Shown piece after piece: positions 1 through 64,000 of a stretch of DNA of 64,000 nt (the first letter of the stretch is position 1; every line of letters starts with the position of its first letter). Made by a program: the position numbers and the translations under genes. The stretch comes from Dendrophyllia cribrosa. Lineage: Eukaryota; Cnidaria; Anthozoa; Scleractinia; Dendrophylliidae. The stretch spans positions 33,009,398 through 33,073,397 of the forward strand of contig JAJLRJ010000007.1 in assembly GCA_024195265.1 (NCBI GenBank), given 5' to 3'. Under the pieces are notes generated by a model, which searched no databases, was not told where the DNA came from, and worked only from the letters and a program-made list of their open reading frames with translations.

Positions 1-728
1 TCTAGATCCTGTGTCCACTGCAATCTCATCATCTTTGCAACTGTCTTTCGGGCCCTTTTAAGGTACAACTCCGTCGCGGATAACTTTTGAAGAACTGCGT
101 CTGATGCGCCATGAAGTTTTCTGAAGTCGATTAATTCAGAAATAGCATCTATGTATCCCAAACGTCCACCATGTCCGAGCTTGCATTCGTCTTGCAAGTA
201 GTCGATAAACTTGAACAACAGATTTGGAGAACACAGACTAAAGTCCATCACGTCAAAAGTCAACTCTTCCTCATCTTCGCAACAAAATTTAAGAAATTTA
301 AAGCATCTTGTCACTAACTGTTTAGCTGCACGATCTTTCTTGCAACCACCGCCACTTCCGGTCAACCATTTTGTGAATGCTCCGCCAATTGTATCAGAGA
401 CTGAAAATGAAGGAAGTATTTTGACGGCATGTTTTGGGGTTTCACTTGTTTTAACACCAATTGTTGTTGTCACTGGAACGTCCCTTGCTACTTGTAACGA
501 ATCTGTGATTTCAATCGGGTCGGGCTTTTCGTCAAAATAAAAGAACCAACTGTGCTTGGTATTCACATGTTTCCTGCACCCTCGCTGACTTTGAAATCCA
601 TCATGGTCACACATTTGTATTGGGCAATGATATAAAGTGTCTGTTTCGTCCTTTTCCAAGTGAAGTCGTTTTGGTTTGGGTGATGCTCCATCAATGTTCG
701 ACCATTCAACTTTGCACTTCTTGCTCAT
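1..728 (-). CDS. C2H2 zinc-finger, transposon-associated protein (3' end off window)
   Basis: An uninterrupted minus-strand frame starts at an ATG (728-726) and runs off the left edge, about 242 codons. Near residue 38 there is a CX4C...HX4H zinc finger (CPIQMC then HVNTKH), followed by WFFYFDEKP. A second conserved-looking block has KWLTGSGGGCKKDRAAKQ and a CC pair (FLKFCC), then amphipathic helices. The F/WL...K...A.Q...FLKF pattern resembles the N-terminal DNA-binding (SAM-like) half of cnidarian tyrosine-recombinase/transposon proteins, but I am not certain. The plus-strand frames over the same region (211-540, 620-892) are antisense shadows. The catalytic half, if present, would lie left of the window. 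Confidence 0.55.
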   Translation of the reverse strand, partial: MSKKCKVEWSNIDGASPKPKRLHLEKDETDTLYHCPIQMCDHDGFQSQRGCRKHVNTKHSWFFYFDEKPDPIEITDSLQVARDVPVTTTIGVKTSETPKHAVKILPSFSVSDTIGGAFTKWLTGSGGGCKKDRAAKQLVTRCFKFLKFCCEDEEELTFDVMDFSLCSPNLLFKFIDYLQDECKLGHGGRLGYIDAISELIDFRKLHGASDAVLQKLSATELYLKRARKTVAKMMRLQWTQDL

Positions 729-1052
729 TTTTCCCGTTAAGGAACATTTGGCCAACACACTTGCCTTTTTACCTTGGCAAAAAACAACCAAACTGTGGAA
801 CCAATGACAAACAAGGAACCTCTTGCATGTTTCAACTTGCCACAGCATGCCCTTGCTTGCCCGCCCTTATAACTATTGTACAAAATTCGTGACAGTGCGA
901 TACAACCAAAATGGTGTTGAACTTGCCCAAGCAGGCCTGTGCGTGCGTTGACATAATGTTTATATAATTAAAGCACTTGCAGTAAGAAAGAACAATTGTT
1001 CCTCTTAAGTATGAAAAGAAAAAAGCTGTCCAAACAGGTACAGTTACTGTTA
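729..1052. other. No gene seen; AT-rich spacer
   Basis: Upstream flank of the zinc-finger frame. Short frames on both strands have no recognisable domain. It ends where the 74-bp satellite begins. Confidence 0.5.
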
Positions 1053-1872
1053 GGTACACATGTTCCTAAATCACCAATTTGGAACGATGTGTTCCATTCA
1101 CAAGTAGGAATTCGGAACAAAACTGTCCTAAGTGTTCCTAAATTACCAATTTCGGAACAATGTGTTCCATTCACAGATGAGAATTCGGAACAAAACGGTA
1201 CCTAAATTGTTCCTAACTTACCAATTTGGGAACACCGTGTTCCATTTGCAGATGGGACTTCGGAACAAAACGGTCCTAAATTGTTTTTAAATAACCAAAT
1301 TGGGAACAATATGTTCCATTCACAGATGGAACTTCGGAACAAAACAGTGACCTAAATTGTTCCTGAATTACCGATTTGGGAAAAATGTGTTCCATTCACA
1401 CATGGGAACTCGGAACAAAACAGTCCTAAATTTATCCTGAGTTACCAACTTGGGAACAATGTGTTCCATTAACACATGGGAACTCGGAATAAAACGTTCC
1501 TAAATTGTTCCTAAATTACCAATTTGGGAACAATATGTTCCATTCACGGATGGGAACTCGGAACAAAACAGTCCTAAATTGTTCCTGAATTACCAATTTG
1601 AGAACAATGTATTCCATTCACACATGGGAACTCGGAACAAAACGTTCCTAAATTGTTCCTAAATTACCAATTTGGGAACAATATGTTCCATTCACAGATG
1701 GGACTTCGGAACAAAACAGTCCTAAATTACAAATATGGGAACAATATGTTCCATTTACACATGGGAATTCGGAACAAAACAGTCCTAAATTGTTCCTGAA
1801 TTACCAATTTGGGAACAATGTGTTCCGTTCACACATGGGAACTCGGAACAAACCGGTCCTAAATTGTTCATT
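1053..1872. repeat. Satellite of about 74 bp, about 11 units
   Basis: The phrase accaatttgggaacaatgtg recurs near 1072, 1145, 1219, 1294, 1369, 1444, 1518, 1592, 1668, 1731 and 1802, a period of about 74 bp. Each unit also carries ttccattcacacatgggaac and gttcctaaatt. GTTCC/GGAAC pairs make each unit partly self-complementary. Small frames across it are unlikely to be genes. Confidence 0.9.
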
Positions 1873-2026
1873 TAGGTGGGATGGAAGCACTCCCCAAAAT
1901 CTGGCAAAATTTATCGCCCTCTCAAGTAAAAAAACTTGGCAAGAGAAAATTTTGGGAAACGTATAAGGAGGAGGAGGAGGAGGAGGAGAAAATATAGAAT
2001 TATGGTGGTGGTGAAAACAATAAAAT

Positions 2027-2072
2027 TGTGGTGGTGGTGGTGGTGGTGGTGGTGGTGGTGGTGGTGGTGGTG
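2027..2072. repeat. (GGT)n microsatellite
   Basis: Uninterrupted ggt triplets, giving poly-Val or poly-His in spurious frames. Confidence 0.95.
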
Positions 2073-2077
2073 AAAAC

Positions 2078-2252
2078 TCCTGTACCCTTTCTGTACCCTT
2101 CCTGTACCCCTCCTGTACCCCTCCTGTACCCTTTCTGTACCCCTCCTGTACCCCTCCTGTACCCTTTCTGTAACCCTCCTGTACCCCTCCTGTACCCCTC
2201 CTGTACCCCTCCTGTACCCCTCCTGTACCACTCCTGTACCCTTTCTGTACCC
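2078..2252. repeat. 11-bp minisatellite (tcctgtacccc)
   Basis: About sixteen copies of tcctgtacccc with a ttt variant (tttctgtaccc). Spurious frames on both strands encode monotonous repeats. Confidence 0.95.
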
Positions 2253-2259
2253 CTATCAT

Positions 2260-3100
2260 TTCATCACAACAGTAAACACTGTTATCTAGTTACTCTTTTA
2301 TATATGATCAAGGATTTGCGAAAACAGCCTCGAATAATAAATTTCTTGGATGTTAAATGTGGCGTTATAGAAATATACCAGTTCCCGAAATCTTTACGAT
2401 CCCCGTTCGAGTTCTGAAGTTTATTACTGCGGAGGAAATAATTGGTCAGTTAAATTAAGACATTAATCAAACGATAAAACATAGTAGATTTACTTACACT
2501 GAGATGAACCAAGCGTAAAATCGTTTTCAGAGGAAACCTTTGTTTCCGAAAAAAACAACAACAAAGCTTTAGGCCTGTGCTATGGCCTTTATAGTGAATT
2601 CGCGCTATGTCCGTAAAGTCATTTCATTCTAACATTTTGTTCTTGATTCAGTCTTATCATTTGTGGAGTACATGGATTTGAGTTGTTCTAAATAAAACAG
2701 CTTTTGTTGACATAATGATTTGATGAAACCTTAAAGCATTTTGTTATTATTTAATTTATTTGAACTTAAACAGAGTGCGGGTTTATTGTTTTAGTAACAC
2801 ATGTAATTGGTTGCTTTGTTAATCTTTCCGAGGTGCTAATTTTCCATGCAAATTTAGAGTTCAGTGTTCGCATAATTAAAAGTTTGAACTTTGAAGGCGA
2901 TCTGGTAAAGTCATGTTATCAAAACTTAAAGTTGGTAATGGCTGGCAAACTGAAAATCGACATAGAGACTAGCGATGTAGCGGCAATAAGAATGTTGCGG
3001 TAAATACGAATAAGAAGCGGTTTTTTATACTGTGTAATTTTATTGCTTCTAAACTTGAATGTTTCGGAAACCTCTAATTAGTTTTATTCGGTTATGTCCA
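2260..3100. other. No gene seen; AT-rich
   Basis: Frames are short and without known motifs. No clear transposon ends were found. Confidence 0.4.
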
Positions 3101-3102
3101 CA

Positions 3103-3174
3103 GCTTTGATGGACTAGTTGTTAAGACACTGCGTTGTGGCCGTAGTAACCCAGGTTCGAGTCCTGGTCAAGGCA
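3103..3174 (+). tRNA. tRNA-His(GTG)-like sequence or SINE head
   Basis: 72 nt fit a tRNA cloverleaf. The acceptor arms gctttga/tcaaggc pair over 7 bp with one G-T. The anticodon arm ctgcg-ttgtggc-cgtag reads GTG, and ccagg-ttcgagt-cctgg is a perfect T arm containing a B box. The 3' base is A (no genomic CCA), as in eukaryotes. The D stem (gac...gac) does not pair, so this may be a decayed gene or the head of a tRNA-derived SINE; the tail tgttgttttgctctatg is not diagnostic. Similarity to His tRNA is from recall. Confidence 0.55.
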
Positions 3175-4004
3175 TGTTGTTTTGCTCTATGTCTGTAAAG
3201 TATATCTGTGTCAGTTGTGTTTTGTTTTGAAGTGAGTCGAATAGAGCGGGCACGTTTGGGCAAACCTATTGTTTCTATTGTGTTGGTGTAGGCATAGGTA
3301 AATAATTACTTACCTATTCCTAATTAGTATGCAGGAAGGCATATTGTGACGTCATTGACTAGGCATAGCTAATGAGGGGAATGCAGGGGAGTGCAGGGGA
3401 ATGCCATCGCGGGGTTAAATCTAATGGCCCTATACTACTGATGTGAAGTCTAAATCTAGAAGAAAGAGAAAAGACGAATTCATTAGGGATAAGGTTATAT
3501 ATACAATTGTATATGATTACAAAAATAATTTGCATAAATATGTCAGAAGTATTTTTGAAAAATCTTCTAGAGGCCTAAGCTTAAGTAAACAAATTGCAAT
3601 TGTTGCTAGTGTTATGCCTAAGCTAAAGAATATTGTCAGTACTAGAAGGATTTTGCATCAGAAGATGTATGATTATGGTAGGAAATAAAGATAAATTGTA
3701 ATACTCGCAGAGTTCTTGTTTATTGTCTTGAAATGGGAAGGAAAAGTCGCCAAAAGTGATGAAAGCAATTCAAAGAAATATCAACCAAAGAGACAAAATG
3801 ATGGCTAAAAAGAATGACAATTTTGATTTCTTGGCAGGTAGTCAAGAAATCAAATTAGATGAACGGTAAGCCACTTCCATCCTTGCATTCCTGGCCGCAG
3901 TAGTTCAAAAGGTGAGTAGTTATACACCAAATTGAAGAAACGTTGTCGGGTGAAGAGCAGTGACCTCACCTCTAAGATAGCAAGCGCCTGTCACCCAAAA
4001 AAGA
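3175..4004. other. Spacer; lysine-rich frame 3443-3688 of unknown meaning
   Basis: A frame of 81 codons at 3443-3688 begins at GTG, not ATG, and encodes a basic protein (KSKSRRKRK near the start) with no family I recognise. Just before it is a short triplicated tract, aatgcaggggagtgcagggg. I do not call it a gene. Confidence 0.3.
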
Positions 4005-4286
4005 GTGGGTATCGCTGTTGTGATTTTATGCATCAAAGGCGGACTTGCTAGCGTCACATTAATGACCATTTCAGGCTTTCTCTGCAGTATTTCAGGACTT
4101 CTGGTGATATCTGTAGCATATTTTCGTTTATTTAAGGTTGTACGGCACCACCAAAATCAAAGACACAGTCAACTGCAGATTCTTAACGGTCAAGCAACCG
4201 CGAACGTCAGGGGTCTCATGACCAGTGCCTTGACGTCAGGTTTGCAGTTTGAGGTTCACGTTTGTACGGCTAGACCACGCTCTTGA
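4005..4286 (+). pseudogene. Rhodopsin-family GPCR fragment (TM5/ICL3-like)
   Basis: The frame has a long hydrophobic helix (ISGFLCSISGLLVISVAYF) followed by RLFKVVRHHQNQ, the kind of TM5 to intracellular-loop-3 junction seen in many cnidarian amine/adenosine-like receptors. No ATG starts the frame (first codon GTG), no other receptor helices flank it, and a MITE lies 250 bp downstream. It is best read as a scrap of a receptor gene. Assignment is by eye. Confidence 0.35.
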
Positions 4287-4530
4287 AGTAAGTGATTAAC
4301 CGCAAGGTTTTTTTTTGCATCCTAAAACATCACAATCACACGTTTGAGAGGAAATGCTACCTTTTAGAACTCTTTCGCTTATTAATTATCGAATTATTTT
4401 TCATAGAAACGTAAAAGACTGTTTTGCCAGTCGGATTACTTTGTGGTTAAACTACGATAACTGGATAAAGCTTGAGTAAAACAAAAGCCGGTTTCTGATG
4501 ATACATGTATGTGAATGCATGAATGTATAT

Positions 4531-4539
4531 CCATGAATG
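4531..4539 (+). repeat. 9-bp target-site duplication, left (ccatgaatg)
   Basis: Identical to 5511-5519 and flanks the MITE exactly. Confidence 0.9.
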
Positions 4540-5510
4540 AAAGGAGGATTTTTCAGGTATCCCATGATGCAACGCGAATGAACTATATTATCAACTGAAA
4601 ATTGCGTGACCAGTCATTTGCCATAGAGTTGCTCGAAGCGAGCGCATCGTTCACTGCGTAGATTTTAGCAGTTAAACATATATCACATCGTCGAATCTGG
4701 CTTGTTGTAGGTTCCCAACGGTATTTAGTACACGTTTGCCTCCCCAAAAAGTAAAGAGAGCGGCGACTTTCTGAACACGGACAAATTGAAAGGCATCGAT
4801 GACAATTTAGACTTCGATTTCCGGATTTCCGGTAGATGAAAAAATATTGCCATCTTCCATATCACTTGTAAAAACATGAAAATCAAGCGATTTATTAGCT
4901 TCGAAGCGAAGGAAAGTGTCAAACGATCATATGATTTGACCAAACTCATAAAAGGAAGCTGCAATTGCACTAAATTCGATTTTTCCTTCGACTATAAAAC
5001 CAAAACAAAGAATCTACGCGATCGAAGCGAATTTCAACAACGTTTTGGCGCCGATTTTGGCCAAAATTCAACGGTCATAAATTCCTACAAAACGTGGGGA
5101 CTTAAGGGGACCTTGTACTGCATTTAAAAGAGTCACTCTCCGGGCACTATCAGGCGTAATTATATGCTAATGTCCCCAGGATTAAAAACGAAACACGGCA
5201 AAACAGATCAAGGGTTAAAACACAACAAGGAAACTAAGCGGATCAGCCATGCATGGCACTCGAAACAAAGACAAAAATATTGCTATACATAGGCAAAAAG
5301 GCTCGGATCAAATGATATCTAAGTAAACTTTAATGTATATAGAAACCAAATAACGATTTGATTCACCTTTTATCGCATTGGAAACGAAGAAAACGTCTCG
5401 CGAAGATTAGTAAAATTTCACCATGTGTACTCGCCATCGCAGGAAATTTGACACATCACGATCGATAATTACGCGCTAGGCGTCATGGGATACCTGAAAA
5501 ATCCTCCTTT
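4540..5510. mobile_element. Mutator-like MITE, copy 1 (971 bp)
   Basis: Termini are aaaggaggatttttcaggta and its inverted complement ending cctgaaaaatcctccttt. The element is bounded by the perfect 9-bp duplication ccatgaatg. Nine-bp duplications point to the MULE superfamily. A near-identical second copy sits at 15470-16447 in the Polinton capsid gene. Internal frames (4725-4970 -, 4876-5127 +) are shared by both copies but have no transposase motifs, so it is non-autonomous. Confidence 0.9.
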
Positions 5511-6990
5511 CCATGAATGTATACCTTGCTTCCTAGATGGCTCCGGTAATAGGCATAGGTAAAACGTAACCCTCAATCTTAAGCCCAGATTATGCTCACA
5601 CGGTGAACCTATAACTGTAAACTGCTGGCCGACGTTTGTGGTTTGCGATTTAAGGGGAAACGCTCAATCTTAAGGTCTTTACTATTTCTTAACGACCCTG
5701 AGAACAACGAATGAAAGCTTGACATGGGAAGGCCTACTCTGGGACCTTAAGGCGCCTTAAGTCGCCCTTAGTCGCTTGAGGTCACCTTTAGTCGTTAAGT
5801 TTCAAAAGGCCTGTACACCTTAAAATTGCCCCAAAAAGATTTCACTTTTACTATTTCTTGAATAAATAATAATTTTATTGCCCCAAATCCCTTTTTTAGT
5901 TACTATATCTAATTATATGTTGCAAGGTCATGGTCCGATACAGTAAAACACAATGCTTCAATAGCCATGCACCATGCCCTCGTTGCTTCAATTATATTTG
6001 TAGAAGCCTATGTATAAGGGATGGACCGTTTTATTTATTTATTTATTTATTTATTTACAAATACCAAAAAAGAAACATTCCTTCGCAGATAAATTACAGA
6101 AAAATATCGAAAAAAAAAATCTTGCGCAAATTGCGCAACCTCCTCTTCCTATCCCTAAAAATAAAATGGTCCATCTGCAAGGAAAGTAAGGATGGGACTC
6201 ATTCATCTTCAAAACATTTACAGCTTTTTAATATTTAATCTATAAGTTTACTTATATTTCATAGACAAAGTGTTGCTGAAAGATTGAACGAACTGCCTAT
6301 TAATGCGATAGTAACAAAGCAAGGCAGGAGACATGCATACTCGCAGCATTCAAATACGTAGAGTATTCATTTGAGATGAAACATTTGCACAACGCCGGAG
6401 ATAATCAATTGCAGAATTAGAAGGCGTTTAAAGTATCTTAAGGAATCATCGTGTTAATAAACTTATTTATGCAAAAATATAACAAAAACATGTTGTTATA
6501 AATGAAAATGGTCATGATTTGGGAAAGTTCCACATGACGATCACCTGAAAACAAAAGGAAATGTACTTTTGTTAATTAGTGAGCAAATTGTGCACACAAC
6601 AAAGATATGCGCTTGCTATATTTTTGCTGGGTACGTCAAGCCTACTATATTTTATTCACAGAACACAAATTGCAGCATTTACTTCGACTAGATACTATAA
6701 TATGTTGACATACGAACGCGGCTTCCACCTTCTAGTGACATGAACAGCAATTATTATCAATATACGCGGCCAAATAAGAAACTGCCTTCGAGAAAACACG
6801 CGTGAGTGGCGGGCGATATTGAATTTGACGGGCTGCAAACGCATTTACGGCCCTGTTTCTGATTGGTTCACGGTTCATCATCCGATGAACATTAACCAAT
6901 CAGGTTACGTTTATTGACGCGGGAAAACCATTCAGGTGCGAAAAACTTGCGTTGTGAACGTTTGCCGTTTGGAGATTTTATAGTTTTAAA
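5511..6990. repeat. Diverged repeat block, left member of a direct-repeat pair
   Basis: 5684-5734 (actatttcttaacgaccctg...) recurs at 10292-10342, and 6330-6530 recurs at 10794-11000 with a similar offset (about 4.5 kb). The two blocks bracket the recombinase gene at 6991-8369. The 5750-5800 region has ccttaagtcgcccttagtcg micro-repeats and 6033-6056 is (ttta)n. No gene seen. Confidence 0.7.
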
Positions 6991-8369
6991 ATGAAAGAAC
7001 TCCCAAATTTTCAGCTTTTTTCTAGTCAAAACTCGGACTTAGACAACGAGCAGTTGGATGAAATTGAGCAAAAAGCTCAAGCGAAAAATACCAAGAGAGC
7101 AACTGAGTGGGGAGTAAATAAGTTCGAGAAATGGTGCGAGAAAAGAAAAATTACAGTGGATCTCAAAACAGTAAGTGCAACGGACTTGAGTGAAATTCTG
7201 CGAAAGTTCTTCGCTGAAGTGAAAACAGAGAAAGGCCAAGCATTAACTCCAAGTGCATTGAATGGAATTAGAGCGGCCATTCATCGCCATCTAACCTGTG
7301 CTCCACACGCCGAAGCATAAACATTTTGCAAGACAGCGAAGTAATGTCTGCCAACAAAATGTTTGAAGCGAAGGCCAAGCTATTTACGAAAGAAAACAAT
7401 GCGAAACCAAAACACAAATCATCCATTCAGTCAGGAGACATGCAGAAATTGAATCGATACTTCATGGATGGGCAGAACACGGACGGTGTTTGGAAAGATG
7501 CGGAGAAGCTAGTTGAGTTTATTTGGTTTTCGTTGTGTTTTCATTTTGCTCGCCGCGGCAGAGAGGGATGGCGGGAGCTTACAAAACAGTCATTTGAAAT
7601 AAAAACTGATGACACTGAAGCCCGCTACATCACCGGAAAACTTACTGAACAAACTAAAAATTACCAAGGAGGCGCTAAACAGTCTGAGCAGTCATACTCG
7701 GATGTTCGTATGTACGAAACTTCAACTGCACTTGATCCAGTGGCTGCGTTTGAATTTTATCTCAGCAAGACTCATCCCGACTGCAAGGCACTGTTTCAGA
7801 CTCCAAACAAAGCTACCACCAAGAATATAAACTTTGCAAGCACCCGACACTGGTACAGAAATGAGCCTATGGGAAAAAATACTATCAGCAAGATGATGGA
7901 AAGGATTTCCATCAAAGCAGAGTTATCGGAGCGGTACACGAATCACTGCATTCGTGCGTCGACTGTCACTTCTTTCTTCCAGCGCGGTGTGGACGCAAGG
8001 AAAATCTGTGCAATCACAAAGCACAAAGATGAACGGAGCCTTTCCCACTACATCAGCGAGACAACAAGTGCACAAAAAAGAGAGTGTTCAAAGATTTTAA
8101 GTGACACGTTTCAGCCACAACTCGCTGTTCAGCAAGAAGCTTCAGGAATCACAAGGCAAAATGTCGCCGGCCCGTCAGCCGGTCCTAGCTCAAACTTAAA
8201 CCCACAGTCTCTTCTCCAAAACCAATTTATTTCCTTGGCACAGCCGTACCAAAATTGCACCCAACATATTCAGATTGGAACAATGAACATTTATCACGGA
8301 AATTATGAAGAACCGTCGCCATCAACCCGCAAACGCCGCCGAATAATCGAGAGCGATGATAGCGACTAA
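6991..8369 (+). pseudogene. Crypton-type tyrosine recombinase, one frameshift
   Basis: Two frames form one protein. 6991-7320 gives an N-terminal DNA-binding part (WGVNKFEKWCEKRK...LRKFFAEV...LNGIRAAIHRHL). 7326-8369 gives the catalytic part, with ARRGREGW (first Arg), NHCIRAST (HxxR) and KHKDERSLSHY (His and Tyr), followed by a basic, Ser-rich tail ending RKRRRIIESDDSD. This is the layout of Crypton/KIAA1958/ZMYM-like (DUF3504) recombinases. The frames differ by one base-step near 7300-7317; protein-like sequence INILQDSEVM continues upstream of the second frame, so an indel is likelier than an intron. The Arg-His-Arg-Tyr set seems intact. Flanked by diverged direct repeats. Confidence 0.75.
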
Positions 8370-8647
8370 AAGCTGTAACTTATTTAATGAAATTAGCAAA
8401 GACAGCCTGAGTCCATTGCCTTTAAAGGGGAAGACTATTATTTTTTAAATATAAACTGTCTTTTTGCTAATCATTGTTACCAATCTTTTTAAAACTACAT
8501 TATATTTGACTTTTACTGCGGTAAACAAAAAGGAATTTTATTTGGCTCTTGTTTTACCATAGTTTCATGCTACATCTCTGTAAACATTTTTTTTCTTATT
8601 AAATGAATTTGTACGATTTGGCCTTGTGTATTGATAATAATGATAAT
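8370..8647. other. 3' flank of recombinase, no gene
   Basis: AT-rich with possible polyadenylation context; no frame of note. Confidence 0.4.
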
Positions 8648-8776
8648 CACATGACTTTTGTCGGGCATATAGTTTATTTGTGTCCCTCGTAGCATCATTT
8701 GCACCCTCGCTCCGCTCGGGCGCAAATGATGCTACTCGGGCCACAAATAAACTATATGCCCTCCAAAAGTCATGTG
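8648..8776. repeat. Fold-back element (about 55-bp arms)
   Basis: cacatgacttttgtcgggca...gcatcatttgc pairs with gcaaatgatgctactcgggc...agtcatgtg around a ctcgctccgctcggg core. Confidence 0.9.
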
Positions 8777-10290
8777 ATTGTCCTATTCATAGTAACATCA
8801 GTTGCTGCTGCCTGGTTGGCGCCTTACAAAGAATGTTTATAGACTTAAACCGGCTACGAGTTGCTATGTGCAGAGTTTGATATGTAATTTTAAGTAGTTC
8901 CTGTTATCGTGTTTTATAAACCTTATTTCATTCCAGTTATAATCCCCATCTCCCATCCCTACTAAACCCCTTACGAAGAAACGCAAGAAGACTTCTTGAT
9001 AGGAATTTACTGCATTCTTATTCTCTTAAAAATGATAAAGCAAATTTACCCTACTGGTCGATCAATATGGCTTGCGTCATTTTGAGAGGAGTCAAAAGCA
9101 TCCAATCACGTGATCAATCTTAAATCATTGTCTAACATGATTTGAAAAAAGTTCTTAATTAGTATTGAACAACAATGTGCTTCAAGCAAAATTGCAGTAG
9201 AACATGTACTCATCTCTTAGGCGACAATATAGTTGTTATTTCAGTCGAATCCATAAATGATAACTGAAGCGAGCGACACCCATTATTATTATTTTTGCTT
9301 ACTTAACTTTAACAACGGCAGAAAAGTGTTTCTTTAGAAAAATCCAATTCCAGATTTCGTTTTTTAAACACCAGATCGATTTTGCTCTCTTGGCTATGAT
9401 CCAAAAACAGACTATGAATCCTTTTGAAACACAATGGAGAATGTATACGACGGATGTGAAAAGAAAACACACAGCCAGCGGCAATTCGCATCATTGAGCA
9501 TTACGAACTGCTCCGTGGAGTCTATTTATTCCATCTGCTTTTAGACAATTGCTTTTTTTAAAAACAAAGACTCGAAATGACCAAATGTTTTATTAAAATT
9601 TGTAGATTTTTACGAATATATTCTTGAAATCTTTCCTTTAACAGCTTCATAAGAAATCATTTTATCATTGTTTTAATAACCAAAACGTTTTGTATAAAAA
9701 AGAAAATGATTAGATGATTGGAGGATTTCTGTACGTTAATGAAGCCGTGCCATAAGTTGCATTGAAGAGAGCAAAGACGCACAATAACAGTCCTCTCTAA
9801 ATGTTCTCCAAACCAATTTACTAAAGCCATATTTCATGGTTTGTGTCCTTTTTTTTTGTGTCCTTTGGCTAGCTGCTTGAAACTTGTCACAGTTTTCTCG
9901 GCACTATTTGGCGGACACTTTGTTATCGAAAACCAACTCCTAAAAGCTAAAAGCAACATCTAAAAGCTTTCAGCTGTTTCTCAGTTTAACAGTCGGCTGT
10001 CAATTTGCTACGCACTCCGCTAAAACACGTTTTTACATATTAATAACTGTACGCGTAGAAATGTTTATAGTACATGTGAAAGGATACCAGCGTTCTGCAT
10101 TGTACTGTCGAAGTGAATCGAAGCAGGATTGAAGGTAAGTTCTCAATTCTTGATCTGTTTAACATATCCATTTTAATTATTTTGCACCATGTTCAAACTT
10201 ACCCAAATCCTACCCTAAATCTAGACCTATGCGGAATAACAACAAACATTTTTGGACTAATATATGAAGAAAAGATTCTGTGCTGAAAAT
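8777..10290. other. No gene seen
   Basis: AT-rich DNA with short frames only. No intact transposon ends recognised. Confidence 0.4.
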
Positions 10291-11000
10291 TATACTATTT
10301 CTTAACGACCCTGAGAACAACGAATCCATGCTTGACATGGGATTTGAAAAGGAGACACAAAATTGCTACCTCTCGATCGACTCATTGCCATTTTTCCTGT
10401 TTAAATACGATTTTTTCACGTAGCATTTTAGACAATCCTGGCAGTTTGGCGATAGCAAGTATTAGCCTCGACGTACATTGGTTCCTGAACGTGGAGAACC
10501 ATGCGTCAAGAGAGCTAGAAGGGCGCAAAGCTTCACAGCGTAGCCCAAAGGAAATGAGATGGGAATTTTTTTGTTGAGTAATGAGACATAAATATATAAC
10601 TTCATGCGGTATTTCTGAAAATAGTAATGACTAAATGCTAATTATTTTTTATGTTAATCATTTAAGCTCTTTTATAAATGTGCTTTACGCAACGTAAGCT
10701 TTATGCGTTTTTCGAGTTAACGAGTCTTGACGTAACGAGAAATTTTTCTGTAAAGAAAACACGTTATTTTGACGGATGGTTCTTTACCTTTTAATGCATG
10801 CATACACGCGGCATTCAAATACGTGGATTATTCATTCCAGATGAAACATTTTACGCAACGCCTTAGGTAATCAAATACAGAATTAGGTGTTTAAAGTATA
10901 TCAAGAAATCATCGTGTTAATAAGCTTTCTTAAGCAAAAATATAACAAAAACATGTTGTTATCAGTGAAAATGGTCATGATTTGGGAAAGTTACACTGGT
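10291..11000. repeat. Right member of direct-repeat pair around the recombinase
   Basis: 10292-10342 matches 5684-5734, and 10794-11000 matches 6330-6530, including gaaaatggtcatgatttggg. Identity is roughly 80-90 percent by eye. Confidence 0.75.
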
Positions 11001-11008
11001 CATGATTT

Positions 11009-11028
11009 GGGGGGGGGGGGGGGGGGGG
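11009..11028. repeat. G homopolymer at Polinton left border
   Basis: About 20 consecutive G directly precede the element. Homopolymer length is unreliable in assemblies and hides any left target duplication. Confidence 0.85.
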
Positions 11029-11030
11029 TG

Positions 11031-11283
11031 AGTAGTTATCCATTGAGAAAGCTGGCTCACTTCTATTTCACGCTAATTTCAAACGTTTCTCATTGCGTAG
11101 TCATTCCCTAAGTTACGCAATAGCAACCCATTCGTCATATCACACAACCTATTCAAGTCAATGACGAACGTGTCAGATAGTGTAAGATAGATTTGAACCA
11201 GTTGTCACAATAAACTACACAATAACATACGTTCGAAATTAGCGTGAAATACAAGTGAGCCAGCTTTCTCAATAGATAACTAC
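11031..11283. repeat. Polinton left terminal repeat, self-complementary
   Basis: 253 bp, about 98 percent identical to 30076-30328 and in the SAME orientation. Its own ends are inverted (11031-11080 with 11235-11283; near-perfect 49-50 bp arms). Inside are two smaller palindromes: attgcgta (11092-11099) with tacgcaat (11114-11121), and ttcgtcat (11131-11138) with atgacgaa (11161-11168). Confidence 0.9.
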
Positions 11284-11421
11284 GACCCCCTCAAATTCAG
11301 CATAAAATTCCCTCTCAAAAACTCGGCATAAAATTCCCTCCCAAAAATTCTGGCTTACTTTCTTTCTCAAAAAATTCCCCAAATAATTATTGGGGCAAAT
11401 ACTTTGGGAAAAGAAAAGAAA
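11284..11421 (+). promoter_or_regulatory. Left subterminal region, probable promoter of rightward genes
   Basis: Holds a duplicated gcataaaattccctc (near 11298 and 11329) and the palindrome ccccaaataattattgggg (11382-11400), 20 bp before the first ATG. The promoter role is inferred only from position. Confidence 0.35.
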
Positions 11422-11988
11422 ATGTCTGATTCCGAAGATGAAGACGAAGAAATAGATGACACTCCTGAAATTATTCAAGAAACATATACAACATGGCATG
11501 CTCACAAAAACCCCAGACTTGAACATTTCAAAGTTGTCATCCGAAAAAATCAGGGAAAGAACCAAATTCCACTCAAAGATCTCGAGTTTTATCAAAAGCA
11601 AATTCTCTCCCAAATTCCTCGTGACGAAATCACAAGAAAAAAAGTCAGGGAGTTTGTCAAAGCTTCCAAATGGACAAAAGTCAATGGCAACGAACATGAA
11701 ATTTTCAATCACATAACAAATCACGACGGGAATGACTATGAGCATCTGGAAAAGTTTCTCATTGACGATTTTAAATATTTCTCACTGACATATGACGATC
11801 TTCATCCAAACAAAAAAAAGTTTCTCAATTTCAATCAAGTTCTTTTCACCCTTCTGAAAAAGAATGGTTTCAACCCAAATGAAGATGATTTCAAACTGCT
11901 TATTCTTCCATCAAGAAGGGCAGAACAGGAAAAAATAATCCAAACCATCTTCAAAAAATTAAATTGGAAAGAAAATGGAAGCCAGTGA
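11422..11988 (+). CDS. Conserved-looking protein of unknown function, 188 aa
   Basis: The first ATG is at 11422; the frame upstream to 11404 has only a TTG. It starts with a very acidic stretch (SDSEDEDEEIDD). The C-terminal part has the pattern N-F-x-x-V-L-F...LLKKNGFNP...SRRAEQEKIIQTIFKKLNW. That spacing weakly recalls the C-terminal part of poxvirus VLTF3-like late transcription factors, but the zinc-binding region of that family is not visible, so I leave the function open. It is the first gene inside the left terminus, runs inward, and overlaps the next gene by 14 nt. Confidence 0.6.
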   Translation: MSDSEDEDEEIDDTPEIIQETYTTWHAHKNPRLEHFKVVIRKNQGKNQIPLKDLEFYQKQILSQIPRDEITRKKVREFVKASKWTKVNGNEHEIFNHITNHDGNDYEHLEKFLIDDFKYFSLTYDDLHPNKKKFLNFNQVLFTLLKKNGFNPNEDDFKLLILPSRRAEQEKIIQTIFKKLNWKENGSQ

Positions 11989-12238
11989 TCATGAAGATTG
12001 TCCCACATGCTCAGAGGAAGAAGAAAGGAGCGAAGATGAAACCCCAACAACATCTGACGAGGAATCCATTGTCTCTGATTCGGAGATGGAAGAAGAAGAA
12101 GAAATTGAACTCATCTATGAGTCAATAGTAAATCTCCAAGAGGAAAACAAGATTCTCAAAAATGAACTTCAAAAGCAAAGTTTCATCCTCTGGGAAATTC
12201 ACCGGGAATTGAAAGAAAGCGGTGTTATCAAATCTTGA
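11975..12238 (+). CDS. Acidic coiled-coil protein, 87 aa
   Basis: ATG at 11975, inside the end of the previous gene (stop 11986-11988). The N-terminal half has HEDCPTCSEEEE and long Glu/Ser/Asp runs. The C-terminal half is a leucine-heptad helix (IVNLQEENKILKNELQKQ), so a coiled coil is likely. No family recognised. It is co-directional with its neighbour and converges on the integrase gene 29 bp further on, so the pair probably forms one leftmost transcription unit. Confidence 0.55.
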   Translation: MEASDHEDCPTCSEEEERSEDETPTTSDEESIVSDSEMEEEEEIELIYESIVNLQEENKILKNELQKQSFILWEIHRELKESGVIKS

Positions 12239-12267
12239 ATATGAATGTTGAACATTCATATTCTACC

Positions 12268-13230
12268 TCAGAGATTTTCCACATCACTCAGTGGAACCCA
12301 GGAATTGAATTTATCGGGATATCCTTTCCATTTAACCAAGGCTTTCTTTTTCTTCTGGTCGCGGCGAATAACCTTTTCAATTCGAAACATATTTTGTGTT
12401 GTTCTTTGTAGCTCCGCCTCGTAAAATGATCCAGTTATTTTTTCTCCCAACAGATCGACTAACCTATACGTTACAGGATTTGTGTTCAATATTTCATCGA
12501 TAACAAATATCTCCTCTGTCCAGTTCGGGGTGAAACCTTTGTCGAATATCTTTCGCTTGTATTTTGATATTCTAACCCTGTCGTCAACTTTGAATTTTGC
12601 TGGGTTGTGTTTAGCATAAATCATGTTCCCATATAAATTAGCGAACACTTGTCTCTCATTTTTCTGTTTGCTCGCCTCTGCGGGTGACATCTTAATGCTT
12701 GAATGATAAGTGTTATTATATTGATTCACTAACCTGTCCAGTTTGTCAAAGAAAATTGTATTATTGTTAGCAGAAAACATCTTAAAGAGTTTCTCCTTCA
12801 TCGTCTTGTTCCAACGTTCAACCACAGATGACTTTTCTTCGTTTTCTGTAGTATACAATTTTATCCCATTCTTCTTCAGGAGATCCTTCATAGTTCCATT
12901 GAAAAATTCACTTCCTTTGTCTGTCCAAAGCATTTTCGGTTTTCGCGCCTTCGTGCCGAATATGGATCGGAAAGCATCGGCGACTGTTTGTCCTCGCTTG
13001 TCTTTCAGGGGGCGAATCCAACCGAACTTTGAGAAGACATCGATCACCATCAGGAGGTATCTTATTCCTTTGTTCCACTTTGAAAATCTCCCCATCTCGA
13101 CTAAAGCAGCCGCCCAGATGCTGTCAATCCCATATGCAATAACTCTTCTCTTTGGAAATCTTCTCCTTATTGGCTGGTGAAGTTCATTTGCCAGATTTTG
13201 AGTCCAGCCTTCACTCAAAATCTTTTCCCG
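12268..13230 (-). CDS. Polinton integrase (RVE core + chromodomain), probably expressed by -1 frameshift
   Basis: A retroviral-type integrase core (GIDSIWAAALVEM, LLMVIDVFSKFGW, LWTDKGSEF, NEEKSSVVERW) is followed by an SH3-like region and a C-terminal chromodomain (ALVKWKGYPDKFNSWVP). In this family the first catalytic Asp normally stands in W-x-A-D-L-V; here it is Ala (GCT, 13105-13107), while the second Asp (TDKG) and Glu (VVERW) remain. The frame has no ATG before MGRFSKWNK and no N-terminal domain of its own. It is entered in phase from the phospholipase frame by a -1 shift at A AAA AAC (13230-13236). Expected role: integration of the linear dsDNA; this copy is likely catalytically dead. 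Confidence 0.9.
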   Translation of the reverse strand, partial: REKILSEGWTQNLANELHQPIRRRFPKRRVIAYGIDSIWAAALVEMGRFSKWNKGIRYLLMVIDVFSKFGWIRPLKDKRGQTVADAFRSIFGTKARKPKMLWTDKGSEFFNGTMKDLLKKNGIKLYTTENEEKSSVVERWNKTMKEKLFKMFSANNNTIFFDKLDRLVNQYNNTYHSSIKMSPAEASKQKNERQVFANLYGNMIYAKHNPAKFKVDDRVRISKYKRKIFDKGFTPNWTEEIFVIDEILNTNPVTYRLVDLLGEKITGSFYEAELQRTTQNMFRIEKVIRRDQKKKKALVKWKGYPDKFNSWVPLSDVENL

Positions 13231-13236
13231 TTTTTT
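13193..13236 (-). promoter_or_regulatory. -1 ribosomal frameshift signal: A AAA AAC + 11-bp hairpin
   Basis: In the phospholipase frame the codons are CCA AAA AAC GGG AAA AGA TTT TGA, so the slippery heptamer A AAA AAC (13236-13230) is exactly in phase. Then comes a 6-nt spacer (GGGAAA) and a perfect 11-bp stem, AGATTTTGAGT (13223-13213) with ACTCAAAATCT (13203-13193), loop 9 nt. A -1 slip enters the integrase frame. The 0-frame stop TGA (13217-13215) lies inside the stem. All elements are visible in the sequence; use is inferred. Confidence 0.75.
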
Positions 13237-13874
13237 GGGAGACCGAGGCCCAGTTTTTGTTTTGCATCAATGGTGTTTCGTGCCAAAGCATGACCCCACT
13301 GTCTTTCTTTCCAGGGAATCGCATCCAAAGCGGCGACCATTCTCCTGTCTGCTTCATTTTTACATTTGCGTGGATTTGCTTCTTTTGCGCAAACTGAATA
13401 ATCCACATCATGTTGCATAGCAACTGCATCTGTTTTTCCTGTTGGTTGTTGCAGAATTTCAAGAATCTTTCCAGTTTCATCGAATCTGACTTGTTTTTCC
13501 AATGGGTTATACGGACCAGTGAAGTTATGTCCGGGAAGAGTGAATCCTTTTTTCGGTCTGGGAAGTTTTCCAATCAAGTTATGAACATCCAATCCACTTC
13601 CATCCAAATCAGCTCGATCTGTCTTATATTTTCTGTTTGGTCTTATCGCTGTTGACAGTTGATCCATCATATCGGAAGAGGTTTTGGCAAGAAATGGTTT
13701 CATCTTATCCAGGGCAAAATCCAATGCTTTTTTCTGAGTGTTTTTGTTTCGCAACAATTCACTTGCCCCATATCTCCCCATTTCAACTGTTTTCTTTCCC
13801 AACCATGGAATTGCATGAGCAAAACCAGTCAAAGCCAATTCTCCAATGCCCCCACCTTGTGGGGGCAGATTTAG
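13215..13874 (-). CDS. Phospholipase-A2-like virion protein
   Basis: The frame is open from CTA at 13874 to TGA at 13215 and has no ATG in its first 55 bp; the first ATG is MGRYGASELL, near 13781. The parvovirus-type PLA2 signature is present: calcium-loop-like LPGHNFTGPYNP (about 13538-13503) and catalytic-dyad-like QHDVDY (His-Asp near 13412-13407). In parvoviruses this domain breaches the endosome; in Polintons it is usually fused behind a DUF5679 zinc ribbon. Here the ribbon lies directly upstream in the +1-related frame and joins by a -1 frameshift signal (13847-13880). The C-terminus (GLGLPKNGKRF) overlaps the signal to integrase. Confidence 0.8.
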   Translation of the reverse strand, partial: LNLPPQGGGIGELALTGFAHAIPWLGKKTVEMGRYGASELLRNKNTQKKALDFALDKMKPFLAKTSSDMMDQLSTAIRPNRKYKTDRADLDGSGLDVHNLIGKLPRPKKGFTLPGHNFTGPYNPLEKQVRFDETGKILEILQQPTGKTDAVAMQHDVDYSVCAKEANPRKCKNEADRRMVAALDAIPWKERQWGHALARNTIDAKQKLGLGLPKNGKRF

Positions 13875-13880
13875 TTTCCC
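13847..13880 (-). promoter_or_regulatory. -1 ribosomal frameshift signal: G GGA AAC + 9-bp GC hairpin
   Basis: At the end of the zinc-ribbon frame the codons are CAG GGA AAC TAA. The heptamer G GGA AAC (13880-13874) is in phase. A 6-nt spacer (TAAATC) follows, then the perfect stem TGCCCCCAC (13867-13859), triloop AAG, GTGGGGGCA (13855-13847). A -1 slip enters the phospholipase frame and bypasses the stop immediately after the heptamer. Same heptamer class and spacing as retroviral gag-pro signals. Confidence 0.8.
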
Positions 13881-14020
13881 TGTTTCACGAACCTTGTTTT
13901 TTTAATTCCGCATGAAGCGCAATGACAGAAAAACATCTTTCTCCCATTTTTTGCAGTCATATATCCGGATGGTTCAACGCAACCAGTGACTCTTTTTTCT
14001 TTGACGCAATATGATTCCAT
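13871..14020 (-). CDS. DUF5679-type zinc ribbon, 49 aa
   Basis: ATG at 14020, two bases after the protease stop (14025-14023), and TAA at 13873-13871. It has MESYCVKEKRVTGC, then KNGRKMFFCHCASCG with a CxxC knuckle, then KKTRFVKQGN. In animal Polintons this small ribbon (DUF5679, name from recall) typically sits at the N-terminus of the phospholipase-like protein. Here it is a separate frame ending at a G GGA AAC frameshift signal that leads in phase into the phospholipase frame. Unshifted translation gives the free 49-residue ribbon; shifted translation gives the fusion. Confidence 0.75.
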   Translation of the reverse strand: MESYCVKEKRVTGCVEPSGYMTAKNGRKMFFCHCASCGIKKTRFVKQGN

Positions 14021-14022
14021 TT

Positions 14023-14466
14023 TTAATTGAAATAATCTTTTATGAATTTCTCATTTTGCATTGTATCAGTCAAACTGAAAGGCTGGAGAATATCATAGAA
14101 ATCTTTTTCCTGCGACCATTGATGCAGGAAATAAAGGCAATAATAACCGCAAAGAACACTGTTTATGTTTTGATACTGACTGCTGTTCCAAATTACAGGT
14201 TTGGAACTTTTGAATTCGAGAGGATAGCCCATGCCGAAACTATCAAAATACCACAAGAACTTTTTATCATGTGATGGGACGCAACAAACCCAATGAGTTC
14301 CTGCATTTTTGAGCGAATCAAGATTGATGATGCATGGGCTGTGTTTTTTGGGCATAGCTTCATCTCTTGCAAATATTCCTTTGAAATTGGGAATCCTCAG
14401 ATATTCAATCCAATTCAACAGATCAATATTTGACAGCGGTTTAATTACAAATTTAGGAGGCCTCAT
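14023..14466 (-). CDS. Adenain-like cysteine protease, 147 aa
   Basis: Start chosen at ATG 14466 (MRPPKFVIKP), whose ATGA overlaps the stop of the gene before. The adenovirus-protease layout is complete: GTHW (His58), YFDSFG (Asp75), Gln near 97-99 and LCGYYC (nucleophile Cys106), followed by LYFLHQW. Expected role is maturation cleavage of capsid and core precursors; it might also cut the frameshift fusion downstream, which is an inference. The frame stays open 46 codons upstream of the ATG, inside the core-protein gene, in the -1 register. Confidence 0.9.
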   Translation of the reverse strand: MRPPKFVIKPLSNIDLLNWIEYLRIPNFKGIFARDEAMPKKHSPCIINLDSLKNAGTHWVCCVPSHDKKFLWYFDSFGMGYPLEFKSSKPVIWNSSQYQNINSVLCGYYCLYFLHQWSQEKDFYDILQPFSLTDTMQNEKFIKDYFN

Positions 14467-15281
14467 AGAAGTGTTCCGAGAATTGGAATGCTGTTGAATG
14501 GACTTTTCGATCCTAACAGAAGCCCTTTGCCTTTTTTTGATTTTTTTTTTCCCATTCCAACAGGGTTTCCCCAACTTCCAATGAATGGAGGAGGTCTTGC
14601 CCAAGGAGTCCCCAATATTGGAGCTCCTTTTCCTTTTGGGCGTCCAACTCTTGGTGCGCCTTTCCCAAACAGGTTTTTCACCATGTCAAGAGCCAATGAG
14701 ATTCCAATACTTGCCAGAATAGTGCCAAGTGCTCCACCAGATTGTTTTGTGGTTGGTCTCATTACAACTTGTCCTCCTGATTGCAGGGCAATCAAAATAT
14801 CCTGTTTCTGTTTATTTGTCAACAAATGTTTATTGTCAATCAGTTTCTGAATTTTATCTTGGGGGATGAGAAACCCACCAATCTGACCGCCGCTTCCGCT
14901 TATCTTTTTAACTACTTGACTTGCTCCTTCACTCGCCAAACCAGCAAGTGCTGATAATCCCAGTGTTTTAGCCAGGGTTGGTGCAAGTGTTTTGGCTAGA
15001 GGTATAATAGCAGAAAATAGACTTCCACCTTGTTTCATTACTTTTCTGATTTGTGTTTTTGTTATCTTAATCTCAACTCCTTTTCCCAGAGATTTTGCTT
15101 TTGCGATTCTTTTAATTTGATTGGCTGTCAGCATCAGTTCATCATTTCCACTTGTTTGATTACTACCCAATCTCAGGGTAACAGGCTTGTTTGTTCTGAA
15201 TGCTCTTCCAAGCTTTTGTTTTTGCCCTTCAGACAAATTTACTTTGTATGGGTGATATGTTGTCATTTTTAATGATAACAT
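14463..15281 (-). CDS. Core/minor virion protein, pX-like
   Basis: 272 residues from ATG 15281, or 267 from ATG 15266 (MTTYHPYKVNL). The N-terminal domain has KVNLSEGQKQKLGRAF and NDELMLTANQIKRIAKA, a motif set repeatedly seen in Polinton structural proteins. The middle is hydrophobic and Gly/Ala-rich (LSALAGLASEGASQVV, GGALGTILASIGISLAL). The tail is strongly basic (GMGKKKSKKGKG). The combination suits a DNA-condensing or membrane-active minor capsid protein similar to adenovirus pX/pVI; function is inferred. Ends in an ATGA overlap with the protease. Confidence 0.7.
   Translation of the reverse strand: MLSLKMTTYHPYKVNLSEGQKQKLGRAFRTNKPVTLRLGSNQTSGNDELMLTANQIKRIAKAKSLGKGVEIKITKTQIRKVMKQGGSLFSAIIPLAKTLAPTLAKTLGLSALAGLASEGASQVVKKISGSGGQIGGFLIPQDKIQKLIDNKHLLTNKQKQDILIALQSGGQVVMRPTTKQSGGALGTILASIGISLALDMVKNLFGKGAPRVGRPKGKGAPILGTPWARPPPFIGSWGNPVGMGKKKSKKGKGLLLGSKSPFNSIPILGTLL
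14532..14550 (-). promoter_or_regulatory. A10 and A7 runs, candidate slippage region in core gene
   Basis: In the core-protein frame GGA AAA AAA AAA TCA AAA AAA GGC gives in-phase A AAA AAA heptamers. The -1 frame from here is open into the protease. I see no strong hairpin at the right spacing, so this is much weaker than the two signals downstream. Confidence 0.3.
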
Positions 15282-15460
15282 ATGTTTTAGACAATGACTA
15301 ATTCATTTCCGATTTTATCAATCTTCACTTCTTCCTCATAGAGAACCACTGCATGAACATTGAATGTTGCTGCTGCATTAGCACTCAGCGTATATCGAAA
15401 TATCAGCTGTTTGGGATCTCTTGTTGGTTTTTCAGCTTGATAAGTTAAGTCGAAATAAAC

Positions 15461-15469
15461 GAGACCATA
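15461..15469 (+). repeat. 9-bp target-site duplication, left (gagaccata)
   Basis: Identical to 16448-16456; flanks MITE copy 2. Confidence 0.95.
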
Positions 15470-16447
15470 AAAGGAGGATTTTTCAGGTATCCCATGATGC
15501 AACGCGAATGAACTATATTATCAACTGAAAATTGCGTGACCAGTCATTTGCCATGGAGTTGCTCGAAGCGAGCGCATCGTCCACTGCGTAGATTTTAGCA
15601 GTTAAACATATATCACATCGTCCAATCTGGCTTGTTGTAGGTTCCCAACGGTATTTAGTACATGTTTGCCTCCCCAAAAAGTAAAGAGAGCGGCGACTTT
15701 GTCTATTTCTGAACACGGACAAATTGAAAGGCATCGATGACAATTTAGACTTCGATTTCCGGATTTCCGGTAGATGAAAAAATATTTCCATCTTCCATAT
15801 CACTTGTTAAAACATGAACATCAAGCGATTTATTAGCTTCGAAGCGAAGGAAGGTGTCGATCATATGATTTGACCAAACTCGTAAAAGGAACTGCTGCAA
15901 TTGCACTAAATATGATTTTTCCTTCGACTATAAAAACCAAAACAAAGAATCTACGCGATCGAAGCGAATTTCAACAACGTTTTGGCGCCGATTTTGACCA
16001 AAATTCAATGGTCATAAATTCCTACAAAACGTGGGGACTTAAGGGGACCTTGTACTGCATTTAAAAGAGTCACTCTCCGGGCACTATCAGGCGTAATTAT
16101 ATGTTTATGTCCCCAGGATTAAAAACGAAACACGGCAAAACAGATCAAGGGTTAAAACACAACAAAGAAACAAAGCGGATCAGCCATGCACGCCACTCGA
16201 AACAAAGACAAAAATATTGCTATACATAGGCAAACAGGCTCGGATCAAATGATATCTAAGTAAACTTTAATGTATATAGAAACCAAATAACGATTTGAAT
16301 CACCTTTTATCGCGTTGGAAACGAAGAAAACCTCTCGCGAAGATCAGTAAAATTTCACCATGTGTACTCGCCATCGAAGGAAATTTGACACATCAGGATC
16401 GATAATTACGCGCTAGGCGTCATGGGATACCTGAAAAATCCTCCTTT
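15470..16447. mobile_element. Mutator-like MITE, copy 2 (978 bp), inside capsid gene
   Basis: Same terminal inverted repeats as copy 1 (aaaggaggatttttcaggta...) and a perfect 9-bp duplication gagaccata. Differs from 4540-5510 by a few substitutions and a 7-base gtctatt difference near 15700, so both inserted recently relative to each other. Confidence 0.95.
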
Positions 16448-17565
16448 GAGACCATAGAGTGATTGATAGTTCGCCAAATTCAACTGCGTCCCAGTGTTGA
16501 AGTCATTTTTTCTCATTGCATAAGCCATGACGTCATTGAACATTCTCACTTTCGATTCTGTGTCATAGTCAGTTTCAGGATAGAATGTTCCATTGCCATA
16601 TTCCAATCGACAAGTTGACAAGGCTGAGTTTGCGTCCAGTCTGAAAGTATTCATCAGATATGGTGAGTCTTCTGCAACATCATCATTGGGTGGAGCTGCT
16701 CCTTTCAACCAGATGAAAATACGCTTGACATTATCAATGGAAGGATTTATTTGAAAGTACCCTGATGATTGTGTTGGAGCTGATTTGGTATAAATCTCTC
16801 TCAGATATTTCCAGCGTGATTCTTTCAGGAATGAACTGACAAACTTGTCATAAAGAGAATCTTTTGGAGTCAATCTTGGCACCCAAAGCAAAAATCGATT
16901 CAGAACAACTCTTCCAGGATCTGTTCCATTTGCCATATGAATCAACTCATCATCCTGTTGAAGTTGAATTTCGAATTGCAGTTGCATTGGGACTAACAAT
17001 CTGTCGTCCAGTTCCTCGAAAAAGGAGAAACGATTCAGGGGGATAATTGTGTTGACATTTTTTGCTCCTCCAGTTCCATTGTCTCGAAGAGCTTGAGTTT
17101 GGATTCTTCTCGCTTCAAATCCTGTATTCGTATTAACAGTTGTTGCATTCACATCCAAATACCAGAAACTGTTTTTTGCGACTGATCTGCTGAAATCATC
17201 TGAGTATTCCAACAGATTTTTAACAAAAGTAATCTTATGCAGATTGCCAGGTTCATAAACAATCTTCCCTGCAGATCTGATGGTCATGTGTTTTATCAGG
17301 GAATGTGAGCCATTTATGACTGTTATCCTATCAGCAGCAGCATATCCAGCACCATCTGCTAATTTCTGGAGTTGAAATTGCACTTCAAAATAAGCGTTAT
17401 GCCAGTCATAAAACGCCGATCTGTCATTGATGGCGAATTTATAACCATTTTTTCCTTGTGCTTGCCCATTTGCTGGGGCTCTGATTGCGTCATCCAACTG
17501 AAATCTTACAAGTTCATTTCTTTGGAGATATCCATTCGATCGAAAAGCCATTTTGATAGATTATT

Positions 17566-17973
17566 TTAAATTCCTTGGCCACTGATCAGTCTATTCAGGA
17601 TGTCAGTTGCACTTTCTCTCTGTGGTTGTTTCACAGGGAGCGAAGCAGGGAGTGATTGTGGTTTTCGTCCTCGTTTCGCAGGACTCGCAGATGGTTTTCC
17701 AATCTTCATGTTTCCCAGTTTTTTCATAATCAAATCACCTGATTTTTCAACTGCTGCTTTGCCAAGTTTTTCTCCAGCGTGAGAAATTCCTGCGTCCAAT
17801 GCTTTTTTAGCAAATGGTTTCGCAACTTTCTTGGGAATTCCTTTCATGGCTGGTCCTGCCATCTTTTTCAGTGGTTTGAAGATGGAATCAAAAATGATAC
17901 CTGTTCCTTTGTGCTTATAAACAAACTTCCCCAGTTTGGGATGGTAATAACGAGAAAATTCATATGCTTTCAT
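17566..17973 (-). CDS. Basic virion protein, 135 aa
   Basis: ATG at 17973 overlaps the preceding stop by ATGA. It starts MKAYEFSRYYHPKLGKFVYKH, then Ala/Gly/Lys-rich helices (KKVAKPFAKKALDAG, GEKLGKAAVEKSGDLIMKKLG) and a Pro/Arg/Lys-rich tail (AKRGRKPQSLP). The style matches the small basic core or minor capsid proteins that sit between minor and major capsid genes in Polintons. DNA packaging is a reasonable guess. The 14-bp gap to the capsid gene suggests co-transcription. Confidence 0.65.
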   Translation of the reverse strand: MKAYEFSRYYHPKLGKFVYKHKGTGIIFDSIFKPLKKMAGPAMKGIPKKVAKPFAKKALDAGISHAGEKLGKAAVEKSGDLIMKKLGNMKIGKPSASPAKRGRKPQSLPASLPVKQPQRESATDILNRLISGQGI

Positions 17974-18734
17974 TTTATAGTCTTTTTTTTTAATATCAAC
18001 GAGAATGCTGTGTCTGCCCCATTCAAGTTGACAATTCTTCTTTTCCCATCTGTGATATAGATCCGAATGGAGCTTATTGTGTTTTTATTCACAGGGCAGA
18101 ATGCTATTTTTATGGGTTCACGCTCAAAACTATATGATACCTGCAGAACAGATGTGGAAAAGGAATAGATGATATCAGTCTCTTCCCCATCCACAAGTGA
18201 GTCATTTGTCAAATCACAATGAATGTTCAACATATCAGTATCTTGCCTCAAATTAGGAACTTTAGGGCCAACATTAACTTTCTCCTTCAGAATCTTTTTA
18301 TCAAACCCCACAAGATCCCCAAAATTCGATTGGGTGAAATCCAGTTGATAATTTTCAGCCAGTGTTATTGTCACTCTGAAAGTTTCATTGCTGAAAGCAA
18401 GATTGATTGGAAAAACATCTTCTTTTCCATCGGATTTCACCACTGTTGCTTCCTGGATGAAATCATTTATCCCAGAATACTCCCAAACTCCAGCAGGAAA
18501 AGCAATATCGGAAAATGTTTTCCCACCATCAGAGGAAAACCTGATCAGTTGATTTTCATATTGAGGATTGATGTTATACCACGTAAAACTCATATTGATA
18601 ATTCGTTTCAACCCAACAACATATTGTTCATTCTGATCAAGAATAATTGGCTTATTAAATTTTGTTGTGAAATTTGCAGGTTTGTTTTGTCTGTTCTTAA
18701 CGGCGTAAGATGATAAAACAATTTCTCTTTCCAT
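17970..18734 (-). CDS. Minor capsid (penton-like) protein, 254 aa
   Basis: Start set at ATG 18734 (MEREIVLSSYAVKN); an upstream in-frame ATG at 18770 would overlap the previous gene. One base separates it from the previous stop (TAA-A-ATG). It is beta-rich with NRQNKPANFTTKFNKPIIL, NEQYVVGLKRIINMSFTWYNI and a C-terminal KRRIVNLNGADTAFSL; this organisation matches the Polinton minor (single-jelly-roll, penton) capsid protein, which normally accompanies the major capsid gene. Intact here. Confidence 0.75.
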   Translation of the reverse strand: MEREIVLSSYAVKNRQNKPANFTTKFNKPIILDQNEQYVVGLKRIINMSFTWYNINPQYENQLIRFSSDGGKTFSDIAFPAGVWEYSGINDFIQEATVVKSDGKEDVFPINLAFSNETFRVTITLAENYQLDFTQSNFGDLVGFDKKILKEKVNVGPKVPNLRQDTDMLNIHCDLTNDSLVDGEETDIIYSFSTSVLQVSYSFEREPIKIAFCPVNKNTISSIRIYITDGKRRIVNLNGADTAFSLILKKKTIK

Positions 18735-18735
18735 T

Positions 18736-19701
18736 TTATGTTTTGAAATAGTTTTTGAACAGCTTTTCATGCTGGGACCTGTTAATCACTGACTCTTTCA
18801 GGAGAAGATCGAGAATGCCCACTCCAGTGTTTCTGATTGCTAGATTTGTATTCCCAGCATTGATGGAGCCAATGATAACCTCAAGTTTCTGGAGAAGATC
18901 TTTCGGATTGGAGAAAAAACGAACAGCTCCACCTCTTTGTCTTCTCCTCAGCCCAGAACCCTGAAATGTTTTTGCTTTCCTTGTGTAATGTTGTATGTAA
19001 TCATTCAGAGCTCTCCTTGAACGATCTATTCTTTGATGTTGTATTTGTTTCTGCTCTGCTGTTATTTCCCCCTTTTTAAACTTTTTGGTGAAAGAAGCTT
19101 TGTAACCGTTTAATTGTCTTCTTCTAAAGTTTGCCTCGGCAAGAACGTCTTTCTCAAGATAATTTTTTTTCTGTGTTGCGGAGAAATCTGGGTTATTAAG
19201 CGCCGTATCTACTGTATTATAAGTGTAGATATGCAAATCAGTTAGTAATTTATTTGCTTCCCCTTCAGTAGCTTTTTCATATGAAGGTGGATCATCTTCT
19301 TCATATAGAGGCGGGTCATCTCCTGCCTCCTGCTTTATTTCTTCATAGGTTGGTGGATTTACTGGGACTTGTTTTTCTGCTTGCGGTGAAACGACCTCAT
19401 CGTCAAACAAACCACCAACATCCATCTCTTCAAATGGATCGACTTCTGGAAGATAATCTATGCCTGGATCGACTTTTGAGGTTGTTGGTTGCCTCCTCCG
19501 AACTGGCAAAGCTGGCTGCCTCAAATTCGACGCAATAACATCATCTAGTTTTGCTGTTATGGGTTTGAACATTTTTTCAAATCCGATTTGACTTGTCTCT
19601 TCACCCAACTTTTTCTGGGTGATGACATCGTGAACAAAGTTGATTTTTTTACCCAAAGCAGATTTGCTTTTGGCCATTTCATTCCATTTCAATAAACTCA
19701 T
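18736..19701 (-). CDS. Structural protein with three PPxY motifs, 321 aa
   Basis: Start taken at ATG 19701 (MSLLKWNEMAKSKSALG). Three PPxY motifs lie in a short acidic segment: PPTY (116-119), PPLY (130-133), PPSY (138-141). PPxY recruits NEDD4-family ubiquitin ligases in retroviral Gag and in adenovirus protein VI. A basic Gln/Arg-rich region (GSGLRRRQRGGAVRF) and a C-terminal GVGILDLLLKESVINRSQ block follow; the latter resembles a recurrent Polinton virion motif. First gene of the leftward capsid block, divergent from the ATPase. Confidence 0.65.
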   Translation of the reverse strand: MSLLKWNEMAKSKSALGKKINFVHDVITQKKLGEETSQIGFEKMFKPITAKLDDVIASNLRQPALPVRRRQPTTSKVDPGIDYLPEVDPFEEMDVGGLFDDEVVSPQAEKQVPVNPPTYEEIKQEAGDDPPLYEEDDPPSYEKATEGEANKLLTDLHIYTYNTVDTALNNPDFSATQKKNYLEKDVLAEANFRRRQLNGYKASFTKKFKKGEITAEQKQIQHQRIDRSRRALNDYIQHYTRKAKTFQGSGLRRRQRGGAVRFFSNPKDLLQKLEVIIGSINAGNTNLAIRNTGVGILDLLLKESVINRSQHEKLFKNYFKT

Positions 19702-19783
19702 TTTAAGTCCACAAACATGAATTTGGATGAAGAACATGATGTTGAACAAGATGTTCATCTGAATTTGTCTTCTGGGAAATAAA
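19702..19783. promoter_or_regulatory. Divergent promoter region, capsid block / ATPase
   Basis: The only 82 bp between the leftward structural block and the rightward ATPase-fibre genes, so both promoters must lie here or within the genes. It contains the near-repeat gaacatgatgttgaacaagatgttcatc. No TATA box is obvious. Confidence 0.4.
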
Positions 19784-20416
19784 ATGAAGATTCCAAATTA
19801 TGATTGTCATGATCCAATCACAAATTTTCGACAGCTGCATCCTTTCATGCCTGATCGAGCTTTCAGAATGTTGATCTGTGGTCCTTCAGGATCGGGGAAA
19901 ACAAATGTTCTCCTGGATATGATTTTGAGATTGTTGTATTACGATAAAATTTATCTCTATGCGAAAAATCTTGACCAAGCCAAATATCAACATCTTCTGA
20001 AAACATTTCGCCCAATCAGCAAAGAAGCTGGGTATGACATCGTGGAAGCATCCCCTGATGAAATCATCCCAGTTTCGGAATTATCAGGAGAGAATCAAAA
20101 ACTGGTTGTTTTCGATGATTTTGTTTGCGAAAAGAATCAAAAACCCCTGGTTGATTATTTTATCCAGGGCCGGCATAAGAATTGCTCTGTGATTTATCTT
20201 TCACAAAGTTATTTCCAAACACCAAAAGATATCCGTCTGAATTGCTCACATTTTTGCATCTTCGAATTCCCCAGCAACAATGAAGTTTCCCTACTCTGCA
20301 GGGAGACACAAGTCAACAAAGAAGATTATCTGAAAGCAACACATGATCCGTTCTCTTTCCTCTATGTGGATAAGCCGAGGAAATTCATTGCCAAAAACTT
20401 TGATGAAAGACTTTAA
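19784..20416 (+). CDS. A32/FtsK-like genome-packaging ATPase, 210 aa
   Basis: Walker A GPSGSGKT (33-40), Walker B KLVVFDDF (about 106-113), a conserved QGRHKNCSVIYLSQSYFQTP block with the sensor Gln, and NEVSLL further on. Length and motif order match Polinton and poxvirus A32-type packaging ATPases, which drive linear dsDNA into the capsid. Next gene starts one base after the stop (TAA-A-ATG). Intact. Confidence 0.95.
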   Translation: MKIPNYDCHDPITNFRQLHPFMPDRAFRMLICGPSGSGKTNVLLDMILRLLYYDKIYLYAKNLDQAKYQHLLKTFRPISKEAGYDIVEASPDEIIPVSELSGENQKLVVFDDFVCEKNQKPLVDYFIQGRHKNCSVIYLSQSYFQTPKDIRLNCSHFCIFEFPSNNEVSLLCRETQVNKEDYLKATHDPFSFLYVDKPRKFIAKNFDERL

Positions 20417-20417
20417 A

Positions 20418-22262
20418 ATGAGCTACTCAAATGGATTACTTTCTGAAACACACACCTCACAGGGAGGTCGAGATGGAAGAGATGGAAAAGATGGATTGCC
20501 AGGAGTTGGTTTTAAACTGACATCCACAGGAGATTATGATATGTCAAACAGAAAACTAGTTAATGTCGCTGAAGGAACAAGACAAAACGATGCAGCCACA
20601 AAACATCAAGTTGATTCACTCAAAACATCGACCAATACCCAATTAGTTCAACTGAGAGCAGATTCTTTGCAGGTTGATGGTTCTTCCCATATGACTGGAG
20701 ATCTGGACCTCAGGGGAAAGAAACTGATTCTTCCGGGAGAGATTGACATGGATCAGAAACTGATCGTCAATCTGGATACAGATGAAAATCAAGATCTTTC
20801 TGCGGTGAATATGGTGACGCTGAAAAAATATCACCCAGCTGCACCTGCTCACACACATGAAGTAACCAAAGACATCGATTTGAAAGGACTGTTTCATGTC
20901 ACGCATTCAAAACAACAAACTTATGCCGATCTTTCCGCAAACTATAACAATCTGATCTCCTATGATGACGCAAAAAATGTTTTTGTCAGTCGGAAAGAAA
21001 CATTCGCAATGGAAACAAGCTTGGATATGGGAACTAATTTCATTTATAACGTGAAAGATCCAACAGCAATCGATCAAGCAGCCAACAAAAAATATGTCGA
21101 TCAACATAATGATTTGGTGAAGTCATCAATTAAGTTTGTGGCTGACACTGTTCTTTTCCAGGCTAGAGGAACAATGACAGGCCCAATCGATATGGGGGAT
21201 AATCAAATAACAAATCTGGGAGCTCCAACAAATGACAATGATGCAACGTCAAAATCTTGGGTTGATTTAAAGATCGCTGTTGGAAGAACACAAACAGAAA
21301 ACGACTTGAAAAAATTCGTGAATGAAACATCAATTTCTCCCGCTGGAAATGACAAAGATGCATTTCATTTTCTCATGGGTGATGCGGGGGAATCTTTCAA
21401 TGGGCATGATTTGCAAATTGTGGGCGTTGTGGATTTCCCATCTTCTCCGCATCATTTCAATAAGAAGGCGTTTCAATTAACCATTGGGAAAGATTCTTCA
21501 AATCTGTTTTCTGGGAGAATGGGATTTAATATGCAAGATTTGCCTCAAGGAGAATTCACTTTGGTTGTTGAGTTCTTTCCCGAGGCTATGTTGAATGTTT
21601 CAGTGGACGCTGTTTCCACGAGTTTGAATATCAACCAACAATCAACGAAAAAGTTTTCCAACTATTCTCGCTCAATCATTCATATGTATAAATGGCAGAT
21701 TTCTCCACCGGAATTTGTCTATCTGGATTTGAAATGGCAGAAAACAGCAGCATCTCCGTCTTTGGGAACAAGTCATTTGATCGTTTATGGAGTTGCTGGA
21801 TCCCACGCAGATGTCCCAAGTTCCGTTTATGATTCTCCCTTCATCTTTGACTCAGGGAAGATGGTTATGCAGAGAGACTTGGATTTGAATGACCATCAAA
21901 TTCTCAATTCAAATTTAAGCAATAACTTTATGCTGATTGGAAGATTTAGAAGATCATCTGGAGATAGTATAAATGTACTTTTCGATAATTATTTTAATGA
22001 TATAGTCATCCCCATCCGATGCAACTTAATTAAGGCGTTTGCTCAAATTTTATCAAAAACAGCTTCTTTTCCACAACTAACTTTATATCTCCCAGATAAA
22101 AAATCACAAAGTGAAACTCGTTTTAGCAGTGATAATAGAATTCAAATATTTACTTTTTCAACTGTTGTTTACCAAGCAGGAGAGTTATTTTCAGCAAGAA
22201 TAGAGGATGGATCAACGAATGTTGGGGCTGCCCAAATCACATTTCTTTTTGAAAAAGCCTAA
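20418..22262 (+). CDS. Phage-like fibre protein with collagen triplets, 614 aa
   Basis: Start at ATG 20418 (MSYSNGLLSETHTS), one base after the ATPase stop. A Gly-X-Y run (GRDGRDGKDGLPG) is followed by repeats of the tail-fibre type, with an M-x-G-x-[IL]-x-M/L-x-x-N/K-x-I signature ending in D-A-[AT]...V-D: HMTGDLDLRGKKL, DMDQKLIVNL, SLDMGTNFIYNV, TMTGPIDMGDNQITNLGAP. The C-terminal half is beta-rich and could be a receptor-binding knob. Trimeric fibre for host attachment is inferred. The modules look bacteriophage-like, unlike the rest of the element. Confidence 0.75.
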   Translation: MSYSNGLLSETHTSQGGRDGRDGKDGLPGVGFKLTSTGDYDMSNRKLVNVAEGTRQNDAATKHQVDSLKTSTNTQLVQLRADSLQVDGSSHMTGDLDLRGKKLILPGEIDMDQKLIVNLDTDENQDLSAVNMVTLKKYHPAAPAHTHEVTKDIDLKGLFHVTHSKQQTYADLSANYNNLISYDDAKNVFVSRKETFAMETSLDMGTNFIYNVKDPTAIDQAANKKYVDQHNDLVKSSIKFVADTVLFQARGTMTGPIDMGDNQITNLGAPTNDNDATSKSWVDLKIAVGRTQTENDLKKFVNETSISPAGNDKDAFHFLMGDAGESFNGHDLQIVGVVDFPSSPHHFNKKAFQLTIGKDSSNLFSGRMGFNMQDLPQGEFTLVVEFFPEAMLNVSVDAVSTSLNINQQSTKKFSNYSRSIIHMYKWQISPPEFVYLDLKWQKTAASPSLGTSHLIVYGVAGSHADVPSSVYDSPFIFDSGKMVMQRDLDLNDHQILNSNLSNNFMLIGRFRRSSGDSINVLFDNYFNDIVIPIRCNLIKAFAQILSKTASFPQLTLYLPDKKSQSETRFSSDNRIQIFTFSTVVYQAGELFSARIEDGSTNVGAAQITFLFEKA

Positions 22263-22265
22263 AAA

Positions 22266-22382
22266 ATGAACCGCAAAAAAAGCATCTTCAGTTTTAACCA
22301 CATCTCGTCCGATATTGGAGAAGAAAAACTGGAAGAGATCAAACAACTCTATCGATTCTATCACAAAAGATTTTGGTGTTGA
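22266..22382 (+). CDS. Segment 1 of a split small membrane protein, 38 aa
   Basis: ATG 22266 to TGA 22382. Acidic/basic helix IGEEKLEEIKQLYRFYHKRFW. Segments 1, 2 (22409-22543) and 3 (22540-22749) are in successive -1 registers, and in related elements the three parts, as I recall them, form one protein. The gap to segment 2 stays open in the -1 frame (LKRAHKHFKR). No canonical slippery heptamer is visible at this junction, so a one-base indel is likely. Confidence 0.45.
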   Translation: MNRKKSIFSFNHISSDIGEEKLEEIKQLYRFYHKRFWC

Positions 22383-22408
22383 AAAGAGCTCATAAACATT
22401 TCAAGCGA

Positions 22409-22543
22409 ATGAATTTGCTTGCGAATTTGGTATCTTCCACTCTTGTTGCGATTGGCGCCATTGCTGGAGGAGTGACAATAAATCCTGTGATTTTGGGAGT
22501 GATTTCAGGTGTAGGATTAGTCGTCAAAACAGAAATGAAATGA
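22409..22543 (+). CDS. Segment 2: two-helix hydrophobic part, 44 aa
   Basis: ATG 22409 to TGA 22543. Almost entirely hydrophobic, with a Gly turn: STLVAIGAIAGGVTINP then VILGVISGVGLVV, resembling SLATT-like membrane hairpins found in Polintons and related viruses. Overlaps the next ATG by ATGA (22540-22543), like the element's other tight junctions. Confidence 0.5.
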   Translation: MNLLANLVSSTLVAIGAIAGGVTINPVILGVISGVGLVVKTEMK

Positions 22544-22749
22544 AGAAATATGGAAACAAAATTGAAATGACAAAGTTCGCGTTCACAACCTACGAGAAAA
22601 CATTGACTGATCTGCGTTTTGCTTTGAGAAGTGGAATATTCAATCGAAATGAATTTCTTCCAGCAATGGAAGCGATTGATGGGATTGTGATTGATTTGGG
22701 ATTGGATTTGGAAAGGTTTGAGAGAAAATATGAAAAACACTTTGAATAA
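22540..22749 (+). CDS. Segment 3: C-terminal helical part, 69 aa
   Basis: ATG at 22540. IEMTKFAFTTYEKTLTDLRFALRSG is followed by FNRNEFLPAMEAIDGIVIDLG; charged amphipathic helices typical of the cytosolic tail after a membrane hairpin in the SLATT-like family. Translation could reinitiate through ATGA, or the gene may be broken. Converges on the gene at 22777. Confidence 0.5.
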   Translation: MKKYGNKIEMTKFAFTTYEKTLTDLRFALRSGIFNRNEFLPAMEAIDGIVIDLGLDLERFERKYEKHFE

Positions 22750-22776
22750 TTTTTTCATTTCTGGGAAATGAAAAAC

Positions 22777-23742
22777 TCAGTTCTTGATGAATGTAGTTCG
22801 TGTCCACAATTCAGGCGCTGAAGTGCATGATTTTTGCGGATGAAAAGTCCATTGCCCTCTTGGGAGATTCTCCTTATACTCTTCCAAATCAGGATAAGAT
22901 TTATAACCATGTTTGTCAAACCATTTTTGAACATCCCAATAATCTTTCGCGCGAAACCACACACCTGAACGCATATTACAAATCACGATTTGATCATTTT
23001 TTCCTGCTGGTATGTCTGCAAATTTATGAGCTGAAGTGAACCCTTTGAAGTTTTCTAGCACTTTATCCCAAATAGAATCAGAAAAAACATAATTCTCATC
23101 CAGTGGTTGGGGAACAGGTTTGGGAGGAAGAGATGGTGGAGTTGGTTTCTCAACTTTTTCCACTTTGAATTTTTCTCCATCACTTCTTCGTGTGAAACTG
23201 TTTCTCCCACTTTTCAACGCATTGCGAATGGTTCCTGAATCAATTCCTAGTTCCTTTGTAGCTGCTGAAACACTGGGAAAAATAGTTGTTGTTGAAGATG
23301 ATGAAATGCGAATAGGAATGGATTGAATCTTCTTTGGAGTTGGTGTTTCATCTTCCAACCAGGGATTAGTCAACGGCCCTTTTTCAAAGGTTCTTGACAG
23401 AAATAATTTCTTCCCATCTTTCTTGACAAAACGTTTTTCAACATAACGATTGAACGTGGCATAGATTGCTTGGCGAGTTACTCCAATCCACTGAGCCATC
23501 TCAGCCATTGTTTCAAAAGTTTGCAAAGGTGGTTCTTCGGGAGAATTATGAACTGCTAATCGATCTTGAGTTTGATTTGCAACTTTAGCTTCTCTACCTT
23601 GGAAAGTAAAAACATTCCTCCCTTCATTGATTGCTTTGTTGAGAGTTTTTGGAGTGAGCTTCATAAATCTTGCAAGAGCAGCCTGTGAAGCAAATCTTGG
23701 ACTGAGACGTTGTTTTGAAAACGCATCTATCAAAACCCACAT
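22777..23742 (-). CDS. NUMOD1-like multi-HTH DNA-binding protein, 321 aa
   Basis: Start at ATG 23742 (MWVLIDAFSK); the longer frame to 23757 begins with TTG. Three similar modules follow the NUMOD1-like pattern of a turn-helix-turn-helix then a beta hairpin: ALARFMKLTPKTLNKAINEG, EMAQWIGVTRQAIYATFNRY and AATKELGIDSGTIRNALKSG, each followed by a basic strand (FTFQGREAKV, FVKKDGKKLFL, FTRRSDGEKFKV). NUMOD1 domains usually serve homing endonucleases; no nuclease motif is evident in the C-terminal WFRAKDYWDVQKWFDKHG part. Probable sequence-specific regulator or replication factor. Confidence 0.65.
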   Translation of the reverse strand: MWVLIDAFSKQRLSPRFASQAALARFMKLTPKTLNKAINEGRNVFTFQGREAKVANQTQDRLAVHNSPEEPPLQTFETMAEMAQWIGVTRQAIYATFNRYVEKRFVKKDGKKLFLSRTFEKGPLTNPWLEDETPTPKKIQSIPIRISSSSTTTIFPSVSAATKELGIDSGTIRNALKSGRNSFTRRSDGEKFKVEKVEKPTPPSLPPKPVPQPLDENYVFSDSIWDKVLENFKGFTSAHKFADIPAGKNDQIVICNMRSGVWFRAKDYWDVQKWFDKHGYKSYPDLEEYKENLPRGQWTFHPQKSCTSAPELWTRTTFIKN

Positions 23743-23815
23743 TTTGATAGGTGACAAAAAAGAAAAAAGAAAACCACAAAAATGTTCTCAACGTTTTCTG
23801 GAGAAGATTTTCATT

Positions 23816-23867
23816 CCACATTTGGGATTTTGTCAAATGATTTATCCCACATTTGGGATTTTGTCAA
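23816..23867. promoter_or_regulatory. Paired 21-bp direct repeats upstream of HTH gene
   Basis: ccacatttgggattttgtcaa occurs at 23816-23836 and 23847-23867, 31 bp apart (about three helical turns). A weaker relative, cccacattttgatag, overlaps the start codon near 23737. Plausible operators for the multi-HTH protein they precede. Confidence 0.5.
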
Positions 23868-23914
23868 TCTTTTTCCCACCAAAAAGTTTTCTAACCCACA
23901 CATTGGCAAATAAC

Positions 23915-24657
23915 AAAAAGATGTTTCTGCTAAAAATTTATCAGGAGAATATTTTGTTTCATTGTAAAGTTCATTCAGGGTAAAGAAATTCAAAAATAAA
24001 AAAATAAAAAAAATAAAAAACAAAAATAAATTTTCACAACCTCCTGAAGAAAATAAAAATGAAAAAAGATGTTTCTGCTAAAAATTTATCAGGAGAATAT
24101 TTTGTTTCATTGAAAAGTTCATTCAGGGTAGAGAAATTCGAAAATAAAAAAATAAAAAAATAAAAAACAAAAATAAATTTTCACAACCTCCTGAAGAAAA
24201 TAAAAATGAAAAAAGATGTTTCTGCTAAAATTTATCAGGAGAATATTTTGTTTCATTGAAAAGTTCATTCAGGGTAAAGAAATTCAAAAATAAAAAAATA
24301 AAAAAAATAAAAAACAAAAATAAATTTTCACAACCTCCTGAAGAAAATAAAAATGAAAAAAGATGTTTCTGCTAAAATTTATCAGGAGAATATTTTGTTT
24401 CATTGAAAAGTTCATTCAGGGTAAAGAAATTCAAAAATAAAAAAATAAAAAAAATAAAAAACAAAAATAAATTTTCACAACCTCCTGAAGAAAATAAAAA
24501 TGAAAAAAGATGTTTCTGCTAAAATTTATCAGGAGAATATTTTGTTTCATTGAAAAGTTCATTCAAGGTAAAGAAATTCAAAAATAAAAAAATAAAAAAC
24601 AAAAATAAATTTTCACAACCTCCTGAAGAAAATAAAAATGAAAAAAGATGTTTCTGC
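23915..24657. repeat. Tandem array, five units of about 147 bp
   Basis: atgtttctgc begins at 23921, 24069, 24216, 24363, 24510 and 24648 (periods 148, 147, 147, 147, 138). Each unit contains ttatcaggagaatattttg, gttcattcagggtaaag, an A/T-only stretch of about 35 bp and tcacaacctcctgaag. Units are nearly identical. It lies between two leftward genes, upstream of the HTH gene. Confidence 0.95.
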
Positions 24658-24754
24658 CCACTTTAACTTAAACTTCCAAACCATCACAAATGATTTCACA
24701 TCACAGATGTCAAATCAAACTTTATCTTCATTTTCATTCCTGTCCTCATATTCA

Positions 24755-25351
24755 TCAAAAACTGAGGCAGAAAAGATGTTTTATGGAAAAGACAACTTGC
24801 CCAAAAAGTGGCATGCCAATGAATTCTTTTTGTTTCAGAATGGGTTTTTTCTTCTTCCCATCAACCAACTCCCAAAAACGACAAGAGAAATCTGTTTTGG
24901 GGATTTTGGAGGGATAAATCTTTGCAAAGATCTTTTCTTGCTCAGATTTATCTGTTTTCACAAGAAGGAAATCTCCCTCGCGGTACTTGGCAAAAGATGG
25001 ACAAACTTTTTTCACTTCATCTCGTTTGGCAACAGCTGCTTTATTGAGATGAGTTTCCAGATTTCTGAAAAATGAAATATCTTTTTCGGAGAGATTGATA
25101 CCCAGTGAAAAAGAATCTCCTTCATGAGCAAAGATTTTAAACTTTGTTTGGAGTTTCAGTTGAAGTTTTTTGTCATCGAGAGAACATGGGAGAAGACAAT
25201 ATGAAATCTTTCCAGAGGTTCGTTTTTGAGGTTCTTGGAGAGTGATCTTGGAAATGGAAACTTTTTCGGGAATCATTTTCTTGAGTGAGATAAAAAAATG
25301 ATTTTTTTCATTTCCAAATTCATTTCTCCATAAACTGCCTGTCTTTTTCAT
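24755..25351 (-). CDS. Possible ssDNA-binding (OB-like) protein, about 198 aa
   Basis: The frame opens at a TTG (25384); ATGs at 25372 and 25351 are possible starts and I chose 25351 (MKKTGSLWRNEF) because its surroundings look most gene-like. The protein is mixed alpha/beta with DKKLQLKLQTKFKIF, FFRNLETHLNKAAVAKRDEV and a C-terminal FWELVDGKKKKPI. Order and spacing recall OB-fold single-strand-binding proteins carried by adintovirus-like elements, but no motif is decisive. A replication partner of PolB would fit. Confidence 0.4.
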   Translation of the reverse strand: MKKTGSLWRNEFGNEKNHFFISLKKMIPEKVSISKITLQEPQKRTSGKISYCLLPCSLDDKKLQLKLQTKFKIFAHEGDSFSLGINLSEKDISFFRNLETHLNKAAVAKRDEVKKVCPSFAKYREGDFLLVKTDKSEQEKIFAKIYPSKIPKTDFSCRFWELVDGKKKKPILKQKEFIGMPLFGQVVFSIKHLFCLSF

Positions 25352-25577
25352 TTTTGACTGGAAGAAAACCATTTGCCATGTCAACAGCTTTCTGAGAGTT
25401 TATTTCATTTTCAACCCCTTTCATCCATGCGATTTATTCATCCGTCAACCCACATGCTTTGTGAAATTTGGGATGAATCCAAGTTGCATGATTTTTTATT
25501 TCAGTCAGTGGAATTTGGGTTTCCTTCACAGAAAAGAAATCTTTGCCCTCGATTGTGAAAAGTTTTTCTTTGTTCAT
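25320..25577 (-). pseudogene. Small gene with in-frame TAA, 85 codons
   Basis: ATG 25577 to TGA 25320, with one TAA at 25436-25434. The first 47 codons give MNKEKLFTIEGKDFFSVKET onward. The same frame after the stop reads IAWMKGVENEINSQKAVDMA and remains open for 37 codons. The context Leu-Thr-Asp-Glu-stop suggests a sense-to-TAA change. Overlaps the start of the OB-like gene. Unknown family. Confidence 0.4.
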
Positions 25578-25693
25578 TTTTTATCCAATGGAGAAAAAAT
25601 TCAAACTTGTTCCATGACTTCCACCAAGTCTTTGTGATTTGCAAAAACTGAAGCGTGATTTCTTGTGGATTTTGGTCTTGATTTCTTTTTGGT

Positions 25694-26092
25694 CTAATGA
25701 ACGATTTTTACATCCCTTTGATTTGCCCTCAATTTGTCAATAAGGAAATCAAATTCAGGAGATTTCCATGTGATGTGATGAGTGATTTCCTCTGAATCAA
25801 GGAAATGTTTTTTCTTCTTGAGAATTTGATTGAAAAAAACTATGGGTGAAATTCCAAACTTTTCTAGTTCAACATAATCAAAAATATCTTCTCCATCAAC
25901 TTGGAGAAAGGGTTCATCTGTCCTTTCTTCCTGAATGAAAAAAACTTTTCCATCTTTCCTTTTGAATTTGTTGTTTTCTCTTTTGAGGACTCTCCAAATA
26001 TTGGAGATGGGGATATTTGTTTCTTGACTGGCTTCCTTGAATGTGTAGAAAATTTGTTTTTCTTTTCCTTCTTCTTGGATTGAAAACTTCAT
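25694..26092 (-). CDS. NUMOD1-like DNA-binding protein, 132 aa
   Basis: Start at ATG 26092 (MKFSIQEEGKEK). One HTH module (FKEASQETNIPISNIWRVLKRE followed by a basic strand NNKFKRKDGKVFFI) is of the same type as those of the 321-residue protein. A second part (YVELEKFGISPIVFFNQILKK) may be a degenerate copy. After the TAG at 25696-25694 the frame stays open for 31 basic codons to 25601 (KKKSRPKSTRNHASVF), so a nonsense change may have shortened it. Divergent from the SAP-like gene. Confidence 0.55.
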   Translation of the reverse strand: MKFSIQEEGKEKQIFYTFKEASQETNIPISNIWRVLKRENNKFKRKDGKVFFIQEERTDEPFLQVDGEDIFDYVELEKFGISPIVFFNQILKKKKHFLDSEEITHHITWKSPEFDFLIDKLRANQRDVKIVH

Positions 26093-26133
26093 TTTATTTA
26101 GGAAAATATTTTTTTTTAATTTTACCAAATAAA
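26093..26133. promoter_or_regulatory. Short divergent intergenic region before SAP/PolB
   Basis: 41 bp of almost pure A/T (tttatttaggaaaatatttttttttaattttaccaaataaa) separate the leftward NUMOD1-like gene from the rightward PolB unit. Confidence 0.4.
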
Positions 26134-26355
26134 ATGAGACTCAAAGAGTTAAAAAATTGGGCTCGTGAAGAAGGAATTGCTGGATATTCCCGAATGTCTA
26201 AAGAAGAACTTGAAGAACTTTGGGAAGAATCGCAACCCGAAAGACCGAGAAAGAAAGGAGATCTCACCCCATTTATTTTCAAAGCCCCGAAAACCCTCCT
26301 AGATTCGAAAAATAAAAAAAATTTCAGCGCCTATTTTAATTCCGGAAAAAAGTAA
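26134..26355 (+). CDS. SAP-like domain frame, N-terminal part of PolB
   Basis: ATG 26134. LKELKNWAREEGIAGYSRMSKEELEELW is a SAP/Rho-N-like helix-extended-loop-helix DNA-binding motif, commonly at the N-terminus of Polinton PolB. The frame ends at 26355. The PolB frame is open from 26303 and carries protein-like sequence (ISAPILIPEK, SRVIEQNVETVVDWL) there, with no ATG. The registers differ by one base around an A8 run (26314-26321), so the two are likely one gene split by an extra A. Confidence 0.6.
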   Translation: MRLKELKNWAREEGIAGYSRMSKEELEELWEESQPERPRKKGDLTPFIFKAPKTLLDSKNKKNFSAYFNSGKK

Positions 26356-29300
26356 TTTTCCTTCCAGAGAAATTTCCAGAGTCATTGAACAAAATGTGGA
26401 AACTGTTGTCGATTGGTTGAATTGGTTGGAAAGTGCGGATGATGTGGATGTTCGGAGGAGATCGAATCCTGCGGTTGAAAGATTGAAGAAGCAGATTGCT
26501 GAATTGTGGGAACATGATTTTGTTGTTGAAGAAAGAGAATCCGCTTTGAGAGGTTTTGCGAGATCATATGGCATTCATGGACGTCCAGGTTTTGCTCCCC
26601 GAGAATTTTTGGAGACGGCGAGCCAGAAACTCATTAATTTGTTTGAGAGAAACAAAAGAACAAAGACAAAGATGATTCTTTCCTGTCGAATGAGTCGCAC
26701 GGATTTGTCAACTGGAAAAGTGATCGAGGAGGTGGTTGATTTCCATTCCCGAATTGAAGTGAATTTGGAAGGAACATCCAGGGAAGAGATGCTCGATCGC
26801 ATGGTTGAAAGAATTCTTGAAAACCTTGCAAATTTTCAAAGGAGAGGATCAAATTGGAGATTTGAGGAAGTGACAGATCTGACAATTGTGTTCACCGAGT
26901 ATCGACCATTGGGTGGAAGTTCTTATATTCCACTTCCTGCCACATTGAAAAACAAGAAAGCTGTGGTGAACCCGAAGAATAATGATGAAATGTGTTTCAA
27001 ATGGGGTGCGACAAGAGCTTGCTTCCTAGTGGAGAAAAATGCAGAAAGAATTTCAAAAGAATTGAGGCAGCAAGCGGAAAGCTTGAATTGGGAAGGAATT
27101 TCATTTCCAACTCCCCTGAGTGATATTGGGAAATTCGAACGGAGGAATTTGGGATTGGCTGTGAATGTTTTTGGGTTTGAAGGTGGATGTGTTTTTCCCC
27201 TGAGAATTTCTAAAGCGAAAGGAAAAATGATTGATCTGTTGTGGATCAAAGACGACTCGAAAACTCACTTCTGTTGGATCAGAAGTCTCAGTCGTCTTTT
27301 GACGAATGAAATGACAAAACACAATGGTGCAGTTGTTTTCTGCAGAAGATGTTTGAACCATTTCCCCAATGAAGAAAGATTGGAGAAACATGTGGCATCA
27401 TGTGAACAATTTGAAGCTGTGAAAATTGTTATGCCAGTTGAAGGTTCAACCGTGAAATTCAAGAATTTCAACAGGAAAATGATTTTTCCATTTGTGATCT
27501 ATGCCGATTTTGAAGCGAGACAACTCCCCGTTTCATCTGCGGGGCCAAATCCAATGGCAAGTTTCACGGAAAAATTTCAAAAGCACATTCCCTGTTCTTT
27601 CGCTTTCCATGTCGTTTCACCTTTTGTGAAACGAGATCCAGTTTTATTTCGAGCAGAAAATGATTCCGTGGATGTTGGAGAAAGATTCGTGAAAGATTTG
27701 GTGCAGTTTGTGAAAGGAATTCAGGAAGAGGTGAAGTTCCCGAAGCGGATGAAATTTGGGAGGAAAGAGAAAGAAAAATTTGATGCAGCAACTGTTTGTT
27801 GGATCTGTGGAAATCCATGGCAGTTAGGAGAAAAGCCAGTCAGGGATCACTGCCACTTTTCCGGAGAATTCAGGGGAGCCGCTCATGACAATTGCAACCT
27901 GAACTTCAGGAAACCAAAATTCACCCCTGTGTTTTTCCACAACCTGACTGGTTATGACGCTCATCTTTTCGTGAAAAATCTGGGAAAGATTGAAGGAGAT
28001 ATCACTTGCATCCCCAACAACGAAGAAAAATATATCTCCTTCTCCAAAAAGATTCTGTTGGGAACAAGATTGAATGACAAAGGGAAAGTTGTGAAAATTT
28101 GGCATGAAATTCGATTTCTGGATTCAGCTAGATTCATGGCAGCTCCCTTGGGAAACTTGGTGAAGAATTTGACGGATGAAGACTTCCTGGAAACTCAGAA
28201 AGTCTTTGGAGAAAAATGGAAGTGGATGAAACGGAAAGGAGTTTTTCCATATGAATGGTTGGATTCCACGGAGAAATTTCAGGAGGAAAAACTGCCTGAT
28301 AAATCCGCTTTCTTCTCCAAACTGAATGATGAGGACGTCTCCGATGAAGACTTCGAGCACGCCTGGAAAGTTTGGAAAGAAATGGAGATGAACAACATGG
28401 GGGATTTCCACGATGCATATCTGAAATCAGATGTGACTTTGTTGGCGGATGTGTTTCAAGAATTCAGAAAAGTTTGTCGGAAACATTATGACGTCGATCC
28501 TGCATGGTTTTACACTTCTCCCGGTTTGGCTTGGGATGCAGCTTTGAAGGAAAGCGGAGTTGAATTGGAACTGCTGAATGACCCAGATATGTTGCTGTTC
28601 TTTGAGAGAGGAATTCGTGGAGATGTTTCAACCATCCTTCACAGGAGAGCAAGGGCAAATAACAAGTTCATGGGAGATGATTTCGATCCGAAACAACCTA
28701 GCACATTCGTTCCCTATTGGGATGGAAATAGTCTCTATGCTTGGGCAATGACAAATCCACTTCCTGTGGGTGGGTTTGAGTGGATGACAGAAGAAGAATT
28801 GAAAAACTGGGAACATGAAAGTTGTGTCTTGGAAGTGGATGTGGAAATCCCAGATGAATTGCATGATTTCTTCAATGACCTGCCGCCTCTTCCAGAGAGA
28901 GTTGTGATGGGAGGAGTGGAAAAGTTGATTCCCAACTTGAATGACAAAGAAAAGTTAATTGTGCACCGGAAAATCTTGAAACAAGCTCTGGATCTGGGCT
29001 GCCGCTTGAAGAAGATTTGGAGAGGAGTGAAATTCAAGGAAGAAAAGTGGTTGGACTCCTTCATTCGAAAAAACATTGTGTTAAGGCAAAAATCCAAGAA
29101 TGCTTTTGAGAAAGATTTCTTCAAACTGATGAACAACGCTGTCTTCGGAAAAACAATGGAAAACATCAGAAAGAGAATTGACTTCCATTTGGCGACGTCG
29201 CAAGAACAACTGGTGAAATTCTCTTCCAAATGCAACTTTGAGCATTGGACAGTGTTTGATGAAAATTTAATTGGAGTTCATATGAAGCGAATCAAAATGA

Positions 29301-29845
29301 TTTTCAACAAACCTGTTTTTGTGGGGCAAGCAATTTTGGACATTTCAAAGACTTTGATCTATGACTTCCACTATGAATATGTCAAAAAGAAATGGGAAAA
29401 AGCTCAGTTGTGTTTCACTGACACTGACTCCCTGCTCTATGAAATTGAAACAGAAAATTTGTTTGCGGACATCGCAGGAGATGTTAATGCGAAATTTGAT
29501 ACTTCTGAATTTTCTGAAAAGCATCCTTGCGTTGTGGATGGTACTCTGGAGAGGAAAAACAAGAAAGTTTTGGGACTGATGAAAGATGAAGCTGGTGGAG
29601 AAATCATTGAAGAATTTGTGGGATTGAAACCAAAACTATATTCCTTCAAGTTGCATGGAGGTGGGGGAACAAAGAAATGCAAAGGTGTAAAAAAGAAAGT
29701 TGTGAAAAAGCGACTCTCACATGAAGACTTTGTTGCATGCTTAGAAAGCCAGAAACCGGCAATGAGGCAGATGAATTGCATCAGAAGTTTGAAGCATGAA
29801 CTCTTTTCCCAAACTGTGAACAAGACTGCATTGAGTGCAAAATGA
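26303..29845 (+). CDS. Protein-primed DNA polymerase B, Polinton type
   Basis: About 1150 residues. Using 26396 as residue 1: a C2HC-type finger (CRRCLNHF...HVASC, about 315), exonuclease motif ExoI (YADFEA, about 369), an endonuclease-VII-like treble clef (CWICGNPW...DHCHFSG...DNCNLNF, about 467-505), ExoII (FFHNLTGYDAHLF), ExoIII-like (DFHDAYLKSDVTLLADVF), motif A (YWDGNSLYAWAM, about 772), motif B (LMNNAVFGKTMEN, about 910), motif C (FTDTDSLLYE, about 1008) and LKPKLYSF. Core catalytic residues look intact. There is no ATG in the first 90 codons, and the C-terminus is shifted (see 29843-30073). Replicates the linear genome by protein priming. Confidence 0.93.
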   Translation: MRKIKKISAPILIPEKSNFPSREISRVIEQNVETVVDWLNWLESADDVDVRRRSNPAVERLKKQIAELWEHDFVVEERESALRGFARSYGIHGRPGFAPREFLETASQKLINLFERNKRTKTKMILSCRMSRTDLSTGKVIEEVVDFHSRIEVNLEGTSREEMLDRMVERILENLANFQRRGSNWRFEEVTDLTIVFTEYRPLGGSSYIPLPATLKNKKAVVNPKNNDEMCFKWGATRACFLVEKNAERISKELRQQAESLNWEGISFPTPLSDIGKFERRNLGLAVNVFGFEGGCVFPLRISKAKGKMIDLLWIKDDSKTHFCWIRSLSRLLTNEMTKHNGAVVFCRRCLNHFPNEERLEKHVASCEQFEAVKIVMPVEGSTVKFKNFNRKMIFPFVIYADFEARQLPVSSAGPNPMASFTEKFQKHIPCSFAFHVVSPFVKRDPVLFRAENDSVDVGERFVKDLVQFVKGIQEEVKFPKRMKFGRKEKEKFDAATVCWICGNPWQLGEKPVRDHCHFSGEFRGAAHDNCNLNFRKPKFTPVFFHNLTGYDAHLFVKNLGKIEGDITCIPNNEEKYISFSKKILLGTRLNDKGKVVKIWHEIRFLDSARFMAAPLGNLVKNLTDEDFLETQKVFGEKWKWMKRKGVFPYEWLDSTEKFQEEKLPDKSAFFSKLNDEDVSDEDFEHAWKVWKEMEMNNMGDFHDAYLKSDVTLLADVFQEFRKVCRKHYDVDPAWFYTSPGLAWDAALKESGVELELLNDPDMLLFFERGIRGDVSTILHRRARANNKFMGDDFDPKQPSTFVPYWDGNSLYAWAMTNPLPVGGFEWMTEEELKNWEHESCVLEVDVEIPDELHDFFNDLPPLPERVVMGGVEKLIPNLNDKEKLIVHRKILKQALDLGCRLKKIWRGVKFKEEKWLDSFIRKNIVLRQKSKNAFEKDFFKLMNNAVFGKTMENIRKRIDFHLATSQEQLVKFSSKCNFEHWTVFDENLIGVHMKRIKMIFNKPVFVGQAILDISKTLIYDFHYEYVKKKWEKAQLCFTDTDSLLYEIETENLFADIAGDVNAKFDTSEFSEKHPCVVDGTLERKNKKVLGLMKDEAGGEIIEEFVGLKPKLYSFKLHGGGGTKKCKGVKKKVVKKRLSHEDFVACLESQKPAMRQMNCIRSLKHELFSQTVNKTALSAK

Positions 29846-30073
29846 TGACAAACGATTTGTGTGTGAAGATGGGGTTGCCACTCTCGCTTGGGGGCATTGG
29901 CGACTTGAGGGAATGGATAAGGAAGAGCCGCCACGAGTGAAATCTGATGAAAAACAACGGATAGTTGAGGTGGGTTGGGAAAAAGTTCGAAAAGAACCAC
30001 CACAAGTGAAATTTGATGGAAAACAACAGATTGAGAAGTTATTGGGGATGATTGGGATTGGTTGTCTTTTGTT
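29843..30073 (+). pseudogene. Out-of-frame C-terminal tail of PolB
   Basis: PolB stops at TGA 29843-29845 right after an A4 run. In the +1 register the sequence continues DDKRFVCEDGVATLAWGHW, which has the look of the usual PolB C-terminus of this family, then a hydrophilic tail with two related EPPRVK/EPPQVK segments up to the right terminal repeat. A single extra A in the run would explain the break. Confidence 0.55.
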
Positions 30074-30075
30074 TC

Positions 30076-30328
30076 GTAGTTATCCATTGAGAAAGCTGGC
30101 TCACTTCTATTTCACGCTAATTTCAAACGTTTCTCATTGCGTAGTCATTCCCTAAGTTACGCAATAGCAACCCATTCGTCATATCACACACCCTATTCAA
30201 GTCAATGACGAACGTGTCAGATAGTGTGAGATAGATTTGAACCAGTTCTCACAATAAACTACACAATAACATACGTTCGAAATTAGCGTGAAATAGAAGT
30301 GAGCCAGCTTTCTCAATAGATAACTACT
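30076..30328. repeat. Polinton right terminal repeat, same orientation as left
   Basis: Matches 11031-11283 with about four substitutions. Only the outer 50 bp are inverted relative to the other end; the remaining 200 bp are direct. Both internal palindromes are conserved. Confidence 0.9.
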
Positions 30329-31109
30329 TTTGAGATAAATAAGGACTTGCATTGCGAACAGATTTTCCACCGAAACGATTCGTTGGGTGTTTCGGACTTG
30401 TTAAGTAACGTTTTTTGTGTCAAAAATACCCCAGATTAAAGCTTTAAGTGCTTTTGTCGTAAATGAAATGCTAATAGAACATTAAGAGGAAGATATCAAG
30501 TGAAATTTATTAGAGGAAGTAGAGTTTTAGCGAGTTTTCCGAGACAGAAGCAATTAACTAGAAAAAATTAGCCCAATTTTTTCAAAATGCAATCCACTTC
30601 CATCCTGGCCATCTGCAGCCCAAGACACGTATTTTTACTCTTATTGCCTTAGTAGAATAATATGAAACAAAACTGGAATCTTATGTTTGCCTTTTTCACT
30701 GATATAAATATGTCTTTTGGCTTTAACGTAACACTAAAAATGTTGACATAGCACCTTTAACTTCGGTGGCGCCAAAGGCATTTAGTATTTAAAAATTGCT
30801 AAAAATCACAGTTAATGCATCACGTGAGTTAATGCTTTCGATTGTTTTAAAGTTCCCAACAGTTCGTTATAAAAGAGCGTGAGTAAGTTCGTTTGTGAGT
30901 GAATGCTCAGCAAACTTTACTAAGAAGTTGCTGTAACGCCTCGAAGAAGAATAAAGTTCTGGATTGGAGTTACTACTGACACTCGTCTCCTAAACTGAGC
31001 TTGTCCCCTACAGAAGTTGTCGAGTACCAAAAACGTCTAACAATCAATTATTACATCATAAATCCCAGAAACTCGTCAGTTTTAAATGCTAGACTCTTTT
31101 TACAATTAA
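30329..31109. repeat. Diverged repeat plus LTR-like tail
   Basis: 30540-30770 is related to 35760-35985 (tgcaatccacttccatcctggccatctg). 30870-31011 has an LTR-like order: tataaaag, then aataaagttctgg, ending ttgtcccctaca. No partner LTR or target duplication found, so the LTR reading is tentative. Confidence 0.4.
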
Positions 31110-32211
31110 TTGGTGTCATTGACTCAATGCATGAATGGACTACACAAGATTCCCGCCCAAAAGCTAAATAATGTTTCAAGGTTCACATGGAAATTGCTTC
31201 AGAACACGTTGTATAAAATGTATAAAGTTAAAACACCGTCAGCCTTCTTTTACGAGAATTCAGTAAAAGGAAACGGAATCCTGCAATCTGATAGGTTCTT
31301 AGCGGAGTAGTACTGTAGCTCTTCCAGACCTCTAATTTTATTGGCCCAGTAGTACTGTAGCTTCTATTGTGTTTAGGTCTAGGGCTATTGTTTGTGTTGT
31401 TTAACCTATTGTTTCGTTAACCAGTCACTGAGCTAGCGCGGTCCGGATTTTCCTATCTCTGCCCACGGGCACGATAACGCTTTCGCGAGTGATGTGACTC
31501 CGTCAGTTGTTTTAAGCCCTGGTTTTATTGAATTTTCTCGTTAAATATGGACCCAGACGAAAGCTACCAAAGCGAAAGTGAATTTTATTAGCCAGATAAA
31601 ATATTTAATGACACAAATGAAGAAAACAATGAAGAAAACCAGCAAAGTTTCACCATGCATGGCTGATCGGTCGGCTTACATACAAAGATCCGAAAACACG
31701 CTATTAAAAGACGAGGTATCAAAAAGACTCAATGACGAAAGAGAGATTAAACTACTGGATGGAAGGAGAAATCAGTCTTAAAATTAAAGGTCTAATAAAT
31801 GTTATTCCTCAAAAAGGCGAGTACAAGTTTGGATTTTATGATTTGTTGATTTCATAGTTGTTCGGCGTTTGTTGTTGTTTTTTTTACAAAGCGGCTTATG
31901 GCTTAAAAAATACTGTAATTAGACAATCTTGCGCTTGTTTACAAAGTTTTTTACTCCATTTGATTCAAGTGTTCTTATTTTTCCGTTTCTTTTTTCTTCT
32001 TATCGAGATTCTGTTAATTGCTGGTTTTCACTGTCACGCCGTCAAAAAATAAATCCAAAACCATCCGATGAAAAAAGCTGATAAATTCACATGTTATAAA
32101 ATGTTAATAAATAAACAATATATCCAAATTTCAGGTCTGTGCGATTTACCGTTCCTGAGTTATACGCCGAAACATTTTACGCAAATTTATAGAGCTTAGT
32201 ATGGAGACGCC
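31110..32211. other. No gene seen
   Basis: Only short frames. 31820-32050 is T-rich. No domain or transposon ends recognised. Confidence 0.4.
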
Positions 32212-32247
32212 ATGTTGGTGCCCAGTCATATGGGCACCAACATGGCG
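32212..32247. repeat. Perfect 14-bp hairpin
   Basis: ccatgttggtgccc and gggcaccaacatgg around agtcatat. Confidence 0.9.
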
Positions 32248-33053
32248 GCTGTAAAACGGGGAAAACATCTGGCACTCACTTTTGCTATAAAGGGGATTGG
32301 CCTTTCTTTACGAAGCTAGTATATATTTCCATAAACATCTCTCTCAATACTTAAACTGTTTAAACGGCAAAAAATTTCCAGAAAAGACCTTTTTTCGAGC
32401 TTGACAACTTTGTCACGCCGCCATCTTGATGTCACGTAGGGCGGAAATCTCGAAAGTTCAACATGATGTATTTTCATCACAAATGAAGTTATCTAGCTGG
32501 AAATTTGTGAACAGATACGCTTTAAGGATGTCTTTCATGTGGTGACAATCAAAGTTAAGCAGGCTAAGCGATTTTTGATTTCAGAATTTAATGACGTCAC
32601 GTGAAAACCAAGAATTGTTACCTTCTTTTATCTAAATTCTGTAAGTTTTCATTCAAGAAAATATGATTTTTAAATTCGCACTGCTATGAATGAATTACGC
32701 TCGACTTTTCTTTTATACAAAAATTTAAAAAGTTTTTAAAGTTAATCTTCAGCTTTCCACGGCTTCGCTGTGGGCAAGAACATTTCTCTATTCTCACCAG
32801 AAGCAAACACAACAGCCGTTTATTCTACCGAAAGACATTGACTAATAGAAATGAGTTCACTTTGCAAAGTATTAAGTTCTTTTGTTTATGAATGAAAAAG
32901 TTGTGAAGATTACCGAGTTAATGTAGGTTTTGCACGCGTTGTGTCAGTTTTGCTTGACGCGGCGCCTAAAGACATGATTTCTTGGAAAGCTGTACAAGTG
33001 TATCACGATTTTCTCGGCAAATCGCAGAATTGAAGTAGGAAAAAAAAAAAGAA
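32248..33053. other. No gene seen
   Basis: Non-coding by inspection; no clear repeat boundaries. Confidence 0.4.
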
Positions 33054-33164
33054 GTTATTTACCGGCCTTGGTCGGTCCGTATAGGAAAAAACTGTGCCCT
33101 AGGTCTTGAGTACGGCCCTCGGGCACTATTTTTTTCTATACGGACCTCCCGGCCGGTAAATAAC
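33054..33164. repeat. Fold-back element
   Basis: gttatttaccggcc...ggtccgtata pairs with tatacggacctcccggccggtaaataac around a ctaggtcttgagtacgg core. Confidence 0.9.
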
Positions 33165-33177
33165 ATATATGTTTTTG

Positions 33178-34030
33178 TTTCTCATCGTCACGATAAAGAC
33201 TGAAAAAAGAGATACAGATGGGTTCTTAAATGCGTTGACTCGTATGGTGGCACGAAGAGGATGGCCCCTTGACATGCTCAGTGACAACGGTACCAAATTC
33301 ATCGGGATTTCTATGGAAGCAAATAGTGGAGTGGAGTGGAGCAAATCGATCGTGATAAGATTCATTCGATGACATCCAATAAAGGAATTAAATGGCACTG
33401 GAACCTACCCGCAGCTCCTTATTTTGGCGGAGAATTTGAAAGGATGATCAGATCCTCAAAGAGAGCTGCAAACGCTATTGTGGGCAATAGTAGATGTTAA
33501 TGATGAAGAATTGGAGACCGTTTTTACCGCCGTGGAGAGCTTGATGAACTCAGGACTGCTGACCCATGCAGTTAAGTGGTGACCCAAACGACGAACCCGT
33601 CTTGACACCCAATCACTTTTTAATCGGAAGCATGGGAGTAGAACTAGCCCCAGAAAGCTTAGCTTTCAACCAAAGGAAACGCTGAGACGAATACAGGAAT
33701 TGATTCATCACGTTTGGAAGCGATAGATGAAAGAATATCTTACCAGTATTGGTGACCGAAACGCCGAACCCGTCTTGACACCCAAACATTTTTTAATAGG
33801 AAGCATGGGAGTAGAACTATGTCCCAGAAAGCTTAGGCAGCACAACTTTTAACCAAAGGAAACGCTGGAGACGAACACAAGAATTGATTCATCACGTTTG
33901 GAAGCGATGGATGAAAGAATATCTTACCAGTATTGGAACACGAACGAAACGGTTAGAATTAAAGGGAGAGAAATGTAAGCGAGGGAGACCATGGGCTATA
34001 GGAAAAGTGCATTTCGACTAAATAAAGTTT
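33178..34030 (+). pseudogene. BEL/Pao-type retrotransposon integrase relic with duplicated tail
   Basis: Broken frames read [18 protein letters not shown] (RVE core with second catalytic Asp), then GIKWHWNLPAAPYFGGEFER (third catalytic Glu region of BEL/Pao, usually P-x-APH-x-GG-x-WE), then HFLIGSMGVELAPESL, the conserved Pol tail. The last segment is present twice (33590-33760 and 33775-33950) in direct orientation. Many stops; reverse transcriptase and protease are absent. Decayed. Confidence 0.7.
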
Positions 34031-36030
34031 TATTTATCTCAAAAAAGTTACATTGTTCGCAATACGTAGCCGTGTCTTTTAGGATCGTTTCTCTTTAATT
34101 TATATATTTTGTAGACAAAGCTTTCAAAACATTGCATTTGATTTAGAAAAAATAGTGCCAGCATTCGTAAAGTCTTAGTAACCAAGTGTTTTTTTCGAAT
34201 CCAAGACGCGGGCACAAAGCGCTCGGTGTTAACTCAAAAAATGACTGGGTGGGAAAAGGTTCGGCCGTTGCTAAAAAATCTGGACTACTGACCAATCGTT
34301 AGGCCGTAAAAACAATGGCAACTGTTTTTCAAATTCGTCTTCAGCTGGTAATAGCAAAAAGCCATGTCCAGTTCCCTGCTAGGACTGCTAGTAATAAAAC
34401 TGCGACAAAAAGGCGACTCTCCCCACTAGGATAATTTGTGGCGAAAATGTCACCGGAGGATGTTTCTTCTTATGATCTAGGCCTGGGAGTGTCTCGTTTT
34501 CTTTGCCGCTTTGCTGAAAACTTTTAGGTTCTTTTATCCACGTTGAAACACTTTCAAAATAGCACGATCACTGCATGTCAAAAGAAAATGATGACAGTTT
34601 TCGCTCAAGTTAAAATGCGACAAATGAAAGCAAAGGCTAAAAAACATGCTATTATGACTTTAAATTGTACGACTCCTGTACAGAGTATTAATGACTTTTG
34701 TTTTTACTCGTGCCGGTACGGCAACAAATTGAGGTTTGTCCTCCATTTTTCTTTTTCTTTTTCTTTTCCTTTTCCCCCGTGTTTTCGTATCTACTTTTGT
34801 GCATCGCGTTAGATCTGGGTATGAGAATACACACTCATGCACTACGAACAATTTTTGAGCCCACGATACTTGGGATTTGGTGTGATGCAAGCAGAAGTGA
34901 AATAAATTTGGGTTTTATTGTTTGTTGCTGTTTACTCGTGCCCAATACCGCAAAGAGGTAAGGTTTGCCCTCCGTTTTTCTTTTTATTCTTCGTGTTTTC
35001 GTCTCTCATTCGTGCAACGCATTAAATGCGGGTACGAAAACATGCATGCAAGCAGAAGCGAAACTAATTTTGGTTTTATTTGCCTGTTGCTGTTTTACAT
35101 CCCCGCGATTAACGTACATTACCGGCACGAGTATAGGCTATGCGTAGCTACTTGTTTTTTTTTTTTTTCGCGTTTTTCTTCTTTGTTTATTAGGGAATTT
35201 TAGCAGCCACGACGGCGACGGCAAGAAGAACGGCACAAAACAACAGGTTTAATGAGCGAAAACAATGCCTCTGTACGTGCGTTTTAAATTTAATCTTTTG
35301 GTACATTTCTCTGTGTTGCCTACAAAACAACAACGTCATAATGATAAAATTATAGGTTTTGTGGAGAGAGTAAACACACGACAATAAATTTTCATATCTT
35401 TATTTCAACTTAAATGCCATCCTTACAAATTCAGCTCCTGGGTAATCCAAACAAACTAAACAAATTGAAACAACTGCAAAGCAGTCTAAAATAGCGCGAA
35501 TTATTTACTTTTTGACGATTAAAACCATCACTTCGTTTCGCATAGGGGCCCCCAAACAACTCAAGACATAACTCATGTTTAAAGGGTCATGGCGGTTTTT
35601 ATGTTTTTGTCTCAGACTGTGCTAGAATTAAAACTGAACAATATCTTACTTTAAACACGAAATGCTCTTACAACACCAAGAACAAGATATCAAGTAAATT
35701 CTTGTAGAAACATTAAACCATAATCAGTTTTTAGCAAATTCTCCAAAACATATTGTGGAATGAACAAACTTGAAAAAATTGGCCAATTTTTCAAGTTGCA
35801 ATCTATTTCCATCCTGGCCATCTGTAGTCAGAGACAGTTGTTTATAGTTTGATTATACTCGTAAAGGAATTTTAAACAAAACTGGACCATTATATTTGCG
35901 TTTCCGCTGATATTAAAATGTCTTTTAGCTTTTTAAAATAATACTAAAAATCAGGGTGACATACGTAGCCCCTTTAAAGTCACCGACATCACGCCAGCTT
36001 GTCAGTTAAGAACATTGTGAGTGACTGATA
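34031..36030. repeat. Diverged repeats, no gene
   Basis: Three diverged copies of a unit containing gtttgttgctgtttactcgtgcc lie near 34690, 34915 and 35080, with C/T-rich tracts between. 35760-35985 is the partner of 30540-30770. Confidence 0.5.
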
Positions 36031-36271
36031 CCCCATTCACACCAACGCTTAAACATGTTTAAATGTTGTTTAGTTTAAAACAGGTTTAGAAAAATACCTT
36101 CTAACCTCCCGTAATATTTGGAGTGAAATCTTTACTAAAAGAAACTTTATTGACTTTATTACCATTCCAGATAGTTTGAGTCATATACATTTCAAAACGT
36201 TCAAGATAGAGGATAAAACGTAGTTAAACTAAACAACATTTAAACATGTTTAACCGTTGGTGTGAATGGGG
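36031..36271. mobile_element. MITE, copy A (241 bp)
   Basis: Terminal inverted repeats ccccattcacaccaacgctt / accgttggtgtgaatgggg, with subterminal aacatgtttaaatgttgttt. A relative lies at 37603-37844. Confidence 0.85.
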
Positions 36272-36421
36272 CATAAGCTGAACTAGTCAACACTTTACCA
36301 TATAGCCTCTCAACAACGATACGCTATTGTAATTATGTAGCAGTCAGTTAAAAACATAAATTTAACACAACTTGCTCGTCTTGACGAGATCCATAACATA
36401 ATTGGAAAGTTGTGTATGCTT

Positions 36422-36764
36422 CCCAGGGGGGATACTCGAAATTTACATGACGGGGGGGTCCGACGGAGCCTCATTTTTTGAACCCTAAAAAAATACTCGA
36501 GCTTGAAATTTACACCCAAAAAAATACCTAGCATCGAAATTTTATACCCAAAAAAATAATCTGATCCACGTAAACCCCGGCACTGATCGCAACAAAAAAG
36601 TCGCTCCGAGATTTGAAACCCAAAAAAATACGCTTATTTTTTTTAAGACCCAAAAAAATACCCGCCGGATTTCTTGACCCAAAAAAATACCGAGGGTCGA
36701 ACTTTTAGACCCAAAAAAATAGGTCGGACCCCCCGTCATGTAAATCTCGAGTATCCCCCCTGGG
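36422..36764. repeat. Fold-back element enclosing 'acccaaaaaaata' repeats
   Basis: Arms cccaggggggatactcgaaa... and ...ctcgagtatcccccctgggg. The interior has about eight copies of acccaaaaaaata, spaced irregularly. Confidence 0.85.
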
Positions 36765-37242
36765 GTATGCTTTGTCAATAATTAATAGAATAAAGCGCGA
36801 AAATCCAGATTATTTTATCATTTTCATAACTAATTAACTCCATTAAAAAAGAAAAGCAGAAAACGTGGATTAATTCTATATCAAAATTGAGTAGAAGCTG
36901 TAAATGCTGTACCACTTATACACCTAATTAAAGAAACGTAGGCCCGTGAAACTTTAAAGGGAAAAAAACCATGAACGATGAGACCGAATGGGATTCTGGG
37001 TAGGCAGCATTGAAATCTATCAATATGGTTTCTTTGTTTTAATATTTTAAAGCATGATTTATGCATCCTTGCTTGCCAGCCAAAAAACCTTTACGAAGCT
37101 GCTTAAACCCAGAGTTTATAAACGGCATGTGACGGCAAAATTATTCTGATTTTCTTATCTTCTTTCTGTGCTAAAATTTTTAGCCGGTCCTGGGTTCTTT
37201 TCAACATTTCATGCACGGGACGCTTTTTGTATGCCTCTAAAG
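36765..37242. other. 3' flank of the LU gene
   Basis: Lies just downstream of the LU-gene stop codon, so it should include the 3' UTR. No frame of note. Confidence 0.4.
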
Positions 37243-37346
37243 CTAGAACTGGTATATTATGTTAGCTAAGGCGATTGCAAAGGCCAGTATTCCACTCATC
37301 AAAACTTGCTGATCCTGTCGGTTACCTGTAGAAGTACCAGTGTCAC
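37243..37346 (-). CDS. LU-domain gene, last exon: GPI-anchor signal
   Basis: After the acceptor AG (37348-37347) the exon encodes GDTGTSTGNRQDQQ, then a hydrophobic tail (VLMSGILAFAIALANII) ending in a TAG (37245-37243) three codons later. A short polar spacer followed by a terminal hydrophobic helix is a GPI-attachment signal. Joins in phase 1 to the exon at 38384-38512. The mature protein would be anchored outside the plasma membrane. Confidence 0.75.
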
Positions 37347-38383
37347 CTAAAGGAAAAATGCACACATCAAAGGACATAAAACTTCTTTACCTTATGCATA
37401 CTGTCCGTAACGAATAATAGCTCCCAAAAGGCCTATCATCTCGACCTAACTTGTAGGAGTAGGACAAGGGTACATTTTTATACTGTAAAGTTGTTCGTTA
37501 AGCTTTGTCACTAACATTCGATTATGCTTTGTATGATGGTTTCCTTCCTGAGTTTAGCAGTAAGTCACAATTATCTGAATGGCTGTCGTAAAATTAGCCT
37601 TAACATTCACATCAACGCTTAAACATGTTTAATGTTGTTTAGTTTAAAACAGGTTTAGAAACATGCCTGCTAACCTCCCATAATATATGGAGTAAAATCT
37701 TTACTGAAAGCAACTTCAATGACTTTAATTTATTACCATTCCAGGTAGTTTGCTTCTATACATTTGAAAACGTTCAAGATAGAGGATAAAACGTAGTTTA
37801 ACTAAACAACATTAAAACATGTTTAACCGTTGGTGTGAATGGGGCTTTAGGAAGACTTTCGTCTGAAGAACACATTCTTTCATTGGACATTTCAAGATTT
37901 GGCTAAGCATGCCTCTCAAATCAAGGTTGCCATGAAATTGTATTATGAACAGAACACGTCATATCAAAATCATTCTATGAAAACTCGCAAAGTTTGATGT
38001 TTATTTGATGTTATAAACGCTCTAAGTTTGCCCGGCACTCTCCTATTTATCACTGAATGTATTTTATTTTGCTCGGCCACGTAAAAATTACCTATACCGT
38101 ATGTAGGAGGTATATAAGAAGAGGAAGAAGAACAAGAAGATCACAGACGGTGTTATCTGGGATTGCGGACAATATAAGAGGGACCAACAGTTGATTTTTT
38201 GATGGAGTAAGGATCGGCCTGTTTATTTGTAAATTTTGTGAAATATGACGCGCCATACTTTTCGGGGTCAGAATTCATTTTTAAGTAAAAAAGTAGGACC
38301 AAAAAAAAAAACAAAAATTTTACGGATAGTTTTAAAATTGAGATATTTCTTAATATTAAGTTAACGATAAAGCAATACCTTAC
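37347..38383. other. Intron with a MITE
   Basis: Between the last two LU exons; carries MITE copy B. Confidence 0.6.
37603..37844. mobile_element. MITE, copy B
   Basis: Ends cattcacatcaacgcttaaa and accgttggtgtgaatgggg; same family as 36031-36271. Confidence 0.85.
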
Positions 38384-38512
38384 CTTGGAACAAGGATGGA
38401 GTTTGCGTGTTACAGTTGTCGTCAGCACAACACTCGATTTTACACTCCAGCTGGGTCCATTTTTGTAAATTCTTTCGAAAACCACCTACAGCCGCACAAG
38501 CTGCTTGTTTGT
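38384..38512 (-). CDS. LU-domain gene exon (domain second half)
   Basis: Acceptor CAG before 38512, donor GTAAGG after 38384. Encodes KQAACAAVGGFRKNL and TQLECKIECCADDNCNT, i.e. the C-terminal half of an Ly6/uPAR (three-finger) domain with the hallmark CCxxxxCN. Phase 1 on both sides. Confidence 0.8.
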
Positions 38513-39462
38513 CTGAAACAACCAATCACGAATTAGTATAGAAATCACATAACCTCTGTTACAATTCGTGACGTTAACGGATTGTGCGATATAGTCGTAT
38601 ATTTCTTACATAAGTATTCCAGTTTTCAATAGTCTCCGAGGACGAGTTAAATTTTGTTGCCGGAAATTATAAATCTTCAAAGATCTCGGGTCGTCTTTGG
38701 AAATCTTTGAATAGGCTCCAGAAATCTTCGGGAGACTTTGGTCACAATATAAAAACTTCTGAAGTCTTAAGGTGGATCTCAGATATCTTTGGATCTTCTC
38801 TTTCGAGTTAAGTTTGGGTCAAGTCGGAAAAGCTTGCAAATCTTTGAAATCTTCATATCACCTTCAAAAATTTTGGCAGCCTTTGGTGGTCGATTTTGTG
38901 ATTTGCTTCTACAGAATCGTCGATTAAAACATCTGAAGTTCAACTGGTCCGCGGACTGGTTCATTTCAAGTATCATTCTCATGATACTGGGCAAGCCTTG
39001 TAAGTTCAACGAAGGACTGTGACTACAAAGCCACGTATGACGAGCAGTGGGCAAAGCCGCAGGACAGCAATTGTTCCGAGTCGGTCACTGGCAGCATCCC
39101 AACAACTAATAACGTTAGCAGAATGGCATGTTCGGATAATTTATGAATCGGGTCGAACTGCACAGGTACGTAATGAGGGTCATAAAGAGGTACATGTATA
39201 ATATCGACATCTTGGATTTGAGTGAGAAAAGTTGGACTCACGTTCTGGAAAAACTGAAAACAGCCGGGGCAGATCCCTTGGGACGTGGAGAAGAACTATG
39301 AAAGAAGTATTCACGGCAACGGGGAAAAAGTGGACAGAGATTAGCTTGGTGGCTCAGGACTGTTTCGATGCCTTTCTGCTTCAGTGGGATCGCATTGTTA
39401 GGTAATGTTGCCATTCTAAACAAAGAGGCTTATAGGCCCTTTTCTCATTAAGTGTTACTTAC
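38513..39462. other. Intron, no other gene seen
   Basis: Between LU exons. Short antisense frames (38779-39054, 38789-39022) look spurious. 38680-38790 has repetitive aaatctt...g phrases. Confidence 0.5.
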
Positions 39463-39657
39463 CCGCACAGTTAATGCATCCCCGATAAAATCCAGCCACG
39501 ACATTTCCTAGGATGTCACGATATCTTCCGACCGCGGAACCACAATGCGTTGTACCGAGAGAAAATGAATCTGTAGCACAAACTTGGGTTTGCTGTTTCT
39601 TGATACAACCTGTTGCGTTATTCTCGAGGCACACATTGCACAGCGCTGGACCAGAAA
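39463..39657 (-). CDS. LU-domain gene exon (domain first half)
   Basis: Acceptor TATCAG before 39657, donor GTAAGT after 39463. Encodes ALCNVCLENNATGC, TQVCATDSFSLGTTHCG and FYRGCINCA. Paralogous to the exon at 56792-56987 (shared HCG-A-VG-Y-RD and GC-x-C). First half of a three-finger fold. Confidence 0.8.
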
Positions 39658-40099
39658 CTGATAGATAGAAAGAATATGAGCCATAAAAATTGTAAATACA
39701 ACCACACAAGCACGATAACAGTGGTCCAAACTGTGAAGGTGGCAGTATGTATTATGATAAAGGAAGCAGTAAACGTTTTATTTTAGTTGTGTGGAACTGG
39801 TTAAATTAATGTTCCTGTCAGTCTTGAAGGGAGAAGTACTGGACTAGATATAAAAAAGATGTTCTTATCTTTTGGTGTTTGAGTTTTCGCTTCTCGTCAC
39901 GTCAACAGTAAAAAATTAAAAGATATTGTATGTCAATATCTGACACATGCAGTTGCTGCTTATTGAGAGATTAAACAATCGTTTGTGCTTGAGCATCTCT
40001 GTTAGGTCTCATTGATCTTGAAAGGCACCTATTTTAGTGCACTTATTAGAATTAAGTATCTGTATAAACGTTTTAGCTAAAATATGTATTATATATCAC
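39658..40099. other. Intron
   Basis: Nothing beyond splice sites recognised. Confidence 0.5.
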
Positions 40100-40273
40100 C
40101 TGTTGGTGTAAACACAGTTACTTTGGCCGGTAATAGTGTCGGATTTTGAGTGTTGCAGAAGTTGTTGCTTGAATTACAGCACTCGATATCACATCGAAGC
40201 AGAGTGATTTTTCCTGCGTTATCTACATCCCCTTTTAAGTATCCACCAAGAGCAAAACAAGCAGCCCTCTTAT
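40100..40273 (-). CDS. LU-domain gene exon (domain second half)
   Basis: Acceptor CCAG before 40273, donor GTGATA after 40100. Encodes KRAACFALGGYLKGD, RCDIECCNSSNNFCNTQNP and a spacer (AKVTVFTPTG). Same fold half as 38384-38512 and 59087-59197. Its acceptor directly abuts a (CTTT)n array on the sense strand. Confidence 0.8.
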
Positions 40274-40280
40274 CTGGAAA

Positions 40281-40494
<214 letters not shown>

Positions 40495-42173
40495 ATGTTC
40501 GGTTGGTTTTTCAGGAACTAGGTTTCTGGGCCGGGTTGTTCAAAGCGCGGTTAAGGGTTAGCATCAATTTTGATTCAGTTACATAATTAATCAATGGAAA
40601 TTTTTCCAAAGTATTTTTGCCCTTTAGTTTCGTCTCTGACTTGTCTTCGCACGTAACTTATAATTAGCTTTTGAAAACATTTCAAACAAGAAAATTCAAT
40701 CCTCGGTTAAGTTTTAATCCTGGGTTGGAGTTAACCGGCTTTCGAACAACCAGACCCTGGTATATGAAAGAGTAAAGAAAGGTTTCCTTGACAACCATAT
40801 ATATACTAGGTACTCTATGGCTCGCAGAAGACCATTATCACTTTTGCAAATAAGCTCAACATGGCAGTTTTAAAATCCCACCGACTGGACTCCGCTGACA
40901 TTTTGAATTTGACCCTTTTCGAGTCTAGCTTGCTTTACCTGCATATTAGCAAAACAAAATAAAGGCCCCATTAGTGTGGGTCTGCGTATCCCGTATCCCA
41001 TTAATTTTTGACCAAAATATTCCGTTCCCCGTATGCCAATTTTATACTGCTGATTATGTCATTTCTGTGTAACAACATATCCGAGTACGAGTTTATGTAA
41101 CAAAGTACTTTTTACTTTTACCAGACTTGTTTTGTTCTAATTGAAACGATGATTGCATGCACGTAGTGTATCGGGGAGGGTACACAGTGTCTATATTCCC
41201 GAATGACGAGTTCTCTGGCTCGTTGATCTAATATTCCAAATACATTTAAGGCCTGAAGAAACGACTTCAAGTCCTTGCTCTCGATTTTGGTCTCTTCATA
41301 AATGCAAGCGGTAACTTCATGCAAAACCTTCTTCGAAGCCATAGGGATAGCGGAGCATAATAATGAAGTGTGTGTGTGCGTGTGTGCATTTGGGAGGAAA
41401 GGGCGGCAGGGTGGGGGCCTTAAAAAAATGAAAATACCTTATTATTTTATTATCGTAGCGAGTGCCTAAGGCGAGAGCCTATTGGAGGGTGTGGGGGCAT
41501 GTCCCCCAGAAAAGTTTGAAATCTAGAGGCTCGGAAATGATATGTTCAGCATTCTCCACGAGATATTTTTAGTCTTGATCACTGTATAACTTGACTTTTA
41601 TCCCGGTATTACAACACTACACTTTTTACAAAAACTCGATGGTGTGTAGAAAAGAGAAGCATGAAAGAGAAATGTTTAAATAAAATATGATGTGTTTACA
41701 TCAAGTTCCAAACCTCTTGACAGAATATGACAAATATCAACCTTAAAACAATTTGCAAAGTTTCTGGAAACTGCGATGCTCGGTATCCCAGAATCTCTTT
41801 CTCTAAATATCCTTTATCCCGTTAACTCCCCCCCCCCCCCCCCCCCCCCCCCCGCCACCAAGACCAAATATCCCGTATCCCTGCATTTTTTAACTTATTA
41901 ATAATCCCGATAACCTCAGATTGGACCTAAAAAAAAACAATAACAAAAAAAAACATCGGAGACGCGGAAAATGACGGCGAAATGTGTGAAAAGGTGAGGT
42001 TTTTCTTCCCATGCATATGTTAATTTTGCTTGTTTACTGGAACGATTCATCAACTTCAGTTTGTTATATTTCTCGCGAAAACGTTTCTCTTTGTTTCAGG
42101 TCGGTAACATTGTAGATGTCTATTTGCAGATTATGTGCTGAACTTGTCAATATTGATTTACGAATATGTAAGA
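40495..42173. other. Intron sequence, no gene
   Basis: Part of the 16.5-kb intron. Contains a C homopolymer at about 41827-41853 and low-complexity tracts. Confidence 0.5.
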
Positions 42174-42525
42174 TAGTACCTTATCCCTTCCTCTGACTAA
42201 TTAGCATTAAGGTATGGGACAAGTTCTTCCTGTCGAGAGTACGACAAGGGACACAGAGTACTAATGTCGTCAGCGAAAGGGTGTGGGGGGGGGGGGGGGG
42301 GGGGGGGGGGGGGAGGGCTGACTCCCTCCATTGAAATCTTTGCGAACTGACACATTTGCATATATTATTCTACCTTATATATTGCCAATTACGTCATCGC
42401 GTGGGATAATGAATATTACATGAGTATGAATAGTACCTTATCCCTTCCTCTGACTAATTAGCATTTTAATGCTAATTTTAATTTTAATACCTTAAAAGGT
42501 ATGGGACAATTTCTCCCTGTCGCAG
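42174..42525. repeat. Duplicated 75-bp segment around a poly-G run
   Basis: agtaccttatcccttcctct...attagcatt at 42176-42246 recurs at 42429-42520. A G run of about 30 (42285-42313) lies between the copies. Confidence 0.7.
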
Positions 42526-42980
42526 GCCCCCGCGGTACCCCAGATCCAACCTGTACGAACAGCTCTCCATCGTCCTAACACTCCCAATCCTAAATTCACC
42601 TCCCAAATCTAATTCCCCTCCAATCCCCAACGTAGATAAGTATACATCTACAACTTTACAGACATACAAGCTTTTATTACATGTAAGAGCCAAAAGCTGT
42701 AGTCGATCCTGTCAAACTATTTTGTCTCTGGTAAAGCTCAGGAGGCCAACGAAATATTTGCAAGGTCAGCACTCGGTTCTCCCGGACACAATACTTTATT
42801 CAACTTGAATTGAAAGTTCCGTTGTTTTCGATGTTTTCCTGCCCACATGAGAAAGGATATCAGACATAGGAGTGCCATCTAACACTAATGAAATTGCAGA
42901 GCCACTTCTCAAGCCATGAAGGGTAATGTTGCGCGACCCAACTAACACAAACAAGAGGCAGGCACTGAAGATAAAAAAAA
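42526..42980. other. No gene seen
   Basis: Spacer before the recombinase relic. Confidence 0.4.
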
Positions 42981-44391
42981 AAAAGACGAGCCTGTGCTGC
43001 GGAAGAGCCAAACGTGGCGGCAGAATGCAGATTTATTGATGTGTCCGAAGATGATGTTGCCAAGCTTATTGCTCAACAAGAGAACGAAAATACGAAGAAA
43101 AAGATCATGTATGACCTCAACATTGTTCTAAAATTTCTTCGCGAGGTTCGGCAAGGAGAAAGTAAGAGAAAATCCCACCGGAGGAGCTGAATGTATACCT
43201 CAGTGAGTTCATTATTGCAGCTAGAACGAAGAAAGGTGAACAATATGAGCCGTCTTCTCTCAGAGGACTCTTATCAAGCGTTGACCGTTATCTTACAAGG
43301 CGCGAATATAGGAAAAGGCTATTTATTGATCCCGAATTTACGAGATTGAGAGACGCATTGAAAGCAAAGCAAAAAGAACTGAAAAAACAAGGCCGAGGAA
43401 ATAAACCGAATGCAACTACTGCTCTCTCAGACGAGGAAATTGATATTCTCTTTGACAAAAAAAAGTCTTGGGAACAAGTTCTCCACAATCGCTGCTGAAC
43501 ACAGTGTGGCTGAATAATATCATACACTTCGGTCTCAGAGGTTGCACAGAACAACGAAATTTGCGTTGGGGCGATGTTGTTTTGGAGACTGATAGTCAGG
43601 GCAAAGAATATCTTGTTCATTCAGAGAGACAAACTAAGAGCAGACAGGGCGACAACCCACGGGACGTCAGGCCCGTGAAACCGAGAATGTATGAAAACAA
43701 AGAGATTCCAGCCGAGCTCAATCCAGTAAATGTTTATAAACTGTACAGAGATAAACGTCCTCAGTCCATGTTGCAACCAGACGCTCCATTTTATCTGACG
43801 GTAAACCACTTCAGATCGTCTGTTCAGGGGCAGCAGAACGACTGTACTTGGTTTAAAGCACAACCTATGGGAGTAAATAAACTGAACAGTATCCTAAAAG
43901 ACATGTGCGAAGCGGCGGGAATTCCCCGTAAAACAAACCACGCCGGGAGAAAAACACTCGTGCAAAAATTGCAGGATGATGACGTCCCGCCAAATCAGAT
44001 AGTACAGATAAACGGCCACCAAAACCTCCAGTCAATAAACAACTACAGCATCCTACGAGAGCGACAAATGGAAAACATTTCAAACATTCTCTCAAGCACG
44101 ACTTCGACGAATCGTGAAGTTTCAGATGTTTCGCGAGAAGCGTTTCACTTTCCGGTCGGTGCACCACCTTTTAACCACTATCAACTTGCAGCAAGCTCAT
44201 CGACTTCGTCAGTGCATGAAAGTCAGCTGCAAACGATGTTTTATGGCAATACAATTACAGGAGGGGTTTTCAACATCAATATGGCCTCGTCACAAAGTGC
44301 AATGGGTAACCCCGAATCTAAACCTCCAAAGAAAAAGTTACGCCGAGTGATGTGCATTGAGTCAGACAGTGGAAGCAGCCAAGAAAATTGA
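42981..44391 (+). pseudogene. Crypton-type tyrosine recombinase with two frameshifts
   Basis: Three consecutive frames. About 42981-43187: RFIDVSEDDVAKLIAQQE and LNIVLKFLREVR. About 43165-43490: IPPEELNVYLSEF, EPSSLRGLLSSVDRYL and LKAKQKELKKQGRGNKPNA. 43460-44391: HFGLRGCTEQRNLRWGDV (first Arg), NHAGRKTLVQKL (HxxR), INGHQNLQSINNY (His, Tyr) and a basic tail (PPKKKLRRV). This is a KIAA1958/ZMYM-like Crypton recombinase, different in sequence from the one at 6991. The second shift is at an A8-9 run near 43457. Lies in the LU intron, opposite strand. Confidence 0.75.
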
Positions 44392-46011
44392 TCATGAACT
44401 TGTTAACAGTGAGTTGAACAGTAAGTCAGCAAAGAAATGATATTAGCGGAGCACTCGCCGGGCCGAAGGCCCGGCTGCGCAGCCCCATACTCATAGAACC
44501 CATGCCCGTCATTTTTCATGGTCATGGCTAGCGGAATGTTTCGCGGGCGCGTTGTGTGCCCGCCGGGCGTCCGTCGCGCAGGACTAGCTCACTGGCGCGT
44601 ATGACGTCGCAAAACATGCGCGTGTGACGCCACACAACATCCGGGATCTTTGAGGCTTTGTTTTTCGAGCGGCTACACATCCGTCAGCTCGGTAAACACT
44701 TTAGTTACAGGATTTTTTGCTGTTTTTAGCTGATAATTAAAGTCGTTGTTACCCAACATTTTTTTTTGCGGTTTGCTACTCAAGACAGGATACTAATTAA
44801 GCGATACTCAGAAGCCGCTTTAGTAGAAAAAAAAGAACTTCCAGGAATAAAATCTTGCTTCGAGGAACTATATACGTTTTTAGCAATGCGGAGAGATGGG
44901 TTCGTTTTACGGATTTCAGCACCAAAGGAAGAATTTTCAAGTACAGTAGTCGCCGGAGGGACTTAAAGGTAAAACAAGTTACATTTTTCGATGAGAATTT
45001 ATCTTGATATCAATCTGTGATTGACTTTTTGTTTGTGTTCTCGTTAGTTTTGGAGAATTGTTTTTAAACGTGTAGCTTAAATTCAGTTGTATTTTAAATT
45101 TCTTGAATTTCATCGAAGACACGGCTCGGCCTCGATGCGCGTTTTGCGTTTTGCTTTTAAACATAAACTAATGGAGATTTGAATAAAATTTTTCGAAAGA
45201 AGATTGTGTTGTTCATTTTTAAGTGTTTGTTCATTCATTACATAGATTGTTAAGCGATTTTATGTAAACAAAACAAGACTTAGATTTTATACTCGCGTCG
45301 CCTTATGCAAATTTGTTTGTGTATTTTTGCAATTTTGTTTTTCCAAATCAGTTTCTCGGGCATTTTTTGACAAGCAACAACTGTATTTTAATCGGAAAAT
45401 AATCGTAATAGTTATTCTAAACGGAGAAAAAGTTGTTTTTGTGAACTTTTGTACGGTCTAAATGTACTGCGGAGACGGTCGGGTAATACTGTTTTTGAGA
45501 ATTGCTAAAATTGAAAAATAGCCCGGTCGTCAATCTTAATTCTTGTGCTTCCGACCTTTCACCTAAGTTAAGTTTCATCTTAGTTAAGCTTGTTCAGAGG
45601 GTCTTCAGAGGGCGACGCTGTTAGACTAAGCCTAACTACGTATATATATTACATCTTATAAAGTGCTTTGTTTTTGCGAGCTCCTTAATTTTTGGCATTG
45701 GACGTTTTTCTCGCTCTTTCTCTTACATTGGACATAAATAGAAAGCAACTATTAGTCTTCAAGTTGATGTCTAAAAATATTGTGGCTTATAGCTGGCTTT
45801 TTTCCGAATCTAAAATTCTATGGGCCATTATTTTAGGATAGCCCTTTATTACATTGTGAAAGAAAGGAATATATATTTCGTTCAAGCATTTAAGTAAAGG
45901 TCGTGTACTTCTTCCATTTTTTAGTTCTTACACGTTGTTCTACTTTTAGGACTACAAAAAATATTAACGTGAAATGGTTTGATTTCATTGGTGTTTATAT
46001 AATAAACAGAA
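44392..46011. other. No gene seen; GC-rich patch at 44450-44660
   Basis: Contains the hairpin ccgggccgaaggcccgg (about 44458-44474) and a locally CpG-rich stretch, unusual for the window. A 66-codon frame (44766-44966) has no recognisable domain. Confidence 0.4.
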
Positions 46012-46112
46012 CATTACATGGCCGCTTGAAGATACGAAATTTCTCCTCTCGTGTTGAAAAATATTTCTCAACACTCGAAGAGAAATTTCGTATCTTCGCG
46101 CGACCATGTAAT
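46012..46112. repeat. Fold-back element
   Basis: cattacatggccgcttgaag...aaatttctcct pairs with agagaaatttcgtatcttcgcgcgaccatgtaat. Confidence 0.85.
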
Positions 46113-46313
46113 ATCCTCTATGTTTGAGGTTGGATGCAAAGCTCTCTGGAACATTAAAAATGGTCGAAAGCTCGTCCGACATCCATCCAGTCTGAATTTG
46201 CCATAAGTGTAAAAAAAAAAAAACACTCTCTCGATTTCAACTTTTACGTAGGTAAATTCGAAATAACAGTGTCGAGGCACGGTTATTTAAAATTACAGTC
46301 GAACCTCTCTTAA

Positions 46314-48203
46314 AGTGCCTATGAAATGAAATTTATTTTTTGATGTATCGAAAGTTTCACCTTTTTAGACCTTGGAATAAAAGGTTTAAAGTGTTAGGGA
46401 CGATGCGAAATGCTTTTTTATGGTCTCAAAGTTAGGTTGTTGGCGCTAAAAAGTGGCTCCAATTTGTGCGCGGCCAAAACCAGTGTCATATTACACTGTG
46501 ACGTAAATAGTTGTACAAACTGCTGCGGGAATATAGAGAACAAGAGAGCTGACAAGAGACGTCGCTAGAGGTGGACCAATATTATGTGGCGAGCGGCCTC
46601 AAACATACGAGATATTAGAATTCTTCGATAACAGAGGGTGTAACAAAGCTTTATTTTGCTCCAGAGGAAAATAGGCCGGCGAAATACACGAAATTTGTTC
46701 GTCGACATCGGAAAGGGTACGTCAAGCGATGTTGTTTTCAATGAAAGCGCTTATTGTTAAGATTAATATTATTTTGCAAAAGAAAATAACATTCCGGCCG
46801 GTGAGGCCGTTTAATCAAGCATAATTTTTCCAATCCATATCCTGTTTGGAAGTTCCTTCAAGCCTCGGCTCGACTGGAGAGCCGTCGAAGTCAGTGAGGC
46901 CTACAAAAATATACTGACTCGATCGGCACTGACTGGCGAGTAATATAAATGTTTATACGGTATTCCGAATTATAAAATTCAAAGTGCAGTGACGCGACGC
47001 AAGTGTTCACTGGAAGGCGTCTATTCTACGGAACATCTATCAAAAATCTACACGTACAAATGCTATTCGAAACAAAATACATCGCTGAATCATTGCGTGT
47101 TCGATCAGATCAATTTTTATACAATGAAATATAAATCAGACATAAATGTAAACACGATACTTTGAACTCACTTACAAGCCGCCAAGTGGTTAAAATTTCC
47201 AGAAACGATCAATCGCTGGCAAGACACTGAACTAAGAAGCATAATTATTACGTATATACTTGAGTTCAAACATTTTGAATAAATAAATAAAAAATACGCT
47301 ATCAAGGCACCTTGCCGCTAAAAATACACCATTCACATTCAATTCAGCAAGCCGCCTAAAAAACATCACCTCGGATATGCATAACATATCAGTATAATTT
47401 AGAAACTTTCAACTAGCAAGCCGCCAAGACATATCCTTCGCATTGAAAAACGAACTTTAAGTAGACGAGCGGATTGCCAAGCCGATAAAATAAGTTCATA
47501 ACCTCCACGCGCGATCAATGAACTTCAGAGAAGACCGGCCGTGTCGCTAATGCGCTAATATCATGATTGTGTGTACTACAAATATATCGTTCGTGTTCGA
47601 TAAACGCTAGTCAACGAGCCACTAAAAAGAAATAACAAAAACGCCTCTGCGTTCAATAAGCTTACAACTCAACTGGCGAACCACTGAGACGCTGTGCTAC
47701 TGAAATGTATACCTTTCACGTTCAATAATCTAAATGATCAAAGTCCGTCTTCTTCATGTTCACTTCCTTCGCTCAAGCGGCACAGTCGGTTCGTCTCGCT
47801 ACGGCAAAACTACAGTGGACACGATCATTTCAGTTGATCAAGAGTGATCCGAAACTGATCCTCTTCACCTTCAGAGGACAGTAAAGAAACAAATTAGGCG
47901 CTGTCTGACATTTGTACAGCCAAAAACGTTGGCAAAATGACCATCACGCTAAAGGATTCCAAGGGAATTATAGCGTAAACACACCAATGTGTCATACTAT
48001 TTACGTAATTTACGTCATCACGCACGCCCACTCGCCCCCAGGCTCTCCAAAAATTGGAGCCACTTTTCAACCGAAGTGACGCATCTTCGAGGGGCTAAAA
48101 AACCGATTTTCTTTCTTTTCCTCGGGAAATGATTATTGTTTTCGTTCTTTGGACATAATAAACTAATGAAAAACGAAGAAAAAAAATTCATTTCATAGGC
48201 ACT
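46314..48203. mobile_element. TTAA-target DNA transposon, non-autonomous (1890 bp)
   Basis: TTAA at 46310-46313 and 48204-48207; ends AGTGCCTATGAAATGAA and its complement TTCATTTCATAGGCACT. A second, internal inverted pair is agtggctccaattt (about 46454) and aaattggagccactt (about 48051). The purine-purine start with TTAA suggests Kolobok or a relative. No transposase frame. Confidence 0.85.
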
Positions 48204-48207
48204 TTAA

Positions 48208-48474
48208 GCTCGGACACCAAACCGCGGTCCCGGCGATTTATCCTCTCCAACATTACATTTTTAACCTCCCGTAAGTAGACACTGGCACCTCTTCGGAGTC
48301 CACAGAGTCTAAAATAACCTTCCGTAAGCGGACAGTGAACAATAGCAAGAACAATTCTAACAAAATAGGTTCGGTTTTAATGGTTTTAATTGTGCTTGAC
48401 CTGTAAAAGCGAAGTGTAAGTCTAAATATTACAGTTAGGTAACTAGTCATTTCGATTCCAAGGTGTCGGATATT
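48208..48474. repeat. Remnant of a 'cctcccgtaag' MITE
   Basis: acctcccgtaagtagacac and ccttccgtaagcggacag relate to the element at 54270-54341. The transposon at 46314-48203 may have inserted into this older MITE: acagtcgaacctc lies on its left. Confidence 0.5.
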
Positions 48475-48478
48475 TTAA

Positions 48479-49053
48479 CCCTATTCGGCCTGGGCTTTTT
48501 TTGAGTTCCTGAGCCTGGGGGAAGGCACATTGTGTCCCCCTTCGTTACTACAAGAACATTAAGGCTATGACAATGAAACCTAGAGGGTGCATAGTACGTT
48601 CAAAACTGTCTCCTTTGCGGTCCGCACAATGGAACGATGACGTCATATGACGTAGTTATTAGGTAATTAGTTATACGGCCGCCATCTTGGATCCGCCATC
48701 TTGGATTTCTGATTTTTTTTAAAACCTCTTAAAAACCGTCAAAATTGACGCAAAATTAATCAAAACCAATAAATAAACGCTAAATGACGTAAAAATACAA
48801 AAGTTATACCAATAAACATTGTTTTTTTTTCATTCAAAGACATAAATATGCAAATTTCCAAAAACATGGCTGTCAAAATCTAGTTGCCATGGAAACGTCA
48901 AGTCACGTGATCAAAAAATTGTCATATGAAATTGTTGCCAGATAAATTTTAGGAAAAGTCACAAAGTTTAATGGCGTTTGAATACATGTTAAAGAAGTTA
49001 TGAATGTTGAAAGTTAGCGCGGGCACTTTGTGCCCCCCCCAGGCCGAATAGGG
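48479..49053. mobile_element. piggyBac-like MITE (575 bp)
   Basis: TTAA at 48475-48478 and 49054-49057; ends CCCTATTCGGCCTGGG and CCCAGGCCGAATAGGG. TTAA plus CCC-starting inverted repeats are the piggyBac signature. Non-coding. Confidence 0.85.
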
Positions 49054-49057
49054 TTAA

Positions 49058-51127
49058 GCGACCTTAAGATCAGGGAACCGCGAACTCAGACACTCATCGA
49101 TAGTTTCTTTTTACTTACCATAGGACACTTTACTTTTTACAAACTAACTACATGCAATGTACACAAAATATGTACTTCTTTTGTTCTGTTCACCTCCGAA
49201 ACATGGCGGATTGAGTATGTCACTGTTTTTAAATGGCTTATATCAGTTCGTGTGACCGACGGCAGCGCGAGAGATTCACAGATATGTACATTTATTGAGC
49301 GGCAAGTCTTTCGATCTTGATCATGAACCGTAGTTTTTTAATTAGTGTTAAATTTATGTGTGATATAAAAAGCAACATCCAGTGACCCTGTGATGGATAA
49401 TACAACAAGAACTCTATGAGTATAGTAACGTAGGGCTTGAAGGGTTTAGACTGTTACTTGGTTTTAGTATTGAAATATGCGAGTAAAGGATGATAAAAAT
49501 ATTACTTTTGTGGAAGTGTTTGGAATAAATGTTTTTTGGTTGTTTTTTTGGAGGTTTTGAGAAGAGAGAGCTTACGTTGTTTTAAATAGAAATAATAAGA
49601 TCAGACAAGGATAATGTTTACAATTTATGTCAATGTTGTTTTTCAGTTGACGTAACTTCTTATGCTCTAATGCTTATGTCGGCAGTGAGAAGGAGGCTTT
49701 AAATGATGTTTTTTTTTAAATGATGTTTCTTATGAAATCACATCATTGGTGTACTTAGGAGTCATTTGATTTGTGGTTTCATTGGGGCAGTGTTTGGTAA
49801 TAAAATACATGTTTTTATCAGATTATGTAGAACGTCCTGTGGGGGTAAAGTTGTATATTTTTAGAGATTGTATTTCATGCAACAAAGTCAAAACAGCGAG
49901 AAAATTGGGTCATTTTCCGCGAGTGAATCAATGTATCTTTTTGACATTCTACGACACGACTTCAACTGCCTAAAATCAAGCCATTTGAGATACTGGTTCC
50001 TTCTAAAATTGAATATATGCCACATTTCTACCGTTGTTTAACTGGCAGCGTAAAAAATGCTGGACTTTTTCATCGAATAGTTTTCAAGGTCAATGTCAGT
50101 CGGCGTTGTTTCGATCATAGAGATTAATATGTTCTGTATCCTTTCTATGCCAGTCACGAGGATAATACATCGCCAACATTTACGGGCACGCGCCCGCAGT
50201 AGGCACGCGGTTTAACAATAAAATGTATCTAAACATGGCGGCCGACTTTTACAAAGAAATGTATGGAGCGTTGGAAAAAAATTGCAACTATACGCGATCA
50301 TGGAATAGTTCCTCAATTTGCCGGACCAGGGAATTAATGTCCTAAGTAAAGGTAATTTGTTAATGCATAAACAAGAATGAAACGAGTGTGACAAACCTTG
50401 ACTTTTACTCTCCCTCGAAAACTAAGGTGTAATCCACACAATCCTTACAATTCAGGTGGTGTAAATACGCGAATCGGAATCATCAACATAGCATAAATGT
50501 TTTCCAGAGCTAGATGCTTCATTTGCCGGACCGGGCATCTGTAGTGGACCACGTCCTTGTTCGACACTAAAATTATGAAGTTCAGAGCGGTTTGGTATCC
50601 CCTGACTTTTTTGCCGCAAAACCGCTAGAAAATTGATAATCCAAAGCTCACGCTAAAATTCTAAAATTCGCTGTCTTCGAATGACGATATCTCGTCCGTC
50701 TTTCATCCAAATTTCTCGCAAAAACCATCGTTTGAAAGCTAACTTTGTTGTCTCCTTTCCTCCTTTCTTCGTATCAAAGTATATTTGTCAGCGGATTTTG
50801 TGTGGGCTAAAATTTACATCATGTAAACAACATTTTCGGTCCTTCGCGCGCGGGAATAAGAGCCCGCTAATACGCAGCGGTATGTCACTTCTCATGTATG
50901 GCGCGCGAAATGTCGTGACCGGAAAAGTTGGCGATGAACATTAATTTTCGTTATGTAACATAATTACTTTTTTGACACACGCGTGCACATGAAATATACG
51001 CAAACGGTATAAGAAAACTGTGGGGATATTGGTTTTCTTTCAAAGTCAAGAAAATTCTAAAAATTCCCAATTATATTCTTCATATTTAATAACATTAGAT
51101 TACATTCCTGATCAGTTTGATAAGCAT
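49058..51127. other. Intron sequence, no gene
   Basis: Short frames only. The phrase atttgccggaccgggcat (about 50521) and its relative atttgccggaccagggaat (about 50319) suggest a diverged repeat. Confidence 0.4.
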
Positions 51128-51272
51128 AGTGGAGTAGATGCGGTCGAGTGTGAAGATCTATCGCGGCCTCAAGATGGGTTTTTATTCAATGGAAAGCTAA
51201 CAAGCCAAAGAACACTAGCTGCGAAAAATGGACATTGAATTGTTAAAGGGATATCGACGAATATCGACCGTG
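51128..51272. repeat. Direct repeat, left of recombinase relic
   Basis: ggagtagatgcggtcgagtg...aaaaatggacattgaattg matches 53122-53266 at roughly 85 percent. The two copies bracket 51959-52770. Confidence 0.8.
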
Positions 51273-51288
51273 GTTCATTATTATTTAA

Positions 51289-51402
51289 TAGATAATTACT
51301 GAGGCTCGCAGCATTATTAGGTATATTGCAGGCAGCTGAGGGCGCAGCCCGAAGCTGCCTGCAATATACCTAATAGTGCTGTGAGCCGAAGTAATTATCT
51401 AT
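51289..51402. repeat. Fold-back element
   Basis: tagataattactgaggctcgcagc...gcaggcagct pairs with agctgcctgc...gctgtgagccgaagtaattatcta. Confidence 0.9.
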
Positions 51403-51410
51403 TATAATTA

Positions 51411-51836
51411 CTGTTTCTCATCAAAACCCATTGTTCTCTTTCTGCATTGTATCTTCGATTTTAGCCAAAAAAAAAAAAAAATCTTCGATTTTAGCCACCT
51501 CTTTGGCTGTTGTATTCATTTTGAATACAACTATAACAATGAAATAAGCACTTATTGTTGCTACGTATACAGTGTGGTGGCCATTACGTAACCCCCAAAT
51601 CCTCAGTTGTTGTGAAGATTATTTAAATAATGACAATTCATCCTCATAAAATCCTATTGTTATCACTATACATTATATCTTCTATTTTAGCCACCCCTTT
51701 GGCTGTTACATTGATTTTGAATACTGAGCTCTAACAATGAAATTAGCAGTTATTGTGACTACGTACACTATACAGTGCGGTGGCGATTACATAACCCTCG
51801 ATTCCTCAGTTGTTTTGAGGATTATGTAACTATGAT
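51411..51836. repeat. Tandem duplication of about 220 bp
   Basis: Two diverged copies (51411-51633, 51641-51836) share tattttagccacc, ctttggctgtt, acaatgaaat and cctcagttgtt. Confidence 0.75.
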
Positions 51837-51958
51837 TATGTGTGAACATTAGTATTGAATTTATTTGTTGTTGACGAGAATGTTCACAAAAATTTGCATA
51901 CTTTATAACCCAGAGTACTCAGTCATTTTTTTCAGTACCTCGCTCACTTGTTGGAAGC

Positions 51959-52770
51959 ATGGAGGATTCATCGGAAGACGAAGCAGCGATTTTAATAACG
52001 CAGAGTAGTTCGGGGAGTGAATTTTTGCAGTACACCGAGGATATAAGTAAGACTAATAATGCGGGATTGGGCCATTTGCGTATCAAAAGGAAAGTTGTTC
52101 GGGCATATAAGAATTTGACTAACGTAGATCGTTGCCCGGTTGAACTGTATAAGAAATATATGTCTCATGTCCCAATGGAAGTCAGCGATAACGTGTTTTA
52201 TTTGCGAGCTTTGCATAAGCCAAAAGGGGACACCTGGTATTACAAAAAAGGAACGGGGAGAGAAACTTTGGGGAATGTGGTAAAGAAAATTATGAAATAA
52301 GGGGGGTTCGATAGACTAATCATTCCCTTCGGCGTAGTTGTGCTGCGCGATTGTATGATGACGGTGTACCAGAACAGATTATTCAAGAAACCACTGGCCA
52401 TCGATCATCTGATGGGGTAAGGGCGTATAAATGTACGTCATCAACACTTACGAGGAAAGCAAGTGAAATCTTGCAGGGAACGACTTCAAAACATGTTGGA
52501 ATTAATGTCGAGGTAAATGAAGAAAAATGTATTAAGGAAGATGATGAACATAAGTACAGTGAGCAAAAAGAAGAAAAGGGGTTAAAGGAAAAATCCATTG
52601 AGCCAGAAACAAGTGAAGTTTGTATGAGGTGTAAACAAGTTACGATTTATAATAAATTGAGAATATCTTTGTATTTACATATCTCTTGGAATAGTTTTCT
52701 TGTGTACTGTTTATTTATTTTAGAAAGTTTTATCTTCAGTTGTACATTACATAGTGGGATTCCAATTTAA
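51959..52770 (+). pseudogene. C-terminal fragment of a ZMYM/QRICH1-like tyrosine recombinase, one frameshift
   Basis: 51959-52300 reads YTEDISKTNNAGLGH, CPVELYKKYMSHVP and FYLRALHKPKGDTWYYKK. In the -1 register from about 52312 it continues TNHSLRRSC (HxxR), LYDDGVPEQIIQETTGHRS and GVRAYK (Tyr). Typical DUF3504 (Crypton-derived) recombinase, lacking the first catalytic Arg region. The shift lies at a G6 run (52301-52306). The ATG at 51959 precedes an acidic leader (MEDSSEDEAAIL), so a host-like or alternative first exon is possible. Confidence 0.7.
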
Positions 52771-52838
52771 ACAAATGTTAGCGTCTTTTAATAACGGAAT
52801 CATCAGGGGGGATACTTAAACTTGGTAAAAACGGGCTA

Positions 52839-52920
52839 ACTGCAATATTAAAAATATTGCAGTGTGCACGCTGCAATATTAAAAATATTGCAGCGTGCAC
52901 ACTGCAAAAAATATTGCAGT
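52839..52920. repeat. Nested palindrome
   Basis: ctgcaatattaaaaatattgcag occurs twice, separated by tgtgcacg and inside gcgtgcacactgc arms. Confidence 0.9.
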
Positions 52921-53121
52921 TGGTCTGTTTTAGCACGTTTGGTATTACCCCTGATAATTTCCCTTGCTAACAAAAAGGACCGCCCCCGTTTTCCTCAGAC
53001 ACTTGGAATCAAAACTCTTAAAAACGCTGCAATCGTTGATATAATGCAGAGAGAGAACAAAAGGATTTGATGAGGATCAGTAATTATTTGGAGGAATTGC
53101 CTACAGTTTTGCCAAATAACA

Positions 53122-53266
53122 TGGAGTAGATGCGATCGAGTGTGAAGATCTATCGTGCCTTCGAGATGGGTTGTCGTTCAAAGGAAAGCTAATAAGCCAA
53201 AAAACACTAGCTGTGAAAAATGGACATCGAATTGATAAAGCGACGTTGACAAATATCGACTATTAA
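53122..53266. repeat. Direct repeat, right of recombinase relic
   Basis: Partner of 51128-51272. Confidence 0.8.
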
Positions 53267-54269
53267 TAGTTCATCGTTATTTGGACAAATTGACGATTTG
53301 TCTTTTTAAAATTGTCTCTCGGATCGGAGGAAGAATGCAACAGGGAGTGAATGCTGTATCAGCCCCTCCACGTTTTGGTGCCTAAAATATCGCTACCCCA
53401 GTACCCCAGTATGTCAGGTTACAAATATAAGAACCGTGTGCGAAGCTTTCAACAAAAATGCTGTCACCAAAACGCTACTAGGAGAGGTCCACAAACTGTC
53501 AAGGCTGTATTTGACATTTCCTGTGGCATCGGCGACTTCAAAACGTACATTGTCTGCCCTCCGACGACTTAAGAACTATCTCGACTACGGACACACTGGA
53601 CACTGTCAAGATTGCAAAGAGGTTTGCTTCTGCCAACGAACTACGAAAAGGACATTTTGAAAAAATTTGAGTAGGGTATGTTCTTGGCTTGGTAAACGAT
53701 AACCCCCCCCCCCCCCCCCCCCCCTCCCCCCCCCACCCCCCCACACACACACACGTTTAGAAAACGCTCCGCCGCCTCTGTATAAGGTTAAATTGCAAAG
53801 GAAACTCAATTGCAAATTTTGCCTTGAAATATTTTTATTCTGAATTATGACATGCCAGAGAGTCTCTCATAGCGGATGTTAATGTAAATTCGCATTTGAT
53901 AAGCAAGCAAAATACATTTTCCCAGCAAATTCTCCTATCCTTTTTATTCAAATATCTCTACACTAAACCAATTCCTCCATGAACTGGCTCACAGTAGCCT
54001 CTGATCAATTAAAAAAATTGTTTCATGGTTCCCTTGAGTTACTATAAACGAATAAGCTTTACTTAAACAACATTTTAATCAATTTATCTTCTCTCTATCT
54101 CAAAAACACAAAAACAAAAGAATTTTCTAGAACTTTCTAGAATAGGCGTCAAAAAGTGACCCAGGCAGGCTTGGCACCAAGCCAGCCTGATTAATTACAA
54201 GTGGTCTTACAAGGCTAAAAAAGACATGTACTGATGCATTATACGCCCTCCGGAGCACTATTTGTTTTC
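53267..54269. other. No gene seen; C-homopolymer region
   Basis: A long C run (about 53703-53738) followed by (ca)n. Frames here are short and unconvincing. Confidence 0.45.
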
Positions 54270-54341
54270 AACCTCCCGTAAGTGGACACCTCCCGTAAGC
54301 TGACAGTTTCCCTTGGTCCGCTTACGGGAGGTTCGACTGTA
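54270..54341. repeat. Small inverted repeat (cctcccgtaag)
   Basis: aacctcccgtaagtggaca and gtccgcttacgggaggtt, flanked by gactgta; related to 48208-48474. Confidence 0.8.
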
Positions 54342-54371
54342 TCAATAACCGCACGCCGCGGCTATTGTTAA

Positions 54372-56525
54372 GGACGGTGCCACCTAATGGCGAAGTTTTT
54401 TGCCAGGTTTTTGACTATGCGGGAAAAGTAGATCTTAGCAGGGACTATTGGAATCCAAAGAGAAAATTGGGGGTAACCACGCATTTTTCGGAGATAATAA
54501 GGCTTCAATCTGGAAAAAATGCTGACATCAGCATTTTTTCGAAAAACGGAAAAATACAACTTTCTTCACGGATTTCCTTAGAATTCGCCTTTACTTACAC
54601 AAAAGCAACAATAATTCTAAAAATCTCTAAAATACATAACGAATGGTAACATAACAACTACTGTTTACGTGTTTTAAGTTACAAAAATCATCACAACGGA
54701 GCCATTATCGACCCTGACAGCTTTCCCACGTTCGCCAAAAATACAGTCTTAATAACTTTTGCCCACAACAAAAAATTAATTGTTTGCTCAATATGCTTAC
54801 CACTTCCATTTTATAAGATAAAAAGTAGGGGTCACCACACGTTTTTACAAGTTATATTTAGATGTTTTCAACTTTTACGGAATGGCTTTCGTGGTCCGCG
54901 ACATTTTTTCTATGCCCTCCCTAGTAAGTTAAATATTGTGCGTGTCTTTTTCGGGGGCATGCTGGGATTTCCACTCGACGGCTTACCGTTCAAAACTTTT
55001 ACTTTCAGGTACAATAAAAAGACAAACATTGTAGAATTCAAAATTAATTCTATTTGTAGCTGTAAGTTGCTCTTGAGAAACATTTTTCGGGGATTTCAAG
55101 GTCAAGCAGCACAGTAAAGGAGTAAAAACGGAAAATCGGTTCACTTCCATTGATCTACAGTGGATCTACGGATTTATTAACTTATGTTCCTTCGGGCACA
55201 AGAACTTTCTTCCGATCCATTACCAACTTGAAAACAACAGTGCTATATCGAGGTGACTGGTCCGGCGGCTGCCGAAAAACTCTAGATTGGCAGGTTAGTC
55301 TTTTACCGGTTATTTGGAGTCAAAATGTAAGAAATGTTTGTCGAAAAGTGCTTGAGTTTTGTAACTTCATTTGGCCGCGTGTTTATTTTCTTGTGAAGCT
55401 CCTGTAGTTTTCATGGATTCTCCGATAGCTTTGGAAAAAATTAGTCGGTACACTTTAATTTCAAAAAAATCGTGAAATAATAAAACACTTTTTTTGCCGA
55501 AGTCTACGGCTTTATTTGATCTAAAAAGATAAGATTTCTTTACAGTTTATCGTGGCACGTTTTTCGCCTATCAAAATTTGTTCTAATGCAAAGCAGTTGA
55601 GAACTGACACGATGCGACTTCGAAAAACACCACTTGCTTATGATAGAGAATAATGGAAATCAATTGTACCTAAATGCACGAATGTGTTTACGAAAGATTA
55701 CACTAAAAACCATGCTTTCCAGCAATCGAGGGAGGGAATACTTTAGTCGGATGCTTCCCAGCTTTGGAGCGGCCAGTTTTTTTTAGTTGCTGACTTCAGC
55801 CAGTTGTTTTTATATCTTCACCAATTGTCAAAAACGGTCTTTTTGAAAACGCTTTGCTCATCTCAATTCTCCTTTTTGACGTTTGTATGATTTAATTGGA
55901 ACAGTTGTTTTTCTGCTTTTGTTATATCATTACTTTTTTTATTCGCAAAAATGGTCACTGGCAAAAGATTTTTGCAGATAAACAAAAATTTCAAACAACG
56001 CGAGTTTGTCCGCCAAAACAAAAACTTGTGCAAATTGAAAATAACAACATGCCAGCCTTTCCTTGGATTTTATGCCTTGAGTATGCTTGTTTTATATAAA
56101 AAAAAACACTAGTCTGGCCGGTTGACTTGAAGTTTTGTTGAAATTTTGAATGGAGAAAAGAAGCCAATGTAAACAATCTTCGTACAGAAAGGCAAAACGT
56201 ACGCGTTCTGCTGATCGAGGCGGCATCGCCAATTAGCTCAAAATAGTTTCATTACCGAGGCTCTGTCGTTTGCAAAATAGAGAGAGAATTTAGCACTTTT
56301 AGGCTGCAGAAGGTCTATAAACACATTTTCATAGATTTTTGAAAACTCTATTTATCTTGTAAGTTTAGAAACTGAGCCAGGGAGTTGACAGATTGACATG
56401 AAAAGTGGGCGGAACTTAGCCTTTACCTCGCGCGTTCGCGTTAAAAAAAATAACCAGTGTCTCGCACGACAATCGCGCAATGCATGCGCAGAACGTATGC
56501 GCAATAACAATAGGTGGCACCGTCC
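54372..56525. mobile_element. TTAA-target DNA transposon, non-autonomous (2154 bp)
   Basis: TTAA at 54368-54371 and 56526-56529; 15-bp ends GGACGGTGCCACCTA / TAGGTGGCACCGTCC. No transposase frame. Distinct from the elements at 46314 and 48479. Confidence 0.85.
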
Positions 56526-56791
56526 TTAATTTCAATCATAACAACAAAAATATGACCCCCCCCCCCCTAGAATTGCCTTTGAACGTTATTGCAAAATCAA
56601 GTGACACATTTTAATTTAAACGGTGGCAATTAATGGGTATGGTATTGGTAATATAATTTGTGTACATAAATGAGCGTATTGCCTCCCTATGAATAACCGT
56701 CGCATTTAGATCTCAAGCTTAATAATATTTCTATAGCAAAACAATTTAAACCAGTTGCATCCATGATTTCCAGCTGTCCTTTGCTTACTTA

Positions 56792-56987
56792 CCCGTGCAG
56801 TCAAAGCATCCTCGATAAAAGATATCTTCGACTTTCCCAAACTGGTCACGATATTTACCGACCGCTGTACCACAATGAGGTTTGCCAAGTGCATCTGGGT
56901 CTATATCACAAATTTGGTGGCCCTTCGGCGCAGAGCAGCTTCCTGAGTCACGGCCCATACAATAGTTACATTTTGCTAGATCAGCAG
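56792..56987 (-). CDS. LU-domain gene exon (domain first half)
   Basis: Acceptor GCAG before 56987, donor GTAAGT after 56792. Encodes ADLAKCNYCMGRDSGSC, HQICDIDPDALGKPHCG and FYRGCFDCT. Paralogue of 39463-39657. Followed in the transcript by the exon at 40100-40273 after a 16.5-kb intron. Confidence 0.8.
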
Positions 56988-57099
56988 CTGCGAAAAAAAA
57001 AAAAGAAATAAAAGGGTCTACCGAAGAACGCACGTATTTTATGTGTAACAAAGAAGATGCTGCAATCGACATTTTTGACGAAGAAGGTTGTCAATGTCC

Positions 57100-57413
57100 G
57101 GGGAAAGGCGACTCCCATATAAAATGACGTACGGATGGTGCTCGCTGTACCTTTTAGGGGTCAAAATTAGCATGCGTACGCAGGCTAGGGTCAATATTTG
57201 TATATCGGTACTACTTAGAGAGCTACAATCTAAATTTGACCACCGTTAGAATTATAGCGGTACCTTTTGGGCAGGAGTATTGACCTGAAAAAAACAATAT
57301 CAGGTACTTTCAATGTTGGTACCTCTTAGGGGTAAAATTCCATTTAAGCCACGCCCAACAAACGAGATTCTGGTACCGAACACTCCCGTCATGTTTATAT
57401 GGGAGTCCCCTAG
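57100..57413. mobile_element. MITE with gactcccatat ends
   Basis: ggcgactcccatataaaatgacg near 57105 is inverted as cgtcatgtttatatgggagtcc near 57387. Intronic. Confidence 0.7.
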
Positions 57414-57440
57414 GGCGTCAATGAAGGGATCATGATATTT

Positions 57441-57552
57441 AACTATTATAGCGCTCAAGCTTGCGTGATATCGCCTAATTTTAGCCGACGAGGCCTACGG
57501 CCTCGTCGGCTAAAATTAGGCAATATCACGCAAGCTTGAGCGCTATAATAGT
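57441..57552. repeat. Near-perfect 112-bp palindrome
   Basis: aactattatagcgctcaagc...gccgacgaggc is fully mirrored by gcctcgtcggc...gcttgagcgctataatagtt. Confidence 0.95.
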
Positions 57553-59086
57553 TTTATAATTCAACACATTGATAACAAAGCACAGTTTGAAGAAAAATAT
57601 CGCCGACAAACCTTTTATTTAAAAAAAGCTTACATATGTTTTACCACGCGAAACTTGCAACATCACACAGTTCATGAATGAAAGTGGTGTCTTTGTCAAT
57701 ATTGCGCAAGCTTGAACACTATAACTGTTTTATAATTCAACACATTGCATTGATAACAAATCACAGTTTCTAGAAAAAAATCATTGAGATATACAAAAAG
57801 GCTTACAATAATATTTTACATCGCACCATTTCTTAAACAACATGCAGCGAATGGCCGAAACTTTTGCCAAGCTAAAATTAATTTAGCGTACACAATCAGT
57901 TGAGAGTTTCTACGAAGAGCTTTCGTCTACTCAAAGAGTGGGACAGAGTAGTGACTACAAGAATTAAAACACCGTAAAATGGCGTAGAATGTCTTAGTTA
58001 CAAGTGTTTCGTATCTTGAAAAGTTCAATTCAGAATCAAAACAAATTGAACAAACACACGGCTACGTACCTAAACATAGCGGCGAAAAGTCGGAAAGAAC
58101 TGCAGCGTGGAGAGTATGTATGTCTTACAAAAATTTACAGCTAAAGGATACAAGAAACGGTTAAAACATCGTACCTGTAGTTGATTTGGCTTTTTAGTCC
58201 CTTCCATCAGCACGAAATCTTCAAACATCGAAGTACGAGCTGAGTCGATCAATGTTGTTTACAAACTTGCTCGTTTTTTAGCTCCTACAGCCGTAATGAC
58301 GAGATCAGAAACTTTTCTGAGGAAGCATCAAGTCTATATCATTTTCCAGAGGTGATTACCAAAGGAATTTTACGAAAAATGTGCTCCTTCATTCACTCCT
58401 TGTCGAGCGGTTAAACTTTGAACCAGTTTTCATTCAGCTACGCTAAGAAACACTGCGACCGCGACAACGCGAAAATTTCGCGCCTTTTTTGTCCAATCAT
58501 GTGAACAATATTTTTTCACTTTTCTTCTCTTCTCCATTTTTCTTTCATTTCCCTTTTTTAACTAATAGTTCACGTACTTTTTCGCCCAAAAACTCGAAAT
58601 TGCAGGCAGCAGTCATTTTCACTTTCCTTCAAAATGCGAAATTTACCGCCGCCATCGCTGGTTATACGTCATGTAGACATAACGTATATCGATCACTTTT
58701 TGACCATATTTGGGCAGTGTATCAATGTGTTGAATTATAAATATATATATACGTACGTTCACCAATTTGTAATTACAAGCTGTGGTTTCAAGGACATGAT
58801 TATTTTTTAGCACATCGAGCAAATGCCTTTTTAGCGCTTCTTCTTCTAATCGTTTCCCAATTTCAGACCAACATAAAAAAGTAGGAATGGTTTGTATTCT
58901 CAAAGTCACATTAGTGATATGAGGTTATTTTTATTTTCCCCATGTTTTCCTTCTTCAAATTTCTTCTCGAGGAACTTCGCGTACAAGTAAATTTAACCCG
59001 GTCTTAAAAAGATATTGTTCGTGGTTTCTCTGTCTAACCATGAAATTTAACTCTTTTTTTTATTATAAGTCACATTTGCTAAATAC
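57553..59086. other. Intron; local duplication only
   Basis: ttataattcaacacattgataacaaa near 57553 recurs near 57731. No other gene seen. Confidence 0.5.
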
Positions 59087-59197
59087 CTCCATCGTTACAG
59101 TCGTTAGAGTCATTGCAACACTGGATTTCACAGTCTAATAAGTTTCTGCCACTTCTTTTTAGGTAGCCACCGAGTATTGTACAACCTTCATTTTTAT
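59087..59197 (-). CDS. LU-domain gene exon (domain second half)
   Basis: Acceptor TTAG before 59197, donor GTATTT after 59087. Encodes KNEGCTILGGYLKRS and LLDCEIQCCNDSNDCND. Most upstream LU exon seen; the first half of this domain and the signal peptide must lie further right or beyond the window. Confidence 0.8.
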
Positions 59198-59841
59198 CTA
59201 ATGGATAAAGAAGTGAAATTACAGTTTATCATTAGTAATGGTATAGTGAATAACAATTGCTATGCTCAACAATTTCATGTGGTCTGTCATATCGAACTTT
59301 GTACTATCGATAAAGTGGTGCTATCAACATAATTAAATGCAACAAAGCATGGTCATTCACCTACGTATGTCAAGTTATCACTATGCAGACGATCATGAGC
59401 TGATGTAACTTCAGATTGTATAAACATTATAAATATTTTACATGTTTCGCCGTTGATTTCTCGTTTCGATTTTTTTATAATTACAGTCGAACGCCTCCTA
59501 TGTTATACATTTCGATACGGACCCTTCACTTGCTAGGTCACGGCAAAATTCCCATTTATTTTCCAGCTAAAAAACACTCTTAAGAGCCAATGTCTGAAAT
59601 TTTCGAAAATCGGGCGTCACTCACAAAATTTCGGATTTCTTCATATTTTGCCCAAATAATCTCTATAGTGAAGTATTTACAAAAATAACATTAAAAATTA
59701 TAACGGCGTTTTATTTTTTTAGAAAACGGGCAAAGTTTGAAAAACGGCAAATCGGCGGCCTTTCAGTTGTGAAACTGGCGAAAAATTACACATTTTCATC
59801 TCGCTCGTACAGAAAAACGCGATGCCATACATAAATAAAAT
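59198..59841. other. Intron or 5' flank, no gene seen
   Basis: No additional LU exon recognised. Contains an acagtcgaacgcctcc phrase related to other small repeats here. Confidence 0.4.
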
Positions 59842-60629
59842 GTGGCCACAACATAAACACGCTCTTGTTCTTCACACTACTGTTATTTACTTTGGATTAG
59901 CAGTTGAAATAAGAATATTTCGGCCGTTAGAAGAAACATGATTTCTTCCATTTTAAAAATTAGCAAATTTGAACCAATTTCAACGCCGTGGAAACCCAAT
60001 TGGTACGTTGAGTTTGAAAACAAAATTAAGACAGACTTGAAGCACAACTTCTGTTGTTTACTGTGGTGAAATATTTCTGGCGGCACTTTAAAAGTGCCCC
60101 GTCGAGAGACCAAAATGTGAAGGGTAGTTTGACACCAGGAGACCTTGTGGCACGAACCTGAGCGCCGCCACTACGCATCAAATGTTTATCGTTAAAAATA
60201 GTTCCTTTGAGATAGAGCCTTTTTCAGAATCGTAAAGACTTCAGAAGAACTTTATCTATCCTTTGCTAACTTAAAATGATATCTTTTAAGCAGTTTGTTG
60301 GGATACGGAGTAGAGACACGAACATCGATCATGTTGTGCGACCTTACAAATAACAGCGATCAACACTTACCCGCTTTTTCATCAGAAAATTAAACTGACC
60401 CGAACCTTGAATTGCGTTTATAATAAAGACAATCCTGAACTCCGATCCATTATATTGCTGAGATCATATCATAGCGTTATTTACTCCAAATTTGTTAAAA
60501 CAACAGTCGCAAGTTTCAGTTCGGAAGTTTCCCACAATGTGTTGCAAAGAGATTGCGTGACGCGTAGCACGCTGGAATTTGTTGCGTGCTTATGGTATCG
60601 GTCACGGAAAGAACATTGCCGTGGAAAAG
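59842..60629. repeat. Left arm of large inverted repeat
   Basis: About 790 bp that reappear reverse-complemented at 63199-64000. A 76-codon frame (59883-60113 -, 63729-63959 +) is almost identical in both arms. Arms continue past the right edge, so the true outer end is unknown. Confidence 0.9.
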
Positions 60630-60650
60630 GTTTCAGGTCAGTGTTATTTA

Positions 60651-60879
60651 AGCCCCATTTACACGAGCAATTTTTCCTTGACAAGTTTACTTGCCAATTT
60701 TTATTGCTTGTGTAGATGATTAACAAGTTTTCCTTTACAATTTTCCGTTGTCAAGGAAAAGCTAGCATGCCAGCTTTTCCTTGACAAGGAAAAATTGTCC
60801 ACTATTCTCCATCTACACGAGCAATTTTTCCTTGTCAAGGAAACCTTGTCAAGGAAAAATTGCTCGTGTAAATGGGACT
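60651..60879. repeat. Nested palindrome of ttttccttgacaag motifs
   Basis: cccatttacacgagcaattttt is mirrored by aaaaattgctcgtgtaaatggg, with several further ccttgacaaggaaaa palindromes inside. Confidence 0.9.
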
Positions 60880-61741
60880 TTATAAAGTGGGCTGGGGGTC
60901 CTTTAGTTGTAGAACTTGAGGCTCTAGTGGGGTCCGAGTGCATGCCTTCTATATTGATTTTTGACGTCGGGAGACTCGAAAGTGCTTTTTACATCATTCA
61001 ATACAAGATATTTTCGAAAACAAAAGTGAAATTCAAACTAACCCGAACCTTGAATTGCGTTTATGATAAAGCCAATCATGCACTCCATTGTTGTAAATAA
61101 ATTCCTGCACAGCAAAAGTAGAGAAAAAAAATCGTTCACAGCGAGCGAAAGAAAAGTATGGAATAATCTAGAAAAAAATTCTTGCACAGCCTCAAGGCGG
61201 AAAACAAATCATGCATCACACAAGGCTTCTTCAATGTTCTTACAAGTGAAAATAAAACTGTAAAAGTGGTTAGCAATCTTGCATTACATTGGCCCCTCAT
61301 TTTCTAGCTTTACAAGGGCAGCTATCCTCAAAATCTTCAAGGAGGGCCATCGATGGCGCTTTTTTCTTCACTGCCGGGCACGGGCACGACGCATTTCTTT
61401 TGTAACTACATCCGGGTCGACCTTCCTGTCTGTGGATTGACCAATAGTAAATTTAGCCTCCAGGTAGGCTTTCTGCTTTTCATTGAATTGGTAGCAAGGG
61501 CTGTTCCATTTCCTTTAGCGCCCAGCCCGCCTTGAGGCTTTGGCCTTTGTTTGAGCTGCTAACTGAGCTTGAAAGAAAGGAAGAAGTGCAACGCTTTCGC
61601 TGAGGAGGGTGGCGTACTGTTGTTTGGTCAGGTTCATTAGGGTGTGCCTCTCCGGTGACCTGGAGCAGGCTTCTAATGACAGATGGCGTTACAGGTCGGA
61701 CGGCCGTTGAAACACTTTGATGCAGCCCCCGGGAGGTACTA

Positions 61742-62527
61742 GCCTGCGAGCAAGGCTCTCATTCTTAGGGGTTGGGAGGAAGGGGTTCGGGGGGCCTCCT
61801 CCCCTCCCAAACCGCGAACCCGGTCCCAACCCCGAGAGCTTGCTCGCAGGCCAGGGGGGTACTCGGATATGTCTTGGCTGGGTATGTACCGCCCGGGTCT
61901 CCAAATTTAGACCCCGTTTTAGAAAGAATTTGCACTCAAAATGTTACCCCATTCTAAAAATAGGTCAATTTTTAACACTCTGATTCTAGAAAAATGATAC
62001 AGAAAACGATATGCGATCTCGGATGGCAGAGCCTCGAAGCTCGCTGGGCTGTCAGCCGCCTATCCTTGATTGTCCAAGGCCTTGTGGACGTTGAAAGTCA
62101 GATTCTGGTTAGGAGTACAAGTGGGCGTGTAACTAGACAATCCCAAGGTCAACACCACTTCTGGAATATCCTGCCCAGTATTTAATTTAGATTTCGTAGA
62201 AATTGCGTAACTTTCAATAGCCCATTTTTTAAAAAAGTTATTTCTTTGTTTGTTCGACTTATACATCAAAATACGACAATTCTGCTTCCACACAAATCAG
62301 CAACATAATTGCTTTGATTTCAAACGAGATAAAGACGATAAAGTCACGATCTACAATTTCTTTATTCTCCATCTTATGAAGCTTTCGTGCGTTCGAAATA
62401 TTATACCTCGTTCTAGGAAATGTCTCTAAAATGGATACCCGTTCGTTCTAGACCAGGAGTCCCAAAATTACGACCCCGTTAGGCGGCACATACCCGTATA
62501 GGTATTTTTGGGAAGTACCCCCTCCCC
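61742..62527. mobile_element. Hairpin plus adjoining MITE
   Basis: 61742-61855: agcctgcgagcaaggctctc pairs with gagagcttgctcgcaggc. 61856-62527: ggggggtactcggatatgtc and gtatgtaccgcc are mirrored by ggcggcacatacccgtatag and gggaagtaccccctcc. Confidence 0.65.
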
Positions 62528-62824
62528 CACCTCCCCGGCATGCAGCCTTCCTGTGGGTATGAAAATATATTGGATGTTGGACGTTCAGGACTATTTTCCT
62601 TGTCATCGGACGTGGCTGTTGAGACTGTAACTTGCGGTGGAGATGTGACAGAAACAGCTTTAAACCCACCAGCCGAAAACAGAACTGACAGCCAGCTGTA
62701 GCTCACATCTGTAATAGTATCACTATTCTCAGATACTTTTGCTTGCTTTTGAGACGTCAATATAAAGTCGTATTGACGTCTCAAAAATCTAGACAAAACT
62801 AATTTCGATTTTAAGGCGCGCGTT

Positions 62825-62949
62825 AATACTGCATTATATTGACGGCGTTGGAAGAAAATATATTCCGTCCCCGGGGTTCCGCCGCTTCGCGACTCCGCCC
62901 AATACGGAATATATTTTCTCCCAACTAGCCGTCAATATAATGCAGTATT
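62825..62949. repeat. Fold-back element
   Basis: aatactgcattatattgacgg...gaaaatatattccg pairs with cggaatatattttc...ccgtcaatataatgcagtatt. Confidence 0.9.
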
Positions 62950-63198
62950 GCAATTGACACCTCAAAATCGAAATAAATTAGTTTATAAGAGTATTGAAAA
63001 CATAACTTCGTAGCAGAATAAAGGCGTAGTGAAAGGGTGACACCCCCCCCCCCCCCCCCCCCCCCCATAAATGACTTGTATATTTATCTACCAAATATAC
63101 CCGAAAGACGATTTGAACATTAATTAAAATTGTACCAAAACGAAGGAAACAGACTTTATACATTTATACATTTCCAAAAACGGACGTTACTTCTGTGA

Positions 63199-64000
63199 CT
63201 TTTCCACGGCAATTAATGTTCTTTCCTTGACCGATACCATAAGCACGCAGCAAATTCCAGTGTGCTACGCGTCACGCAATCTCTTTGCAACACATTGTGG
63301 GAAACTTCCGAACTGTCATATAGCGACTGTTGGAGTAAATAACGCTATGATATGATCTACAAGGCTCAGATATTCCAAACACAGCAATATAATGGATCGG
63401 AGTTCAGGATTGTCTTTATTATAAACGCAATTCAAGGTTCGGGTCAGTTTAATTTTCTGATGAAAAAGCGGGTAAGTGTTGATCGCTGTTATTTGTAAGG
63501 TCGCACAACATGATCGATGTTCGTGTCTCTACTCCGTATCCCAACAAACTGCTTAAAAGATATCATTTTAAGTTAGCAAAGGATAGATAAAGTTCTTCTG
63601 AAGTCTTTACGATTCTGAAAAAGGCTCTATCTCAAAGGAACTATGTTTAACGATAAACATTTGATGCGTAGTGGCGGCGCTCAGGTTCGTGTCACAAGTT
63701 CTCCTGGTGTCAAACTACCCTTCACATTTTGGTCTCTCGACGGGGCACTTTTAAAGTGCCGCCAGAAATATTTCACCACAGTAAACAACAGAAGTTGTGC
63801 TTCAAGACCGTCTTAATTTTGTTTTCAAACTCAACGTATCAATTGGGTTTCCACGGCGTTGAAATTGGTTCAAATTTGCTAATTTTTAAAATGGAAGAAA
63901 TCATGTTTCTTCTAACGGCCGAAATATTCTTATTTCAACTGCTAATCCAAAGTAAATAACAGTAGTGTGAAGAACAAGAGCGTGTTTATGTTGTGGCCAC
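63199..64000. repeat. Right arm of large inverted repeat (cut by window)
   Basis: Reverse complement of 59842-60629 with small indels, e.g. cttttccacggcaa at 63199 against ttgccgtggaaaag ending 60629. Confidence 0.9.

Follow-up and report, generated by a model that had tools for sequence, protein, structure and literature searches.

Retroviruses offer the best-known cases of serial programmed frameshifting, for which MMTV and SRV/MPMV use the slippery sequences A AAA AAC and G GGA AAC. Bacterial IS elements with a frameshifted transposase make it via one -1 shift. Two -1 shifts are described for gag-pro-pol of MMTV and HTLV in the available part of PMC5009743. The same text reports that stem 1 of the coronavirus IBV pseudoknot, which follows the shift site U_UUA_AAC, could not be reduced below 11 bp (PMC5009743). 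Closer to the element described here, the available part of a 2024 preprint on adintoviruses gives putative -1 frameshifts in Penton and Hexon-Adenain, which rest on software calls and are presented as hypothetical (PMC11071296).

We analyzed a 64-kb stretch of DNA (the window) containing a Polinton-like DNA element that is found in hundreds of copies within one genome. On the minus strand, three frames follow one another with successive -1 steps, from a zinc ribbon to a phospholipase (PLA2) and on to an integrase (Table 1). After the shifts, the PLA2 portion begins at 13874 and the integrase portion at 13230. These three successive frames are joined by two conserved slippery sequences, each with a predicted RNA structure after it, so that ribosomes would likely slip -1 twice. 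Two successive programmed -1 ribosomal frameshifts, in the style of Gag-Pro-Pol, are very probably the best explanation of the locus.

Table 1 Features of the ribbon-PLA2-integrase block and its two junctions (window coordinates).
Feature	Position	Strand	Evidence or remark
Putative adenain-like protease, directly upstream of ribbon	14023..14604	-	Peptidase_C5 E 0.0027, under cut-off; adenain chain 1avp E 0.016
Zinc-ribbon ORF (DUF5679-like), zero frame	13871..14020	-	PF18930 E 2.4e-5, 24.8 bits, cut-off 27; 21 protein relatives
PLA2 open frame, -1 relative to ribbon	13215..13901	-	PF08398 E 5.9e-9; 1899 relatives
Integrase open frame (rve + chromodomain), -1 relative to PLA2	12268..13266	-	PF00665 E 6.4e-10, PF00385 E 5.5e-8
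Junction 1 slippery heptamer GGGAAAC	13874..13880	-	ribbon-frame reading G GGA AAC; in 75/84 copies
Junction 1 spacer TAAATC	13868..13873	-	6 nt; contains ribbon stop TAA
Junction 1 predicted stimulator, TGCCCCCAC-AAG-GTGGGGGCA	13847..13867	-	perfect 9-bp hairpin, 3-nt loop
LDGSG, adenain-type cleavage consensus match, just ahead of PLA2 core	13593..13607	-	
Junction 2 slippery heptamer AAAAAAC	13230..13236	-	PLA2-frame reading A AAA AAC; canonical, in phase in 81/84 copies
Junction 2 spacer GGGAAA	13224..13229	-	6 nt
Junction 2 stem 1, AGATTTTGAGT-n9-ACTCAAAATCT	13193..13223	-	perfect 11 bp, 9-nt loop; arms 13223-13213 + 13203-13193
Junction 2 stem 2, 3' arm CCAGCC	13172..13177	-	pairs with loop GGCTGG 13209-13204; predicted H-type pseudoknot

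The predicted layout has the retroviral architecture of two serial -1 shifts ending in an integrase. As in the gag-pro-pol of betaretroviruses and deltaretroviruses, there are three successive frames with a heptamer and a downstream structure at each junction, and the integrase comes last. In contrast to those viruses, the integrase here is of the rve-chromo type and sits in a DNA element, a short zinc ribbon takes the place of a capsid precursor as the first frame, the middle frame encodes a phospholipase, and the putative protease is a separate upstream ORF. As proposed here, bacterial IS elements use -1 frameshifting to dose a transposition enzyme in a DNA transposon, but with a single shift and an unrelated enzyme.

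The rve integrase carries the C-terminal chromodomain expected of Polinton/Maverick (adintovirus-like) elements. The ends are 252-nt terminal inverted repeats (11032-11283 and 30076-30327), 98% identical and each palindromic in itself, and a packaging ATPase candidate matched phage terminase and ATPase families. Motifs that we take to be PolB-like are visible by eye in an 1149-aa ORF at 26396-29845, for which polymerase family and PDB searches gave no match. The capsid candidate at 16406-17551 had no family match, and its predicted fold was discarded at a pLDDT of 31. No reverse transcriptase was among the matches seen for the element. At a catalytic Asp position, the window copy carries Ala instead.

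For comparison at the DNA level, 91 loci were collected from the same 627-Mb genome and 7 duplicates removed, leaving 84 distinct copies that include the window's own. The copies were chosen as the best protein matches, so the sample is biased to intact ones. This single genome supplies all the DNA evidence, and other species contribute at the protein level only.

An in-phase X XXY YYZ heptamer lies within the -1 ORF overlap at both window junctions, with 6 nt between it and a stable structure, inside the spacing of about 5-9 nt expected of a frameshift signal. The sequence-only reading had proposed two successive -1 shifts of equal geometry, and conservation of the cassettes across copies and divergent families supports this. 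The equality holds for heptamer and spacer but does not extend to the predicted stimulators, a simple hairpin at junction 1 and a pseudoknot at junction 2. The whole two-junction layout is uninterrupted in 52 of the 84 copies.

At junction 1, 74 of 75 copies have the ribbon stop immediately 3' of the heptamer; L017 is without a stop there. Folding gave -17.9 kcal/mol for a short piece (z -3.85) and z -1.76 for a longer one. Nine copies in which no junction 1 was found were left out (L012, L015, L037, L057, L059, L070, L071, L089 and L091). L020, L031, L088 and L090 have a disrupted or weakened hairpin, and variants with a GAAG or AAAG loop have lost its innermost pair. From ribbon to PLA2, L015, L030, L032 and L035 were scored as keeping the same frame, and in 20/75 copies the frame between junction 1 and PLA2 at junction 2 is not open throughout. 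Some 20 nt upstream of junction 1 there is an A-run, which was ruled out as a slip site because it is out of phase.

At junction 2, the PLA2 stop TGA (13217-13215) lies inside the A/T-rich stem 1. The short piece folded at -12.8 kcal/mol (z -3.44) and the longer piece gave z -2.79. Five copies (L030, L040, L045, L069 and L074) have T TTA AAC in place of A AAA AAC. This heptamer and the 11-bp stem 1 recall the IBV pseudoknot, although the elements are unrelated and stem 1 is A/T-rich here. Stem 2 reaches at least 6 bp in 79/84 copies and at most 5 bp in the other 5, and in a family with a new loop the loop pairs with a different downstream arm. As a control for stem 2, swapping gave a one-sided result, with ACT-type loops also pairing over at least 6 bp with the downstream sequence of other families in 78 of 200 swaps. 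L010 has no PLA2 stop after junction 2, and in L022, L023, L024, L028 and L066 the late PLA2 runs into the integrase in one frame. In the window and its close copies, though not in the divergent families, A AAA AAC overlaps with another in-phase heptamer, C CCA AAA.

Under a Markov-1 model of the element's minus strand (60 runs), a heptamer followed by 5-9 nt and a perfect stem of at least 9 bp is expected 0.07 times per 19.3 kb. Junctions 1 and 2 are the sole matches to this search in the 19.3-kb minus strand of the element, and one A/T-run site at about 36.6 kb is the only other match on both strands of the window. The 33-nt junction-1 pattern had 339 matches genome-wide, whereas its reversed control had 0. 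An Rfam search of 13100-14060 returned nothing above the gathering cut-off of any family.

The junction-1 alignment held 23 unique cassettes (26 unique strings minus 3 false matches in protease sequence, with the aberrant L031 and L088 retained), in which 89.7% of cells are paired and 10 cells, in 2 pairs, are doubly changed. For junction 2, 26 unique cassettes (27 strings minus L066, which is out of register) gave 96.5% of cells paired and 8 doubly changed, in 1 pair. At neither junction did any of 500 shuffles reach the observed covariation score, share of paired cells or count of doubly changed cells; the number of doubly changed pairs and the number of pair types were not above chance in these shuffles. 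The double changes represent few events, inherited by clades.

The sequence-only reading had called for codon-level purifying selection, which was looked for in integrase and PLA2. Integrase dN/dS is 0.115-0.175 in 8/8 comparisons, five of them between families at dS 0.81-1.03, and PLA2 dN/dS is 0.07-0.23 in the 4/8 comparisons that were calculable. By these ratios, purifying selection acts on the integrase and, in the comparisons that could be calculated, on PLA2. In families separated by an integrase dS of 0.8-1.0 the signals are kept while the letters have changed, with stem pairs altered on both sides, and both cassettes are conserved between variable flanks.

It is improbable, in our judgment, that the integrase (and PLA2) instead start independently, by internal initiation at TTG or by termination-reinitiation at the overlapping stop, on the same or separate mRNAs. 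For most of the 120 integrase relatives listed, the called start is the residue of the TTG at 13218-13216, and in the PLA2 frame an internal Met at residue 41 precedes the catalytic domain. Reinitiation may operate elsewhere in the block, as the ribbon ATG lies 2 nt downstream of the protease stop and a stop triplet occupies this place in all 73 readable copies. Gene callers may render TTG or GTG starts as M, and TTG is a poor eukaryotic start. Against independent initiation, the usual called start of the integrase reads TTG in 84/84 copies, and a 24-place pattern with ATG had 0 matches across the genome. In the window's integrase frame the first Met is residue 58, beyond the position of the first catalytic Asp (54). 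An independent start would also leave the heptamers, the 6-nt spacers and the paired structures unexplained. Independent promoters or ATGs for each frame in relatives had been named as a finding that would speak against frameshifting. The 84 copies of this genome have no ATG at the integrase start, but a separate group of relatives (P0016 and P0090) has Met at the integrase start position, inside a longer reading, so an ATG may exist there. P0016 was rejected as a true in-frame PLA2-integrase fusion, since its frame change falls inside PLA2 and an indel is likelier. In P0227, a single frame continues from PLA2 into the N-terminus of the integrase, which we note as a lead only.

RNA polymerase slippage or splicing, rather than the ribosome, could change the frame, and we regard this as very improbable. 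Junction 2 contains an A6 run, and L022 and L024 carry A7 and read through in frame, but the junction-1 heptamer has no run longer than 3 and the phase is kept without the A6 run in the five copies with TTTTAAAC. Splicing might be suggested by AAGGTGGG in the loop region of junction 1, which we take to resemble a splice donor, but the GT is missing from the GAAGGGGCGGG hairpins (e.g. L036, L049 and L062). Neither process predicts a conserved spacer and stem. Decay, with indels breaking the frames of dead copies next to coincidental slippery sequences, has a negligible probability. Other lesions exist (internal stops in 11/121 scored copies and the Ala of the window copy), but the junction-2 step and heptamer recur in families at the dS and dN/dS given above, the cassettes are kept between variable flanks, and the junction-1 pattern has 339 matches against 0 for its reversal. 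Conservation across families already contradicts this reading.

Programmed frameshifting is also consistent with proteins from other species. KN or LN is present in the C-terminal tail of 114 of 120 listed PLA2 relatives by a script rule, three of the six missed also showing KN, and GN ends 11 of 21 ribbon relatives. These are the residues encoded by the junction heptamers. Searches of viral contigs with integrase and PLA2 found no relatives, nor did a PLA2 search of the genome contigs collection.

The sequence-only reading had also placed an adenain-like protease immediately upstream that could free the integrase. An ORF is indeed there, but its family call is weak, with Peptidase_C5 below the cut-off and the 1avp match ranking below an antibody chain. 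The expected adenain-type site between PLA2 and integrase did not appear: none was found near the PLA2 end, in the integrase frame or in the ribbon frame. LDGSG, which matches an adenain-type cleavage consensus, lies before the PLA2 core. As for novelty, we found no description of tandem frameshifting in Polintons, but the available part of the 2024 preprint suggests -1 shifts in other adintovirus genes (PMC11071296). Those belong to a related element group and are likewise predicted; there, single shifts fall in or between capsid-side genes, whereas the two predicted here stand in series ahead of the integrase and are backed by conservation and covariation.

We propose that a single transcript would yield zinc-ribbon, ribbon-PLA2 and ribbon-PLA2-integrase proteins. 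The majority of ribosomes would terminate at the ribbon stop codon, and, with the hairpin as stimulator, a fraction would slip on G GGA AAC and continue into PLA2. A subset of these may then slip on A AAA AAC, stimulated by the pseudoknot, to reach the integrase. Tentatively, we suggest that the retroviral Gag-Pro-Pol strategy arose convergently in a DNA transposon/virus, where a ribbon-PLA2-integrase polyprotein might bring the integrase into the particle together with a membrane-breaching phospholipase, both delivered at a fixed low dose. The signals might then form a modular cassette pair between which unrelated-looking PLA2 genes are swapped. Serial programmed frameshifting in such a lineage, if true, would mean that control of integrase dose evolved convergently; it would account for the integrase without an ATG in these elements and correct Polinton gene annotation. 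The question of Polinton virions would also become testable, with the ribbon-PLA2-integrase fusion as a specific protein to seek in particles.

On the minus strand, the ribbon, PLA2 and integrase frames follow one another with a -1 step each time. At junction 1, the end of the ribbon reads ..CAG GGA AAC TAA, with the heptamer G GGA AAC in phase, a stop immediately 3' of it and a perfect 9-bp hairpin six bases 3' of the heptamer. At junction 2, PLA2 reads ..CCA AAA AAC GGG AAA AGA TTT TGA, with A AAA AAC in phase and a perfect 11-bp stem six bases 3' of it. The two successive -1 steps, in-phase heptamers and 6-nt spacers proposed in the sequence-only reading are thus borne out in the window. 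Two such cassettes are observed on the minus strand of the element versus 0.07 expected under a Markov null (stem of at least 9 bp), and both lie at ORF junctions and in phase. The folding z scores of short pieces are -3.85 (junction 1) and -3.44 (junction 2), and are weaker for longer pieces (-1.76 and -2.79).

Coordinates of the junctions and neighbouring features in the window
Feature	Position	Description
Element	about 11032-30327	19 kb; 252-nt ends 98% identical, each palindromic
Palindromes in terminal repeats	11025-11290 and 30074-30328	arms about 70-77 nt, 112 nt apart
Ribbon frame	14020-13871	minus strand
PLA2 frame	13901-13215	minus strand
Integrase frame	13266-12268	minus strand
Junction 1 heptamer (ribbon to PLA2)	13880-13874	minus strand
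Junction 2 heptamer (PLA2 to integrase)	13236-13230	minus strand
Stop and ribbon ATG	14025-14018	TAA/TGA-AA-ATG, 2 nt apart
Integrase residue 54	about 13107-13105	Ala in the window copy
Tandem array	23847-24746	about six 147-nt units, within the element
Second related element, pieces	4537-5295	97-98% identical to pieces of 15467-16232
Tyrosine-recombinase-like ORF	7326-8369	PF00589, PF12012
Large inverted repeat	59842-64000	619-nt arms 99% complementary, 2.9 kb between; reaches the window end

Profile matches identify an rve-chromo integrase and a PLA2 domain in the element, together with a DUF5679-like zinc ribbon just under the family cut-off, a protease candidate with a weak adenain-like match, an ATPase candidate matching phage terminase families and a VLTF3-like gene. 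A 1149-aa ORF carries motifs that by eye resemble those of a Polinton PolB; this ORF matched no polymerase family and no PDB chain. Judged from its gene set, the element is Polinton-like, with the polymerase and capsid as candidates only. A G-run adjoins the palindromic terminal repeat at its left end.

Three integrase searches of the coral's own genome (627 Mb, 22 contigs) gave 3046, 3107 and 3039 first-look candidates, with 121, 127 and 128 scored. From the scored matches, a choice biased to intact copies, 91 loci were read, 84 of them distinct (window copy included). The junction-2 heptamer is canonical and in phase in 81/84 (exceptions L046, L066 and L071) and the junction-1 heptamer is present in 75/84, so the cassettes are not confined to a single copy. 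A stop immediately follows the junction-1 heptamer in 74 of these 75 copies, and in 55 the frame is open from junction 1 through PLA2 to junction 2; the whole layout is complete and uninterrupted in 52 of the 84. A 33-nt junction-1 pattern that allows a few variable places has 167 + 172 = 339 matches genome-wide, while its reversal has none. Late PLA2 and integrase share one frame in L022, L023, L024, L028 and L066, and the heptamer site of L022 and L024 has A7, not A6.

The letters of the junctions change while their predicted function stays. In five copies (L030, L040, L045, L069 and L074) the heptamer is T TTA AAC rather than A AAA AAC, and its phase is unchanged. In the junction-1 stem one pair is U-G, C-G or G-C and another A-U or C-G, and pair 3 of the junction-2 stem is A-U, G-C or G-U. 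For both structures, none of 500 shuffles matched the observed paired cells, doubly changed cells and covariation score; neither the count of pairs with double changes nor that of pair types rose above chance in these shuffles, and the double changes are few, clade-inherited events. The flanks vary, both in the upstream linkers (KQ, KSS, KQGNS, KAKPS) and in the downstream PLA2 sequence. In L034, L036 and L049 the same two junctions flank a visibly different PLA2 (HDICY type), as if it had been swapped like a module. Integrase dN/dS is 0.115-0.175 between families (five comparisons, dS 0.81-1.03) and 0.125-0.139 within the main family (three comparisons); for the last 120 codons of PLA2 it is 0.07-0.23 in the four of eight comparisons with computable dS, the other four being saturated.

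Junction 2 is further predicted to form a pseudoknot, which the sequence-only reading lacked. The 3' end of its loop is GGCTGG, and CCAGCC sits 15 nt past stem 1. This loop-downstream pairing reaches at least 6 contiguous pairs in 79/84 copies, 5 bp in L067 and L076, and at most 4 in L009, L034 and L091. Shuffled downstream sequence, run on four copies, paired equally well in 26 (L001), 8 (L036), 39 (L031) and 18 (L090) per 5000 trials. The CCAGCC/CCGGCC arm is missing in the 12/84 copies whose loop begins ACT, where CCAATCAG pairs with the loop instead (8 bp in 9/12). The swap control was one-sided: ACT-type loops with the downstream sequence of other families paired over at least 6 bp in 78/200, and the reverse swap in only 7/200.

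The stop-AA-ATG arrangement at the ribbon start is found in all 73 readable copies of the 84, and was checked as the protease end in the window; its spacing perhaps reflects termination-reinitiation or a transcript start. All 84 copies have TTG at the position annotated as the integrase start in relatives, and a 24-place pattern for the ATG version has no match genome-wide. The first ATG of the window frame is residue 58, past position 54, where the catalytic triad has its first Asp, so that start would give no complete core. No independent integrase start was thus seen in the own-genome sequences, but relatives P0016 and P0090 have Met at the start position, and some lineages may use an ATG there. 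Residue 54 is Asp in 51 of 52 readable copies; the sole exception is the window copy, whose integrase is therefore probably inactive.

Protein relatives from other species carry similar traces. Among the best 120 of 1899 PLA2 relatives, the tail carries KN in 90 and LN in 24 by the script's rule, as zero-frame reading of A AAA AAC and T TTA AAC would give; three of the six missed (P0144, P0175, P0213) also have KN. GN ends 11/21 ribbon relatives, after linkers of unequal length. Some PLA2 ORFs (e.g. P0154, P0159, P0203, P0237) start in the -1 overlap with GK then L/R (uncounted), which GGGAAAC would give. Ribbon and PLA2 share a single frame in P0130, P0214, P0233 and P0234. A putative cleavage site, LDGSG, which fits an adenain-type consensus, immediately precedes the PLA2 core in the window, and 93 of the same best 120 relatives have an adenain-type site 1-45 residues ahead of the core. 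LDGSG is the sole such site in the window's three frames, with none at the PLA2-integrase boundary, where the sequence-only reading proposed to look for one.

Among the titles and opening abstract lines listed for open-licence papers on Polintons, Mavericks and adintoviruses with frameshifting, slippery sites, PLA2 or integrase, and on programmed frameshifting in eukaryotic DNA transposons, we found no report of these junctions, nor in the available portions of PMC11071296, PMC8097293, PMC3671162, PMC5009743, PMC10120064 and PMC8363768, in keeping with the claimed novelty of tandem Polinton frameshifting. The closest prior report, in the text available, suggests -1 shifts for other genes, adintovirus Penton and Hexon-Adenain (PMC11071296). 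Double shifts are described for MMTV and HTLV, and an 11-bp stem 1 for IBV, in the accessible part of PMC5009743.

The ribbon is likely translated from its own ATG, with the majority of ribosomes terminating. At junction 1 some ribosomes would likely slip into the PLA2 frame, and some of the ribosomes reading PLA2 would in turn likely slip at junction 2 into integrase. With two fractional slips in series, the integrase would be the rarest product and would be covalently joined to the PLA2 protein.
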